From NCBI GenBank assembly GCA_023145965.1, contig JAGLDC010000040.1, positions 1 to 50,599 of the forward strand: a stretch of 50,599 nt of DNA. The letters run 5' to 3'. The translations under genes and the position numbers were made by a program. Origin of the DNA: a bacterium (GTDB lineage: Bacteria; UBP14; UBA6098). The notes below the pieces were generated by a model. The model made no database searches and was not told the origin of the DNA. It saw only the letters and a program-made list of their open reading frames with translations. Below, one piece after another: positions 1-50,599 of this stretch; within the stretch, counting starts at the first letter, position 1, and each line of letters begins with the position of its first letter.

Positions 1-1
1 T

Positions 2-1240
2 CCACATCAGATACTCTCAACCTTGAAGAAGATATTCGAATCTGACAGGATAGTCGGCCAACAGCTTACCCGCGATTATACCTCGGAATACCGAGATATG
101 GTTACACGCCCCTCGCAGAAGGCAACCCCCCGTCAGTGGCTCGATTTAGCCTATTGGCTCGCCGAGTGGGATGTCATTTTTGATAACCACCCAGAGCTCG
201 GCTTGACTCAGACCCATAGGGAATTCCGCAGGGAATGTAACACCGAATTTGGGAGATATATCGAATCCAATTATGAAAAATGGGTATGGAGTGATCCCGA
301 TCAACGGCCCATGCTCTCTGTCGATGTTGGTGCGAATAGTGTTATTCCAGCGTTAGCAGCGGGCGAGAAGGTCTTTTTTGTGGTGATTGACTGTATGCGC
401 CTCGATCAATGGTTATCCGTTGAAAGGATGCTTTCAGATTATTATAATGTTAGTACTGAAGTTTTCTTCTCGCTATTACCCTCGGCGACACCGATTGCCC
501 GAAATGCAATATTCAGTGGCCTTTTTCCTTATGATATTTCCAAGAGATACCCCGAGTTATGGATAGACCCGACCGAGGACTCCACTTCCCGCAATCGTTA
601 TGAACATCAGCTTATGGATAAGCAGATAGCGCAAAATGGTATAAGGCTTAAAGGGGACACGAAATATATCAAAATTCTTGATCCCGAAGAGGGCGAAAGT
701 CTTGTGTATCGTCTGAAAAGCTATCTTTCTGCGCCAATGACAAGTGTTGTAGCCAATTTTCTCGACATTCTCGCGCATAGCAGAGCGGCAAGCGAGGTTC
801 TCAGGGAGATATCTCCGGACGAATCGGCCTATCGAAGTGTGATGAAGACTTGGTTTGCTCACTCGAGTTTGCTCAAGACGCTTATCGCGATTGCTGACGA
901 GAATGTTACAGTTATTATCACTACCGATCACGGGAGCACAATTGGTAGGCGCGGAACAAAGGCATTCGGCAAAAAAGACACCTCGACTAACCTTCGATAT
1001 AAGTATGGAGATAACATTAACTGTGAGGATCGAGGTGGAATCTTCATTCGCAACCCAAAAGACTGGCGTTTACCTAGTTTCACAAAAACGACTAATTATA
1101 TTATAGCCAAAGAAGACTATTATTTTGTATATCCGACACATTTCTCGCAGTTCGAACGGCAATATAAAAATAGCTTCCTTCATGGTGGTATAAGCCTCGA
1201 GGAAATGGTAGTTCCATTAGCAATTCTTCGACCCAAATGA
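2..1240 (+). CDS. porX: PorX-like response regulator, PglZ (alkaline-phosphatase-like) domain; 5' end cut by window
   Basis: Seen: the frame is open to the first bases of the window, so the TTG at 23 is internal and the receiver domain lies outside. The first residues (QILSTLKKIFESDRIV) match the receiver-to-linker junction of PorX. The PglZ domain fills about residues 110-405 counted from the TTG, with the metal and active-site motifs IDCMRLDQW (122-130), SATPIARNAIFSG (154-166), DILAHSR (248-254), TTDHGS (300-305) and HGG (387-389). Known: PorX is the response regulator of the PorX-PorY system of Bacteroidota. It controls type IX secretion genes, and its PglZ domain binds zinc and cleaves oligoribonucleotides. 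The stop overlaps the tsaE start (ATGA), and porX-tsaE adjacency is familiar from Bacteroidota. Inference: it regulates export of the many sorting-domain proteins in this window. An unrelated PglZ protein is unlikely given the linker and motif match. Confidence 0.85.
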   Translation, partial: PHQILSTLKKIFESDRIVGQQLTRDYTSEYRDMVTRPSQKATPRQWLDLAYWLAEWDVIFDNHPELGLTQTHREFRRECNTEFGRYIESNYEKWVWSDPDQRPMLSVDVGANSVIPALAAGEKVFFVVIDCMRLDQWLSVERMLSDYYNVSTEVFFSLLPSATPIARNAIFSGLFPYDISKRYPELWIDPTEDSTSRNRYEHQLMDKQIAQNGIRLKGDTKYIKILDPEEGESLVYRLKSYLSAPMTSVVANFLDILAHSRAASEVLREISPDESAYRSVMKTWFAHSSLLKTLIAIADENVTVIITTDHGSTIGRRGTKAFGKKDTSTNLRYKYGDNINCEDRGGIFIRNPKDWRLPSFTKTTNYIIAKEDYYFVYPTHFSQFERQYKNSFLHGGISLEEMVVPLAILRPK

Positions 1241-1680
1241 TATCCGAGGTCGAAATTATAACTCACTCGGCTGAAGAATCCCTCCAGTTTGGCAAAAAAA
1301 TAGCGGAAAAGCTCAGTCCCGGGGATGTTGTTGCGTTTTACGGTGGCCTCGGGGTGGGTAAGACCACTATGATAAAGGGTATGGCAAGGGCATTCGGAAT
1401 AGACTCGACTGAGGTTTCGAGCCCAACATTCGCGCTGATACACGAATATCCCGGTGTTAAAACTATTTATCACATAGACCTTTATCGACTGGATAAAAAA
1501 GAAGAAATAGCCCAATTAGGGCTTTGGGAGCTTTTCGATGGAGAGGGTATTTCTCTGGTGGAGTGGGCGGAAAAAGGAGAATTGTTCTTACCCGAAAGAA
1601 CTATTCGTGTGAATATTCAGAGTCTCGGCGATAACGAAAGAAAAATAGTCGTTCAGCAACAGTCAAGAGGTGTAGGATAG
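1237..1680 (+). CDS. tsaE: TsaE, tRNA threonylcarbamoyladenosine biosynthesis ATPase
   Basis: This is the ATPase subunit of the bacterial t6A37 synthesis complex (TsaB-TsaD-TsaE) in the cytoplasm. The 147 aa are full length for the family. The Walker A is GGLGVGKTT (36-44), followed by the family signatures SSPTFALIHEY (61-71), HIDLYRL (79-85) and VEWAEK (108-113). The ATG at 1237 overlaps the porX stop by four bases (ATGA), so translation is probably coupled. A 48-bp gap separates it from the next gene. Nothing looks unusual. Confidence 0.95.
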   Translation: MISEVEIITHSAEESLQFGKKIAEKLSPGDVVAFYGGLGVGKTTMIKGMARAFGIDSTEVSSPTFALIHEYPGVKTIYHIDLYRLDKKEEIAQLGLWELFDGEGISLVEWAEKGELFLPERTIRVNIQSLGDNERKIVVQQQSRGVG

Positions 1681-1728
1681 TTACGGTATAATGCAGAATA
1701 AATTGTATAGGATGGAAGAAGGCTATAG

Positions 1729-3669
1729 ATGAGTAAAAAAAATCGAATAATATTGGTTTTGAGTGCGATCATAGCAGTTTCCGCGATGGCAAACATAGCT
1801 AAAATCGAACCTTCGCTTCTCGATGCTGAAAATGATTCTCTTTTAGTATGGGTCTTTTTTCAAGATAAAGGTCTAGGGAATAGGAATATCGCATCTATCG
1901 CTCGTTCTACATTGTCAAATCGAGCTATCGAGCGCAGGATAAGTGCCGATGTGGAGTTCGATATATATGATGTGCCTGTAAATAATATATATGTGGAGGA
2001 AGTTGTTAACCTTGGCGCACATTTCCGAAGGCAAAGCCGATGGTTAAATGCTGCTTCTTTTGCAATGAATCAAACAACGGTGAACCGGATAGCCGAACTC
2101 GAGTTTGTTAAAGAGATACGCGCTATAAGGACGTATCGGAGGCCGCTCGAACCGACTACGAGATTGAGACCCTTTGAGGATGACACACTCACCGATTCGT
2201 TTTATGGCCCCACTTTCCCGCAACTTGCGATGCTTGGCGCTACTCATTTACACGAGATGGGTTATGCCGGGCAGGGAGTGCTTGTGGGAATACTCGATTC
2301 CGGTTTCCGACTTACGCATAGAGCATTCGATAGCCTGAATATCATCGCGCAATATGATTTCATGCATAACGATACCAGCATCGATTATGACACGCTCGCA
2401 GGGGACACCGATTTCTATGGTTTCCGGCATGGGACTTATTGTCTCGGTGCGATAGCAGCTTATTCGCCGGGAGAGGTTATTGGCGTTGCATATCATGCCT
2501 CGGTTGCGCTTGCAAAAACCGAGGATGTAGATAGTGAATATGTAACCGAGGAGGATAACTGGGTTGCCGGAATGGAGTGGCTCGATTCTATCGGTGTGGA
2601 TATTACCTCGAGTAGTCTTGGTTATTCGGATTTCGACGCCGATACACCATATACATTGGCCCACCTCGACGGCAACACTATGCTCACAACCATAGCCGCA
2701 GATATTGCCGCCTCACGCGGTATTTGTGTTATTAATTCCGCTGGTAACGAGCGGACAAATCAGTCCTGGCCAACACTGATATCCCCCTCCGATGGTGATT
2801 CTGTGCTTGCTGTGGCAGCTGTCGGATACGATAGAGTTTTCGCGCCATTTTCTAGCCCCGGGCCTACCGCCGATGGTAGGATTAAACCAGATGTTTCGGC
2901 TGTGGGTTACGGGAATATCTTGGTTAATCCCTATGCCAATGAAGGCTATACCTCGGGTTCAGGAACTAGTTTTTCCTGTCCGCTTATTGCAGGTCTTTGC
3001 GCAGTAGTTAAAAGCGCAAACCCCGATCTTTATGGATACAACCTCGCGATGGCTGTGCGCTCGAGTGGTGACCGCGTAAGAGCCTATGACCCAATATATT
3101 CGGCGGATTCCGCCGATTTTGACTATGGCTGGGGCATCCCGCAGGGACCGGTAGCAGCAGGATTTACCACAGGATTTTACGGTAGAGCTATCGATGCTCA
3201 ATCCGGTAATATCATCGCCAACAAAGAGATTAGCTTTATTTATTTCGATACAAACATAGTGTTGACAACCGACACCTTCGGTATCTTTGTCGAACCGATG
3301 GCTGAGATGGGCGCCGTGTTATCCCTCTTAATTCCGGGCTATGCCTTCTCTTTAGACTACGCTGTCGATGGTCTGGGACATGCGGTTAGATTCAACCGCC
3401 TCGGGCAAGGACAACAGCTTCAAGTTTTCCCTAATCCAGCGAACGAATGGATAAAAGCTGTGGCGTATATTGGCCAGAGCGCTAGGTTTACAGTATGGAC
3501 GACTTCGGGCGAGCTTGTCCACGATTATAGCTGGGCATTGGCTGAGAAGCTTCAATATCTCTGGGATTTGAATAATAACGATAACCTCGCGTTAGCCAAT
3601 GGAATTTACATAGTAAGATTGGCTACTGAGGATGATTCGGTAATCGAAAAAATCGCCATTGTCCGCTAA
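1729..3669 (+). CDS. Secreted subtilisin-family (S8) serine peptidase with C-terminal sorting domain
   Basis: The N-terminus (KKNRIILVLSAIIAVSAMA) is a signal peptide. Its end, AVSAMA, recurs in the giant protein at 13188. Residues about 35-140 look like an S8 propeptide. The catalytic triad is D190 (VGILDSGF), H234 (YGFRHGTY) and S414 (SGTSFSCP), with the oxyanion Asn in INSAGNE (N340). From about 480 on there is a small beta-rich domain, and the last roughly 85 residues form a T9SS-like sorting module (VFPNPANEW, ending NGIYIVRL...KIAIVR). The protein is therefore expected to be exported and anchored or released at the cell surface. The start at 1729 follows a GGAAGAAGG-like Shine-Dalgarno, and the stop overlaps the next start by one base. 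All catalytic residues are present, so activity is likely; the substrate is unknown. Confidence 0.92.
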   Translation: MSKKNRIILVLSAIIAVSAMANIAKIEPSLLDAENDSLLVWVFFQDKGLGNRNIASIARSTLSNRAIERRISADVEFDIYDVPVNNIYVEEVVNLGAHFRRQSRWLNAASFAMNQTTVNRIAELEFVKEIRAIRTYRRPLEPTTRLRPFEDDTLTDSFYGPTFPQLAMLGATHLHEMGYAGQGVLVGILDSGFRLTHRAFDSLNIIAQYDFMHNDTSIDYDTLAGDTDFYGFRHGTYCLGAIAAYSPGEVIGVAYHASVALAKTEDVDSEYVTEEDNWVAGMEWLDSIGVDITSSSLGYSDFDADTPYTLAHLDGNTMLTTIAADIAASRGICVINSAGNERTNQSWPTLISPSDGDSVLAVAAVGYDRVFAPFSSPGPTADGRIKPDVSAVGYGNILVNPYANEGYTSGSGTSFSCPLIAGLCAVVKSANPDLYGYNLAMAVRSSGDRVRAYDPIYSADSADFDYGWGIPQGPVAAGFTTGFYGRAIDAQSGNIIANKEISFIYFDTNIVLTTDTFGIFVEPMAEMGAVLSLLIPGYAFSLDYAVDGLGHAVRFNRLGQGQQLQVFPNPANEWIKAVAYIGQSARFTVWTTSGELVHDYSWALAEKLQYLWDLNNNDNLALANGIYIVRLATEDDSVIEKIAIVR

Positions 3670-4127
3670 TGAGATTTATTCACTGGATCGGTAAACATGG
3701 TGCTTTATTTCTCACTTTTGTATGGGTTTTCACAACAGCTATTGCCCTAGCTGCACCTTTATTAGCAAAAAGAGCCCCTTTGCTTTCCGGTGGATGCTAT
3801 CTTGGCCTGAAGCCTCTCTGCCATCAGCTTCCTGATAGAAGTTTTTTTATCCTAGACCATAAGATGGGTCTTTGTGCCCGTTGTTTCGGTATATTTGGTG
3901 GGATGTCATTTTTTGGCATACTTTCTCTTGTTCTAAAACGAAAGTTGTCTTTGCCATTGTGGGCGATGTTCGCGCTTGTTGCACCTATGGCGATAGATGG
4001 CTCCGCTCAGTTATTCGGTCTATGGAGCACAGGCAACTTAATGCGTTTTATTACAGGAATTCTAGCCAGTTTTGGTATTGTGTTTTGGATTTATCCCATT
4101 ATATTTGAGATGAAATTGAGAGAATAA
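3669..4127 (+). CDS. DUF2085 family small membrane protein
   Basis: A 152-aa integral membrane protein with about four hydrophobic segments (roughly 10-32, 62-85, 93-113, 122-145). The family signature is clear: GCYLGLKPLCHQLPDRSFF followed by LCARCFGIFGG (the Cys-His and CARC pair) and an acidic MAIDGSAQ in the third helix. DUF2085 proteins have no proven function; the Cys/His residues suggest metal or redox chemistry at the membrane, which is inference. It starts at the last base of the upstream peptidase stop (TAATG), so it is translationally coupled to that gene, though a functional link is not obvious. Confidence 0.85.
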   Translation: MRFIHWIGKHGALFLTFVWVFTTAIALAAPLLAKRAPLLSGGCYLGLKPLCHQLPDRSFFILDHKMGLCARCFGIFGGMSFFGILSLVLKRKLSLPLWAMFALVAPMAIDGSAQLFGLWSTGNLMRFITGILASFGIVFWIYPIIFEMKLRE

Positions 4128-4265
4128 GCAAACAGAGGCTGTATAGAGCTTGGTTGTTCGTTGAGGCTAGGGTCTGATCGAAGAAAATTTAATTCTTATC
4201 GGAGCCGAGAATAATAAAAATAATTAATAAGAATACTCTGTAATATAGATTCGCAAGGAGGCATT

Positions 4266-4850
4266 ATGGGTTTTGTAGGAATAGCCGGCTGCTTTGGTAT
4301 TTTGGCGGTTTTCGTAATCGCCCTTGTTGTTATAGTTATCACGCTATACAACAAACTCGTGGGGTTAAAAAACCGCGCCGAGAACGCATGGGCTGATATA
4401 GATGTCCAGCTTAAGAAGCGCTACGACCTAATCCCAAATCTCGTCGAGACAGTGAAAGGTTATGCCAGCCACGAGAGTGAAACGCTGGAGAATGTAATAA
4501 AGGCGCGCCAGCAAGCTATTCAGGTCACTGACGATGTGGCCAAAATGGCACAGGCGGAAAATGTTCTCACACAGGCTCTTCGACAACTTTTCGCTGTAGC
4601 TGAAAGTTATCCTGACCTCAAAGCAAACCAGAACTTCCTCGAACTTCAAGCTTCGCTCGAAAAAATCGAGAATGATCTTTCCGATAGCAGACGCTATTAT
4701 AACGCTGTCGTTCGAGACCTCAATACAACTGTCGAAAAAGTTCCAACGAATTTTGTCGCGATGCTGTTCCATTTCACAAAGAGGGAATATTTCGAGATAG
4801 AAGATGTAGCACAAAAAGAGGCTCCAAAGGTCGATTTCGGAAAAAGTTAA
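4266..4850 (+). CDS. lemA: LemA family protein
   Basis: A 194-aa protein with one N-terminal membrane helix (about 7-30) followed by the helical LemA domain. The signatures are YNKLVGLKNRAENAWADIDV and KRYDLIPNLVETVKGYASHE (split over residues about 29-65). A canonical AAGGAGG lies just upstream of the ATG. LemA proteins are membrane-attached helical bundles with the C-terminus outside the cytoplasmic membrane or periplasmic; their exact role is not settled. They are often encoded next to DUF2207 or TPM-domain membrane proteins, as here. The C-terminus (HFTKREYFEIEDVAQKEAPK) is typical. The 138-bp gap before it carries an 8-bp inverted repeat (ATTCTTAT at 4192 and ATAAGAAT at 4227) of unknown meaning. 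Confidence 0.93.
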   Translation: MGFVGIAGCFGILAVFVIALVVIVITLYNKLVGLKNRAENAWADIDVQLKKRYDLIPNLVETVKGYASHESETLENVIKARQQAIQVTDDVAKMAQAENVLTQALRQLFAVAESYPDLKANQNFLELQASLEKIENDLSDSRRYYNAVVRDLNTTVEKVPTNFVAMLFHFTKREYFEIEDVAQKEAPKVDFGKS

Positions 4851-4892
4851 TTATGAACAAGAAGATTTTGCGTTTACCATAGGAGGAATTCC

Positions 4893-6653
4893 ATGAAATT
4901 CGCCCATATTGTTTTTATTGTAGTCTTACTACTGACAATTTCGCAGGCCAATGCCTATCTTATCGAGTCGTTTCATTCCGACATAGAGATGTTCACCAAT
5001 TCTTCCTATGAGGTTGAAGAGCGTATCGAGGTCAATTTTGGGAATGAGCAGAGGCATGGAATTTATCGAGATATTGTTTATAAATATCGTCTTCCTATGA
5101 GGACGTATAGAGTTCTCGTGAATATTCTAGATGTTACAGACGATTCCGGAAACGAATACGATATCAAGGTTAAAAAGCAGGGCGATTATGTGAATATTCG
5201 TATTGGCTCGCCTAATTACACTGTTAGTGGAACTCATGTATATCGGATACGTTACCGAGTCGAAAATGGGATGCTGTTTTTCGATGATCATGATGAGCTT
5301 TATTGGAATGTTACCGGCACCGAGTGGCCCTGCGAGATAAAAAAGGCATCGGCAACTGTGCGCCTTCCTGTTGGGACACCCGAGGGCGAAATAAAAACTA
5401 TTTGTTTCAGCGGAGCATATGGCTCGGAAGCCCATAACTGTGACTCAAATATTGGCGATGGAGAGGTCGATTTTTGGGCGACAAATGCGCTTGGAACATA
5501 CGATAATCTTTCTATTGCTGTCTCGATCCCAAAGGGAATACTTAACAAACCGGGATTTGCGAGTTGGGTGCGTTGGTATCTCCTCGATCTGTGGCCGCTT
5601 TTGCTTTTCTTATTCTGGGCTTTATGGCTTGTAATCAAGTGGAATAAGGCTGGACGCGACCCTGTGAAGATGTCTGTCGCACCGAGATATGAGCCGCCAG
5701 AAGATCTCGCGCCTGCAGAGGCTGGCACGCTTATAGATGAGAGTGTTGATATACGAGATATGACATCGACGATAGTCGATCTTGCAGTGCGCGGTTATAT
5801 TAAAATATTCGAAATCGAGAAGAAAAAAATAGTCCTCTTTAAAAAAAGCGATTATATTTTGGTGAAACTTCGAAATCCCAATAATTCGCTCAAATCTTAT
5901 GAAAAGAAGGTGTTATCTGCACTGTTTGAACGAGGAAGCATAGAGCCTGAAGACCGCGTGCAGCTCGATAGTATTGCCCCGGGAAACGAAAACAATGAGG
6001 CGATAACGATTTCGAGCCTTAAAGATAAATTTTATATGGAGCTTCCAATAATAAAGGACGCTATTTATGACGGCCTTGTGGCGAACAAATATTTCCCTTC
6101 GCGCCCGGATCATATTCGGCAGAAATATGCCGGTTTTGGGATAGTCCTTCTTGTCGTGGGTTTCCCCATCGCTGCCTTTGCTTCGAATTGGGCTTTTATT
6201 GCGAGTTTTGTTCCAGCTGGTCTAATGACTATTATTTTCGGTAAATTTATGCCTAGAAAAACCAAAAAAGGTGCGATTTCTGCAATAAATGTTGCTGGTT
6301 TCGAGGAGTTTGTCCGAAGGGTCGAGAAGGATCGTATCGAGCGGATGGCTACTGAGGATCCTACAGTATTCGAAAGACTTCTGCCCTATGCTATGGCTCT
6401 CGGTGTTGCCGATCAGTGGGCCGAGGCTTTCGAGGGGATATTCAAGGAAGCACCGAAATGGTTCGTTTCCGGGTCTGGGCAAGCATTCCACACACACCTT
6501 TTTGTGCATAGTTTAGGCGGGGCAATACACAGCACGGGTGCGGCTATGGCGGCTCGCCCCCGATCATCCGGCGCTGGTGGTGGTCATAGTGGTTTCGGTG
6601 GTGGTGGTTTTTCAGGTGGTGGTTTCGGTGGTGGTGGTGGCGGTGCATGGTAA
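4893..6653 (+). CDS. DUF2207 domain-containing membrane protein with Gly-rich tail
   Basis: 586 aa with a signal peptide (to about residue 22), then an extracytoplasmic DUF2207 domain (about 25-215; RHGIYRDIVYKYRLP, ELYWNVTGTEWPCEI). A first membrane helix lies at about 228-250, a cytoplasmic region at about 255-415 (Y-E-P-P-E-D-L-A-P-A-E-A-G, the usual motif after the helix), and a hydrophobic pair at about 418-455. The C-terminus is almost pure Gly with Ser, Phe and His, ending GGGGGGAW. This layout is standard for the family. AGGAGG precedes the ATG and the gene follows lemA by 42 bp, so the two are probably co-transcribed. The function is unknown; an envelope role with LemA is inferred from the common pairing. 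Confidence 0.9.
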   Translation: MKFAHIVFIVVLLLTISQANAYLIESFHSDIEMFTNSSYEVEERIEVNFGNEQRHGIYRDIVYKYRLPMRTYRVLVNILDVTDDSGNEYDIKVKKQGDYVNIRIGSPNYTVSGTHVYRIRYRVENGMLFFDDHDELYWNVTGTEWPCEIKKASATVRLPVGTPEGEIKTICFSGAYGSEAHNCDSNIGDGEVDFWATNALGTYDNLSIAVSIPKGILNKPGFASWVRWYLLDLWPLLLFLFWALWLVIKWNKAGRDPVKMSVAPRYEPPEDLAPAEAGTLIDESVDIRDMTSTIVDLAVRGYIKIFEIEKKKIVLFKKSDYILVKLRNPNNSLKSYEKKVLSALFERGSIEPEDRVQLDSIAPGNENNEAITISSLKDKFYMELPIIKDAIYDGLVANKYFPSRPDHIRQKYAGFGIVLLVVGFPIAAFASNWAFIASFVPAGLMTIIFGKFMPRKTKKGAISAINVAGFEEFVRRVEKDRIERMATEDPTVFERLLPYAMALGVADQWAEAFEGIFKEAPKWFVSGSGQAFHTHLFVHSLGGAIHSTGAAMAARPRSSGAGGGHSGFGGGGFSGGGFGGGGGGAW

Positions 6654-6778
6654 TTGATACATTGCTGGCATTATCCATTCTAGAACAGTGTATTCATATT
6701 AATCATTGAGGAATAATGTGAACAAAATAAATGTCCTCCTCGCAGTATAACATGGGAAATCGAGGCTTAACTCCTACG

Positions 6779-6826
6779 CCAATTGTGACTCCAGCGGCTC
6801 TTCTTGTTATTCTTAGCCACAATTGG
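6779..6826. repeat. Inverted repeat CCAATTGTG / CACAATTGG
   Basis: Perfect 9-bp arms at 6779-6787 and 6818-6826 with a 30-bp loop, 125 bp after the DUF2207 stop. No T-run follows, so it is not a classical terminator. It could be a decayed mobile-repeat fragment or a protein-binding site. Confidence 0.6.
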
Positions 6827-6841
6827 AAATTAAGAAGATGA

Positions 6842-6857
6842 GCAATTTATAAATTGC
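6842..6857. repeat. 16-bp perfect palindrome GCAATTTATAAATTGC
   Basis: The sequence equals its own reverse complement over all 16 bases. It is followed at once by CCCCCAC-AAA-GTGAGGG, a second small hairpin, then TTTCGATTTC. Together they might act as a weak terminator for the lemA-DUF2207 unit, or be an operator-like site. Confidence 0.55.
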
Positions 6858-6899
6858 CCCCACAAAGTGAGGGTTTCGATTTCTAGGATAGCCGTGTAA

Positions 6900-6970
6900 A
6901 TTTCATTTCGAGCAAAACAAGAAATCTCGCTGAAGATGATGGAGATTTATACCCTTCAGATCGAAATGAT
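6900..6970. repeat. Miniature inverted-repeat element of the TCATTTCGAGC type
   Basis: Two nested inverted repeats: outer arms TCATTTCGA (6903-6911) and TCGAAATGA (6961-6969), inner arms AAATCTC (6922-6928) and GAGATTT (6942-6948). The wording TTTCATTTCGAGC...GAAATCTC resembles a short repeat that I recall from many bacterial genomes (consensus near TGTCATTTCGAGCG...GAAATCTC). This looks like a degenerate copy. Confidence 0.65.
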
Positions 6971-7141
6971 AGCAAAAGCGAATTTATCTGAATGCAAATT
7001 AAAATATCGGCAGAAGCTTCAATATCGTTCGGATGTGCTTCGAAAGGCTGAGTAAATTGTGCAAAAAGGCGATTATGAAAAAGATGGTGCATTTGAAAAG
7101 AAAACGAATCAATAAGATGTAAGTGGTTGTGGCAAAAAAAA

Positions 7142-7219
7142 CGCCGTTGGCGCGGGAAATGGGTTGTGCTTTGGAAGGGATTTTTGCATCCGAAGGAACC
7201 GCAAAAATCGTGACAGCGC
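7142..7219 (-). repeat. GATTTTTGC-stem intergenic repeat, copy C (short)
   Basis: Read on the minus strand it begins GCGCTGTCACGATTTTTGC (7219-7201), has a 13-nt loop, then GCAAAAATCC (7187-7178), and ends CCCGCGCCAACGGCG (7156-7142). The 19-base head is identical to the heads at 10032 and 40512. It lacks the middle block (second TGTCAC...AAATTTGCAGA) found in the two long copies, so it is either a deletion derivative or a minimal unit. Confidence 0.8.
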
Positions 7220-7550
7220 GGAGGAGATGGGAAAATCGGAACGGCGGCTAATTCAAATTCGGTAGCTGGGTTGGCCGCCATCATTCGGAATTAATGACCG
7301 AGAAGATTTTTTTACCTGAGATAATTAAACAATCTTTTTAAGGAAAAGGATCTGTGTCCTCAGTTTAATATATTATTGAAAACTAGAATACATATATTGG
7401 AGCAATCCTTTGGATCGCCCGAGTTCAATAATCAAATATCATTTAATAGTTCTGCTTCATCCTTGATTTTTTATCTGAGTCATCCAGATACGGGTGAAAG
7501 CTTGATAAATTTTCTTTCGTGATGTGCAATTAAAGAAATTGGAGAATAAA

Positions 7551-8483
7551 ATGGAAGAGAAGGTTTCGAAACCAAAAAAATATGCCTTGTTCTTGAGTGG
7601 TGGTGGAGCGCGAGGATCGTTTCAAGTTGGTGCACTCAAACACCTCATTGGTGATCTCAAACGTAATTATAGCATAGTCTCCGGTTTTTCGATAGGTGCA
7701 CTATCTGGCTCCATGATTGCACAGGACGATTTTTTAGGTCTATTAGATATGTGGCAGGGCGTTGACTCGTTTTTCGATGTGATTGCGGGTAATCCGCGAT
7801 TTTACAAAGGTCTTCTTTCCATGAAGCCTCTTCGCAAACTCCTTGAAAAGAAAATTGATGTCGAGAAAATTCGTGAATCGCCTGTAGAGTTTTTTTTCAG
7901 CGCGGTTGATTTGCAGAGAGGGATTAATGTCCAACTCGACAAGAATGCTGAGCCTTTCATGGACTGGTTGTTGGCTTCGGCATCTCTCCCCGGAGTATTT
8001 CCTCCCATGGAAATAGGTGGCCATCAGTATGTAGATGGTGGTGTTCTCGCAATGAAACCACTTGCGCCATGCATCAAAGCTGGTGCGGATGTTATCGATG
8101 TAATCTTGTGTGCACCGCTTACTGATTGGTCCACGAAGCAAAAATTTGATACTATATTTGAAAATATTGTTAGAAGCATAGAACTAGCTCAAACAGAAAT
8201 AATAGGGATCGATATTGCTAATTGTCGGATGATTAATAAAGAGGTTGCGAAATGGCGCGATGTCAAAGACGAGGCGAATTTCATCGAGAATTTCGTTCTT
8301 TGGAAGGTCGAACGAAAGAAGAAATTCCCTTTAGGTAAACTCAGGCAGATCGAATTAAATATTATCGAACCACCGGCGGATATTATTGGTGTTCTAGAAA
8401 TTAGCAAGGATAAAATTAAGAAGGCAATCGACCTAGGATATAAAAAAGCTGTTGATCTTTCGTTGAAAAGTAACGATAATTAA
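7551..8483 (+). CDS. Patatin-like phospholipase
   Basis: A cytoplasmic patatin-family lipid acyl hydrolase of 310 aa. The oxyanion-hole loop is SGGGARGSFQVGAL (16-29), the nucleophile elbow GFSIG (45-49, Ser47) and the catalytic Asp in VDGG (Asp162), so the Ser-Asp dyad is complete. The open frame begins at an ATG at 7524, but I chose the ATG at 7551, which has GGAG seven bases upstream and starts close to the conserved core. No signal peptide is seen. The C-terminal roughly 100 residues are helical and basic. It stands after the repeat-rich gap and 29 bp before a membrane-protein gene, possibly co-transcribed. The natural substrate is unknown. Confidence 0.9.
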   Translation: MEEKVSKPKKYALFLSGGGARGSFQVGALKHLIGDLKRNYSIVSGFSIGALSGSMIAQDDFLGLLDMWQGVDSFFDVIAGNPRFYKGLLSMKPLRKLLEKKIDVEKIRESPVEFFFSAVDLQRGINVQLDKNAEPFMDWLLASASLPGVFPPMEIGGHQYVDGGVLAMKPLAPCIKAGADVIDVILCAPLTDWSTKQKFDTIFENIVRSIELAQTEIIGIDIANCRMINKEVAKWRDVKDEANFIENFVLWKVERKKKFPLGKLRQIELNIIEPPADIIGVLEISKDKIKKAIDLGYKKAVDLSLKSNDN

Positions 8484-8512
8484 AATGATAAAAATTTTCG
8501 CCCGGAAATATT

Positions 8513-9106
8513 ATGCTTGAATTTGATCCTACAATTCTTGTTCCGCTGTATCCAGATGAAGAAAAAGCCTTCAGAAGAAAAGAGAATTGGCAGCGAAGAA
8601 TGATCGCCTGGTTCGGCTTCGGGACGGGAATCTCATTTGTCATAGAATTTGCAAGGTCATATTATTTTCTTATTGCTGGGCGAAATATCGAAAACCTACA
8701 CCCTGAATCAGCTCAACTCGACTTGGAGTTTAACGCTATTCTCGGTATAGTTCTCGGCTTATTTATTGCTTTAGGCCCTGTTTTTTTCGCTTTTAAGATG
8801 AGCAGGAATAAACCTCAAGGATTTGCTGCAGAAAAATTCGATAAAGGCAAGATAAAAGCGTGGTTCACTGGTATATTTTCCATTGTCGTTGCGGTAGCTA
8901 TATTGATTTTAGCCGGGCTGTTTATTGCCGGTTCGATGGTATATCGATGGGAGGCTGGGATTGGCGAAATGGAGTTCGTTGTTTTATTTGGTGCTTTTTT
9001 CCTTGCTGGTCCGCTTCTTGCCGAGGGGTTTTTGTCAATTTTTGCTACCGGACGAAATATCAAGCAGGTCTATGTTCTTAGGCGCGGGCGCTGGAAGAAG
9101 GGTTAG
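8513..9106 (+). CDS. Unrecognised membrane protein with four predicted helices
   Basis: 197 aa that I do not recognise. An N-terminal charged segment (about 15-30, EEKAFRRKENWQRR) precedes hydrophobic segments at about 32-55, 77-98, 118-142 and 152-178. The C-terminus is basic (VLRRGRWKKG), which would keep it in the cytoplasm. The start is the first ATG after the patatin stop; only a weak Shine-Dalgarno (CGGAAA) is present. The radical SAM gene follows after 19 bp. The spacing suggests a patatin-membrane protein-radical SAM unit, but no functional link is known. Confidence 0.7.
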   Translation: MLEFDPTILVPLYPDEEKAFRRKENWQRRMIAWFGFGTGISFVIEFARSYYFLIAGRNIENLHPESAQLDLEFNAILGIVLGLFIALGPVFFAFKMSRNKPQGFAAEKFDKGKIKAWFTGIFSIVVAVAILILAGLFIAGSMVYRWEAGIGEMEFVVLFGAFFLAGPLLAEGFLSIFATGRNIKQVYVLRRGRWKKG

Positions 9107-9125
9107 CCTTTCTAGAAAATCCTAA

Positions 9126-9992
9126 TTGAATTTTAATGAAGAGCAAATAAACAGGCTTTCGAACTGTGTCGAGTGCCCGCGAAGCTGTGGTGTTAACCGA
9201 TTCGATGCCATGGGATATTGCCGTTCCCATGCTATTCCCAAGATCGCTAGTGTAAACCTGCATTATGGGGAAGAACCTCCAATTTCCGGTGAACGGGGCT
9301 CCGGAACGATTTTTTTTTCCGGTTGTAATTTGTCCTGTATATTTTGCCAGAATTATCCGATTAGCCAGCTTGGCAACGGTAAGGAAACAAACCTAGATAG
9401 CCTTGTTGATGCGATGCTAAGGCTTCAAAAACGCGGCGCACATAATATTAATTTCGTTACTCCATCACATGCGACAGTTACTTTAGAAGTCGCAATTCCC
9501 GAAGCCAGAAAACTCGGCCTTGAAATACCAATAGTTTATAATACATCTGGCTACGACTCGCTCCAGCAACTTCGCAGATTGGACGGACTTATTGATATAT
9601 ACCTTTCAGATATCCGCTATGCTGATCACGAAGTTGCAGAAGAATTGTCGAATGCGCGCGATTACCCCGAAGTCAATCGAGTTGCGTTAATCGAGATGCA
9701 GCAGCAAGTTGGCAATCTCGACCTCGACAAGCATGGTATCGCTCGCCGAGGTCTGGTAATTCGACACCTGGTCTTTCCATGCGGTCTCGCGAACACCTCT
9801 TCTGCCCTCGATTTCATCGCTAATGAGATTTCGCCTGAAGCTCATGTCGCGCTGATGTCTCAGTATTTCCCTGCCTATAAGGCTGTCGATTCGCCTTCAT
9901 TAAACCGTAAAATAAACAAAGAGGAGTGGGTCGAGGCTGTGCGCCTTTTTCGTTCATCTGGTCTTAATGGCTGGGTGCAGAAAAAAGAGTAA
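9126..9992 (+). CDS. PflX-like radical SAM protein (COG1313 type)
   Basis: 288 aa. The radical-SAM cluster motif is CNLSCIFC (C67, C71, C74), and an extra N-terminal Cys set CVECPRSCGVNR (C14, C17, C21) with C32 is typical of the uncharacterised PflX group. Further signatures are FCQNYPISQ, NFVTPSHAT and YNTSGYDS. Known: members generate a 5'-deoxyadenosyl radical; the substrate is unproven, and the similarity to glycyl-radical-enzyme activases is only of family level. A TTG at 9126 is the only start available after the in-frame TAA at 9123 and has no clear Shine-Dalgarno. No glycyl-radical partner lies in the window. Confidence 0.85.
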   Translation: MNFNEEQINRLSNCVECPRSCGVNRFDAMGYCRSHAIPKIASVNLHYGEEPPISGERGSGTIFFSGCNLSCIFCQNYPISQLGNGKETNLDSLVDAMLRLQKRGAHNINFVTPSHATVTLEVAIPEARKLGLEIPIVYNTSGYDSLQQLRRLDGLIDIYLSDIRYADHEVAEELSNARDYPEVNRVALIEMQQQVGNLDLDKHGIARRGLVIRHLVFPCGLANTSSALDFIANEISPEAHVALMSQYFPAYKAVDSPSLNRKINKEEWVEAVRLFRSSGLNGWVQKKE

Positions 9993-10031
9993 GATAGTAT
10001 CTCAAAAATAATCTTTCTATGTGCTTCTTCG

Positions 10032-10174
10032 GCGCTGTCACGATTTTTGCTATTTCTTGGGGTTTGGTAGTAATAGAAACCTTGATTAGCGCAAAAATCC
10101 GCACCTGCCACCACGCTGTCACAAAATTTGCAGAATCGGCAAATTTAGCGCCAGCGTCCCTACCCGCGCCAGCG
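10032..10174 (+). repeat. GATTTTTGC-stem intergenic repeat, copy A (long)
   Basis: Head GCGCTGTCACGATTTTTGC (10032-10050), a 40-nt variable loop, then GCAAAAATCC (10091-10100), a second block CGCTGTCAC-AAAATTTGCAGA (10114-10134) and the tail CCCGCGCCAGCG (10163-10174). Head and tail match copies B (40512) and C (7219, minus). It lies in the 394-bp gap between the radical SAM gene and psd. Confidence 0.8.
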
Positions 10175-10179
10175 CCTAT

Positions 10180-10331
10180 GATTTCGCTTTAAAGAAAAGA
10201 GCAAAGTATGTTCGCGGCCGGCGCGAGGGAGTAGTGGAAAGGTTTTGGGGAGTCCGTGTGCAAGAAAATGGCAATATTAAAGAGATTATTCACTTGCACG
10301 GAGCGTGCCGGCCGCTTAGTCGAGCGAAATC
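10180..10331. repeat. Large nested inverted repeat (152 bp)
   Basis: Three sets of arms nest inside one another: GATTTCGCT (10180-10188) with AGCGAAATC (10323-10331), GCGGCCGGC (10214-10222) with GCCGGCCGC (10307-10315), and CCGTGTGCAAG (10254-10264) with CTTGCACGG (10293-10301, two bases bulged). No open frame of note lies inside. It could be a miniature transposable element or a folded RNA upstream of psd; there are no flanking open frames for a transposase. Confidence 0.7.
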
Positions 10332-10344
10332 TCGGTCTTTACTG

Positions 10345-10373
10345 TTGTTTAGTTAAAAACAAATAAGTATATT
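10345..10373 (+). promoter_or_regulatory. Putative sigma-70 promoter of psd operon
   Basis: TTGTTT (10345-10350), a 17-bp spacer, TATATT (10368-10373). The predicted transcript start near 10380 leaves almost no leader for an ATG at 10386 but fits a start at the TTG at 10398 with its GGAGG. Confidence 0.55.
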
Positions 10374-10397
10374 GGAATAATTGAAATGGAGGTTTTA

Positions 10398-11030
10398 TTG
10401 AAGCTCGACCCAGAAGGTAAAAAATATATCTATGTTTTCTTGGTCATAGCGGTTTTTTGTGCTATGACTCAAAGCATTGTTGGTTATGTATTTTGCGGAG
10501 TGTCAGTTTTCTTGTCCATATTCTCAATATATTTCTTCAGAGATCCCGATAGAAAACCTCCAGACGATATTAATGCAATACTTTCTCCTGCTGATGGCTT
10601 AGTCGCGACAGCGAGCGAATACCAACATCCGACACTCGGTAAATGCAATAGAATAGGCATTTTCATGAATATATTTGACGTTCATGTTAATCGCTCGCCC
10701 ATCGATGCGAAGGTTACTGGTCTCGAATACAAAGAAGGGACATTCAAACACGCTGGCACGGAGGGTGCATTCGAGAACAACGAGCAAATGATTATTGATC
10801 TCGAAGGCGATGGTATAAACATACAGGTAATTCAAATAGCCGGTATGGTTGCACGAAGGGTAATTTGTCGGTTAGAAAAAGGACAGGGAGTAAAACGCGC
10901 GGAGCGTATCGGTTTAATACGTTTCGGAAGCCGACTGGAGGTATTTCTTCCTTTCGATAAAACCATAATTAGTGTAAAAAAGGGAGATAGGGTAGTTTGC
11001 GGAGAAAGCTCGATAGCCAGAAAAATCTAG
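10398..11030 (+). CDS. psd: Phosphatidylserine decarboxylase (short, pyruvoyl type)
   Basis: Makes phosphatidylethanolamine from phosphatidylserine at the membrane. Two hydrophobic segments at the N-terminus precede FRDPDR, SPADG, IFMNIFDVHVNRSP and the cleavage motif RFGSR, whose Ser becomes the pyruvoyl group on self-processing. The length (about 210 aa) fits the short archaeal/FCB-type family rather than the longer E. coli type. Start choice: an ATG at 10386 is in frame, but GGAGG at 10388-10392 lies inside that extension and is spaced five bases from a TTG at 10398. Starting there gives MKLDPEGKKYIY, the usual N-terminus (M-x3-5-EG) for this group. pssA overlaps its 3' end by 34 bp, so the pair is coupled and covers consecutive pathway steps. 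Confidence 0.9.
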   Translation: MKLDPEGKKYIYVFLVIAVFCAMTQSIVGYVFCGVSVFLSIFSIYFFRDPDRKPPDDINAILSPADGLVATASEYQHPTLGKCNRIGIFMNIFDVHVNRSPIDAKVTGLEYKEGTFKHAGTEGAFENNEQMIIDLEGDGINIQVIQIAGMVARRVICRLEKGQGVKRAERIGLIRFGSRLEVFLPFDKTIISVKKGDRVVCGESSIARKI

Positions 11031-11809
11031 ATAATCTGAGGCCTGTTGTTCCGGGTGTGTTTACCTTTGGTAACCTGCTTTGTGGATTCCTTGCCATTCT
11101 TCATGCGATGGGAGACAATCCTATCAATGCCGCATGGTTCATTCTTATAGGAGCTTTTCTCGATGCCCTCGATGGCAAAGTTGCACGCCTTGCCAAAGGG
11201 GCTACCCCTCTCGGCGTCCAGCTCGACAGTCTCGCGGATTTCCTTACATTCGGCATAGCACCGATAATAATGATGTTTGGAGTAGGCTGTTTCGACCTTC
11301 GCGATTGGCGTTTAGCAATAGGTCTTTTATATCTATTTGCAGGCGCTTACAGGCTTGCAAGATTTAACTTAGAAGCAGTGCCCGAAGGGGTTGATAATTT
11401 TACAGGGTTACCTATACCGGCTGCGGCTCTAACTGTCGCTAGTGGCGTTCTCTTTATTCAAAAGGTATGGCCTCCTATTGTTGGTAACGGTTCTTTGGGT
11501 GGGGTGGCTATTATGGCATGGCTTATGGTCTCTAATGTGCCATATCCCAAGAGGTTACCAAGGTTTAAATTATCCAGACAGAAGAGCATAGTATTTGTTA
11601 TACCAATATTGATATTAATTTTAGGATTGATTTTAGCACCCGTTTATTTAATTTATCCTATGATGATTATTTATGTGGCTTTCGGTTTAGCTAGGGCTGT
11701 TTTTAATTCATTGACACATCGTAAGGAGAGATTGGATGAAAAATTTCAAAGCAACGGTGAATGTTCGAAAGAAGGCGACGGTGGCGGATCCGGAGGGGAA
11801 GACTATTAG
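10997..11809 (+). CDS. pssA: CDP-diacylglycerol--serine O-phosphatidyltransferase
   Basis: Membrane CDP-alcohol phosphatidyltransferase that makes the phosphatidylserine used by Psd. The full catalytic motif D-G-x2-A-R-x8-G-x3-D-x3-D is present: D59 G60, A63 R64, G73, D77, D81. Several hydrophobic helices follow (about 85-100, 105-120, 140-155, 165-180, 195-230). The start is a TTG at 10997 inside psd, preceded by GGGAGATAGGG. The C-terminal tail after about residue 240 is hydrophilic and Gly/Glu/Asp-rich, and its last 74 bases are shared with purS in another frame, an unusually long overlap. Confidence 0.92.
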   Translation: MRRKLDSQKNLDNLRPVVPGVFTFGNLLCGFLAILHAMGDNPINAAWFILIGAFLDALDGKVARLAKGATPLGVQLDSLADFLTFGIAPIIMMFGVGCFDLRDWRLAIGLLYLFAGAYRLARFNLEAVPEGVDNFTGLPIPAAALTVASGVLFIQKVWPPIVGNGSLGGVAIMAWLMVSNVPYPKRLPRFKLSRQKSIVFVIPILILILGLILAPVYLIYPMMIIYVAFGLARAVFNSLTHRKERLDEKFQSNGECSKEGDGGGSGGEDY

Positions 11810-11990
11810 CGAAGCTCTCGTCAGATTAGGATACGAGGAAGTTAAAAAGATTAGGACCGGCAAGGTTTTTAATGTTGAGATAGCAACGATAGATGCCGAC
11901 AAAGCTCGTGGAATAGTCGAAAAAATCTCAGAGGAGATTCTTTCGAATCCTATAATAGAAGTTTTCGATTTTGAAATAGAGGAGTTTTAG
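11736..11990 (+). CDS. purS: Phosphoribosylformylglycinamidine synthase subunit PurS
   Basis: 84 aa, the normal PurS size, with family signatures [18 protein letters not shown] and [11 protein letters not shown] and the central [12 protein letters not shown]. PurS bridges PurL and PurQ in the three-part FGAM synthase of de novo purine synthesis. The ATG has AAGGAGAG upstream and lies inside the 3' end of pssA. The stop TAG overlaps the GTG start of purQ by one base, so the two are translated together. purL is not in the window. Confidence 0.94.
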
Positions 11991-12709
11991 TGTTAGTTGG
12001 AGTTGTAGTTTTTCCAGGAAGCAACTGCGACCGCGATGCCCTTTGGGCTATCGAGAAGGGCCTCGGGGAAAGCGCCAAATTTATTTGGCACCACGACAGA
12101 AACCTCTCGAATGTAGACCTGGTTATTTTACCGGGAGGGTTCTCTTATGGCGATTACCTTCGCACAGGGGTTTTTGCGCGTTTCAGTCCGGTAATGGAGT
12201 CCGTAAAGGATTTCGCAAAAAAGGGTGGCCTTGTAATCGGGATTTGTAATGGGTTTCAAGTTCTTCTGGAGGCTGGATTACTGCCCGGCGCACTGATTGC
12301 AAATAAAAATTTACGTTTTCTTTGCAAGGATGTTTTTATTCGCGTAGAAAAAGACGATGGTCCATTCTCGAAGTCGATGTCTGTTGGCGAGGTGCTACAA
12401 ATACCCATCGCCCATTTCGGAGGCAATTATTTTGCCGAACCAGAAGAGCTTGCAAAATTGGAATCGAATGGCCAGGTGGTTTTTAGATATTGTAATAAGG
12501 ATGGTGATATTACAGCTGAGTCGAACCCTAATGGTAGTTTACATAACATCGCTGGCATAACCAACGAACGCGGAAATATCATGGGGATGATGCCGCATCC
12601 TGAAAGGTGTAGTGAGGCTATTCTCGGGTCTGATGATGGACTAGGCATTTTTGCAAGTGTTAAGAAATATCTAGGTTTAATGGAGGAAAATATTGTCAGA
12701 AGGGCGTAA
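11990..12709 (+). CDS. purQ: Phosphoribosylformylglycinamidine synthase subunit PurQ (glutaminase)
   Basis: Class I glutamine amidotransferase subunit that supplies ammonia to FGAM synthase. Seen: FPGSNCDRD near the N-terminus, [12 protein letters not shown] (47-58), the nucleophile Cys86 in GICNGFQ, and His203/Glu205 in MMPHPER, so the triad is complete. The 239 aa are slightly longer than average. The GTG start at 11990 is preceded by GAGGAG. DUF4321 overlaps its 3' end by 17 bp. Confidence 0.95.
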
Positions 12710-12962
12710 GAGGTTTGCTGTAGTTCTTCTCGCTGTTGTCGTGGGGCTTTTGGCTGGAGCTTTGATTACAGAGATACTGAAATTCATCCTTCCAATAGGT
12801 GTAGTAAAGACATTTTTTATGAAGGAGGTTGGATTCGGCTTAAATCCAATGGAGATAGACCTTGCGATTATACAATTCACTTTTGGATTGAGGATGAGTT
12901 TTAACTTCGTTTCTCTTGTGGCTATTGGACTTACGGTCTACTACTTCAAGTGGTGGCTGTGA
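12693..12962 (+). CDS. DUF4321 small membrane protein
   Basis: 89 aa with two hydrophobic helices (about 8-30 and 68-87) joined by the family pattern [20 protein letters not shown]. The start is a TTG at 12693, six bases after GGAGG, inside purQ. The function of DUF4321 is unknown; it is often the last gene of housekeeping operons, as here, where a 225-bp gap with a strong promoter follows. Confidence 0.78.
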
Positions 12963-13010
12963 TGTTTGGGCGGATAATGTTGTATAATTTTGAAGTATCA
13001 AAAAAAGTTG

Positions 13011-13038
13011 TTGACATTTAATTTGAACAGTTTATACT
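13011..13038 (+). promoter_or_regulatory. Strong sigma-70-type promoter upstream of giant protein gene
   Basis: A perfect -35 TTGACA (13011-13016), 16-bp spacer and -10 TATACT (13033-13038). It is followed by a leader of about 140 nt ending in GGGAGAGGAG before the ATG at 13188. It is the best-matching promoter seen in the window. The leader has no obvious riboswitch fold. Confidence 0.75.
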
Positions 13039-13187
13039 TTAGTTGAACACATAGCGAGCAATGCTTCGTGTAATGTGATAAACAGAAGCGCTAAGTTCCT
13101 TCAAAGTAATAGGATAATTGCGCTAAACTTTGTTAAATAGAAAGTGTTCTTAAAAAAACGCATTCCTACAAAGGGAGAGGAGTTGAA

Positions 13188-16100
13188 ATGAAAAAGGTCG
13201 GATTTGTCGTTATAGCGGCCATTTTAGCCGTTTCTGCTATGGCTGGAGTCCATATGGATAAAGCTGTGAGCGCGATGACTTATGTAACCGATCCAGCTAA
13301 TGGGTTATATAATCCCGTCGAGGGATTACCGTGGGTTAATGGTGTTAATTCACCTACTGCGGCAGCACCAGCGCTGGACAATCAGTCGCCATCGTATCTC
13401 GGAGCCTATTTCTATTCGACTGCCGCATTAATCGCAGGTATGCATGCAACCGGTGTTAACACCGACTGTGCAGACAATGCGATTGAGAGGGTGTTCATCT
13501 GGAATTACAACAGCACTGGACATCCCGTTGCAGGCGTCGAACCATGGTGGAACGAAAATACCGGTATGCTGGGTTTCGTCCCGGATAGCATGATCATGTG
13601 TGATGCCCTTATTCCATGGCGTCTCGATCCGGCAATGGCTATGCCGGGTAGTGTTCATGAAATTTATCTCGAGAAAGTGCTTTGGAGTATGTATTTTCTC
13701 ACTATCAGCGGGGAAATAGAGTACACACCGTATATCGCGAAAACCCTTCGCAGCATTCGGAATAATCCCACTTTCTTCAATGGCGGGACTGGCGCGATTA
13801 AATACGATAATACGGATAACCTCTATCTTACAGCCCTTTGGGGGCTTGTTCTAGAAAGCTACACGAGGTCATGGGAGCTTTATCCCGTCCGTGAACGCGC
13901 GATCCGACCCCCGGTTCTCGATTATGACTGGACCTATGAGTCTGAAGCAGCATGGCTTTATGTTCAAGCGATGATGAGCTATTATTTCGGTGTGACTCTA
14001 CCGGGGTGGTGGAGCGATTTTCATTGTCCTCCCAGCGCTACTATGGCGCCTATGGATGCCGCACGCGGACTCGAAAGGTGGGAGTATCTTCCGATTATGA
14101 TGTTCGCCGCTATTTCCGGAAACACAACGGTTGCTGAAGACCTATGGGATGACAATTTAGACGACGTAACGCCTCAGCAGTGGAGACAGGATGTCCGTGA
14201 TTATTTCTGGACAGGACCACTCTTCGATGGAACGCGTTGTGTTTATGATCCTCTTGGAAGATGGCCCGGGATTACAAGCCATTACGATATTGCAAATGTC
14301 GAGATGTATATGGCCACCGAAGATGCCAAGTATGCTGAGAGAATAATCGAGGTCGAAACCGATTATTGGGATCCTAATCAGTGGAGTGGTGATTACTACG
14401 TTCATAGTGGACCCATGTATAATCCCACAGTGATTTGGAATGGTCTTCATGCTTGGGCTTTAGCTCATGTGCCTTCGGTTGAAATTACCGGAATAACGAG
14501 TAATCTACCGAGTCTTGGCATTTTGCCTTATGACTACAATGCCAACACCGGTCAGGATCATGTCGTTACCGTTCGCGTTACTAATACCGGTCTCGTGCCC
14601 GTTGACGACCTTGTTCTCGAATTCGACGAGGTCTATTTCTCCGGCACACGTTCGGATATGGTAGCGGCTCCGAGGATTCCAGTTGGCGCTTATGTCGATG
14701 TGACTTACGATGTCGGTGGTCCTGGCATGGCCGGCGATCACTCGATAGATTGTGATTTTACAGTCGCCAGCGCCGCACATGTCGATTACACTGTTATTGA
14801 TGACGATCTTTTTATAAATGTTCAAGATCCAGCTCAAGTGGATGTTGTTTTCTGTGGCGGAAGCCCGGAAAGCGCGCCTCTCAATCCGTTTATCACTATC
14901 GGCCAGGAATTCGAGTTCGAGGTCGAGATTTGGAATAACGGCGGCGCTACGATTCGCGAGGTCGAGATCGATCTTACGCAATCCAGTCCATACGGCCTTA
15001 TCTTAGATTTCCCCGATGGAACGCATTTCTCCGGGTTGGTCGAAATCGCCGGTGGAACTTTTGGAAGCGTTCTTTTCCGCGCTATCGCTCCATTGGGAGT
15101 CGGCGGGATTATTGGCGACGACATCCATGTCGACGTCGATCTGGTTCGCGCGGTGGACGAGAACACGCGCACCGATATCGTTTTCGGGATTCTTACCGAC
15201 GACGAGGAGGATTTCGATATTCAATATCCTCCGTTGCTCACGGTTACCAATATAAATTCCGCGCCGTTCTGGCTTAACGCAACCAATACCGTCGATGTTA
15301 CGGTTGCGATAAGCAATGCGGCCGGCGATTATGCTACCGCAGATTCTATCGACGTTTATAATCAAATGGTCGAATTTGTGGCTTCGGTAGTCGGTGGCGT
15401 TGGCGGTGCCGATCTTCCGAGCGCGGCACCGGCGAATATTCCTGCGGGAAATGCCGCCAATGTGGTATTCACAGTCGATAACGATGGCGTTACCGAAAAT
15501 GCTATCGTTGATATAGAGTATACCGGAAATTACCACGATGGTAATGACGGTGGAAACGCCGAACCAATGGCCAGCCCGCTCACCGGTACCGATGCAGCCG
15601 GAATGGGAATCGATATTCTCGCTCCGACGGTGAATCCGGTCGCTCCGGTCGCAGGCGCCACATGGCCTGGCGACAATGTCGTCCAGATCGACGCGAATGA
15701 TAATCTAAGCGGCGTCAATAGCGTGACGATTTATCTTCGCGACGAGGTCGGCGGACTGTATTGGAACTTCGCAACTGGAGTTTGGCAAGCTGGTTTCACT
15801 AGAAGAACTTTCACTTACAATGCTGTTTCCGGTTATTGGGAGAGAACTTTAGCCAACCATCCTTCGGGCGAATACATTATGTATATCGACTGCGATGATA
15901 ATGCCGGCAACGATATGCCGACCGATTATGTCCCGATTGGCGATGTCGCATATATACACATCGTAGAGATCTGGACTGATCTTTGGAGAGGAAGTATTGC
16001 AGCTCCGTTGCCCCATGGTTCAACTTGGGATTATGAGTGCGATTGGAACTGGGCCTATCGCTGCAGTGTGATGGTCTATAATCCGAATGCCTTTATCGTC

Positions 16101-19100
16101 GAGGATGTTGTTGTCGATCTATACAGCATTTCGCCTTATACGCAGGCGGGCATTGCCGATTTGACCGGCCCGATCGACATTCCGGCTCTTGAGTATATTT
16201 GGTATGTGTTCGATGTAATCGCGCCGGATTATAATTTCATCGATTCGCTTTATGCGCATACATCCGATGGAACATACGACAGCGGCAAACCTGTTGCTGA
16301 ACAGATCACAGACAATGACCTTCTTATAAAAGTCGAACAACCGGCTAATTTCGCTATTGTCTCCACATGGGTGGAACCGAGCGAAATTAACAACTGGCTT
16401 GGCGATTTGGCTGACGATGTCGAGGATACTGCTCTCGTGACACTCAGACAGCAATTCCACTATTATGTTACCGTCCGCAATGACGGCAAAGATCAGATCG
16501 ACAGCGTTCGCGTATCTCCATTCCAGGCTCCGGCTATGGGTAGCATAATTATTAGGATTTCGCCGACCGCTTGGATATACAACTTCGAAGCCGGTGAAGA
16601 GCAGACCTTCGAATTCCAGGTAACCGCCTCGGCGGGTGACCCCGGTGATTGTCCTGTTCAATGGGATCAGGATTTAGGTCTCAGCCTCATTGGCGCATCT
16701 TTTACTGCTCACAACCATGAGCCCGGCTATGTTATCGGTCTCTCATCGGTAATCGACGACCGCGCGCCGATAGGGATTCAACAGCATCCGGTTCTCGTGA
16801 CCGATGATTGGGCTATCGAAGGAACATCCATTCCGGCCGAGACCACATGGATTAATATGACCAATACAGTGGCGTTTGATCTTTGGACGATCAATCCGCT
16901 GGCGATGTGCTGTGGGACACCGTATAACGATCGTGCCGCAGTCGATAGGATTCTCAGCGATCCGATTCATTATCCAGCTCTTCTTGAGTTCTGGGATTTC
17001 TCCGATCCCGATCCTTGGGATCATGTTCAGACCGACGAACATATCGATGGGCTTATGGCTCATACGGTCACGGAAGATATGATCTGGCCTGGCGAGATGA
17101 CACAACTTACCTGGGGTCTTTCGTGGGATGGCACTTATGGTGGCACCTCCGAGGGTGTCTGGTGGGTCATCGATCGCGTTTTCTATGGTGATAATAACAA
17201 TCAACTTATTTTCTACGGGATGAATAGCCCGCATGTTGATACCTTCTCGAGAGTTATGGGTATCGATGTTTCGAGGCCGGAATGTGAGATTATCTGGCCG
17301 ATAGATTCCGTCTATCAAAACTTCCCGGAGACTCTTCTCGTTCTCGCTAATGACAATCTATCCGGCCTAGTTCCGGAAAGCGTAAAGGTTCAGTTTGAGG
17401 ATCCGACCGGCGCTATCTATAACGGGACGGTTTGGGGAACAGGAAGCTGTTGGTTTACTGCTCATTACGATATTACCTATGGTGCGGATACCTTCTGGTA
17501 TGACACACCGACACCGACACAGGAAGGTTGCTGGACTTACAGTGCCTACTCTTATGATATTGCCGGTAACCAGTCTTTAATCGACCAAGTCGATTTCATC
17601 TGGGACGCTACCGAGCCGACCTGCGATATCATCTATCCCGCTCCCGGATATTATAGCTACACAGCGACAAATATTTGGGATCAACTCATCGAGATTTGGG
17701 CGTTAGACGACACCACTGCCGGCGCGGCCTGCGTGTCTCATGTCAAGAGCGTCTATGTCGCTATCTTCGATATTATCGATAGCGTCTGGTGGGACGGTTC
17801 CGGTTGGTTAGCTTCCGGGACGGCCTACTGGTTGCCTTGCGATCCCACAGGGGATCCTGAGGTTTGGGATTATGACGGCTATACCGATATGAGCACTGTT
17901 ATTCTGGAAGTATATTCCTACTGCAGAGACAGCGCTGGCAACTTCGGTCCGCCTTGCGATACACTTCATGATGTTGTTGTTGATGAGGACAAACCGAACA
18001 GCGTAGTTACTAATCGCTTTGGAGTCGAATTACCCAATATGTGGTTCGTCGATTTAGCGGATTGGAACACGGATATGCAGGATAATTTCTGGGGCGACGC
18101 CGAGGATTATCTCACGCGCGTGGATTCTGTTCGTTATTCCGTCTGGGATAGTTTGAACAACAGCTATTGGAACGGTGCGGGTTGGGATGGTTCTTCCGGA
18201 GAGATCTGGAATACTCCCAATCAATATAATTGGGATGGTGGCGGTTGGTTTACCCCTGATTCTCCACCTCATGCTCCCGATATTGACTTAGGTATAGGTA
18301 AAGAGCTTGAGTGGCGCACTTATTTCGCGAATCCGGGATTCGGCTACTACAAGGTTCGCAGCAAGTCTTATGATGATCTCGGTCACATAGAACCTGGATT
18401 CGATGCGCAGAACGAAAAGATTCTTATCTTTGATGACTGCGCGCCGGTTATCCATCCGAGATATCCCGATGCTGGAGCTGTGTATTTCATATGGGATTGG
18501 GTAGATAGCTTTGTCGTCTATGCCTATGACAGCTGCGGCTGGAACATGGGCGGCGGAATGGGCGCACCTGTCGATGAGGTTAGATTCTGGATTATCAATC
18601 CCGATGGTAAATATTGGGGCTGGGTGCCGATTTTAGGCTGGCGTTGGTGCGATTTCGAATTGTCAATACCTGGTGTTCAGGTTAACGACAGCCTATGGAA
18701 ACCGTTTAATATCCCATTGATCTCCCAGGAGGGAACTTACACGATGTTCGTTCGCGCGAGGGACTTCAATGGCAATACCGTTCTGAATGCATGGAGCTGG
18801 ACGATTACGGTTTCCGGTGAGTTCATCACTATAGAAACTATTCCGAACGATCCGGGCCGCGACTGGTATTTCGTCGATGAAGACTTCACACTTCGCGTAA
18901 TTGCATGGGCGCATCCAGGCGTTCCAGATGTTAGTTTCGCGCACGAGTTCTTCTTCGGTGATAACATGCCGCTACCCGAGAACTTCTCTATCGATACACC
19001 CGGCCCGTATTTTGCGTTCCGTGGAACTCTCGATGTTGTTGGTTCTTGTGATGTTCCTGTTCTCGGGCTAGAGGCCTTTGTCGATGCACCTTCGAGTTTC

Positions 19101-21038
19101 TTGCCAAGGGCTTCGACATCCCCGATAGATATAATACAACTCGTTGACGATGATCTTGGTGGGTTCGTTATGGATAATTCGGCTGCGAATGGTTACTGGG
19201 ACGACCAAGGTAACTGGATGTGGTTGCATCACAATCGCACTACGCAGGACCCGGATTATTCCGGCCCCGACCCGATCGACACAATGTCCGTTAAAATTGT
19301 CGGTTATCAATATTGCCGCGACACCGATGTTTCCGCAGCTCCTGGCGATACTAACTGGCAACCGCTGGTTATTGTCGGCAACGCGAGCGATGGCGATAGC
19401 GTGAAACTCGAATTCGGAAATGCTAACACATTCATCGTTTATGATTACAGCATGATTGTCGAGGTTCAGGTTCAGGGAATCGGTGTTCATATCTTTACAG
19501 ATAGAATACCTCTAGGTAACGGTGTTCCAATCGATAATATCCCTCCGCAAACGGTAGGCGATGTTACTATAGGTGCTGTTGGAGGCGCAATTCGTCTCGA
19601 TTGGCCCGAAGCTAGACTCGGTTCCGACCTTGGCGCGACTCCAGAAATCAACCCCGAAATCAATATCGTTTATGATGTTTATCGCTTCACCGATCCGTTA
19701 ACCGATCTCGATGCGAGAGCGGCAACCCCGACCTTCGTCGGTGTTACCGATACTTTCCTCGTCGATGCAGCGGGTGCGGGCGATGTAACGACGCCTTACT
19801 ACTATTCGGTTAAGGCTCGCGATACTCATGGCGAGATTGTTGAGCAAATGAGCCCGGATTACACCGCTTATGTTGGTGAGGTCGATTATATTATCGATGC
19901 TGGTTGGAATCCGATCGCGTATCCATTGCCGGTTGCGGGTCTTGTTGCTCCAGCCGACTATGTCGCGCGCCTCGGTGCACCATTGGGCGATATTTACGCC
20001 TATGCTAATCCTCCGGCGCTCTGGGAAGAAATTCTTGTCGGTCCGTTCGGTCGTGATCTAGTTGATGACGGTTCCGAAGATCTCCTTGCTTATTCAGCTT
20101 GGACCGGAACGGCAACTTGGACAGGTAACCTACCTGCCGACCTTTACATCGATTATAACCTCGCCATCGGTTACAATGGTATCATGATCCCGCTTATCCG
20201 CGACGATCTTATCATGGCTAGCGATCTTTATTACGAGCTTGAAGGCCTCGGCCTCTCGCCTGTTACTATTGCTCGCATGGTCCCAAGCGATGGCTGGAAT
20301 GATATTGTTGTCCATGAAGGCGCTATCTATTTCGATTTCCCAATCTATCCGGGTCAAGCTTATTTGGCATGGGTCAATGTTGCGGGAACCTGGCCGGAGT
20401 ATCCAGCTCATCCTCGTCCGGCAAAATCTGCTAGAACAGTTATGCCTACTCGCACAAGCGATGCTATTCCGACTCCGAAGTGTGGTGCGATACCGATTGT
20501 CGGCGAAGACAAAGCCGATATTGAAAGAATAAGCGCCCGCGCTATATGGGGCGAGCAGGAACAGACCTGTTCCACTGATGGCAACCTCGTTAAAATCGAG
20601 TTTAGCAAGTTCGAGGGAATCGCCACTGGCGCGGAAGTTAGTGTTGAGGTTGTGGGAGACGACGGCATTTACTACGGTGAGACAGTTATCACAGTTGGTG
20701 AGGATCCGATTACGGTTGCGTCAACCTTGACATTGGCCAAGGTTGCGCCGTCTTTGCCGGAACAGTTCGCTCTTCATGGAAATGTTCCTAACCCGTTCAA
20801 TCCGGCAACATCCATCGCTTTCGACCTTCCCGAGGAAACTCAGGTGGATCTATCGGTTTACAACATCACCGGCCAGATGGTGCGGAAAGTCGTATCCGAA
20901 AAACTCCCCGCCGGCTACCATCATGTAGTTTGGGACGGTAGAGTTGATAATGGCAGAATAGCTCCTGCGGGTGTGTATTTCTATACTCTTCGCGCTGGGG
21001 ATTTCTCCGCACAGCGTCGTATGATGCTTGTTAAGTAA
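13188..21038 (+). CDS. Giant secreted multidomain surface protein (2616 aa) with sorting domain
   Basis: The signal peptide MKKVGFVVIAAILAVSAMA matches that of the subtilase. Residues about 22-435 form a Trp/Tyr/Met-rich, probably helical domain I do not recognise (possibly an alpha/alpha-toroid; inference). From about 440 on there are CARDB-like and Ig-like beta modules. At least five carry the pattern D(N)LSG-V...YWNG..W...DxAGN, for example near 845-930, 1385-1465, 1490-1590, 1610-1700 and 1760-1870. An FN3-like module (about 2115-2220) and an AGWNPIAYPLP module (about 2230) precede the C-terminal sorting domain (last roughly 90 aa: FALHGNVPNPFNPATSIAFD, then VVWDGR, VYFYTLRAG, MMLVK). It should be exported to the surface; S-layer, adhesin or glycan-binding roles are all possible. 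A perfect-consensus promoter and GGAGAGGAG Shine-Dalgarno suggest high expression. Confidence 0.88.
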   Translation: MKKVGFVVIAAILAVSAMAGVHMDKAVSAMTYVTDPANGLYNPVEGLPWVNGVNSPTAAAPALDNQSPSYLGAYFYSTAALIAGMHATGVNTDCADNAIERVFIWNYNSTGHPVAGVEPWWNENTGMLGFVPDSMIMCDALIPWRLDPAMAMPGSVHEIYLEKVLWSMYFLTISGEIEYTPYIAKTLRSIRNNPTFFNGGTGAIKYDNTDNLYLTALWGLVLESYTRSWELYPVRERAIRPPVLDYDWTYESEAAWLYVQAMMSYYFGVTLPGWWSDFHCPPSATMAPMDAARGLERWEYLPIMMFAAISGNTTVAEDLWDDNLDDVTPQQWRQDVRDYFWTGPLFDGTRCVYDPLGRWPGITSHYDIANVEMYMATEDAKYAERIIEVETDYWDPNQWSGDYYVHSGPMYNPTVIWNGLHAWALAHVPSVEITGITSNLPSLGILPYDYNANTGQDHVVTVRVTNTGLVPVDDLVLEFDEVYFSGTRSDMVAAPRIPVGAYVDVTYDVGGPGMAGDHSIDCDFTVASAAHVDYTVIDDDLFINVQDPAQVDVVFCGGSPESAPLNPFITIGQEFEFEVEIWNNGGATIREVEIDLTQSSPYGLILDFPDGTHFSGLVEIAGGTFGSVLFRAIAPLGVGGIIGDDIHVDVDLVRAVDENTRTDIVFGILTDDEEDFDIQYPPLLTVTNINSAPFWLNATNTVDVTVAISNAAGDYATADSIDVYNQMVEFVASVVGGVGGADLPSAAPANIPAGNAANVVFTVDNDGVTENAIVDIEYTGNYHDGNDGGNAEPMASPLTGTDAAGMGIDILAPTVNPVAPVAGATWPGDNVVQIDANDNLSGVNSVTIYLRDEVGGLYWNFATGVWQAGFTRRTFTYNAVSGYWERTLANHPSGEYIMYIDCDDNAGNDMPTDYVPIGDVAYIHIVEIWTDLWRGSIAAPLPHGSTWDYECDWNWAYRCSVMVYNPNAFIVEDVVVDLYSISPYTQAGIADLTGPIDIPALEYIWYVFDVIAPDYNFIDSLYAHTSDGTYDSGKPVAEQITDNDLLIKVEQPANFAIVSTWVEPSEINNWLGDLADDVEDTALVTLRQQFHYYVTVRNDGKDQIDSVRVSPFQAPAMGSIIIRISPTAWIYNFEAGEEQTFEFQVTASAGDPGDCPVQWDQDLGLSLIGASFTAHNHEPGYVIGLSSVIDDRAPIGIQQHPVLVTDDWAIEGTSIPAETTWINMTNTVAFDLWTINPLAMCCGTPYNDRAAVDRILSDPIHYPALLEFWDFSDPDPWDHVQTDEHIDGLMAHTVTEDMIWPGEMTQLTWGLSWDGTYGGTSEGVWWVIDRVFYGDNNNQLIFYGMNSPHVDTFSRVMGIDVSRPECEIIWPIDSVYQNFPETLLVLANDNLSGLVPESVKVQFEDPTGAIYNGTVWGTGSCWFTAHYDITYGADTFWYDTPTPTQEGCWTYSAYSYDIAGNQSLIDQVDFIWDATEPTCDIIYPAPGYYSYTATNIWDQLIEIWALDDTTAGAACVSHVKSVYVAIFDIIDSVWWDGSGWLASGTAYWLPCDPTGDPEVWDYDGYTDMSTVILEVYSYCRDSAGNFGPPCDTLHDVVVDEDKPNSVVTNRFGVELPNMWFVDLADWNTDMQDNFWGDAEDYLTRVDSVRYSVWDSLNNSYWNGAGWDGSSGEIWNTPNQYNWDGGGWFTPDSPPHAPDIDLGIGKELEWRTYFANPGFGYYKVRSKSYDDLGHIEPGFDAQNEKILIFDDCAPVIHPRYPDAGAVYFIWDWVDSFVVYAYDSCGWNMGGGMGAPVDEVRFWIINPDGKYWGWVPILGWRWCDFELSIPGVQVNDSLWKPFNIPLISQEGTYTMFVRARDFNGNTVLNAWSWTITVSGEFITIETIPNDPGRDWYFVDEDFTLRVIAWAHPGVPDVSFAHEFFFGDNMPLPENFSIDTPGPYFAFRGTLDVVGSCDVPVLGLEAFVDAPSSFLPRASTSPIDIIQLVDDDLGGFVMDNSAANGYWDDQGNWMWLHHNRTTQDPDYSGPDPIDTMSVKIVGYQYCRDTDVSAAPGDTNWQPLVIVGNASDGDSVKLEFGNANTFIVYDYSMIVEVQVQGIGVHIFTDRIPLGNGVPIDNIPPQTVGDVTIGAVGGAIRLDWPEARLGSDLGATPEINPEINIVYDVYRFTDPLTDLDARAATPTFVGVTDTFLVDAAGAGDVTTPYYYSVKARDTHGEIVEQMSPDYTAYVGEVDYIIDAGWNPIAYPLPVAGLVAPADYVARLGAPLGDIYAYANPPALWEEILVGPFGRDLVDDGSEDLLAYSAWTGTATWTGNLPADLYIDYNLAIGYNGIMIPLIRDDLIMASDLYYELEGLGLSPVTIARMVPSDGWNDIVVHEGAIYFDFPIYPGQAYLAWVNVAGTWPEYPAHPRPAKSARTVMPTRTSDAIPTPKCGAIPIVGEDKADIERISARAIWGEQEQTCSTDGNLVKIEFSKFEGIATGAEVSVEVVGDDGIYYGETVITVGEDPITVASTLTLAKVAPSLPEQFALHGNVPNPFNPATSIAFDLPEETQVDLSVYNITGQMVRKVVSEKLPAGYHHVVWDGRVDNGRIAPAGVYFYTLRAGDFSAQRRMMLVK

Positions 21039-21050
21039 ATAAATTATCTT

Positions 21051-21078
21051 AGCGGGGGTGCTTTTTTGCGCCCCCGCT
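21051..21078 (+). terminator. GC-rich hairpin after giant gene
   Basis: AGCGGGGGTGC (21051-21061) pairs with GCGCCCCCGCT (21068-21078) with one G-T pair; the loop is TTTTTT. The T-run is in the loop rather than after the stem, so it may slow transcription or protect the mRNA end rather than end transcription fully. The next gene starts 28 bp later with GGGGGAGGG as Shine-Dalgarno. Confidence 0.55.
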
Positions 21079-21106
21079 TAACCCAATCCGCTAAGGGGGA
21101 GGGATC

Positions 21107-21742
21107 ATGCGTTTTACAGTAGCAATTTTAATTATTCTTTTTGCATTCAGCGCGTTTGGGCAGGGTGAACCGCATTCGCTTTATGGTTTTTTGCAGAATT
21201 CGGATTCTTCGATACCGACGACGGATTGCATTAGTTTTTGCGGTTATTATGGTGTTCAGAGCTTCTGTTTTCCCGAGGACTCAGGTATAGGTAGCGTTCG
21301 CTATCTAGAGAGTTCGGGTGCTTGGCTCATACATACAGAAATATTCGATCCAGCTCCCGTTCATGGCGAGGAGATTACACTTTTCTTCTGGAATGAATGT
21401 GCTGAAGAGGGAGCCAATGTGCCCGTGACATTGGACCTGTCCTATCCTTCTCAAAATCTTGGATCGGTTACACTCGGTTTAATGGGTATTGGTGAGATAA
21501 GCAAACCGGAAGTTGTTGGAATTCGAGCATATCCCAATCCATTCAACGCTGCTTGCACAATTACCGGCGCTAATGAAGTCGGAATATATGATATTTCTGG
21601 TAAAATTGTTCGCTATATCTCCGGCGAAGGGACTCTTGTTTGGAATGGAAGAAGCGATTTAGGGGACGATATGCCCTCAGGTGTTTATTTTATCAAAGAT
21701 CGTTCTTGTGAGTCCATAACCAGAATTTTATTATTGAGGTAA
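21107..21742 (+). CDS. Small secreted protein: shared N-terminal module plus sorting domain
   Basis: 211 aa: signal peptide (to about 19, SAFGQ), then a roughly 105-aa module (GEPHSLYGFLQ...CISF...LDLSYPSQNLGSVTL) that recurs at the N-terminus of the proteins at 28991 and, more loosely, 21830. A sorting domain follows at once (YPNPFNAACTI, IYDISGKIV, LVWNGRSDLG, SGVYFI, LLLR). It is therefore the minimal form of the two giants: same head, same tail, nothing between. It might be a processed partner or competitor in the same assembly, or the product of a large deletion; neither is shown. Confidence 0.8.
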   Translation: MRFTVAILIILFAFSAFGQGEPHSLYGFLQNSDSSIPTTDCISFCGYYGVQSFCFPEDSGIGSVRYLESSGAWLIHTEIFDPAPVHGEEITLFFWNECAEEGANVPVTLDLSYPSQNLGSVTLGLMGIGEISKPEVVGIRAYPNPFNAACTITGANEVGIYDISGKIVRYISGEGTLVWNGRSDLGDDMPSGVYFIKDRSCESITRILLLR

Positions 21743-21829
21743 TTTTTTGATATTTACTTGTTTAGTAAATTTGGAGGCAATCTTTAATTTAAATCGCCTA
21801 AAATAGGCATATTAGTAAAGGAGGGAACG

Positions 21830-24800
21830 ATGAGAAAACTTCTCGTTGTTCTAGGTTTATTCATTATTGTGGGTGTTGCGTTGGGTCAACCTGTGACTCC
21901 GCATACCGTTTTCGGTTATTTCGAACGTTTCGAGGGCGACCCTGTTCCCGAAGCGTGTCTTCATGTTCAATTCGATTTCAATGGGCATCATTTCGATGAA
22001 ACCTCCACGGAGTTCATTTACAATGAGAGCACCGGTTTATTTTTCCTTAGAATAAATGATGGTCTTTTCGATGTCGGCGACATGATTACTGTCAGTGTTG
22101 GCGATTCATGTCTCTGGGAGGACCAGACCTACATCGATCTATTCGATCCGGGGCCGGAGACGATTATCGAAACGATAGTTCTTTCTCCGATTTCGGGGCT
22201 CAGGCCTGAACTTCTTGCCGGTTATATGAATCCATTGACAGGCTATGTTACTACCGATTTTGAATTCGGTGTAACCTATGCCTCTAATCCGTGGAATCGT
22301 GCGGCGAACATTATGCAGATTTGGATCGATGGAACACTCTTCTGGAACATGGATAGGGTTAGCTCTGGACCGCCCTCATGGGCAACGGGTGAGGACTATA
22401 TTTATGTTGTCGATGGGCACGATATTGGTAAGGGCGATCATACATATCATTTCTATGCTGAGGATATTTGGGGATTGCCTGTTTGGACTGATCCCGTAGA
22501 TTTCATCATTATGAATACTGCGCCGGAACCGCCTGAGATCACTCTTGGTCCAGAAAATCCGTTTGTGGATGAAGACCTATTCATTACTATAGATGATCCT
22601 TCTTTCGATGAAGATGGCGATGAGATCAACTATTACTACGAGTGGTTCAAGGATGGCGTTCTTATGGACGACCTGTCCGGTTTCATGGAAGATGAACTCG
22701 ATGCTGACAATACTAGAATAGGCGAGAACTGGGAGGTTCAAGTCTATGGTTATGATGGTTACGAGTTTAGTTTCTTTGTTTCGGATGATGTTACAATTAT
22801 TGCTCCAACCTTGACGGATGGCGCTGTCGCGCCGACCACCGGCGACAGATCTACAGTATTTAACTATAGTGTAACCTATACAAATATTCGTGATATCGCG
22901 GCATTCGAGGTTAATCTTATAATCGATGGCGGCGAAGCTGTGGCGATGGAGATGGCGCGTAGTTGGGATGATGGTATCGAATATACCTATGAAACAACGC
23001 TTGCTCTTGGTGAGCATACATTTAGGTTCGAGGGCATGGATATTCTTGGCCACGCCTGTATAGGCGATATTCTCGAACACGATGGCCCGATGGTTGGCAA
23101 CAATCCTCCTACTATAGTAAGTGCATACATTGTTGAGGACCCCTCTCCAGCGACAGTTGTTTCGACTCTTACCGCTGTTGCCACTGGTTGGGACGATGCA
23201 GATGGTGACCCGGAAGGTTACATTTATAACTGGTTCGTCAACGACTTTGAAATCGGCGTTGCTACGGCGACACTTGCCGCGCCGTATTTTGTCAGAGGCG
23301 ATATGGTTTATTGCACTGTAACGCCTTGGGATGGTATCGACGAAGGAACGTCGATAAATACCGACCCGGTTGAAATAGCTAACTCAATCCCTGGTGCGCC
23401 GGCTCTCGATTACACACCGGTTCCAGTATATGATAATGATGATATTGAAATATATGTTGTAGAACCGACTCTCGATGCTGATGATGATGATCTTGATTAT
23501 CATTTTGAATGGACCATCGATGCCGCTGTCGTCGGAGATGATTCCCCGATTCTTGTTGGCGATTTCACGGCTCCGGGCGATTTGGTTCATGTCGATGTTT
23601 GGGCGAATGACGGCTTTGCCGATAGCCCAATCTCGAGCCTCGATATTCCTATCGATTGGCCTTTGCTCTCCGATGGTGCGGTCGTGCCGCTTACTGGCAC
23701 CCCTGTTGAAACATTCAGGTATGAAGTAACATATACTTCTGTGCGCGATATTGCCCCCGGGATGATCAACGCAATTATCGATGGCGAGGAACTGGGCATG
23801 GCTCAGTTCGACCCTGCAGATGCCGATTACACCGACGGTGTTGTTTTCTTCTACGAAACGACGCTTCCGTTCGGCGATCACACTTACGCATTCTCCGGCT
23901 GGGATACCGAGGATAATCAGGCCTTCGGCGAAGAAACTGTTCGCCCCGGCCCGGTTCAGGAGAACGAGGTTCCTGTTATTACTATCATAGAGATCGCGCC
24001 TTATCCGACAGCTATTGAGACCGATATTATCGAGGTTACAGTTACAACCGAGGATGAAGACGGCGATCCTGTTACGCTTACGTATCAATGGTTCAACGAA
24101 CTCGGTGCTATCGATGGCGCAACGAGTAACATACTTTACAGCGACGATTTTGCTAAAGGCGATGTAGTTTGGTGCAATGTCCTGCCATTCGATGGTTGGG
24201 AATACGGTTTGGAAGTGGTAAGCGACGAGGTTACCATTATTAATACACCTCCTGCAATTACATCGGCGAGGATCACCTCAGACCCGGCCGATTGGTTCAA
24301 TAGACTTGCTGTGTTGGTTGCAAATGTTGAAGCTGGCGATGTCGATGGTGATATGCTCACATTCGAGTATGTTTGGTTTGTGAACGATGTAGAGGTTGCT
24401 TGGACGGATTCTAGGCTTGCTAGCGATTATTTCAATCGTGGCGACGAGGTTTATTTTGAGGTTACAGTCACTGATGACAGCGATGAATTTGCGACCATGG
24501 TCTCCGAACCGGTTACAATACTCAATGCTCCGCCGGTGTTTGATCTCGTGGATCTTACCCCGGATGATCCTAATACAACAAACGACCTCGATCTCGATGT
24601 TGTCGTTACCGATGCGGATGATGATGAGCTCGATATAACATACTCCTGGTATTTGAATGATTTGCTTATCGATTGGGTTGAGGATTTCGTTCCACGCCAT
24701 ATGACCGAAAAGGGCCAGAGCTGGGAAGTTTTGGTAACGGCTTACGATGGCATGGGTGGCGAGACCGAGGCTGCCGATGAAGTAATAATTGGCAATTTCA

Positions 24801-27800
24801 TTCCTGAAATTCACGCAATCGTCGAGACCATCGTGGTCTGGAACATTCCTTATTACAACAGAATACCTGCATTCGACGCTGATGTTATTGACAGGCTCGA
24901 ATGGAGTATAATCGAGGGTCCGGAAGGCCTCGAGATCGATCCTTTCACCGGCGATATCTGGTGGACGGAGTTTGATTCGATGGAGTCTCTGGGTGTCTAT
25001 CCGGTGATTATCGAGGTTACTGATGGTGATGATGTTTCTGAAATTGGATTCAATTTCCATCTTTACCCGATGAGTGACGAGCTGTTCGCGCCTCGAAATC
25101 TGGAGGCCCTCAGCGGTTACATGCTTTCGATACCTTCGAGCTGGGATGCCCCGAACCTGTTTGGCACTTCCCCGATTCTTCCGATTACCTTTAATAATTA
25201 CGATGTCGAGCGTTCGACCGATATGGATACCTGGATGTCTGTTGGATCCCCCGCGGGAACCGGTTATGTAGATGCTTCAGTTATGGCTGGAACCATGTAT
25301 TATTATCGCGTTCGCGCGATTTACGAGGAAGACGTCAGCTCGTGGTCGAATATCGATTTTGCGACTGCCGGCACGGTAAACTCTGACATGCTATACTCGA
25401 CCTATACTTATAACGCTCCGCCGGTTATCGACGGCGAGATTTCAAGCGATGAGTGGACCGATGCAACTCAGTTAGCAATCGGCGGCCAGAAATTCTATGT
25501 CAAGAACACTGAGAATATGTTATATCTGGCGTTTATCGATGGCGAGGACGATATGCTCGACACCGACGACGCGTTCTATGTTCAAATTGAAGATAATCAC
25601 AATCTCCGTTGGCCGGCATTAGAGGGCAGTGATGAAGGCGAATACCGCGTTACCGCGCTCGATGATGGCCTTTCTGAGGCAACCTATCAGGGTATCTGGG
25701 GAACATACCCCGGCTCGATAGGAAGAGATCTTCGCGGAGTTAGCGAGGCTGTTTTCGGTGCTGTTGGTGGTGGTGAAGGCAGTGCAGTTATATATGAACT
25801 TGCAATCGAACTTGGAGACGAGTTTGACGCGCAGATTAACAGCGCGATGGGTAACTTAATCGGCTTCCGTTTTGCTATTTACGATGCCGGTAGCTACACC
25901 TGGTCCTACGTCTGGACTACCGGTAGTGTCAATACAAATCCGGAAACCTACGGTAATCTTATGCTCGGTATTGGCGAAGGCGGCCCGGCATTCGATGTTT
26001 GGCCGAGAAGGTTCGAGGTTACGGTTCTTCAAGGTGAATCAGCCGATAGGCCCATTTGGATATCGAATCAGGGCAATGGTGCTATCGATTACGAAATCTT
26101 CGAGACCTATCTTCCGATTTGGGGCCGCGAAGTTAGTCGCGATGCGATGCACCCGGTGCTTCTTTATACAGATGAACAAACAATTGGGATGGATGCCCTC
26201 GATTTCCTCGGCTATGGATATCATGTTGTTCATACCTCTGCGGATTTCGTAAGCCAGCTCGATGCTGACAATTATCTCGCAACGGTTATCACAGTTCAGG
26301 AGGGCTTGAGTCCGGCGGTTCTAGGGGTCTTACAGACCTTTATCGCCGATGGCGGTAAGGCCGTGCTTTCGTGCCCAGACCTCGATGGTCTTTCAGACCA
26401 TTCAATTTGGCCAGCTATTGGTGTTGAGGTCTTCGCTGACCTCGGAGCTATTCCGAGCGCTCTTACATGGGATCTTCCGGGACACCCAATATTCAATACT
26501 CCGCTTGAGGTTCCGCTTTCGGTGGAGACAGTAACGGGTGATTTTGCCGACTATGGTGATGGCCTATTGATGACGACGGGCGTATCTGCAGCGAGCTTCG
26601 ACGAGCTTCCTTATCCCGGTAATTCTGCTATCACACTTGCAGGTGACGAGGCAATGTTCATTAATAGCTTCGTTATCAGCGACGAAATGGATAGCGACGC
26701 AGACGGCTGGACAGATGGAATGGAACTCCTTACAAACGAAATTTATTATGTAATTGGCCTCGAAGATATCCCTTGGCTCTCGGTCGCGCCCAATGAAGGC
26801 ACGCTTTCGAGTCACGAAACCGACGATGGTATGGTTACTTTCGATGCTACCGAATTGGACGAGGGTGACTATAACGGTTGGTTGGTTGCAACCTCGACCG
26901 ATACACGCAATCCGGTCATCCCGGTTCAGTGCATCCTTCATGTCCGTGAACCCGATTATAATCTTGCAACATTTAGTTTCCCGCCGGACCTTCGTATGGT
27001 TATACCGGGAGAGGTTATAAATATGCCGATACGGGTTCGCGGTTTGCATCTCGCACGCGTTACGGAAGTAACGATGACTATTCGCACCAACGATTTCGTT
27101 ATTTCGCCTATGGATGTGATGAGTGAAGATTACGATGTCATGGTTACAGATTATAATATGGATCATATCACTTTCACCATCTCCGATGACTGGATGATGG
27201 ACGATGGTCTTCTCTGTAATGTTCAGTTCCAGGTGAAGCCCCTTGTTCCGGCTGGTGCAACGAGTAATCTTCAAATAGCCTCGGCCGTTATTAATGACGG
27301 CGCATTTATCGATGATATCGAAACAGTCGATGGCCGTGTTATGGTTGCTGCGGGCGAGAACGATTGGCGCGTTATGCTCGATTTCACGCATGGCGACTTC
27401 GAGGATAACCTCTATATTGGAGTTAATCCGCTTGCAACGGACATGTTCGACGATGGACTCGATATGATTAGCGACGAGATTGGCGCTTGGTTCGATCCGT
27501 TCAGCGATATTCATGAATTCGATCCGGCCAACTCGCAATTGGATGGCGATATTCGTAACTCGACAGATGATCTCATAACCTGGGTGATTCCGGTTGGTGA
27601 TTCCGCTGGCAAACTCGAGTGGTCATTCCGGGATACTGACACTTTGGCCGTTATGGGAAGCCTATTCCTTAACGGTATAATCGACATGAAAACTACCTCG
27701 GTTTATTTCTACGATAGCGGCGAGACCATATATATTTCATACAGACTCGCAGGGGATTCGCCGTTCGATGTTCACCTGTATCCGGGTTGGAACATGGTTT

Positions 27801-28861
27801 CTTTGCCGATTACTATTCCAGTGATGGAACCGACGGTTGAGAATATTTACCCCGCTGTGGCTTATGCTTATTATTATGATCCATTAACCGCAATGTGGGT
27901 CGAGACCGATATTATCGAACCGGGCGTAGGATATATCGTTCTTTCAACAACTGAACAGCATTATACGCTTTGGGGCCGTCCGGTCGATGGTTTCACAGCG
28001 AATATAATTAATGGTTGGAATCTTATTGGTTCTGTTTATAGCAATGCCGATTTTTCGTCGCCAAACACAACACCTGCAGGTGCTGTAATGGCGTTCCCGC
28101 AACATGCCACACATTGGGATGTTATGCTTGGGAATTATCAATACACTGATATGCTCGAAAGTGGCAAGGGATTCTTTATTGCCGCGAGTATGGATGCTGT
28201 TCTCGAAGTTCCTGGAACTGCTGGTAGTAAGGCAATCGTGCCCGAGAAGGATTTCTCGATTGGGCTTAGAGTTATCTCGGATAAAACCGAAACCTCCCTT
28301 TTAATAGGTGAAGCGAGTGATAACTGGTTTGTTCCAATACCGCCTGCAGTCAATGGAACTCATCCCAGCGCTTGTCTTTCTATTGATGGTTGGAATGCCT
28401 CCGAGGTGTATTTAACCAAATCTGGTTCGTGCTATCTCACGGTAAACGGTCCTGCTACAATAGTTGTAGAGGGAACGAATACTGAATTAGGTATCGAAGT
28501 AGAAGGCACGATAGTTCCGCTCGATGGAACTATCGAGCTACCTTGCGCTGGCGCGTATAAGGTTGTGTTCGGTAATCTTCCCAGGGTGTTCGCCCTATAT
28601 GGGAATGTGCCAAATCCATTCAACCCGACTACAGCCATCGCCTTCGATTTACCTGAGGCTTGCGATGTCCACCTCGAGGTTTTCGACATGCTCGGACGCC
28701 ATGTTAGGACATTGGAAAACAACAAACTCGATGCCGGTAGGTATTCTGTGGTCTGGGATGGCCGAGATGCCAAGGGGCGTGAAGCTTCGTCCGGTATATA
28801 TTTGTATCGTATAGATGCGGGGAATTATAAAGCCTCGCGCCGTATGCTGCTACTTAAGTAA
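21830..28861 (+). CDS. Giant secreted multidomain surface protein (2343 aa) with sorting domain
   Basis: Signal peptide to about residue 19. The shared N-terminal module (about 20-120; TPHTVFGYF) follows. Three copies of a roughly 100-aa module (LxDGAVxPxTG...VTY...RDIA...IIDG...YETTL..G.HTY.F; about 125-225, 325-420, 605-705) alternate with Ig-like modules of the DxDGD...Y.WFVND type. Then come FN3 (about 1085-1180), a CBM9/DOMON-like domain (VIDGEISSDEW, about 1195-1390), a BACON-like domain split by a roughly 220-aa insert (about 1393-1710), a cohesin-like domain (about 1705-1840) and paired GWNMVSLP/GWNLIGSV modules (about 1985-2130). The sorting domain (LYGNVPNPFNPTTAIAFDLP) is last. AAAGGAGGG precedes the ATG. 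Its role is unknown; surface glycan binding or an adhesin is the likeliest reading. Confidence 0.88.
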   Translation: MRKLLVVLGLFIIVGVALGQPVTPHTVFGYFERFEGDPVPEACLHVQFDFNGHHFDETSTEFIYNESTGLFFLRINDGLFDVGDMITVSVGDSCLWEDQTYIDLFDPGPETIIETIVLSPISGLRPELLAGYMNPLTGYVTTDFEFGVTYASNPWNRAANIMQIWIDGTLFWNMDRVSSGPPSWATGEDYIYVVDGHDIGKGDHTYHFYAEDIWGLPVWTDPVDFIIMNTAPEPPEITLGPENPFVDEDLFITIDDPSFDEDGDEINYYYEWFKDGVLMDDLSGFMEDELDADNTRIGENWEVQVYGYDGYEFSFFVSDDVTIIAPTLTDGAVAPTTGDRSTVFNYSVTYTNIRDIAAFEVNLIIDGGEAVAMEMARSWDDGIEYTYETTLALGEHTFRFEGMDILGHACIGDILEHDGPMVGNNPPTIVSAYIVEDPSPATVVSTLTAVATGWDDADGDPEGYIYNWFVNDFEIGVATATLAAPYFVRGDMVYCTVTPWDGIDEGTSINTDPVEIANSIPGAPALDYTPVPVYDNDDIEIYVVEPTLDADDDDLDYHFEWTIDAAVVGDDSPILVGDFTAPGDLVHVDVWANDGFADSPISSLDIPIDWPLLSDGAVVPLTGTPVETFRYEVTYTSVRDIAPGMINAIIDGEELGMAQFDPADADYTDGVVFFYETTLPFGDHTYAFSGWDTEDNQAFGEETVRPGPVQENEVPVITIIEIAPYPTAIETDIIEVTVTTEDEDGDPVTLTYQWFNELGAIDGATSNILYSDDFAKGDVVWCNVLPFDGWEYGLEVVSDEVTIINTPPAITSARITSDPADWFNRLAVLVANVEAGDVDGDMLTFEYVWFVNDVEVAWTDSRLASDYFNRGDEVYFEVTVTDDSDEFATMVSEPVTILNAPPVFDLVDLTPDDPNTTNDLDLDVVVTDADDDELDITYSWYLNDLLIDWVEDFVPRHMTEKGQSWEVLVTAYDGMGGETEAADEVIIGNFIPEIHAIVETIVVWNIPYYNRIPAFDADVIDRLEWSIIEGPEGLEIDPFTGDIWWTEFDSMESLGVYPVIIEVTDGDDVSEIGFNFHLYPMSDELFAPRNLEALSGYMLSIPSSWDAPNLFGTSPILPITFNNYDVERSTDMDTWMSVGSPAGTGYVDASVMAGTMYYYRVRAIYEEDVSSWSNIDFATAGTVNSDMLYSTYTYNAPPVIDGEISSDEWTDATQLAIGGQKFYVKNTENMLYLAFIDGEDDMLDTDDAFYVQIEDNHNLRWPALEGSDEGEYRVTALDDGLSEATYQGIWGTYPGSIGRDLRGVSEAVFGAVGGGEGSAVIYELAIELGDEFDAQINSAMGNLIGFRFAIYDAGSYTWSYVWTTGSVNTNPETYGNLMLGIGEGGPAFDVWPRRFEVTVLQGESADRPIWISNQGNGAIDYEIFETYLPIWGREVSRDAMHPVLLYTDEQTIGMDALDFLGYGYHVVHTSADFVSQLDADNYLATVITVQEGLSPAVLGVLQTFIADGGKAVLSCPDLDGLSDHSIWPAIGVEVFADLGAIPSALTWDLPGHPIFNTPLEVPLSVETVTGDFADYGDGLLMTTGVSAASFDELPYPGNSAITLAGDEAMFINSFVISDEMDSDADGWTDGMELLTNEIYYVIGLEDIPWLSVAPNEGTLSSHETDDGMVTFDATELDEGDYNGWLVATSTDTRNPVIPVQCILHVREPDYNLATFSFPPDLRMVIPGEVINMPIRVRGLHLARVTEVTMTIRTNDFVISPMDVMSEDYDVMVTDYNMDHITFTISDDWMMDDGLLCNVQFQVKPLVPAGATSNLQIASAVINDGAFIDDIETVDGRVMVAAGENDWRVMLDFTHGDFEDNLYIGVNPLATDMFDDGLDMISDEIGAWFDPFSDIHEFDPANSQLDGDIRNSTDDLITWVIPVGDSAGKLEWSFRDTDTLAVMGSLFLNGIIDMKTTSVYFYDSGETIYISYRLAGDSPFDVHLYPGWNMVSLPITIPVMEPTVENIYPAVAYAYYYDPLTAMWVETDIIEPGVGYIVLSTTEQHYTLWGRPVDGFTANIINGWNLIGSVYSNADFSSPNTTPAGAVMAFPQHATHWDVMLGNYQYTDMLESGKGFFIAASMDAVLEVPGTAGSKAIVPEKDFSIGLRVISDKTETSLLIGEASDNWFVPIPPAVNGTHPSACLSIDGWNASEVYLTKSGSCYLTVNGPATIVVEGTNTELGIEVEGTIVPLDGTIELPCAGAYKVVFGNLPRVFALYGNVPNPFNPTTAIAFDLPEACDVHLEVFDMLGRHVRTLENNKLDAGRYSVVWDGRDAKGREASSGIYLYRIDAGNYKASRRMLLLK

Positions 28862-28870
28862 GCACATATA

Positions 28871-28907
28871 CATAGCCCCGTCTTAAACGGCGGGGCTATG
28901 GTTTTTT
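28871..28907 (+). terminator. Rho-independent terminator
   Basis: A perfect 10-bp stem CATAGCCCCG (28871-28880) and CGGGGCTATG (28891-28900), followed by GTTTTTT. It lies 10 bp after the stop of the 2343-aa protein. Confidence 0.85.
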
Positions 28908-28920
28908 GAAGTTCTTGACT

Positions 28921-28944
28921 GGGGTCGAAATGCGACCCCGTTTT
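28921..28944 (+). terminator. Second hairpin with short T-run
   Basis: GGGGTCG (28921-28927), loop AAATG, CGACCCC (28933-28939), then GTTTT. With the terminator just before it, this forms a tandem pair between two giant genes. Confidence 0.6.
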
Positions 28945-28990
28945 GATAAATATTTTTTGCAATTTCAATCCCCCCGGTAAAGGAGGAACA

Positions 28991-31900
28991 ATGAAGTCCA
29001 GAGTTATCTTGGTTTCCTTATTAGTTATGATGATGGGCATATCGTTCGCCCAATCGGATCCACATGTTGTTTTTGGTGCTTTGATAAATGCCGATGGTTC
29101 CGCGCCAAACCCCGATTGCATGATATTCGAATCTTGGGTGACCACACGACCAACCGAGATTCTTACTCAGGATTCACCCGGTTGTGATTTTGAGGATAGC
29201 CTTTGGTTTGTCAATACAGGTAATTTTCCCACAGCTATCGCGGATGGAGAAGAGCTTTCTATTTGGCTTCGCGACACTTGTCTTGCCGAAACTTTAACTG
29301 TTTCTGGCAATGTTGATCTGTCATATCCCGAGGAAAATTGGGGTTCTTTCGAACTTATTGAAGAAGGCGAAACACCAATAATAACAGTGCTTACTCCAAA
29401 TGGAGGAGATAGTTATGTTTGGGATGACCCAATAGACATAACCTGGACAAGCCTTGATCTTACCGGAAATGTCAAGATTGAGTATTCGATGGATGGTGGG
29501 GTAGTCTGGAACTCCATCACCGGCACAACTTTAGATGATGGAGCTTATGCTTGGATTGCTCCGCATATCACTTCAGAAATTATACTCTTCAAGATATCCT
29601 CTGTTATTTTTCCCACCGTGTTCGATGTTTCCGACGGCTTTACAGAAATCGTGCCGGAACCTTCGATAGAGCTTGTGTATCCTAACGGTGGAGAAATTCT
29701 TACTGTTGATGAAATTGTTAATGTAAGATGGGATGTGATTGGCGACGAGGGCCCATTTGAACTCCATATTTCGCGAGATGGAGGGGGCACGTGGACATTA
29801 ATTTCCGGTGGTTTAGCTGGTCGTGGCAATCTCGATTGGACGGCTGTGGGACCGGCTTCAGATAACTGCCTTATTAGGGTTAGGGCTGAAGATGATGTTT
29901 TATTTAGTGATGTTAGTGACGCTGTCTTCGAAATCGTTGATTTAGTAGGGCTAACAATGGTATTCCCGAATGGCGGCGAGGTTCTGTTTATCGACTCTAT
30001 AGCTGCTATAACCTGGGATGCTGGCGATGTCGAAGGCGATCTAGAATTATTATTTTCCCGTGATAATGGTGACTCATGGACACCGCTTGCAGATGGCCTT
30101 GGAGCGAGGGGCGTTTTTAACTGGGATGTTACCGGACCAACCTCTGAGGAATGCTTTATGCAGGTTCGTTCAGAAAGCGACACAACAATATTCGATAATA
30201 GTGATGCCGTTTTCGAAATAGGCGAGTATATCCCTCCGGTCGAGGACTCGATAGCGCCATCTCAGATTATTGATCTTGTGGTGATTGAGGTTCAACATGA
30301 TCGAGCGCACCTTGCATGGAGCGCTCCCGGTGACGATGGAACCGATGGAACTGCTGCAAGTTATACTATGGGTTACGACCTTACTGCTTTCACATGGCCG
30401 GCTACATGGGAAGTTGCTGGAATGCCTATGCCCGAAGTAGCCGGAACGCCACAGGATATATGGATCGAGGGCCTTGCCCCAGAGACTGAATATTATGCTG
30501 CTATGATTGCCGAGGATGAAGAACCCAATGCCTCACCCATGTCGAATATGGTCAATTTCTCGACTTCTTCGGCGCCGGATACAATCCCGCCAGCTGGTTT
30601 CGATATAGATACACTTGTGGCTCGTGATGTCTCTTTCGATGGATTTACCATTTTTTGGGATGCCCCGGGCGACGATGGCAATATTGGCACGGCTGATAAC
30701 TACGATTTCCGCCTCTCAACATTTGCTTTCCTAGCTGGGGATTTTGAGACTATGCCGGAAGTTGTTGCTGGTGTTCCTATTCCAGAGGTTGCTGGTTCGC
30801 GCCAGACTCTGATAATTAATGGCCTTACGCCAGATACAGATTATTGGATCGCCGGGAAGGCTTCCGATGAAGTCCTTAATGACGGCCCGGTATCGAACAT
30901 TATTCATGTTAGAACTCATGAATACACTGACCTTATACCTGTTGGTAATATTATCGATTTATCGTGCGGTGATCTCGATATGAATGCAATCGAACTGATT
31001 TTTACCGCGCCGGGTGACGATGGTTGGGCTGGGACTGTTGGTATCGGTTACGAAGTCCGTTTCCTTGCAGATTCTGCTTTTGATCCCATCGATTGGGCAT
31101 TTGTTGACGTCTATGACACTATTCCTCCTGTTCCAGGAAGGACAGAGGTTAGCTATTATGTGACCGGTCTTGATCAGGGAAGACAATATTTCTTTGTGGT
31201 GCGCGGTCTCGATGACGACGGTCCCGCTTCACTTCCTTCTGATTTAGCTGGTTGTTGGACACTCGGAAGAGTGAATCCTTTACCCGATATTGTAATGGAT
31301 GAAGACGATCCCGATATGCTGCTCGAGGATATTTTTAATATATTTAATCCACCATCGGGTTTGACATATGGTGTTACTAGTTCAGAAGATGGTATCGATG
31401 TTTCAATCGCTGATTCGCAGGATATCTTGGTCTCGCTCGAAGAGAATTATTTTGGAGAGGGATGGATTATCATTTCAGCCACCGATGGCGAGGATATTCT
31501 TTTAGATTCAGTATATATTACCGTTAATCCCGTCAATGACGCACCAATTTTTATTACCATGCCAGCTGAAACGCTTGTTCTCGATGGATTCCCCTGGGAA
31601 TACATGGCTATTGCAATCGATATTGAAGATGACCCTGTGGAATACGGTCTTATATCGGGTCCGGTGGGACTTGAAGTTGATATTTCAGGTTATGCAACCT
31701 GGTTGCCTTCGTCGATTGAGGGAACTTATACCATTAATATTGGTGCATGGGATGGAGCGGATACCTCGATACAGGAATTCGATATTGTTGTGATTAAATA
31801 TAGCTACTCGATTTTCAAGCCTCATAACCTTCATGCATGGGATGGTTTCCGTGATTGCGTGCCGGTAGTTTGGCAAGCCCCGCTTGCAGTGGGACGCGAT

Positions 31901-34900
31901 CTTCCTGTGCATCTCTCGCATTACAGATTATATCGAAGTGAATACTATGATTATGATTATTCGGTTCTGATCGATTCATTGCTTTTTAATAGCTATTGCG
32001 ATAATACAGTCGTGCCGGGAGAGCTTTATTTTTATAAGGTTCAAGCTGTGTATTCAGACCCCGACTTCAATAGTGGTTTCTCCAATATAGATGGCGGCGC
32101 TTCGCTTGCCAGTAACTGGCTTTACAGCAGTTATACTATAGGCCCGCCGCCTATGGTCGATGGAGATCTTAATGAGGAAGTATGGTTCGAATCAACCGAC
32201 ATAGACCTGTTTAGCGAATTTGGGATATTGCTCTCCAATAGCGGTTCTTTTCTTAATATCGGCCTTACAAATCCGACGCTTAGTATCGAGGATGGTTTTA
32301 CATTCCGTTTCTTCTTCGATGATAACAACGATGATGAATGGGATGCCGACAGTTCAACCGAGGGTTATTATGAAGTAGTTTATAATTCTGGTGCGGAGTC
32401 TGTGGTATATTTCCATCCGCTTCAACCAGATAGTATAGAACCGGAGGTCATTTCAGTAGGAGCGGTTGCTGAATGGTTGGACATGTTCGGCGCAGGATTC
32501 AATACCGAAATGGTCATCGATATGAGCGTTATGGAGGAGTTCTTCGCTCTGCCTTCAGAAACTGTGGGCGTAGCGTTCCAGATTCTTGATTCAGATGGTG
32601 ATACATTCCTTAATTGGCCATCGGGAGCTAATCCCAGCAATCCTTCAGAATTAGCTCATTTAGTTCTCGGTTCGCCAGGTGGATTGCCCTCATTAATCGT
32701 TTCTCCACCGATAATTATTGCCAGCGTCGAGACCGGTTGGGCAACAAATAAACCCATCAGGCTTCACAACTATGGCGATGGGACTATTATCTGGAGCCTC
32801 GATGAATCCGCCGATTGGCTCGAGATCACGCCAGAAAACGGTGTAGTTCCGCCCGGGACTTATATCGAGATCGATGCAAGGCTTATCTCCGGCATCATGC
32901 CGACAGGGCTTTATAACACGACGATCACTTTCTCGTCCAACGATCCATTAAACCCCGAACAAGAATTGCCGGTTGAGATGACAGTTACTCCTCGAGTTCC
33001 CAGCCATTATCTTAGTGTATTTCCACCTGCAGAGACATCCATCGAACCGGGCAGCTTTGTCGAAATCCCGATTTATATCGGCGAGCTTTACGGAAATGAG
33101 ATTACACAACTCGATTTTACTATAATGACCGATAGGGAATTCCTTATTCCTCTCGAGGTTAATAGAGGAATTAACCTTCCGCCGGATTGGAACTTCGTTG
33201 TCAGAAATATATACAACGACAGGGTCTTGCTCAGGCTTTATGGACATTCACCGCTTCCTGCTTCTGGAGAGCTTGTTAAGGTTCGTTATGCAGTCGAAAG
33301 CGGTATTCTCGAGGGAAGAAGTTCCCGTGTCGAGATCACTGATTTATTGTTTAACTATGATCTCGATGAGCTTCCGATTCCGATCCCCGGCAACGGTGTA
33401 ATTATTGTCGGAGAGGAATTACGCTATTTCTGGTATGGTATGCTTCGTTATTTGGTGGAGGATGTTCAACAGGATTCTGTTAGATTCGGTTTACTCGATG
33501 CTGCTACGGATAATTACGATTACGGTATCGATGTTATGAATACGCCACCGCATAGCCTGTTTCACGATGCTTGGTTCCTCAGTAACGACTGGAAATATTT
33601 GGGCACAGATATTCGTTCAACCGGATGTGAAGTGCGCTGGGAATTGTGGTTTGAATCTGACGGTTCTATCGAGTGGGATCCTTGCCAAATGTGGCCTGGA
33701 GTTATGATCGACGGTGTTGTCGATATGAGTGTGGATAGCACTTATGAGGTTTCGACTGAAACACCTGTGATCATAACCTATGATGGCACTCCAGGGAATT
33801 ATATTTGGCAGATAGATCTTCATCAAGGATGGAATATGCTTAGCGCGCCGCTTCAAGCAAGCTCGATGAGTGTGTCTTCGCTGTTCCCGAGTGCAATGGG
33901 CAATGCTTGGGCTTGGGATCCGACGACAGCCAACTATTATGAAAACTCAACGATCGATATTGGCGAGGGCTATTGGATACTATCTTCGATAGATACGAGC
34001 TACACCCGCACCGGAAATATCGTCTATTCATATGAGCGCGATCTTCCGAATGGATGGCTCATATTGGGAAGCCCGGCACATAGAACTTATCTTGCAGATC
34101 AGGATGTTGTTCCTGAAGACGCTTTTGTTTCAGGGACATTCTATTATTGGAATGCCGCTGCGGAAATCTCAACCTATGAATCGACCTCGTTCTTCACACC
34201 CGGCTTTGGCCAATGGATATACTGCCGCTTCCCGGCTACTTTAGAGGTTACGAGTATTTATCTTCCAAAGGATATCCCCAGCGAAGACATAAAGCCTGTG
34301 TTTGAGGGTCGTTTATTCCTCGCGGAGGACTCCGGTCAGTCGGTGATAGTTACTATCGGCGATGCTCTTGCGGACTTCCCGATTCCACCGCCCGCTCCGG
34401 GGAAATCGAACAGGCTATACCTCGATGGTGAACTACCACTTATGGCGAGAACCCTTGTCGGAAAAGAAGCTGAGTGGACTGGAAAAATAGATTTGGCTAA
34501 GTCGCAAACGCTTAGCTGGAGTCTATTTGGAGCCGGTGAAGCAGAGATCGAGATAGACGGAGCGAAGTTCGACATGCGCGAAACAAACGACATTCATTTA
34601 AGCATTGGCACGCATAGCTTCAAGGTGGTTTATTCTCGGGCAGTGCCTGAAAAAATTGCGCTTCATGGAAATATGCCAAATCCATTCAACGCCACGACAG
34701 CAATAACCTTCGATCTTCCGGAGAAGATGGACCTCTCTCTTACTATATTCGATATGACCGGAAGAAGTGTCAGTTCTATTGCCGAGGGAGAATTCGAGTC
34801 TGGAACGCATCGTATAATCTGGAATGGTAGAAGCGATAAAGGCATCAAAGCCTCGAGCGGGGTTTATTTTATCGTGCTAAAGGCTGGTAAAACCAATCTC

Positions 34901-34927
34901 CAAAGGAAGATGCTATTAATCAAATAA
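28991..34927 (+). CDS. Giant secreted multidomain surface protein (about 1978 aa) with sorting domain
   Basis: The frame opens at a TTG at 28943, but the ATG at 28991 has AAAGGAGGAAC upstream and begins a proper signal peptide (MKSRVILVSLLVMMMG). Next is the shared N-terminal module (SDPHVVFGALINADG, C-rich, LSYPEENWGSFEL). Three PNGGE...W...DGG..W...V repeats follow (Kre9/KNH-like fold; about 135-410), then three FN3 modules (about 415-760), a cadherin-like region (about 765-935), FN3 (about 935-1035), CBM9/DOMON-like (MVDGDLNEEVW, about 1045-1235), a continuous BACON-like domain (about 1240-1330), cohesin-like (about 1335-1475), paired GWNMLSAP/GWLILGSP modules (about 1600-1760) and the sorting domain (HGNMPNPFNATTAITFDLP). 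The second half has the same module order as the 2343-aa neighbour. Its function is unknown. Confidence 0.88.
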   Translation: MKSRVILVSLLVMMMGISFAQSDPHVVFGALINADGSAPNPDCMIFESWVTTRPTEILTQDSPGCDFEDSLWFVNTGNFPTAIADGEELSIWLRDTCLAETLTVSGNVDLSYPEENWGSFELIEEGETPIITVLTPNGGDSYVWDDPIDITWTSLDLTGNVKIEYSMDGGVVWNSITGTTLDDGAYAWIAPHITSEIILFKISSVIFPTVFDVSDGFTEIVPEPSIELVYPNGGEILTVDEIVNVRWDVIGDEGPFELHISRDGGGTWTLISGGLAGRGNLDWTAVGPASDNCLIRVRAEDDVLFSDVSDAVFEIVDLVGLTMVFPNGGEVLFIDSIAAITWDAGDVEGDLELLFSRDNGDSWTPLADGLGARGVFNWDVTGPTSEECFMQVRSESDTTIFDNSDAVFEIGEYIPPVEDSIAPSQIIDLVVIEVQHDRAHLAWSAPGDDGTDGTAASYTMGYDLTAFTWPATWEVAGMPMPEVAGTPQDIWIEGLAPETEYYAAMIAEDEEPNASPMSNMVNFSTSSAPDTIPPAGFDIDTLVARDVSFDGFTIFWDAPGDDGNIGTADNYDFRLSTFAFLAGDFETMPEVVAGVPIPEVAGSRQTLIINGLTPDTDYWIAGKASDEVLNDGPVSNIIHVRTHEYTDLIPVGNIIDLSCGDLDMNAIELIFTAPGDDGWAGTVGIGYEVRFLADSAFDPIDWAFVDVYDTIPPVPGRTEVSYYVTGLDQGRQYFFVVRGLDDDGPASLPSDLAGCWTLGRVNPLPDIVMDEDDPDMLLEDIFNIFNPPSGLTYGVTSSEDGIDVSIADSQDILVSLEENYFGEGWIIISATDGEDILLDSVYITVNPVNDAPIFITMPAETLVLDGFPWEYMAIAIDIEDDPVEYGLISGPVGLEVDISGYATWLPSSIEGTYTINIGAWDGADTSIQEFDIVVIKYSYSIFKPHNLHAWDGFRDCVPVVWQAPLAVGRDLPVHLSHYRLYRSEYYDYDYSVLIDSLLFNSYCDNTVVPGELYFYKVQAVYSDPDFNSGFSNIDGGASLASNWLYSSYTIGPPPMVDGDLNEEVWFESTDIDLFSEFGILLSNSGSFLNIGLTNPTLSIEDGFTFRFFFDDNNDDEWDADSSTEGYYEVVYNSGAESVVYFHPLQPDSIEPEVISVGAVAEWLDMFGAGFNTEMVIDMSVMEEFFALPSETVGVAFQILDSDGDTFLNWPSGANPSNPSELAHLVLGSPGGLPSLIVSPPIIIASVETGWATNKPIRLHNYGDGTIIWSLDESADWLEITPENGVVPPGTYIEIDARLISGIMPTGLYNTTITFSSNDPLNPEQELPVEMTVTPRVPSHYLSVFPPAETSIEPGSFVEIPIYIGELYGNEITQLDFTIMTDREFLIPLEVNRGINLPPDWNFVVRNIYNDRVLLRLYGHSPLPASGELVKVRYAVESGILEGRSSRVEITDLLFNYDLDELPIPIPGNGVIIVGEELRYFWYGMLRYLVEDVQQDSVRFGLLDAATDNYDYGIDVMNTPPHSLFHDAWFLSNDWKYLGTDIRSTGCEVRWELWFESDGSIEWDPCQMWPGVMIDGVVDMSVDSTYEVSTETPVIITYDGTPGNYIWQIDLHQGWNMLSAPLQASSMSVSSLFPSAMGNAWAWDPTTANYYENSTIDIGEGYWILSSIDTSYTRTGNIVYSYERDLPNGWLILGSPAHRTYLADQDVVPEDAFVSGTFYYWNAAAEISTYESTSFFTPGFGQWIYCRFPATLEVTSIYLPKDIPSEDIKPVFEGRLFLAEDSGQSVIVTIGDALADFPIPPPAPGKSNRLYLDGELPLMARTLVGKEAEWTGKIDLAKSQTLSWSLFGAGEAEIEIDGAKFDMRETNDIHLSIGTHSFKVVYSRAVPEKIALHGNMPNPFNATTAITFDLPEKMDLSLTIFDMTGRSVSSIAEGEFESGTHRIIWNGRSDKGIKASSGVYFIVLKAGKTNLQRKMLLIK

Positions 34928-34950
34928 TTGCATAAAAAATGAGAAAAATA

Positions 34951-34982
34951 AAACGCTTTCGGAATTCCGAGGGCGTTTTTTA
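34951..34982 (+). terminator. Rho-independent terminator
   Basis: A 12-bp stem with two G-T pairs: AAACGCTTTCGG (34951-34962), loop AATT, CCGAGGGCGTTT (34967-34978), running straight into T's. It ends the giant-protein cluster. Confidence 0.85.
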
Positions 34983-35052
34983 TATTCGTTAGTTTGTGTT
35001 ATTTACATCGAATTTTATTAATAATGGTTTATATTGTTTGCGTGGGTAAATG

Positions 35053-35120
35053 TGTCATTTCCGCGAAAGGTTAAAATTATTATGTTTGATACCTCAATTT
35101 CAAATCGGCTCGGAATGACA
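35053..35120. repeat. Degenerate inverted repeat TGTCATTTCCG / CGGAATGACA
   Basis: Arms at 35053-35063 and 35111-35120 differ by one extra T; about 47 AT-rich bases lie between. The ends resemble the TCATTTCGAGC element at 6900, so it may be a related decayed copy. It occupies the 168-bp gap upstream of the Omp85-like gene. Confidence 0.5.
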
Positions 35121-35150
35121 AATATTGTGTAATTATCGGGTTAAACCTCT

Positions 35151-36806
35151 ATGATTAGGAAGCTACTAATTCTCTTTTTGGCTGCTGTTTGCGCGCAAGG
35201 CGCTTTCGAGGCCGTGGTCTTATCTTCGGGGCCAATCGGGCGGGAAATAATTCTCGAGATTGCGGAAAAGACCAATCAAAGCGAACTGACAGATACAATC
35301 GAGTCAATTTATATAGACGAAGGTTACCTCTTTGTTAAGGTATTATTAAAAGAGGATTCGTTGAAGGGAAAATGCTTTATTGATGTAATCCCAGGGCCAC
35401 TGGCGGTTGTGAAATCATACAATATTGAGGGTTTTATTGGCGAGATGCCCCGATTGAATATTCAGGAAGGCAAGTCTTTTCGTCGCACCGATCTAAACAA
35501 AGACATGGACGGCTTAGTTTCATCGCTTGAGAATAACGGTTATCCATTTGGTGAAACGCGTATCGAGTCCCTTACAATATCTCAACCGGTCGGCCAAGAG
35601 GTTGACGTTAGGATAAAGCTTGTCGTAAGTCCGGGGGATTCAGTTAATATTAGCGCTGTTATAGTTCCCAAGGGGGCTAAAACGAAGGCTCGGTTCATAG
35701 AAAAAAAAATGCTTCTTCGACCATCCATTTTATACAAGCAGAAGCATATCGATGCCGGAATCAAACGCCTCGACGATCTCGAGTATTTAAATATTTCCGG
35801 TGCACCGGAGATCCTCCTCGATGAAACAGGCGAGTGGGCGCTCAAACTAAAATTTACCGAAGGCCGAACTGTCCTAATAAACGGCATACTCGGTTATGCA
35901 CCTCGATCTGATAAGAAGGGCGTTTCCGGGCAAATAGATGCCCTTTTTGACAATATTTGGGGTACAGGACGAAGCCTTGCCCTGAATTGGAATCAATCGA
36001 TAGACGAGTATCTCAAATTCAAGGCCAAGTACGTAGAACCCTGTATTTTCGGTGGTTTCGGGGATCTATCAATTTCCGCTGAGTATTATGAGCGAGGGAG
36101 TTCATATATTGAGCGGAATTTCTCATTCGAATATAAACACCCGATAAATTATTTTATGAGCTGGTCGGCAGGCGCAACATTTCGAAGTATATTGCCCGGC
36201 ACTTCGGGTTCCGGAAATATTCCAAAATCTTCGGAGAGTAGGTTGACATTTGGAGGATATGTTGAGAAGTTATATCCACGCGTTAATCCTAGCAAGGGGT
36301 GGGATCTTTCGCTTAAAACCTCGCCGAGTTATATAGAGCGCTCCGTTTTGGAATTAACCTCGTTTTCTCTGGACGAATACGAAGCGTTAGCCAGAATAGA
36401 AGGCAGATTTGTAGGAGCACAAAAAATCGGAAGAAGCCTGGTTTTTTTCGAGGATATAGAAGGTAGAACCATATTTTCTAAGGGTGGATTGGCGTTGTCA
36501 GACTTATATTATCTAGGTGGATGGGGAAATCTTCGCGGCTACCGAGAGGATCAGTTTTCAGCGGATAATCTGGGGTGGTCGAACTCCGAATTACGTTTTC
36601 TTATAGGAGGCGAAGCACATGGTTTCGCCTTCCTCGACTGTGGTCTAATTCGACCATCGGGAGGAGATTATGAATTCAAAACCGGCTATGGAATAGGTCT
36701 TCGAATTTCGACGGCAATAGGCCGCTGGACTGTAGCCTACGGAATAGCCGGAGGAGAATCGCTCACCTCGGGCTTAATTCACGTAGGATTAGTTGCTGAA
36801 TTATAA
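35151..36806 (+). CDS. Omp85/BamA-TamA-like outer-membrane protein
   Basis: 551 aa: signal peptide (to about 17), about two to three POTRA-like segments (about 20-245; GYLFVKV, NGYPFGETRI) and a C-terminal beta-barrel (about 245-551). The Omp85 L6 signature lies near 455-468 (LGGWGNLRGYREDQF, equivalent to the V/IRGY/F motif), and the protein ends in alternating hydrophobic strands (HVGLVAEL). It is shorter than BamA (usually about 750-900 aa) and nearer to TamA-like or PlpD/Sam50-type relatives. Known: Omp85 proteins insert or translocate proteins at the outer membrane. Position after the giant surface-protein cluster hints at a dedicated export or assembly role, which is inference. No clear Shine-Dalgarno is seen; the frame has no earlier sensible start. 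Its last 6 bp overlap the convergent gene. Confidence 0.82.
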   Translation: MIRKLLILFLAAVCAQGAFEAVVLSSGPIGREIILEIAEKTNQSELTDTIESIYIDEGYLFVKVLLKEDSLKGKCFIDVIPGPLAVVKSYNIEGFIGEMPRLNIQEGKSFRRTDLNKDMDGLVSSLENNGYPFGETRIESLTISQPVGQEVDVRIKLVVSPGDSVNISAVIVPKGAKTKARFIEKKMLLRPSILYKQKHIDAGIKRLDDLEYLNISGAPEILLDETGEWALKLKFTEGRTVLINGILGYAPRSDKKGVSGQIDALFDNIWGTGRSLALNWNQSIDEYLKFKAKYVEPCIFGGFGDLSISAEYYERGSSYIERNFSFEYKHPINYFMSWSAGATFRSILPGTSGSGNIPKSSESRLTFGGYVEKLYPRVNPSKGWDLSLKTSPSYIERSVLELTSFSLDEYEALARIEGRFVGAQKIGRSLVFFEDIEGRTIFSKGGLALSDLYYLGGWGNLRGYREDQFSADNLGWSNSELRFLIGGEAHGFAFLDCGLIRPSGGDYEFKTGYGIGLRISTAIGRWTVAYGIAGGESLTSGLIHVGLVAEL

Positions 36807-38195
36807 CTCGAAAGATTGTCCTGGATAGGGAACGACGACCTCCAGTTCTGGACGCAGCTGTTTTATTCCCTCTTGAAGCGCAAGAGATTGATCTTCCTCG
36901 CCATGGACAATGAAAACTCTCTTGAGTTTTGGCCCACATTTCTTAACGAATTTAAGAAGTTCGTCTCGGTCGGCGTGTGCGCTGAATGTATTCAACTCTC
37001 TAACCTCAGCTCGAACCTGATGCTCTTCGCCAAATATCTTAACAGGATTGTCGTGGTCGATAATCCTTCTGCCGAGGGTGTTTTTCGCCATATAACCAAC
37101 TGCAAGAATTGTGTTTTTCGAATCTCCAATATTATTACGAAGATGATGGAGGATGCGCCCGGCTTCACACATGCCGCTCGCTGATATAATTATCATCGGT
37201 CGAGGGTCATTGTTGAGTTTCTTGGAATCCTCGACAAGCCTTGTGTATTGGACTTTTCCGAAACCAAAGGGGTCCTCATGTTCACGAATTAATTCTTGCG
37301 CCTTTTGATCGAGGTATTGCAGGTTTCTGCGGAAGACTTGAGTGACATTTATTGCCAAAGGCGAATCGACTATAATTGGAATATTAGGGATACGCTCTTC
37401 GATATGAAGCTCGTGAAGGTAATATATAAGCTCTTGAGTGCGTTCCATGGCGAAGCTTGGGATGAGGACTTTTCCACCCCTTTTGATGGTTTTATTTACC
37501 GCTTCGGCAAGCTCAGATTTGGCATTTTCAATTGGGTCGTGAAACCGATCACCATAAGTTGACTCAATAATGAGGACTTCAGCTTTGTTGATTTTAGCCG
37601 GGTCTTTGAGTAATGGAAGGTTTTTGCGACCAAGATCGACAGCATAGGCAAGACGAAGACAGCGGTCGCTTTTTTGAAATGAAAACTCGGTGAGTGCGCT
37701 GCCGAGTATGTGTCCAGCATCACGGAAGATGGCTTTTGTCGAGGGAGCAAGCGCGAACCATCGCCCATAAGGTCGTGGCACAAATTGATGTATTGTTTCG
37801 AGAGCATCTTTCATCTCGTAAATCGGTTCTATCGGTTCGAGCCCGGCCCTTTTACGCTTTTTATTTACAAATTCAACATCGCGCTCTTGGAGGTAAGCTG
37901 AGTCGGCGAGCATGTATTGACATAGATTGTCCGTTGGTTTAGTAGTATAAATTGGGCCTTCGAAGCCCTTTTTTACAAGGCGTGGAAGATTGCCCGAATG
38001 ATCGATATGTGCGTGACCGAGGACCACAGCATCGATAGATTTTGGGTCAAAAGGAAGTTTCCGGTTTTTCTCATTTGCTTCGTCTCGATGACCTTGAAAA
38101 AGGCCACAGTCGAGTAGGATGCGTTTATCTTCTGTTTCAATAAGATGTTTAGAACCCGTAACTTCGCGAACTCCGCCATAAAATGTGATTTTCAT
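36801..38195 (-). CDS. Beta-CASP metallo-beta-lactamase fold ribonuclease
   Basis: 464 aa cytoplasmic MBL/beta-CASP protein (YSH1/COG1236 type) expected to be an RNA exo/endonuclease. The zinc motif is HAHIDHSG (61-68), with His162 in DAGHILGSA, Asp187 in AVDLGR, ESTYGDR (211-217), the beta-CASP motifs FAMERTQE and ISASGMCEAGR, NTFSAHADRDEL, and a final HGEED. All metal ligands are present. AGGAG precedes the ATG and overlaps the stop of the M14 gene (6-bp spacing), so the two are co-transcribed. The stop overlaps the stop of the Omp85 gene on the other strand. Confidence 0.93.
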   Translation of the reverse strand: MKITFYGGVREVTGSKHLIETEDKRILLDCGLFQGHRDEANEKNRKLPFDPKSIDAVVLGHAHIDHSGNLPRLVKKGFEGPIYTTKPTDNLCQYMLADSAYLQERDVEFVNKKRKRAGLEPIEPIYEMKDALETIHQFVPRPYGRWFALAPSTKAIFRDAGHILGSALTEFSFQKSDRCLRLAYAVDLGRKNLPLLKDPAKINKAEVLIIESTYGDRFHDPIENAKSELAEAVNKTIKRGGKVLIPSFAMERTQELIYYLHELHIEERIPNIPIIVDSPLAINVTQVFRRNLQYLDQKAQELIREHEDPFGFGKVQYTRLVEDSKKLNNDPRPMIIISASGMCEAGRILHHLRNNIGDSKNTILAVGYMAKNTLGRRIIDHDNPVKIFGEEHQVRAEVRELNTFSAHADRDELLKFVKKCGPKLKRVFIVHGEEDQSLALQEGIKQLRPELEVVVPYPGQSFEL

Positions 38196-38201
38196 AGTCT
38201 C

Positions 38202-40403
38202 CTATTTCATCAAAATGATGCGTTTATTAACGGTTCTATCAGGCGAGGATACGAAATAGATACCGGACCCGAGATCATTGCCTTTGGTATCTGTTCCGTT
38301 CCAGAGGATAGTAAAATTTTGCTCTTCGTTTGGTGTAATGGGTATTTCTCGAACGAGTTTTCCCTGCATGTCGTAAATTTTAAGCTTCCCTCGAGTTGTA
38401 TTAAATAAGTCTATCTTGCAAGAGGCGTTAAATGGATTTGGCGAAATGGATATTTCGCAATGCTTTGGCAATCTGGATGATTCCTCGGTTAGGAGGGTGG
38501 TATCACTGGAGTAGTAAATCCATACATCGTCGATATACCAGCCAACCTGCGTGTTGACGCTCGATGACCCGAAATCCCAAGATATATCGACCGTCTGGCC
38601 GCGCCAAGGAGTAAGGTCACAACAGACTTCTTGCCATTGCTTGGCAAAGCTAGTATCAGCAAAGGAAAGTTGGTCTGGAATCAATGCATTCCAACTGGAT
38701 TGGACATCATCATATCCAGGTGTAGGGGATAGGATAGTGCTATCGCTCGACGACGTCCATATTTTCATGTTACCACCATCGTGGAAAGCATCGGATGATG
38801 GGGTCTGAAAGCTATACCAATGGAAGAACGAAAGCACGATGCTATCGGCATCGGGTAGAACGATATCCTCGAGTGCAAGCCTGCTTTTGCTCTCATTGCT
38901 ATATTGCCCATCGAGGGTTGTTCCCCATAGCTTTTGACCGGAATGGGCGGCGACAACACCCAGTGATGGCTCGCCCCATTCCCACTCTTGGGGATTCGGT
39001 GTGAAGGAATGCGTAACAAAACCACCATTATCCACTTCGAAATCCGCACTAAAGATAGTCGTCGGGTTCTTTGAATTAAGCTCAAAATCGAGGCGGGCGA
39101 GACCGGTTGAAGGTATTATTATAGATTGAGTCTTTGTGTCATATCCCGGAGCCGATGCTGTGATATCGACTGTGCCGGCAAGGTGTATTCTGTGGTAATA
39201 ACCGTTTTCGGGTGAGGAATAGAAATCGAAACTTGGGGGGTTTACAGTAAGGGTCGCGGCTATTGGATCGCCGGAAAGGCTGTCGATAACGGTGCCGTGA
39301 ACTCCGTGATCAAGGCATACTTCGATGGTCGCGAGATAGGCATCGTAATTGTCGTCCCAGACATCGGGAAGAGAATCGTATGGAGGCGTTTTATGATTAC
39401 CCAATTCGACAGTAAGATGAAGGCCGCCGCGCATCCAATATGTGAAGTCTTGAAGAGTGCCGTCTGCCTCATACCAATCGTAGCCATTGGTTACACCATG
39501 GTCGAAACCCGACGATGAGTTGTTATACATCGGTATATTGCGATCCGCGTAATTTCTTGCTATGAATATATATAGCGAATCGTCTGGACAACGAATATTC
39601 GTGAAATCCCATGGATAATTTGCAACTAAAGCGCCTGTGTGGAAATTAATAACATTGGAGGCGAATCTTCCGTTAGCCCATTTCGAGATTGCTTGCGTTT
39701 CTATTTCCGCGCTCCAAGAATAATCACCTTCAGTGCCATCGGGCATGGCGAAGTTGCGGTTGAGGTCCCTACTATTATTATTGTATCTGCTTCGCGAAAC
39801 ATAACCATCGGGATTCAAGAGGGGATTAATATATATTTCGCAAGAATCAACGAGTCGCGTGACGCGCGGGTCCGAGCCGTAGTTGTCCGTGAGCGAGTCG
39901 ATGAACCACATAAGGAAGATCATCCCCGGCGGTTCGTCTCCATGCATGGTGCTGATATAGCAAAACTCCGGCTCGCCCTCGTCCCAGGCCACATAGTCGG
40001 ATATTTTCATCATAAGAAGCGGTCTTCCGCCGACGGAATAGCCAAAGGTGTCGAGCGAGGCGATGACCGGATGGTCGACCACAATCTGATTCATAAACGA
40101 TAGATAGTCTGAGTGAAGCGGATAACCGGAGGGTTCTTTCGAAATGTCCGCCAAAACGCGAGCATCAGTTTCAGGGAGTACCTCCAGCGGGTATTCGAGC
40201 GCGAGGAGTGCTTCGAGATCAGTCTCGCGCACAACCCCGAATACCTCGCCAGTTTCCACCTTATAATTATCGATGCCAAGACCGGTATTTACCAATTCCC
40301 TCAAGGCATCTCGAGATGGCACCTCGATACGAACATCGATTTCAGCCGGAAGCGCCAGACATGCAGTTGCCACAACGATAATCAATATAACAATACGGTT
40401 CAT
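38202..40403 (-). CDS. Secreted M14 zinc carboxypeptidase with sorting domain
   Basis: 733 aa. A signal peptide (to about 20) and a propeptide-like region (about 21-90) precede the M14 peptidase (about 95-390). Zinc ligands are H154 and E157 (MHGDEPPG) and H255 (NFHTG); substrate residues are R212 and N215-R216 (SRDLNRNF); the catalytic Glu333 sits in VELGNHKTP. A carboxypeptidase-regulatory-like beta domain (about 390-450) and a MAM/immune-inhibitor-A-like beta-sandwich (about 455-640, ending GWYIDDVWIYYSS) follow. The sorting domain closes (ISPNPFNASCKIDLF, IYDMQGKLVREI, SGIYFVSS, IILMK). The enzyme looks intact. It should act outside the cell, trimming peptides or cell-wall material; the exact substrate is unknown. 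Confidence 0.92.
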   Translation of the reverse strand: MNRIVILIIVVATACLALPAEIDVRIEVPSRDALRELVNTGLGIDNYKVETGEVFGVVRETDLEALLALEYPLEVLPETDARVLADISKEPSGYPLHSDYLSFMNQIVVDHPVIASLDTFGYSVGGRPLLMMKISDYVAWDEGEPEFCYISTMHGDEPPGMIFLMWFIDSLTDNYGSDPRVTRLVDSCEIYINPLLNPDGYVSRSRYNNNSRDLNRNFAMPDGTEGDYSWSAEIETQAISKWANGRFASNVINFHTGALVANYPWDFTNIRCPDDSLYIFIARNYADRNIPMYNNSSSGFDHGVTNGYDWYEADGTLQDFTYWMRGGLHLTVELGNHKTPPYDSLPDVWDDNYDAYLATIEVCLDHGVHGTVIDSLSGDPIAATLTVNPPSFDFYSSPENGYYHRIHLAGTVDITASAPGYDTKTQSIIIPSTGLARLDFELNSKNPTTIFSADFEVDNGGFVTHSFTPNPQEWEWGEPSLGVVAAHSGQKLWGTTLDGQYSNESKSRLALEDIVLPDADSIVLSFFHWYSFQTPSSDAFHDGGNMKIWTSSSDSTILSPTPGYDDVQSSWNALIPDQLSFADTSFAKQWQEVCCDLTPWRGQTVDISWDFGSSSVNTQVGWYIDDVWIYYSSDTTLLTEESSRLPKHCEISISPNPFNASCKIDLFNTTRGKLKIYDMQGKLVREIPITPNEEQNFTILWNGTDTKGNDLGSGIYFVSSPDRTVNKRIILMK

Positions 40404-40511
40404 AATAGCCTTCGCGATGTATTAAGAGTAAGAACGTATGTAATATACGTCCTACATTCGCCTTTTGCCATTTAACTTTTGCCTTTTGTCTGCATATTTA
40501 TCCCCCCCTCC

Positions 40512-40651
40512 GCGCTGTCACGATTTTTGCTACGGTCGATAAGAACTTTTGAATACAGTATTTCGACCGCAAAAATCCCAGCCCTTCCCCTCGATGTCAC
40601 GAAATTTGCAGAGGGGCAAATTGCGCGCCATCGACCGCCCCCGCGCCAGCG
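40512..40651 (+). repeat. GATTTTTGC-stem intergenic repeat, copy B (long)
   Basis: Head GCGCTGTCACGATTTTTGC (40512-40530) identical to copies A and C. A 38-nt loop carries its own small stem (GGTCGA/TCGACC). GCAAAAATCC follows (40569-40578), then a second block GATGTCACGAAATTTGCAGA (40593-40612) and the tail CCGCGCCAGCG (40641-40651). It lies in the 417-bp gene-free gap upstream of the carboxypeptidase gene. The rest of that gap holds a CTTTTGCC direct repeat (40461-40485) and an ACGTAT/ATACGT inverted repeat (40434-40450). Confidence 0.8.
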
Positions 40652-40726
40652 GTCGCCAGCGGCGACAGGCAACGTGCTCGACGTGGAGCGCGACTCGCTC
40701 CGTGGCCGGGACATTTTCGCAATGAC

Positions 40727-40752
40727 AAAAAAAAGGCGGCCTCCAAGCCGCC
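40727..40752 (-). terminator. Rho-independent terminator of the 329-aa gene
   Basis: On the minus strand: GGCGGC (40752-40747), loop TTGGAG, GCCGCC (40740-40735), then eight T's (40734-40727). It lies about 70 bp after the stop of the gene ending at 40821. Confidence 0.8.
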
Positions 40753-40802
40753 CTAAATCCTTTAATTTTGCATTATCCGCCTGCCCCTACGGTGGAGGTC
40801 GC

Positions 40803-40823
40803 CATTATACATTATACATTCTA
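40803..40823. repeat. CATTATA heptamer tandem repeat (3 units)
   Basis: CATTATA-CATTATA-CATTCTA directly abuts the stop of the minus-strand gene. The same heptamer array recurs at 42096, on the other side of that gene. Confidence 0.6.
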
Positions 40824-41810
40824 CTTTATCTCGATTCCCACCGGTTCGCAAGCCTCCGTCAATCCGCCCTCGCCATCGTCCGCAACCACCGAATAGTAAT
40901 TCCCGAATCCGGGGTCGTTGTCCGTGTCGGTGTAGGAACCGTTTTCCTCCATCGGCGGGATGCCGTCGACGAACGCCGGGAACGGAAGCATCGGCGCGGG
41001 CGAACCCGCCTGCACGATCTCGCGAAGAAGATTATATTTCACCGCACCCGCGACCTTTTTCCATGTGATAAGAACATTCCCTATCGGATCGATAACAACC
41101 TCCAGCCTCTGCACCATCCCCCACGGCGTCTCCTCTTCCGACGTCCCGCTTCCGCCACCGCCAGACGACGTTCCCCACTCCGTGCTTGTCCACCATTCGG
41201 CCTGGCTGTCCGGATGGAAACCGTTATACCAGTTGAAAATATCGCGCTCTTTGGCATGGCGGGCTTCGCGCGCGGCAACGACATCGTCCTGCGCCTGCTG
41301 AGCGATATTGTAGGAATTATAATAATTCGTTCGCACCATCTCAAAATCGCCGAACAGCGTGATAAGCGCGTTGAACTGCGGCTCCAATGGCGCGTATTCG
41401 GGCGGAACGCCACCGCCGATTACCTCGTTCCAATGCATAATGCAAATCTCCGCGACTCCACCCAACTCATCGCGGCTATCGGGAAGAGATTTATCCAAAC
41501 CGAAAGAACCCATGACATGCGGATCGATTACGGTCGGGATGATTTGCTTAAGAAGTTGAAGCTGTTTTTTAAGTAAATCCGTAACGTCGGTGTAAATCTT
41601 GCTTCGGTCATTGGCAACCCCGTGAAGCGCTTCCCAATTATTGATTGCCGCCTCCAGCGCATCGATTAGCACCGGCAGATCGCCGACCTCGTGCGCGGGA
41701 TAATCCGACTCGCCAACCTTTGTCAAAAGCCAGGCATAAACCCGCTTTAGCCACAATAAATACGGGCGATGCGAAAAATCTCTGTCCGGATAACGTGATT
41801 TGATAGGCAT
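40821..41810 (-). CDS. Unrecognised 329-aa protein with helical part and FN3-like tail
   Basis: I do not recognise this protein. No signal peptide is seen (MPIKSRYPDRDFSHRPYLLW). Residues about 1-205 look mostly helical (LLKKQLQLLKQIIP, NNWEALHG, AQQAQDDVVAAREARHAKERD). A Gly/Ser/Glu linker (about 220-232) follows, and the last roughly 95 aa resemble a fibronectin-III-like sandwich (VVIDPIGNVLITWKKV, VKYNLLREIV, GNYYSVVADDGEGG). The Shine-Dalgarno is GGGAGGG. Its DNA is visibly richer in G+C and in C-ending codons than its neighbours. It is bracketed by heptamer repeats, has a 21-bp tandem array upstream and a good terminator downstream. These features suggest an acquired or separately evolving cassette. 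Confidence 0.75.
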   Translation of the reverse strand: MPIKSRYPDRDFSHRPYLLWLKRVYAWLLTKVGESDYPAHEVGDLPVLIDALEAAINNWEALHGVANDRSKIYTDVTDLLKKQLQLLKQIIPTVIDPHVMGSFGLDKSLPDSRDELGGVAEICIMHWNEVIGGGVPPEYAPLEPQFNALITLFGDFEMVRTNYYNSYNIAQQAQDDVVAAREARHAKERDIFNWYNGFHPDSQAEWWTSTEWGTSSGGGGSGTSEEETPWGMVQRLEVVIDPIGNVLITWKKVAGAVKYNLLREIVQAGSPAPMLPFPAFVDGIPPMEENGSYTDTDNDPGFGNYYSVVADDGEGGLTEACEPVGIEIK

Positions 41811-41887
41811 AATTCCCTCCCTTTTCTCGGATTAAAAATAAATTTTGTAAAAATATTCAAAATCGCTCAACCACACCACGGATTAGC

Positions 41888-42011
41888 CATCTAAAAGTCC
41901 GGGAACACAATCTAAAAGCGCGGAATGCCTTCCAAATCCACGGCACCACCGTCTAAAAGCGCGGCAACACCATCTAAACCCCGGTTTCGCCTCCCAAATC
42001 CGCATAAATTC
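41888..42011. repeat. Degenerate 20-21 bp tandem repeat, six units
   Basis: Units begin at 41888, 41909, 41929, 41950, 41971 and 41991, each 20 or 21 bp. On the minus strand the consensus is close to GTGTTNCCGNGCTTTTAGATG. There are no spacers, so it is not CRISPR. It sits 78 bp upstream of the 329-aa gene. In one minus-strand frame three units read as heptads ending LD or LE-G (GLDGVAALLDGGAVDLEG), but stop codons interrupt the rest, so it is either regulatory or the remnant of a coding repeat. Confidence 0.75.
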
Positions 42012-42095
42012 ATCATAAAACATTAAAGAACAATAACTTACATCCCCACTATCCTATTCATACACCCCAAACCCATTCGGGGCGGTTCGGCGGGG

Positions 42096-42130
42096 CATTA
42101 TACATTATAAATTATGCATTCTGCATTTCT
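42096..42130. repeat. CATTATA heptamer tandem repeat (5 degenerate units)
   Basis: CATTATA, CATTATA, AATTATG, CATTCTG, CATTTCT in a row. It is the counterpart of the array at 40803. Confidence 0.6.
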
Positions 42131-42156
42131 CCGATGCCCCCACGCCGAGCACAAAA

Positions 42157-42183
42157 TCAATCATTCAATTCGGGTCCCTCCTT
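42157..42183 (-). repeat. 27-bp direct repeat, copy 1
   Basis: On the minus strand it begins AAGGAGG, a full Shine-Dalgarno, then ACCCGAATTGAATGATTGA. It differs from copy 2 (42467-42493) at one base. The two copies flank the small gene at 42183-42419; this copy touches its stop. Confidence 0.75.
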
Positions 42184-42419
42184 TATTCAATTTTTCCCTT
42201 CTCCATTTCCTTAACCTCCGGCTTCAAAACAGTGTGTATTGCCGAAAGCCACCGTTGAATATCTTCGACCGATTTCTTGTTTCCTTTCAGTTCTTGTTTA
42301 ATAGCTTCGGTATTCTTCGCTATTTCAAAGAACTTCACAATCATCATTATCCATAGAATAAAAAAGAATAATCCTACGAAAACACCGACAATACCTGCGC
42401 CGCCTAATAATTCTTCCAT
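42183..42419 (-). CDS. Small single-helix membrane protein (78 aa)
   Basis: One long hydrophobic segment (about 9-32; GIVGVFVGLFFFILWIMMIV) is followed by a charged helical tail (EIAKNTEAIKQELKGNKKSVEDIQRW) that may form a coiled coil in the cytoplasm. AGGAGG lies five bases before the ATG, which supports a real gene in spite of the size. No family was recognised. It is bracketed by two 27-bp direct repeats that themselves carry a Shine-Dalgarno. Confidence 0.7.
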   Translation of the reverse strand: MEELLGGAGIVGVFVGLFFFILWIMMIVKFFEIAKNTEAIKQELKGNKKSVEDIQRWLSAIHTVLKPEVKEMEKGKIE

Positions 42420-42466
42420 ACGAACCTCCTACTATTTCAAATTAACCACCCGATTCCAAAATCCTC

Positions 42467-42493
42467 TCAATCATTCAATTCGGGTGCCTCCTT
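42467..42493 (-). repeat. 27-bp direct repeat, copy 2
   Basis: Same sequence as 42157-42183 apart from C/G at one position. It lies 48 bp upstream of the small membrane-protein gene and reads AAGGAGGCACCCGAATTGAA on the minus strand, with no gene behind it other than a 3-codon TTG frame. Confidence 0.75.
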
Positions 42494-42509
42494 AAATTTT
42501 ATTCTCTAT

Positions 42510-42587
42510 CCGTAGGGGAGCACCTGCGTGTGCTCCCGTTTTCCGCGCAACCGCAGAGTGGGAGGGCACATAGGCCCTCCCCTACGG
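42510..42587. repeat. REP/BIME-like paired-hairpin element with terminal inverted repeats
   Basis: Outer arms CCGTAGGGGAG (42510-42520) and CTCCCCTACGG (42577-42587) are perfect. Inside are two hairpins: GGGAGCAC/GTGCTCCC (42516-42523, 42530-42537) and GGGAGGGC/GCCCTCCC (42560-42567, 42574-42581). It starts five bases past the stop at 42593 and could act as a terminator or mRNA-end stabiliser as well as being a mobile repeat. Confidence 0.8.
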
Positions 42588-42592
42588 CAATC

Positions 42593-43324
42593 TTATTTTA
42601 AATACACCACACGCTTCGTAATATCCTTATCCCCGATTTTCGCCCTGACCAAATATACGCCACTACCAACCGACGCCTCCGGTTTCCATATTTGGTTTCC
42701 GCCGCCTAATTCACTAACCTTCCGTCCTTCTATATCGAATATCTCAACAACTGAATTTTCTGGTGTCGAAATACGGCACATCGAGTTGAATGGATTGGGA
42801 GAAATTAACAAACCATGTTTTGTTGGGACGTTATTCTCTTTTAAACCTAAAACATCTGCAATATTCAACAAGATTGTATCAGCAAAGTCGCTACCTGAAG
42901 GATAATCACCCATTGGGAATAAATCATGTTCGATGATCAAGCTTGTAGTATCTTCACTTGTCCAATTATTAACCTGAAAACTAGCCATTTCGTCATGATC
43001 GAAGCAGATTGTATCCGAACCAATCTGTATATCCCAATAATATGTTTTACCGTAGAACAAGTGCATATCAGAACAAAACGCAGGGGCTTCATTTATTATT
43101 TTGAGGAAATCTGTGGTGTCGTTCCAAATAAAGTGAATATCGCCCGAACTTGCAGTCCTTGCAGAATCTAATGAGAACCCGAACTGCGCGCTGTCATCAT
43201 TCAACTTGTAAAAGGTTATATCCATATATTTTTCAACGTCCCCGGTCCAAACCCTAAAATAGTTTGGATCATCTGTCAAATAGATCCCATCGTAAGTAGA
43301 TGCGTCGCACTCAATATCTTTCAA
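42593..43324 (-). pseudogene. C-terminal part of a broken secreted protein, with sorting domain
   Basis: The frame holds 243 codons from a TTG at 43324, which has no Shine-Dalgarno. It lacks a signal peptide yet ends in a sorting domain (ISPNPFNSMCRIS, IFDIEGRKV, SGVYLVRAK, VVYLK). The part before that (about 1-150) is an unrecognised beta-rich domain. It begins five bases after the stop of the next gene upstream. Restoring one A to the A-run at 43334-43336 (minus strand) fuses the two frames as ...LEAIKVIELKDIECD.... The likely original is one protein of about 498 aa with signal peptide, propeptide-like domain, this domain and sorting domain. Whether the break is real or a sequencing error cannot be told here. 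Confidence 0.65.
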
Positions 43325-43329
43325 CTCGA

Positions 43330-44091
43330 TTACTTTATTGCTTCTAAGAACAGCCGACGAATACTCGATTCGTCGAAACCTCCGCTCCCGCGATTTATAA
43401 AGAGCATATTAGAAGCCGATTCATAGGGGCTGAGGCAATAATTAGTCGGGCCTTCCGGGTCGGTGAACGTTACGGTAAGCATTACAGACGAATGAACGGT
43501 AAACGTTTTGTCGTCGGGGTCATAGACAAACGGATAAACATTGGTGTGGGCTACCGGCTGCAAACGTAACTTACCAGATTCCGCTAATTCACCCGATTCG
43601 GAAGGATAATCCGACGTTCCGTTAATATAATAACTCGTATCGATCACAAATTTCTCTCCCCATCCGAAAGAAGTATCTGAATCGTAGATAGAAGTGTCAC
43701 GAACCCACTCCGGTGCCGGATAGACGGTAACGCTGTCATAGACCACAGACCCGGCAAACGAAACGGAAACATCGTAATCGTCGCAATGTGGCGAAGCAAG
43801 GAGTTCTTTAATATATGGTAGTTCGGGCATACCCGTAGAATCTAAAACAGGACAATCTACTAACGAAATTCGGTGATAAAGAGTTCCATCTACTATTATC
43901 GTATCCGCAGTAAAGCCGTAGATGGTATATTCGATACTTACCGAGGTCGAATTTCCAACAATAAGCTCCGGAGTTGGAGCAACCTCATCCTGGCTATCTA
44001 TATTATTCCAGCCAACAGTTGGTTTATTAGCTAATATACTGCTAACAATTGCAATGGTGAGAACCGAAAAAAGCAATTTTTTCTTCAACAT
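43330..44091 (-). pseudogene. N-terminal part: C25 (gingipain)-propeptide-like secreted fragment
   Basis: 253 aa with a signal peptide (LLFSVLTIAIVSSILA) after a GGAGG Shine-Dalgarno. The body resembles the propeptide region of gingipain-type C25 cysteine peptidases: GMPELPYIKELLASP, SVVYDSVTVYPAPEW, KLRLQPVAHTNVYPFVYDP and a final KTFTVHSSVMLTVTF strand. No C25 catalytic domain follows. The frame stops at 43330 and the next frame (42593-43324) continues with an unrelated domain and a sorting domain. It is probably the front half of a frameshifted gene, and the catalytic domain was absent before the frameshift. Family assignment is from motif memory. Confidence 0.6.
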
Positions 44092-44103
44092 GATTTCCTC
44101 CGT

Positions 44104-45264
44104 TTATTTTGCGTAAAATACTTTTCCAAAATCGTTGTTTATTTTAACGAGGTATAACCCCGCCGGTAAATCGCTAGGAGACCAAATATACATACCCATA
44201 TAGTCGGTCGCCCCGGATTCTATAAAGCGACCCTGTAAATCGAAAATTTCCAATTCTGAAGACGGTCTACTTAGTATTCTACAATTTGTGTTAAAAGGAT
44301 TTGGATACACTCCAATTCGCATTCTTTCCGGTTTTCCGGTCTCTTTGATACCGGAAAGGGTATCAAATGTAATACCCTCCGCCGAATGGGTCATACACGT
44401 AAATGTAGCTCCAAAATTACGTGAATAGCATATTTTAATACTCCCTCCTCGTTGCCAATAATATTCATTCTCGTGGAAGTAAGAATCGACTCCATACAAC
44501 TCGCCGGAAAACATTCCCCCAACTATATCATCCAACGTACCTTCTTGAGCAGACCAGCTAAATGAAAAGGGGAAAGAATTCATATTTACAAATGTTGAAC
44601 CGTAATCTGCGGAATAGAGAATGGAAGTAGGAGAAAGAATATATAAATCGCCAAGTCTTCCCCTCCTAACAAAATGGGAATTACGGTATCCGAAATCGTA
44701 TATTTGAGTCCAGGTCGTTAATGTATCGGTGCTGTGGTAAAATTGCCCATATATTTGGTTAAGTAAAAAAAGCTCCCCTGATTCCCAACCTAAACAATTT
44801 CTACCAAAACTACTTGAGCGTCCAACGGTATCGTAATCAATACCGAAGTTACTTGATCTTATAACATAAGAGCTTTGACTCTCATATACCTCTCCTAAGG
44901 AATATCCTGAACTTAACATGTCATTATAGCCAACGTGGACTACTCTAAGGTGCCAACTTGCCCCATAATCACCGCTATGGTATAAATTTTCACGCGTTTT
45001 TTTATAGACATTCCCTATTTCATAATCTGCTGCTATAGCTGAATACGTCCATGGATAAGCGGCTGAGTCCTTGACTACCAACGTAGTTCCACAATTGGAA
45101 GAATAGTATAAAAATTCTCCGGTCAACGAATCCGGGCTTATATCCGGGCTAACCACATAAAGCCCACCCGGCGTGCGGTCTTTTGCTATGCGTTACTCGG
45201 CGAGAGAAGCGACTGCAATCAAAACGATAAGAAAGAACAATATATTTAGCTTCGAAAAGGACAT
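44104..45264 (-). pseudogene. Asp-box (BNR-like) secreted protein with in-frame TAA after the signal peptide
   Basis: The ATG at 45264 has AAGGAGG and starts a signal peptide (MSFSKLNILFFLIVLIAVAS...LAE). At 45195-45193 the frame meets TAA, then continues unbroken as RIAKDRTPGGLYVV for another 363 codons. The paralogue at 45274 reads EARIAKDRTPGELYIV at the same place, so the stop replaces a sense codon. The body has repeated S.DYG.(S/T)(F/W) Asp-box motifs, expected to form a beta-propeller, and a sorting domain (YPNPFNTNCRIL, IFDLQGRFI, AGLYLVKIN). An ATG further in (45156) has no signal peptide, so any product from it would not be exported. Functional product is unlikely unless the stop is read through. 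Confidence 0.75.
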
Positions 45265-45273
45265 GATTCCTCC

Positions 45274-46422
45274 TTATTTCAAGTAAGTTAGTTTTACAAA
45301 ACCATCACAGATTTTAGCAAGATATACCCCAGCGGGGACATCTTTCGGACACCAATTATATATGCCCCAATTATTTGTCTCGCCCGATTTAATGAGTTGA
45401 CCTCTCAAATTAAATATCTCCAAGTTAACATTAGGAATACTAAGGATTCTACAGTAAGAATTAAATGGATTAGGATAAATTTCTAATTCTCTGTATTCTG
45501 GTCTGGATATCTCTTCAATGCCCGTTAATGTGTCATAAGCTATTCCGTCCGCAGAATGCTTTAGGCATGTAAAGGATTCTCCATAATCTTCAGAAAAACA
45601 TATCTGAATCCAACCGCCAGTATATCCAGTCATATAATCCCAATAGGAAAAATCTTCAATGGCGTATAATTCTCCCGCTTCTAAACCGGGCGTTATATCT
45701 CTGAAATCTGCAGAAAAAGAGTTCATTCGTGTAAAAATCGAGCAGTGATCACAAGAGTGTATTATTGAATCCCCCGAAAGGATATAGATTTCACCCGGCC
45801 TATGACCTCTTCGCATAGGTTGGACTATACCAGGGGGTAAACTACTAACTACAAGGTTTGAATCTCCACCATTAAAACTATAATATAATTCGCCTGTATC
45901 GATCCTGAATCCATATAACTCATTCTCTCTTACTCCCGCACAAGGATAGTGGTAAATAAATGAATCCGTTAAACTGTCTAAAGTAACACCGTAGTCAAGA
46001 CTTTTGACTAAACGAGGAATGACTGTTGTGAATAATTCTCCTGAAATTCTACTAGATGATAAATCTGAATAATAATCTGCTAAACCAGACATCCGAAATA
46101 CCCATGAACTCCCAAAATCGTCACTATAATACAAAGATTCTGTTGAAATCTTATATAGAATTCCTGTTGTATAATCGGCAGCGAATTCACTGCAATAATA
46201 TGTATCGTGTCCAGGAAATGAGTCTTTTACAACGAGCGTTGTTCCAGCATCTGGAGAAAAATATAAGTAGCAACCGGAAAGAGAGTCCACACTAGTATCC
46301 GGCCCCACAATATAAAGCTCGCCGGGTGTGCGGTCTTTGGCTATGCGGGCTTCGGTTATAGGAGCGGAGCAGAGCACAGCGAACAAAGCGAGAATAAAGA
46401 GAATGTTGGTTTTTATTTTCAT
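45274..46422 (-). CDS. Secreted Asp-box (BNR-like) protein with sorting domain
   Basis: 382 aa and the only intact member of three tandem paralogues. AAGGAGG precedes the ATG. A signal peptide (about 1-25) is followed by several Asp-box-like motifs (YYSDDFGSSW, LYYSFNGGDSN, CFSEDYGESFTC), spaced about 50-60 residues apart as in beta-propeller blades. The sorting domain is IYPNPFNSYCRIL, IFNLRGQLIKSG, AGVYLAKI, LTYLK. The wording SGELY/PGEIY recurs before each blade. Such propellers bind glycans or proteins; the specific ligand is unknown. Confidence 0.8.
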   Translation of the reverse strand: MKIKTNILFILALFAVLCSAPITEARIAKDRTPGELYIVGPDTSVDSLSGCYLYFSPDAGTTLVVKDSFPGHDTYYCSEFAADYTTGILYKISTESLYYSDDFGSSWVFRMSGLADYYSDLSSSRISGELFTTVIPRLVKSLDYGVTLDSLTDSFIYHYPCAGVRENELYGFRIDTGELYYSFNGGDSNLVVSSLPPGIVQPMRRGHRPGEIYILSGDSIIHSCDHCSIFTRMNSFSADFRDITPGLEAGELYAIEDFSYWDYMTGYTGGWIQICFSEDYGESFTCLKHSADGIAYDTLTGIEEISRPEYRELEIYPNPFNSYCRILSIPNVNLEIFNLRGQLIKSGETNNWGIYNWCPKDVPAGVYLAKICDGFVKLTYLK

Positions 46423-46439
46423 TATTCCCTCCTTGTAAT

Positions 46440-47390
46440 TTACTTTTGGAAAACAATTTTGCCAACTGAATATTGTGATTTAACAAGATAAAGACCTGAG
46501 GGCATATTCTTCGGTTTCCAAGTGAACCGCCCGCAATAGTTCGTTTTATCAGAAAGGACTTCCTTACCCGTAATATCAAGTATCCTTATAAATGAATTTG
46601 GCTTAGAAAAGATTGTGCAAGTTGAATTGAATGGATTAGGGAATACTTTAATCCGTGGTATATCTGGTAATACCCGATTCTCGGACACTCCTAATAGAGT
46701 ATCAAAAGTAACTCCATCCGCACAATGCGAAATACATAAGAAATTTGCTCCGTAATCCTCTGAGAAACAGATTCTTATAATGCCACCACAGTCGGGTATA
46801 TATGGATCTCCATAGCAATATTCAGCTCAAGCATATAAATAACCTGGGTCATTACCCCCGGTAATAAAAGAAGGAAAGCTTGGAGATGGTGGATGGAATG
46901 AATTATTGGTTACAACAAAATTTGTGCCGTAATCTGCAGAATAGAAAATCGAATCGTCGTCATAAACATATAGTTCACCCGGTTCAGAACCTCTTGCGAT
47001 TTCAGGACAATTATAGCCAAAATCATGGACTAAATATTTCGTTCTTAAAGTGTCATTGCTATAGTAAATACGTCCCAATAACGTATTCATAACGAATATT
47101 TCCCCGGATTCCCAACCCAAACAGCCGTCATTAAAATCATACGCCCAGATTAGACTATCATAGTCTAATCCGTAGTTTGTTGCTCTAACAAATCCGTAGT
47201 AGGTTGGCAAATAAAGTTCTCCTGGCTCATATCCTGTAAGGATTGGGCTTGATGCGCGATAACGGTTCCCCCAAGTCTCGCCGTAATCGTTACTATGGAA
47301 TAATACCTCGCGATATACTTTATACAAATTACCAACTGTATAATCTGCGCCAAGAGATTCAGGTTCAGTGAATCTATATGCATCCCGTCA
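46440..47390 (-). pseudogene. Decayed third Asp-box paralogue: N-terminus missing, in-frame TGA
   Basis: The frame reads from 47387 downwards as RDAYRFTEPESLGADYTVGN..., matching its paralogues from about residue 50 on; signal peptide and first blade are absent. At 46829-46827 a TGA interrupts GYLYA-*-AEYCYG, where the intact paralogue has ELYAIEDFSYW. The frame then continues through IIRICFSEDYG to a complete sorting domain (VFPNPFNSTCTIF, ILDITGKEV, SGLYLVKSQ, VFQK). Upstream it is joined in the same frame, across a TGA at 47388-47390, to the unrelated gene 47388-48762. That looks like a deletion junction that removed the 3' end of one gene and the 5' end of the other. Confidence 0.75.
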
Positions 47391-48762
47391 GTTTAACGAC
47401 GGTTGCGCGTAATACAAATACGAATACACAAATTCCGGCGGCGCGGTGGCCATTATAAAATCTGTCGTTATGCCGAAGGTGTCGCTTATGAACTGTGTGA
47501 ATTTCTTTGCGGCGGCCCATTGGTTGGAAAGCCTGCATTGCTCTGTCACTCCGGCAACGCCGTAAACCACCTCGCTTACACCGGCTTCATAAAAGTCATC
47601 TACCTGGTCTTTGACCGCTAACCAAATTGTATCTTGTAGGTCTTGTTCATCCGAATCGGCAGGCTCGAAAATATATTTACCCCAGCCATTACGGTTTGGA
47701 ATTGCTAAATCCGTATTCTGCTCATCCCAGCATACGATTCTATCGATGTCGATAATTGCATCGGAATCCAATAGCTTAACGCGGTAATTAAAGAAAAGGT
47801 ATTTCTTGTAGACATCCACCGATTCCCATCCGCGAGAGTAGGTCGTGTCCTCCCACGCGTTTTCCCATGTATATTGAAAACTGAAAGTATTGAATCCGGT
47901 CCAACCGTGTTCAACAAGCGATCTGAGAGTGTCTGCATCTATCACCAGAGAATCATAGAAAGAAGTATCCGCTAAACAATTTTGAACGTGGTCAAGGTAA
48001 ACGCCGAAAATCAGAACATCTCCGCTGGCCGGCAAACTCGAAGTATCGGCCCGGATATCTATGGAAAGGGTGTATGGAACAATCGGAACGGAAGCCGTAT
48101 CTCCCTCTCTAACAACCTCGTATTTATGCCAGTTCTGCCCGCCGTCGTTTTTTTTGTAATAGCCGTATTGGCGGGAGTATTTGCCGTTTACGGAATCGAG
48201 ATCAGTATCGCTTGTTTTATAAGCTATCGGCGCGATAAGAACTACTCCCGTGTCTCCTGTGAAACGGACATATTTACCGCCCCTCGCCGTATCTTCAGTA
48301 GTAGTGATAACCGAACCGACAGAATTATCGAACCAGGTTCTGAAGAGGTAGTTCGTCGGTATTCCGTCGGGAAACCATTGTGCTTTCCGCTTCCCAGTTC
48401 TCGTAATGAGCCGCTGCGGCCCTCAGAACCGCGCTGCCCTGTGAGTCGATATGCGCTTCTTTCAAATAGAATTCCACGTCCTCGCAATGCGTTTGCTGCG
48501 CCATAGTTTTCACACCATCTGACATTAATTCGAGGTCGGTGCGAGCATGACCGTCGAGAGCGGGAAAGGCAAGCGATCCCATGCTGCTGTCGTAGACCGT
48601 CGATACGAATACGTAATCGAGACCGAGAGAGTCGATTAGTTCAGCGTCATACGAGTCGAATACAGTGCCGTAGACGCCGCCCCATATCTGAAACTCGGCC
48701 ATTAGGGGGAGCGCTATCATTAATAAAATCGCCATGACAAATATACTCAGTTTTTCCGACAT
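47388..48762 (-). pseudogene. Frameshifted secreted protein of unknown family, 3' end lost
   Basis: Two frames make one gene. The 5' part (48762-48325, 145 codons) has a GGAGG Shine-Dalgarno and a signal peptide (LSIFVMAILLMIALPLMA), then WGGVYGTVFDSYDAELIDSLGL. Near 48376-48384 the sensible reading moves to another frame (WFPDGIPTNYLFRTWFDN...), which runs on through 48035 to the TGA at 47388. Removing one A from ACAATGG (minus strand) restores ENWEAEST-WFPDGIP. I do not recognise the family. It has beta-rich and Trp/Tyr-rich stretches, and a helical end (KDQVDDFYEAG). It has no sorting domain; its end abuts the truncated Asp-box paralogue, suggesting that the true 3' end was deleted. Confidence 0.65.
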
Positions 48763-48771
48763 CGTATCCTC

Positions 48772-50486
48772 CTATTTTAATATCGTTGCCGTTCTCAAAG
48801 CCACGTCGTCCCCCGCGGAAAGCCGAAGGAAATACATGGCCGAAGGCAGTTTGCTTCCGGTATCGTCCGTGCCTTTCCACTGGAACTCGTGGTAATCCGG
48901 CGAAAAGACGCCGGACATCGTCCTTACTTGCCTGCCCGACGTATCGAATATCCGCAGAATAACGGTTTCCTCGCCGGAACCACGCAATCTAAATTTGATT
49001 TTAGCCAATTCGTTGAACGGATTTGGAAAAGTTCCCAACAACGCGACGCGCGTCGGTCGTTCGGCGATCTCCGTTTCCTCGATATTATCGAGCGTTAAAA
49101 ATATCGCATCTGTCGGCTGCGACTCGTGTCCCGCCGTATCGACTGCGGCAATCGAAAATAGGACGATGTCCCAAAAGGATAGGGACCCAGATCATAAGTT
49201 GTATCCGGTGGGTAAATATCGGCTATCTTGTGCGCCGGGATTATCGGGAAATCCGGCGTCCAGCCACAATACAGTGTATAATGCGAAAGCTCGGTCTCCG
49301 TGTTCGGTTTCCATTCAAAATGGAAATACGATGAATCGCCATCGCCGGTGAAGCTATCCGGTATGTCGGGAGCAAGGTCGAGATAGAGATAGTTTTGACC
49401 TCCGGGGCCGCCGTATGCCCCTATGTCGTTGCGAGAACCGTCGATGTCGTTATAGCGCGGATTGGGATGACCGGCGTCTATGCATGGCGAACCGTATTGT
49501 AGATGGACATCGAATATTGTATCACCCCGAAAATCGTAGTCCTCGACGAACATAGGGTCGGCGGCGAAGTTGCCAAATAAACCGATTACACTATCCGGAT
49601 CGCCTACTTCGGGATTCCAGATACAATTATAGCTGGTATAAAGAGAATCTCGTGCGAAACGATTCGCGGTATTCATATAGATATTATTAACCTTAACTAC
49701 TTCCGGTTCGAGACCAAGATGACCGCCTCCACAGAAAGAGTTATTCTCACAAAGGACGTTAGTATAGCATTCAGTTGGGTTGCCACCCAAAAATTTCCCT
49801 GCGAAATTGTTGGTAATTATCGCTGAATCTCTTGGAGACCCAAACATGATATTAGCGTTAAAAAGGATATTCTTCCTGATAATCTGATACAATCCGGCGC
49901 AAAAATCATTAGAGATTAAGCCACCCGGCCCATAAACAATGTTATTCTCCAAAACACCGGAGACTCCCCACGGTGAAGCATCAATCAGGAAAATACATCC
50001 CGAAACCAGGCAGTCATAACTTGCAGACATAGAAATACCGTTGCCACCGTAACCTGGTCCGGCCACTATGGTTTTCACATCGATTATTCTCCACCCCCTC
50101 ATCTCGCCACCTGCGTTTATAGCAGTGCAGTTTAAAGTGGGTGGGTGCGCGGCATTTACGCATAAGTCCTGAACCGTGCAATAATTAACCATCCTAACGA
50201 CTACAGTGGTAGAAGTCAGTTCATTCCGGTGAATAATCGTCGAGTCCATACCCGAACCAATCAGGGCCACGGAATCCGGCAAAACCACAAGTTCGTGCCA
50301 TTCACCCGCTGCCACCCGCACCGTATCTCCTCCGCTACACGCGGCCACCGCTTCGCCAATCGAGTCTGTAGCCGTCGCCCAGCTATCATAAGGCGGCGTG
50401 CAACTACCCGTGTGTGAGACGTAGTAGGTCGCGGCGAAAGCGCACGAAAAGACGAAAATAAATATTATTGAATTTACGCTATTCAT
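48772..50486 (-). pseudogene. Frameshifted secreted beta-helix (choice-of-anchor Q type) protein with sorting domain
   Basis: The first frame (50486-49095, 463 codons) has a signal peptide (IIFIFVFSCAFA), then a right-handed beta-helix of the polymorphic-repeat type (YDSWATATDSIGEAVAAC...GDTVRVAAGEW, many N-rich turns). The family's closing motif GSPCIDAGHPNPRYNDIDGS and NDIGAYGGP follow, then an FN3-like segment. After SSYF it goes out of frame. Adding one T at 49155-49158 (minus strand) gives SIAAVDTAGHESQPTDAIF, which runs into the second frame ending at 48772 with a full sorting domain (FPNPFNELAKIKF, IFDTSGRQVRTM, MYFLRLSAG). It would be about 571 aa if repaired. Real mutation and homopolymer error are both possible. 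Confidence 0.75.
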
Positions 50487-50493
50487 AAATTGG

Positions 50494-50599
50494 TTACTCT
50501 ACATAAAAGAACTCGATTTCCACGCGAGGCGGATATAGTGGGTTTATATCAAACACGTCGGACTCCCTTCGCGGCTTGGTTATAAGCCCGTTATTCGCG
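50494..50599 (-). CDS. 3' end of an upstream gene, cut by window
   Basis: An open minus-strand frame enters from the window edge and ends at TAA (50496-50494), giving the last 34 residues, ending NPLYPPRVEIEFFYVE. It lies seven bases upstream of the beta-helix gene in the same direction, which supports its being the preceding member of the array. Nothing more can be said about its identity. Confidence 0.5.
   Translation of the reverse strand, partial: ANNGLITKPRRESDVFDINPLYPPRVEIEFFYVE

Follow-up and report, generated by a model that had tools for sequence, protein, structure and literature searches.

A sensor kinase gene beside porX in candidate phylum UBP14 and its possible role as a general PorX partner in FCB bacteria

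We find that porX, which encodes a response regulator of the type 9 secretion system (T9SS), lies next to a sensor histidine kinase gene in a candidate-phylum bacterium and its relatives, and that an orphan ortholog of this kinase accompanies PorX and the SprA channel almost perfectly in sampled Bacteroidota. It is likely, in our judgment, that an ancestral kinase-PorX two-component system is tied to the SprA translocon across FCB phyla, and that the kinase PorY is a patchy and probably later partner. The new kinase is probably the true partner of PorX far more widely among bacteria than the one known to date. To our knowledge, research on PorX control of type 9 secretion has dealt almost exclusively with P. 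gingivalis and F. johnsoniae. The P. gingivalis porX and porY genes are orphans. There is debate over what the signal and the substrate are and how PorX acts. The kinase-porX pair conserved in other phyla points to a candidate PorX partner that is testable in a gliding bacterium, and the predicted periplasmic PAS-like domain of the kinase is where to look for the signal.

Identity of the interrupted porX gene

The window (the whole stretch of DNA analysed, 50,599 nucleotides) is an entire contig, C40, and for this reason the porX frame is open at its first base: the first 1240 bases hold the 3' four-fifths of the gene. A first-pass annotation of the window had named this PglZ protein PorX, and both profile and structure searches agree. 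The frame at 2-1240 (+ strand), which comprises residues ~105 to the end with a three-helix linker and a PglZ/alkaline-phosphatase effector domain, scores 446 bits against NF052313 (T9SS_RR_PorX, cut-off 300), with a match that begins at profile position 105 and reaches the profile end. Five PorX crystal-structure chains (PDB 7pv7/8ted) align along its full length, with E down to 8e-87. The annotation had allowed that the upstream sequence might lack a receiver domain, but one lies at the end of C39, a contig of the same assembly: this contig stops at most a few bases away from a 98-aa receiver (C39:11561-11854, + strand, locus L133, outside the window) that scores 137.7 bits against PorX positions 2-93 and E=1e-21 against Pfam Response_reg. 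The split of porX is a contig break only, its N-terminus exists on C39, and the two halves are joined only across an assembly gap of ~27 missing bases, as measured against the UBA6098 ortholog.

The alkaline-phosphatase-type zinc site and catalytic Thr are complete in the host PorX (T, D, H, D, H, H). On the + strand of the window we located (i) the metal-site Asp of IDC (389..391), which is also kept in the P. gingivalis and F. johnsoniae structures; (ii) the catalytic Thr, T271 of F. johnsoniae PorX (488..490); (iii) the zinc-site Asp (764) and His (776), D360/H364 of F. johnsoniae PorX (764..778); (iv) the metal-site Asp-His of TTDHG (926..931); and (v) the His of the C-terminal HGG motif (1181..1183). 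Each of these residues, like the receiver Asp, Thr and Lys, is conserved in 78/78 full-length PorX loci. The host receiver carries the acidic pair, the phospho-Asp and the Thr, and its Lys position falls in the contig gap. In F. johnsoniae PorX, T271V abolishes phosphodiesterase activity, and changes at the catalytic Thr or D360/H364 abolish the zinc-dependent phosphodiesterase activity (PMC11320123).

The PglZ domain is common to PorX and to BREX-type PglZ phosphatases, and the curated BREX-3 PglZ model does give 95 bits. That score is set against a cut-off of 250, however, while the PorX model gives 446 bits against 300; the protein also has a receiver half and a PorX-specific C-terminus, and no BREX genes occur among the seven neighbouring proteins scanned. 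We consider a BREX identity hardly conceivable and rule it out on these scores and the receiver half. We read the gene as a genuine porX, whose product joins a receiver to an effector of the zinc phosphodiesterase/alkaline-phosphatase type. This protein shares receiver, linker and effector, and all phosphorylation, metal and catalytic residues, with the P. gingivalis and F. johnsoniae proteins. The host PorX is a new member of this known family, and no relative beyond its own UBP14 group exceeds 54% identity to it. Unlike in those two species, the host gene adjoins a sensor kinase and tsaE, in a genome where GldL and GldM were not detected.

Placement of the host

Among 84,980 species, the nearest PorX is that of UBP14_UBA6098 (87% identity), followed by a bin labelled Zixiibacteriota SpSt-1142 (83%) and then by a relative at 54%. 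In the PorX tree the window groups with UBA6098 and SpSt-1142 with a support of 100, and NCBI lists UBA6098 among candidate phyla. The host is therefore outside Bacteroidota, as the first-pass annotation had suspected, and belongs to candidate phylum UBP14.

A sensor kinase directly upstream of porX

The gene directly upstream of porX in the host encodes a sensor histidine kinase (C39:10282-11571, + strand, locus L133, outside the window), which follows serS (C39:8998-10275, + strand, same locus) and whose frame overlaps the porX start by 11 bases. Its recognizable domains are HisKA (22.6 bits, below that model's own cut-off) and HATPase_c. The predicted topology, which we read from the helices and strands of a structure model, places two membrane helices around a periplasmic PAS-like domain, followed by HisKA and HATPase_c. 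The H-box reads MAKETAHQLGTPLSSL, with a consensus of MAxETAHQ(L/F)G(T/S)Px(S/T)(S/A), and a fold search with a model of the kinase gave no match more specific than generic histidine kinases, for example WalK and HK853. The same kinase lies directly upstream of porX in 18 published loci from UBP14, Zixibacteria, Latescibacterota, Eisenbacteria and related bins, where the genes mostly run serS, histidine kinase, porX, tsaE; a partial 19th copy is found in locus L040. In the PorX tree, this arrangement occurs only within a single clade of 21 rows. A literature search, which was not complete, found no report of PorX in UBP14, Zixibacteria or Latescibacterota, and none of a kinase gene beside porX or of this kinase as a PorX partner.

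The first-pass annotation had further suggested that PorX control would predate Bacteroidota if the host is a candidate phylum. We could not support conservation of the P. gingivalis style of control: the host genome (G000) has no PorY above cut-off (best NF052314 match 133 of 350 bits), GldL and GldM went undetected, and a different kinase stands beside porX. PorY (NF052314; PGN_2001) and the new kinase are both membrane histidine kinases of ~430 aa and both proposed PorX sensors. They differ in the H-box, which is ASHELQTPLAI in PorY matches, and in gene position, since the new kinase gene is beside porX and the PorY gene is an orphan. The new kinase is also absent among the PorY matches listed and far below the PorY cut-off. 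From these comparisons we conclude that the porX-adjacent kinase is not PorY. PorY itself is above cut-off in only 12/66 genomes, and it is missing or below cut-off in some genomes that keep the new kinase, including the small, few-kinase Bacteroidia genomes G085 and G157.

These observations lead us to propose a two-component system in which PorX is the response regulator and the membrane histidine kinase encoded immediately upstream is its sensor. Phosphotransfer, signal, effector substrate and effect on secretion are here what we infer from sequence. The kinase would sense a periplasmic signal via its PAS-like domain and autophosphorylate on the His of MAxETAHQ; the phosphate would then pass to the receiver Asp of PorX and switch the effector domain. 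The output of PorX would serve the SprA/PorV type 9 translocon of the host and its exported sorting-domain proteins. In Bacteroidota, an orphan copy of the same kinase, encoded elsewhere on the chromosome, would also be the partner of PorX, with PorY as a patchy and probably later one. P. gingivalis apparently has only one orphan kinase (PMC5706477), so the new kinase may be missing there, in which case PorY may have taken over.

Co-occurrence of the kinase, PorX and SprA in Bacteroidota

The search for kinase copies away from porX covered Bacteroidota only: we built a profile, A1, from the 19 porX-adjacent kinases and ran it against 118 Bacteroidota genomes. A1 found one ortholog in each of 92 genomes, at 300 bits or more, with the next best match at 139 or less. 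These 92 are the same 92 genomes that carry PorX, and the 26 without PorX also lack the kinase (the last six of the 26 follow by count). SprA is present in 91 of the 92, the exception being G046, and in 0/26 of the others. The co-occurrence is not phylogenetically independent: the 26 negative genomes are all small and probably belong to a single class, Chlorobia; one loss, or a few, may therefore account for the perfect table. A sample of 158 Bacteroidia gives weaker support than the 118-genome table: 142 genomes have both kinase and PorX, 4 have neither and 12 are discordant (Fisher p=0.0014); seven of the discordant genomes have the kinase without PorX and five the reverse, and incomplete bins are possible among them. 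The PorX and kinase trees agree with r=0.88, a value that we do not use as proof because common descent alone predicts such agreement.

In all 60 Bacteroidota kinase loci that we inspected, no receiver gene lies within ~1.5 kb of the kinase. Kinase and PorX are thus orphans in Bacteroidota and neighbours in other phyla, a classic sign of a cognate pair. The same data can be read more narrowly. The kinase could pair with PorX only in the UBP14/Zixibacteria/Latescibacterota/Eisenbacteria clade, to which the operon arrangement is indeed restricted, while its Bacteroidota ortholog serves another regulator and PorY-type kinases serve PorX; the co-occurrence would then be joint loss in reduced Chlorobia, consistent with PorX-negative genomes that are all small and probably of one class. 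Purified P. gingivalis PorY does phosphorylate PorX in vitro (PMC4800418). We nonetheless regard this narrower reading as unlikely, given the many PorX-bearing genomes without PorY above cut-off, G085 and G157 among them, and the 60 kinase loci without an adjoining receiver gene. We continue to favor the kinase as a PorX partner in both settings. More tentatively, as a possibility that we neither lean on nor set aside, the porX-adjacent kinase may be the ancestral and general cognate PorX kinase of FCB bacteria including Bacteroidota, with PorY a lineage-specific addition and with PorX, SprA and PorV predating the GldL/M motor. The binding of PorX to PorL/GldL, a bench result in P. gingivalis (PMC5005315), would in that case have arisen later, in a regulator whose first role was with the translocon.

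Two minor observations concern genomes at the edges of these samples. G253, a small genome with PorX and no kinase, was considered as a Porphyromonas and rejected, since its PorX resembles the F. johnsoniae protein more than that of P. gingivalis. PorX is highly divergent (~247 bits) in three Bacteroidia genomes, G214, G246 and G274. The kinase copies of two of these diverge the most, and in the third no kinase exceeds the threshold, a hint that divergent PorX and kinase drift together.

Gene neighbourhoods of porX

The gene 3' of porX is tsaE, the t6A37 tRNA modification ATPase (1237..1680, + strand; Pfam TsaE E=9e-39, TIGR00150 121.7 bits), as the first-pass annotation had recognized. Its ATG and the porX stop codon share bases in ATGA (1237-1240, read from the sequence), an overlap that suggests translational coupling of the two genes. 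We collected 80 PorX loci spanning UBP14, Zixibacteria, Latescibacterota, Eisenbacteria, KSB1, Calditrichota, Ignavibacteria and Kryptonia. In 73 of them, tsaE is directly 3' of porX on the same strand, and the remaining seven include one locus that ends too early to tell. The linkage that had been supposed to extend beyond Bacteroidota is FCB-wide. It is looser in Bacteroidota, where tsaE falls within 500 bases in 16/30 loci of a PorX-model sample drawn nearly all from GldL-bearing genomes. A tsaB-like and then a rimI-like gene, identified by sequence reading, often follow porX-tsaE. On the other side, the gene directly upstream of porX in ~34/80 loci, of the Ignavibacteria type, belongs to a ~2300-aa family and is sprA; by coordinates, sprA is also directly upstream of porX in 18/118 sampled Bacteroidota genomes.

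Nearly all bacteria carry tsaE. This bears on the possibility that PorX here no longer serves secretion and instead has a role in tRNA modification or translation, with the T9SS link incidental. The neighbours invite the thought: the adjacency of porX and tsaE exceeds any porX-T9SS adjacency, tsaB-like and rimI-like genes often lie 3', and serS is upstream in the kinase-linked clade. Yet a gene so widespread contrasts with PorX, which tracks SprA closely, and sprA itself directly precedes porX in the loci counted above. We therefore consider a translation role quite improbable and retain the link of PorX to the SprA translocon.

T9SS components and candidate cargo in the host

The first-pass annotation had called for a search of the genome for T9SS genes, with a complete lack of core genes as the contrary outcome. 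The core is not lacking: SprA and PorV were found, while PorY fell below cut-off and GldL and GldM were not detected. The host SprA is a 2016-aa frame on contig C74 (624.5 bits, cut-off 200). About 20 proteins match the PorV family, the best at 211 bits against a cut-off of 90; one of the family that we checked against the strict PorV equivalog scored 83 of 250 bits, below that cut-off. Profile searches of the host gave no GldL and no first GldM domain, with models that find both in canonical genomes and that miss, or score weakly, the divergent forms in G154; divergent copies may thus be present in the host. Compared with the Bacteroidota T9SS, the host thus has the same SprA/Sov translocon, PorV family and sorting-domain cargo, including a C25 peptidase on C39, but no GldL/GldM motor detected with the models used.

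Across FCB genomes with PorX, SprA is present in 42/45, with no convincing SprA in G003, G009 and G017. The conserved kinase-porX pair in other phyla also suggests that PorX and the SprA channel arose before Bacteroidota parted from the other FCB lineages, although the papers we found mostly describe T9SS as a Bacteroidota-specific system. T9SS has been suggested earlier in other FCB phyla, in a list without UBP14, Zixibacteria or Latescibacterota (PMC11285876), and a 2020 survey listed components of T9SS, but not PorK-N, for Bacteroidota incertae sedis (PMC7323717). Our literature search found no report of T9SS in Zixibacteria.

The sorting domains that the first-pass annotation had noticed hold up in four window proteins, all on the + strand, which pass the TIGR04183 cut-off of 23 bits; three of the four match FlgD_ig equally well or better. 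The candidate cargo proteins are (i) a subtilase (S8; 1729..3669, Peptidase_S8 E=3e-35) with a C-terminal T9SS type-A sorting domain at ~3424-3660 (24.6 bits); (ii) a 2616-aa protein (13188..21038) with a C-terminal sorting-type domain at ~20787-21026 (29.7 bits; FlgD_ig 38.6 bits); (iii) a 2343-aa protein (21830..28861) with such a domain at ~28610-28849 (28.3 bits; FlgD_ig 39.4 bits); and (iv) a 1994-aa protein (28943..34927) with one at ~34676-34915 (32.1 bits; FlgD_ig 35.8 bits). Directly after these giant proteins, the window encodes an Omp85/POTRA protein (35151-36806). About 1 kb from serS-kinase-porX, C39 carries a gene for a 1195-aa C25 (gingipain-family) peptidase with a propeptide and a T9SS sorting domain (Por_Secre_tail; L133:4361-7945, G000:C39, - strand). 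This C25 protein, the only one scored, reaches 56 of 420 bits against the PorU model.

We note several observations on the motor genes and on PorV. G154, a Bacteroidota genome with SprA and PorX, contains an apparent divergent gldL-gldM operon (L258:1331-4136, G154:C1, - strand), and after it comes a 311-aa gene, possibly gldN. The apparent pair scores 31.6 bits for GldL and is missed by the GldM domain PF12081, so motor surveys with these standard models undercount. Weak GldM matches in G042, G039, G013 and G026 were rejected, as they look like MotA/ExbB-type, flagellar, Skp-like or TPR-like proteins (Pfam-confirmed for G042 only). Finally, PorV-like domains lie within frames of ~740-950 aa (query positions ~42-326) at G000:C37:56755-57630 and similarly in G001-G014; these long frames recur in UBP14 and Zixibacteria genomes and are possible fused or extended PorV proteins.
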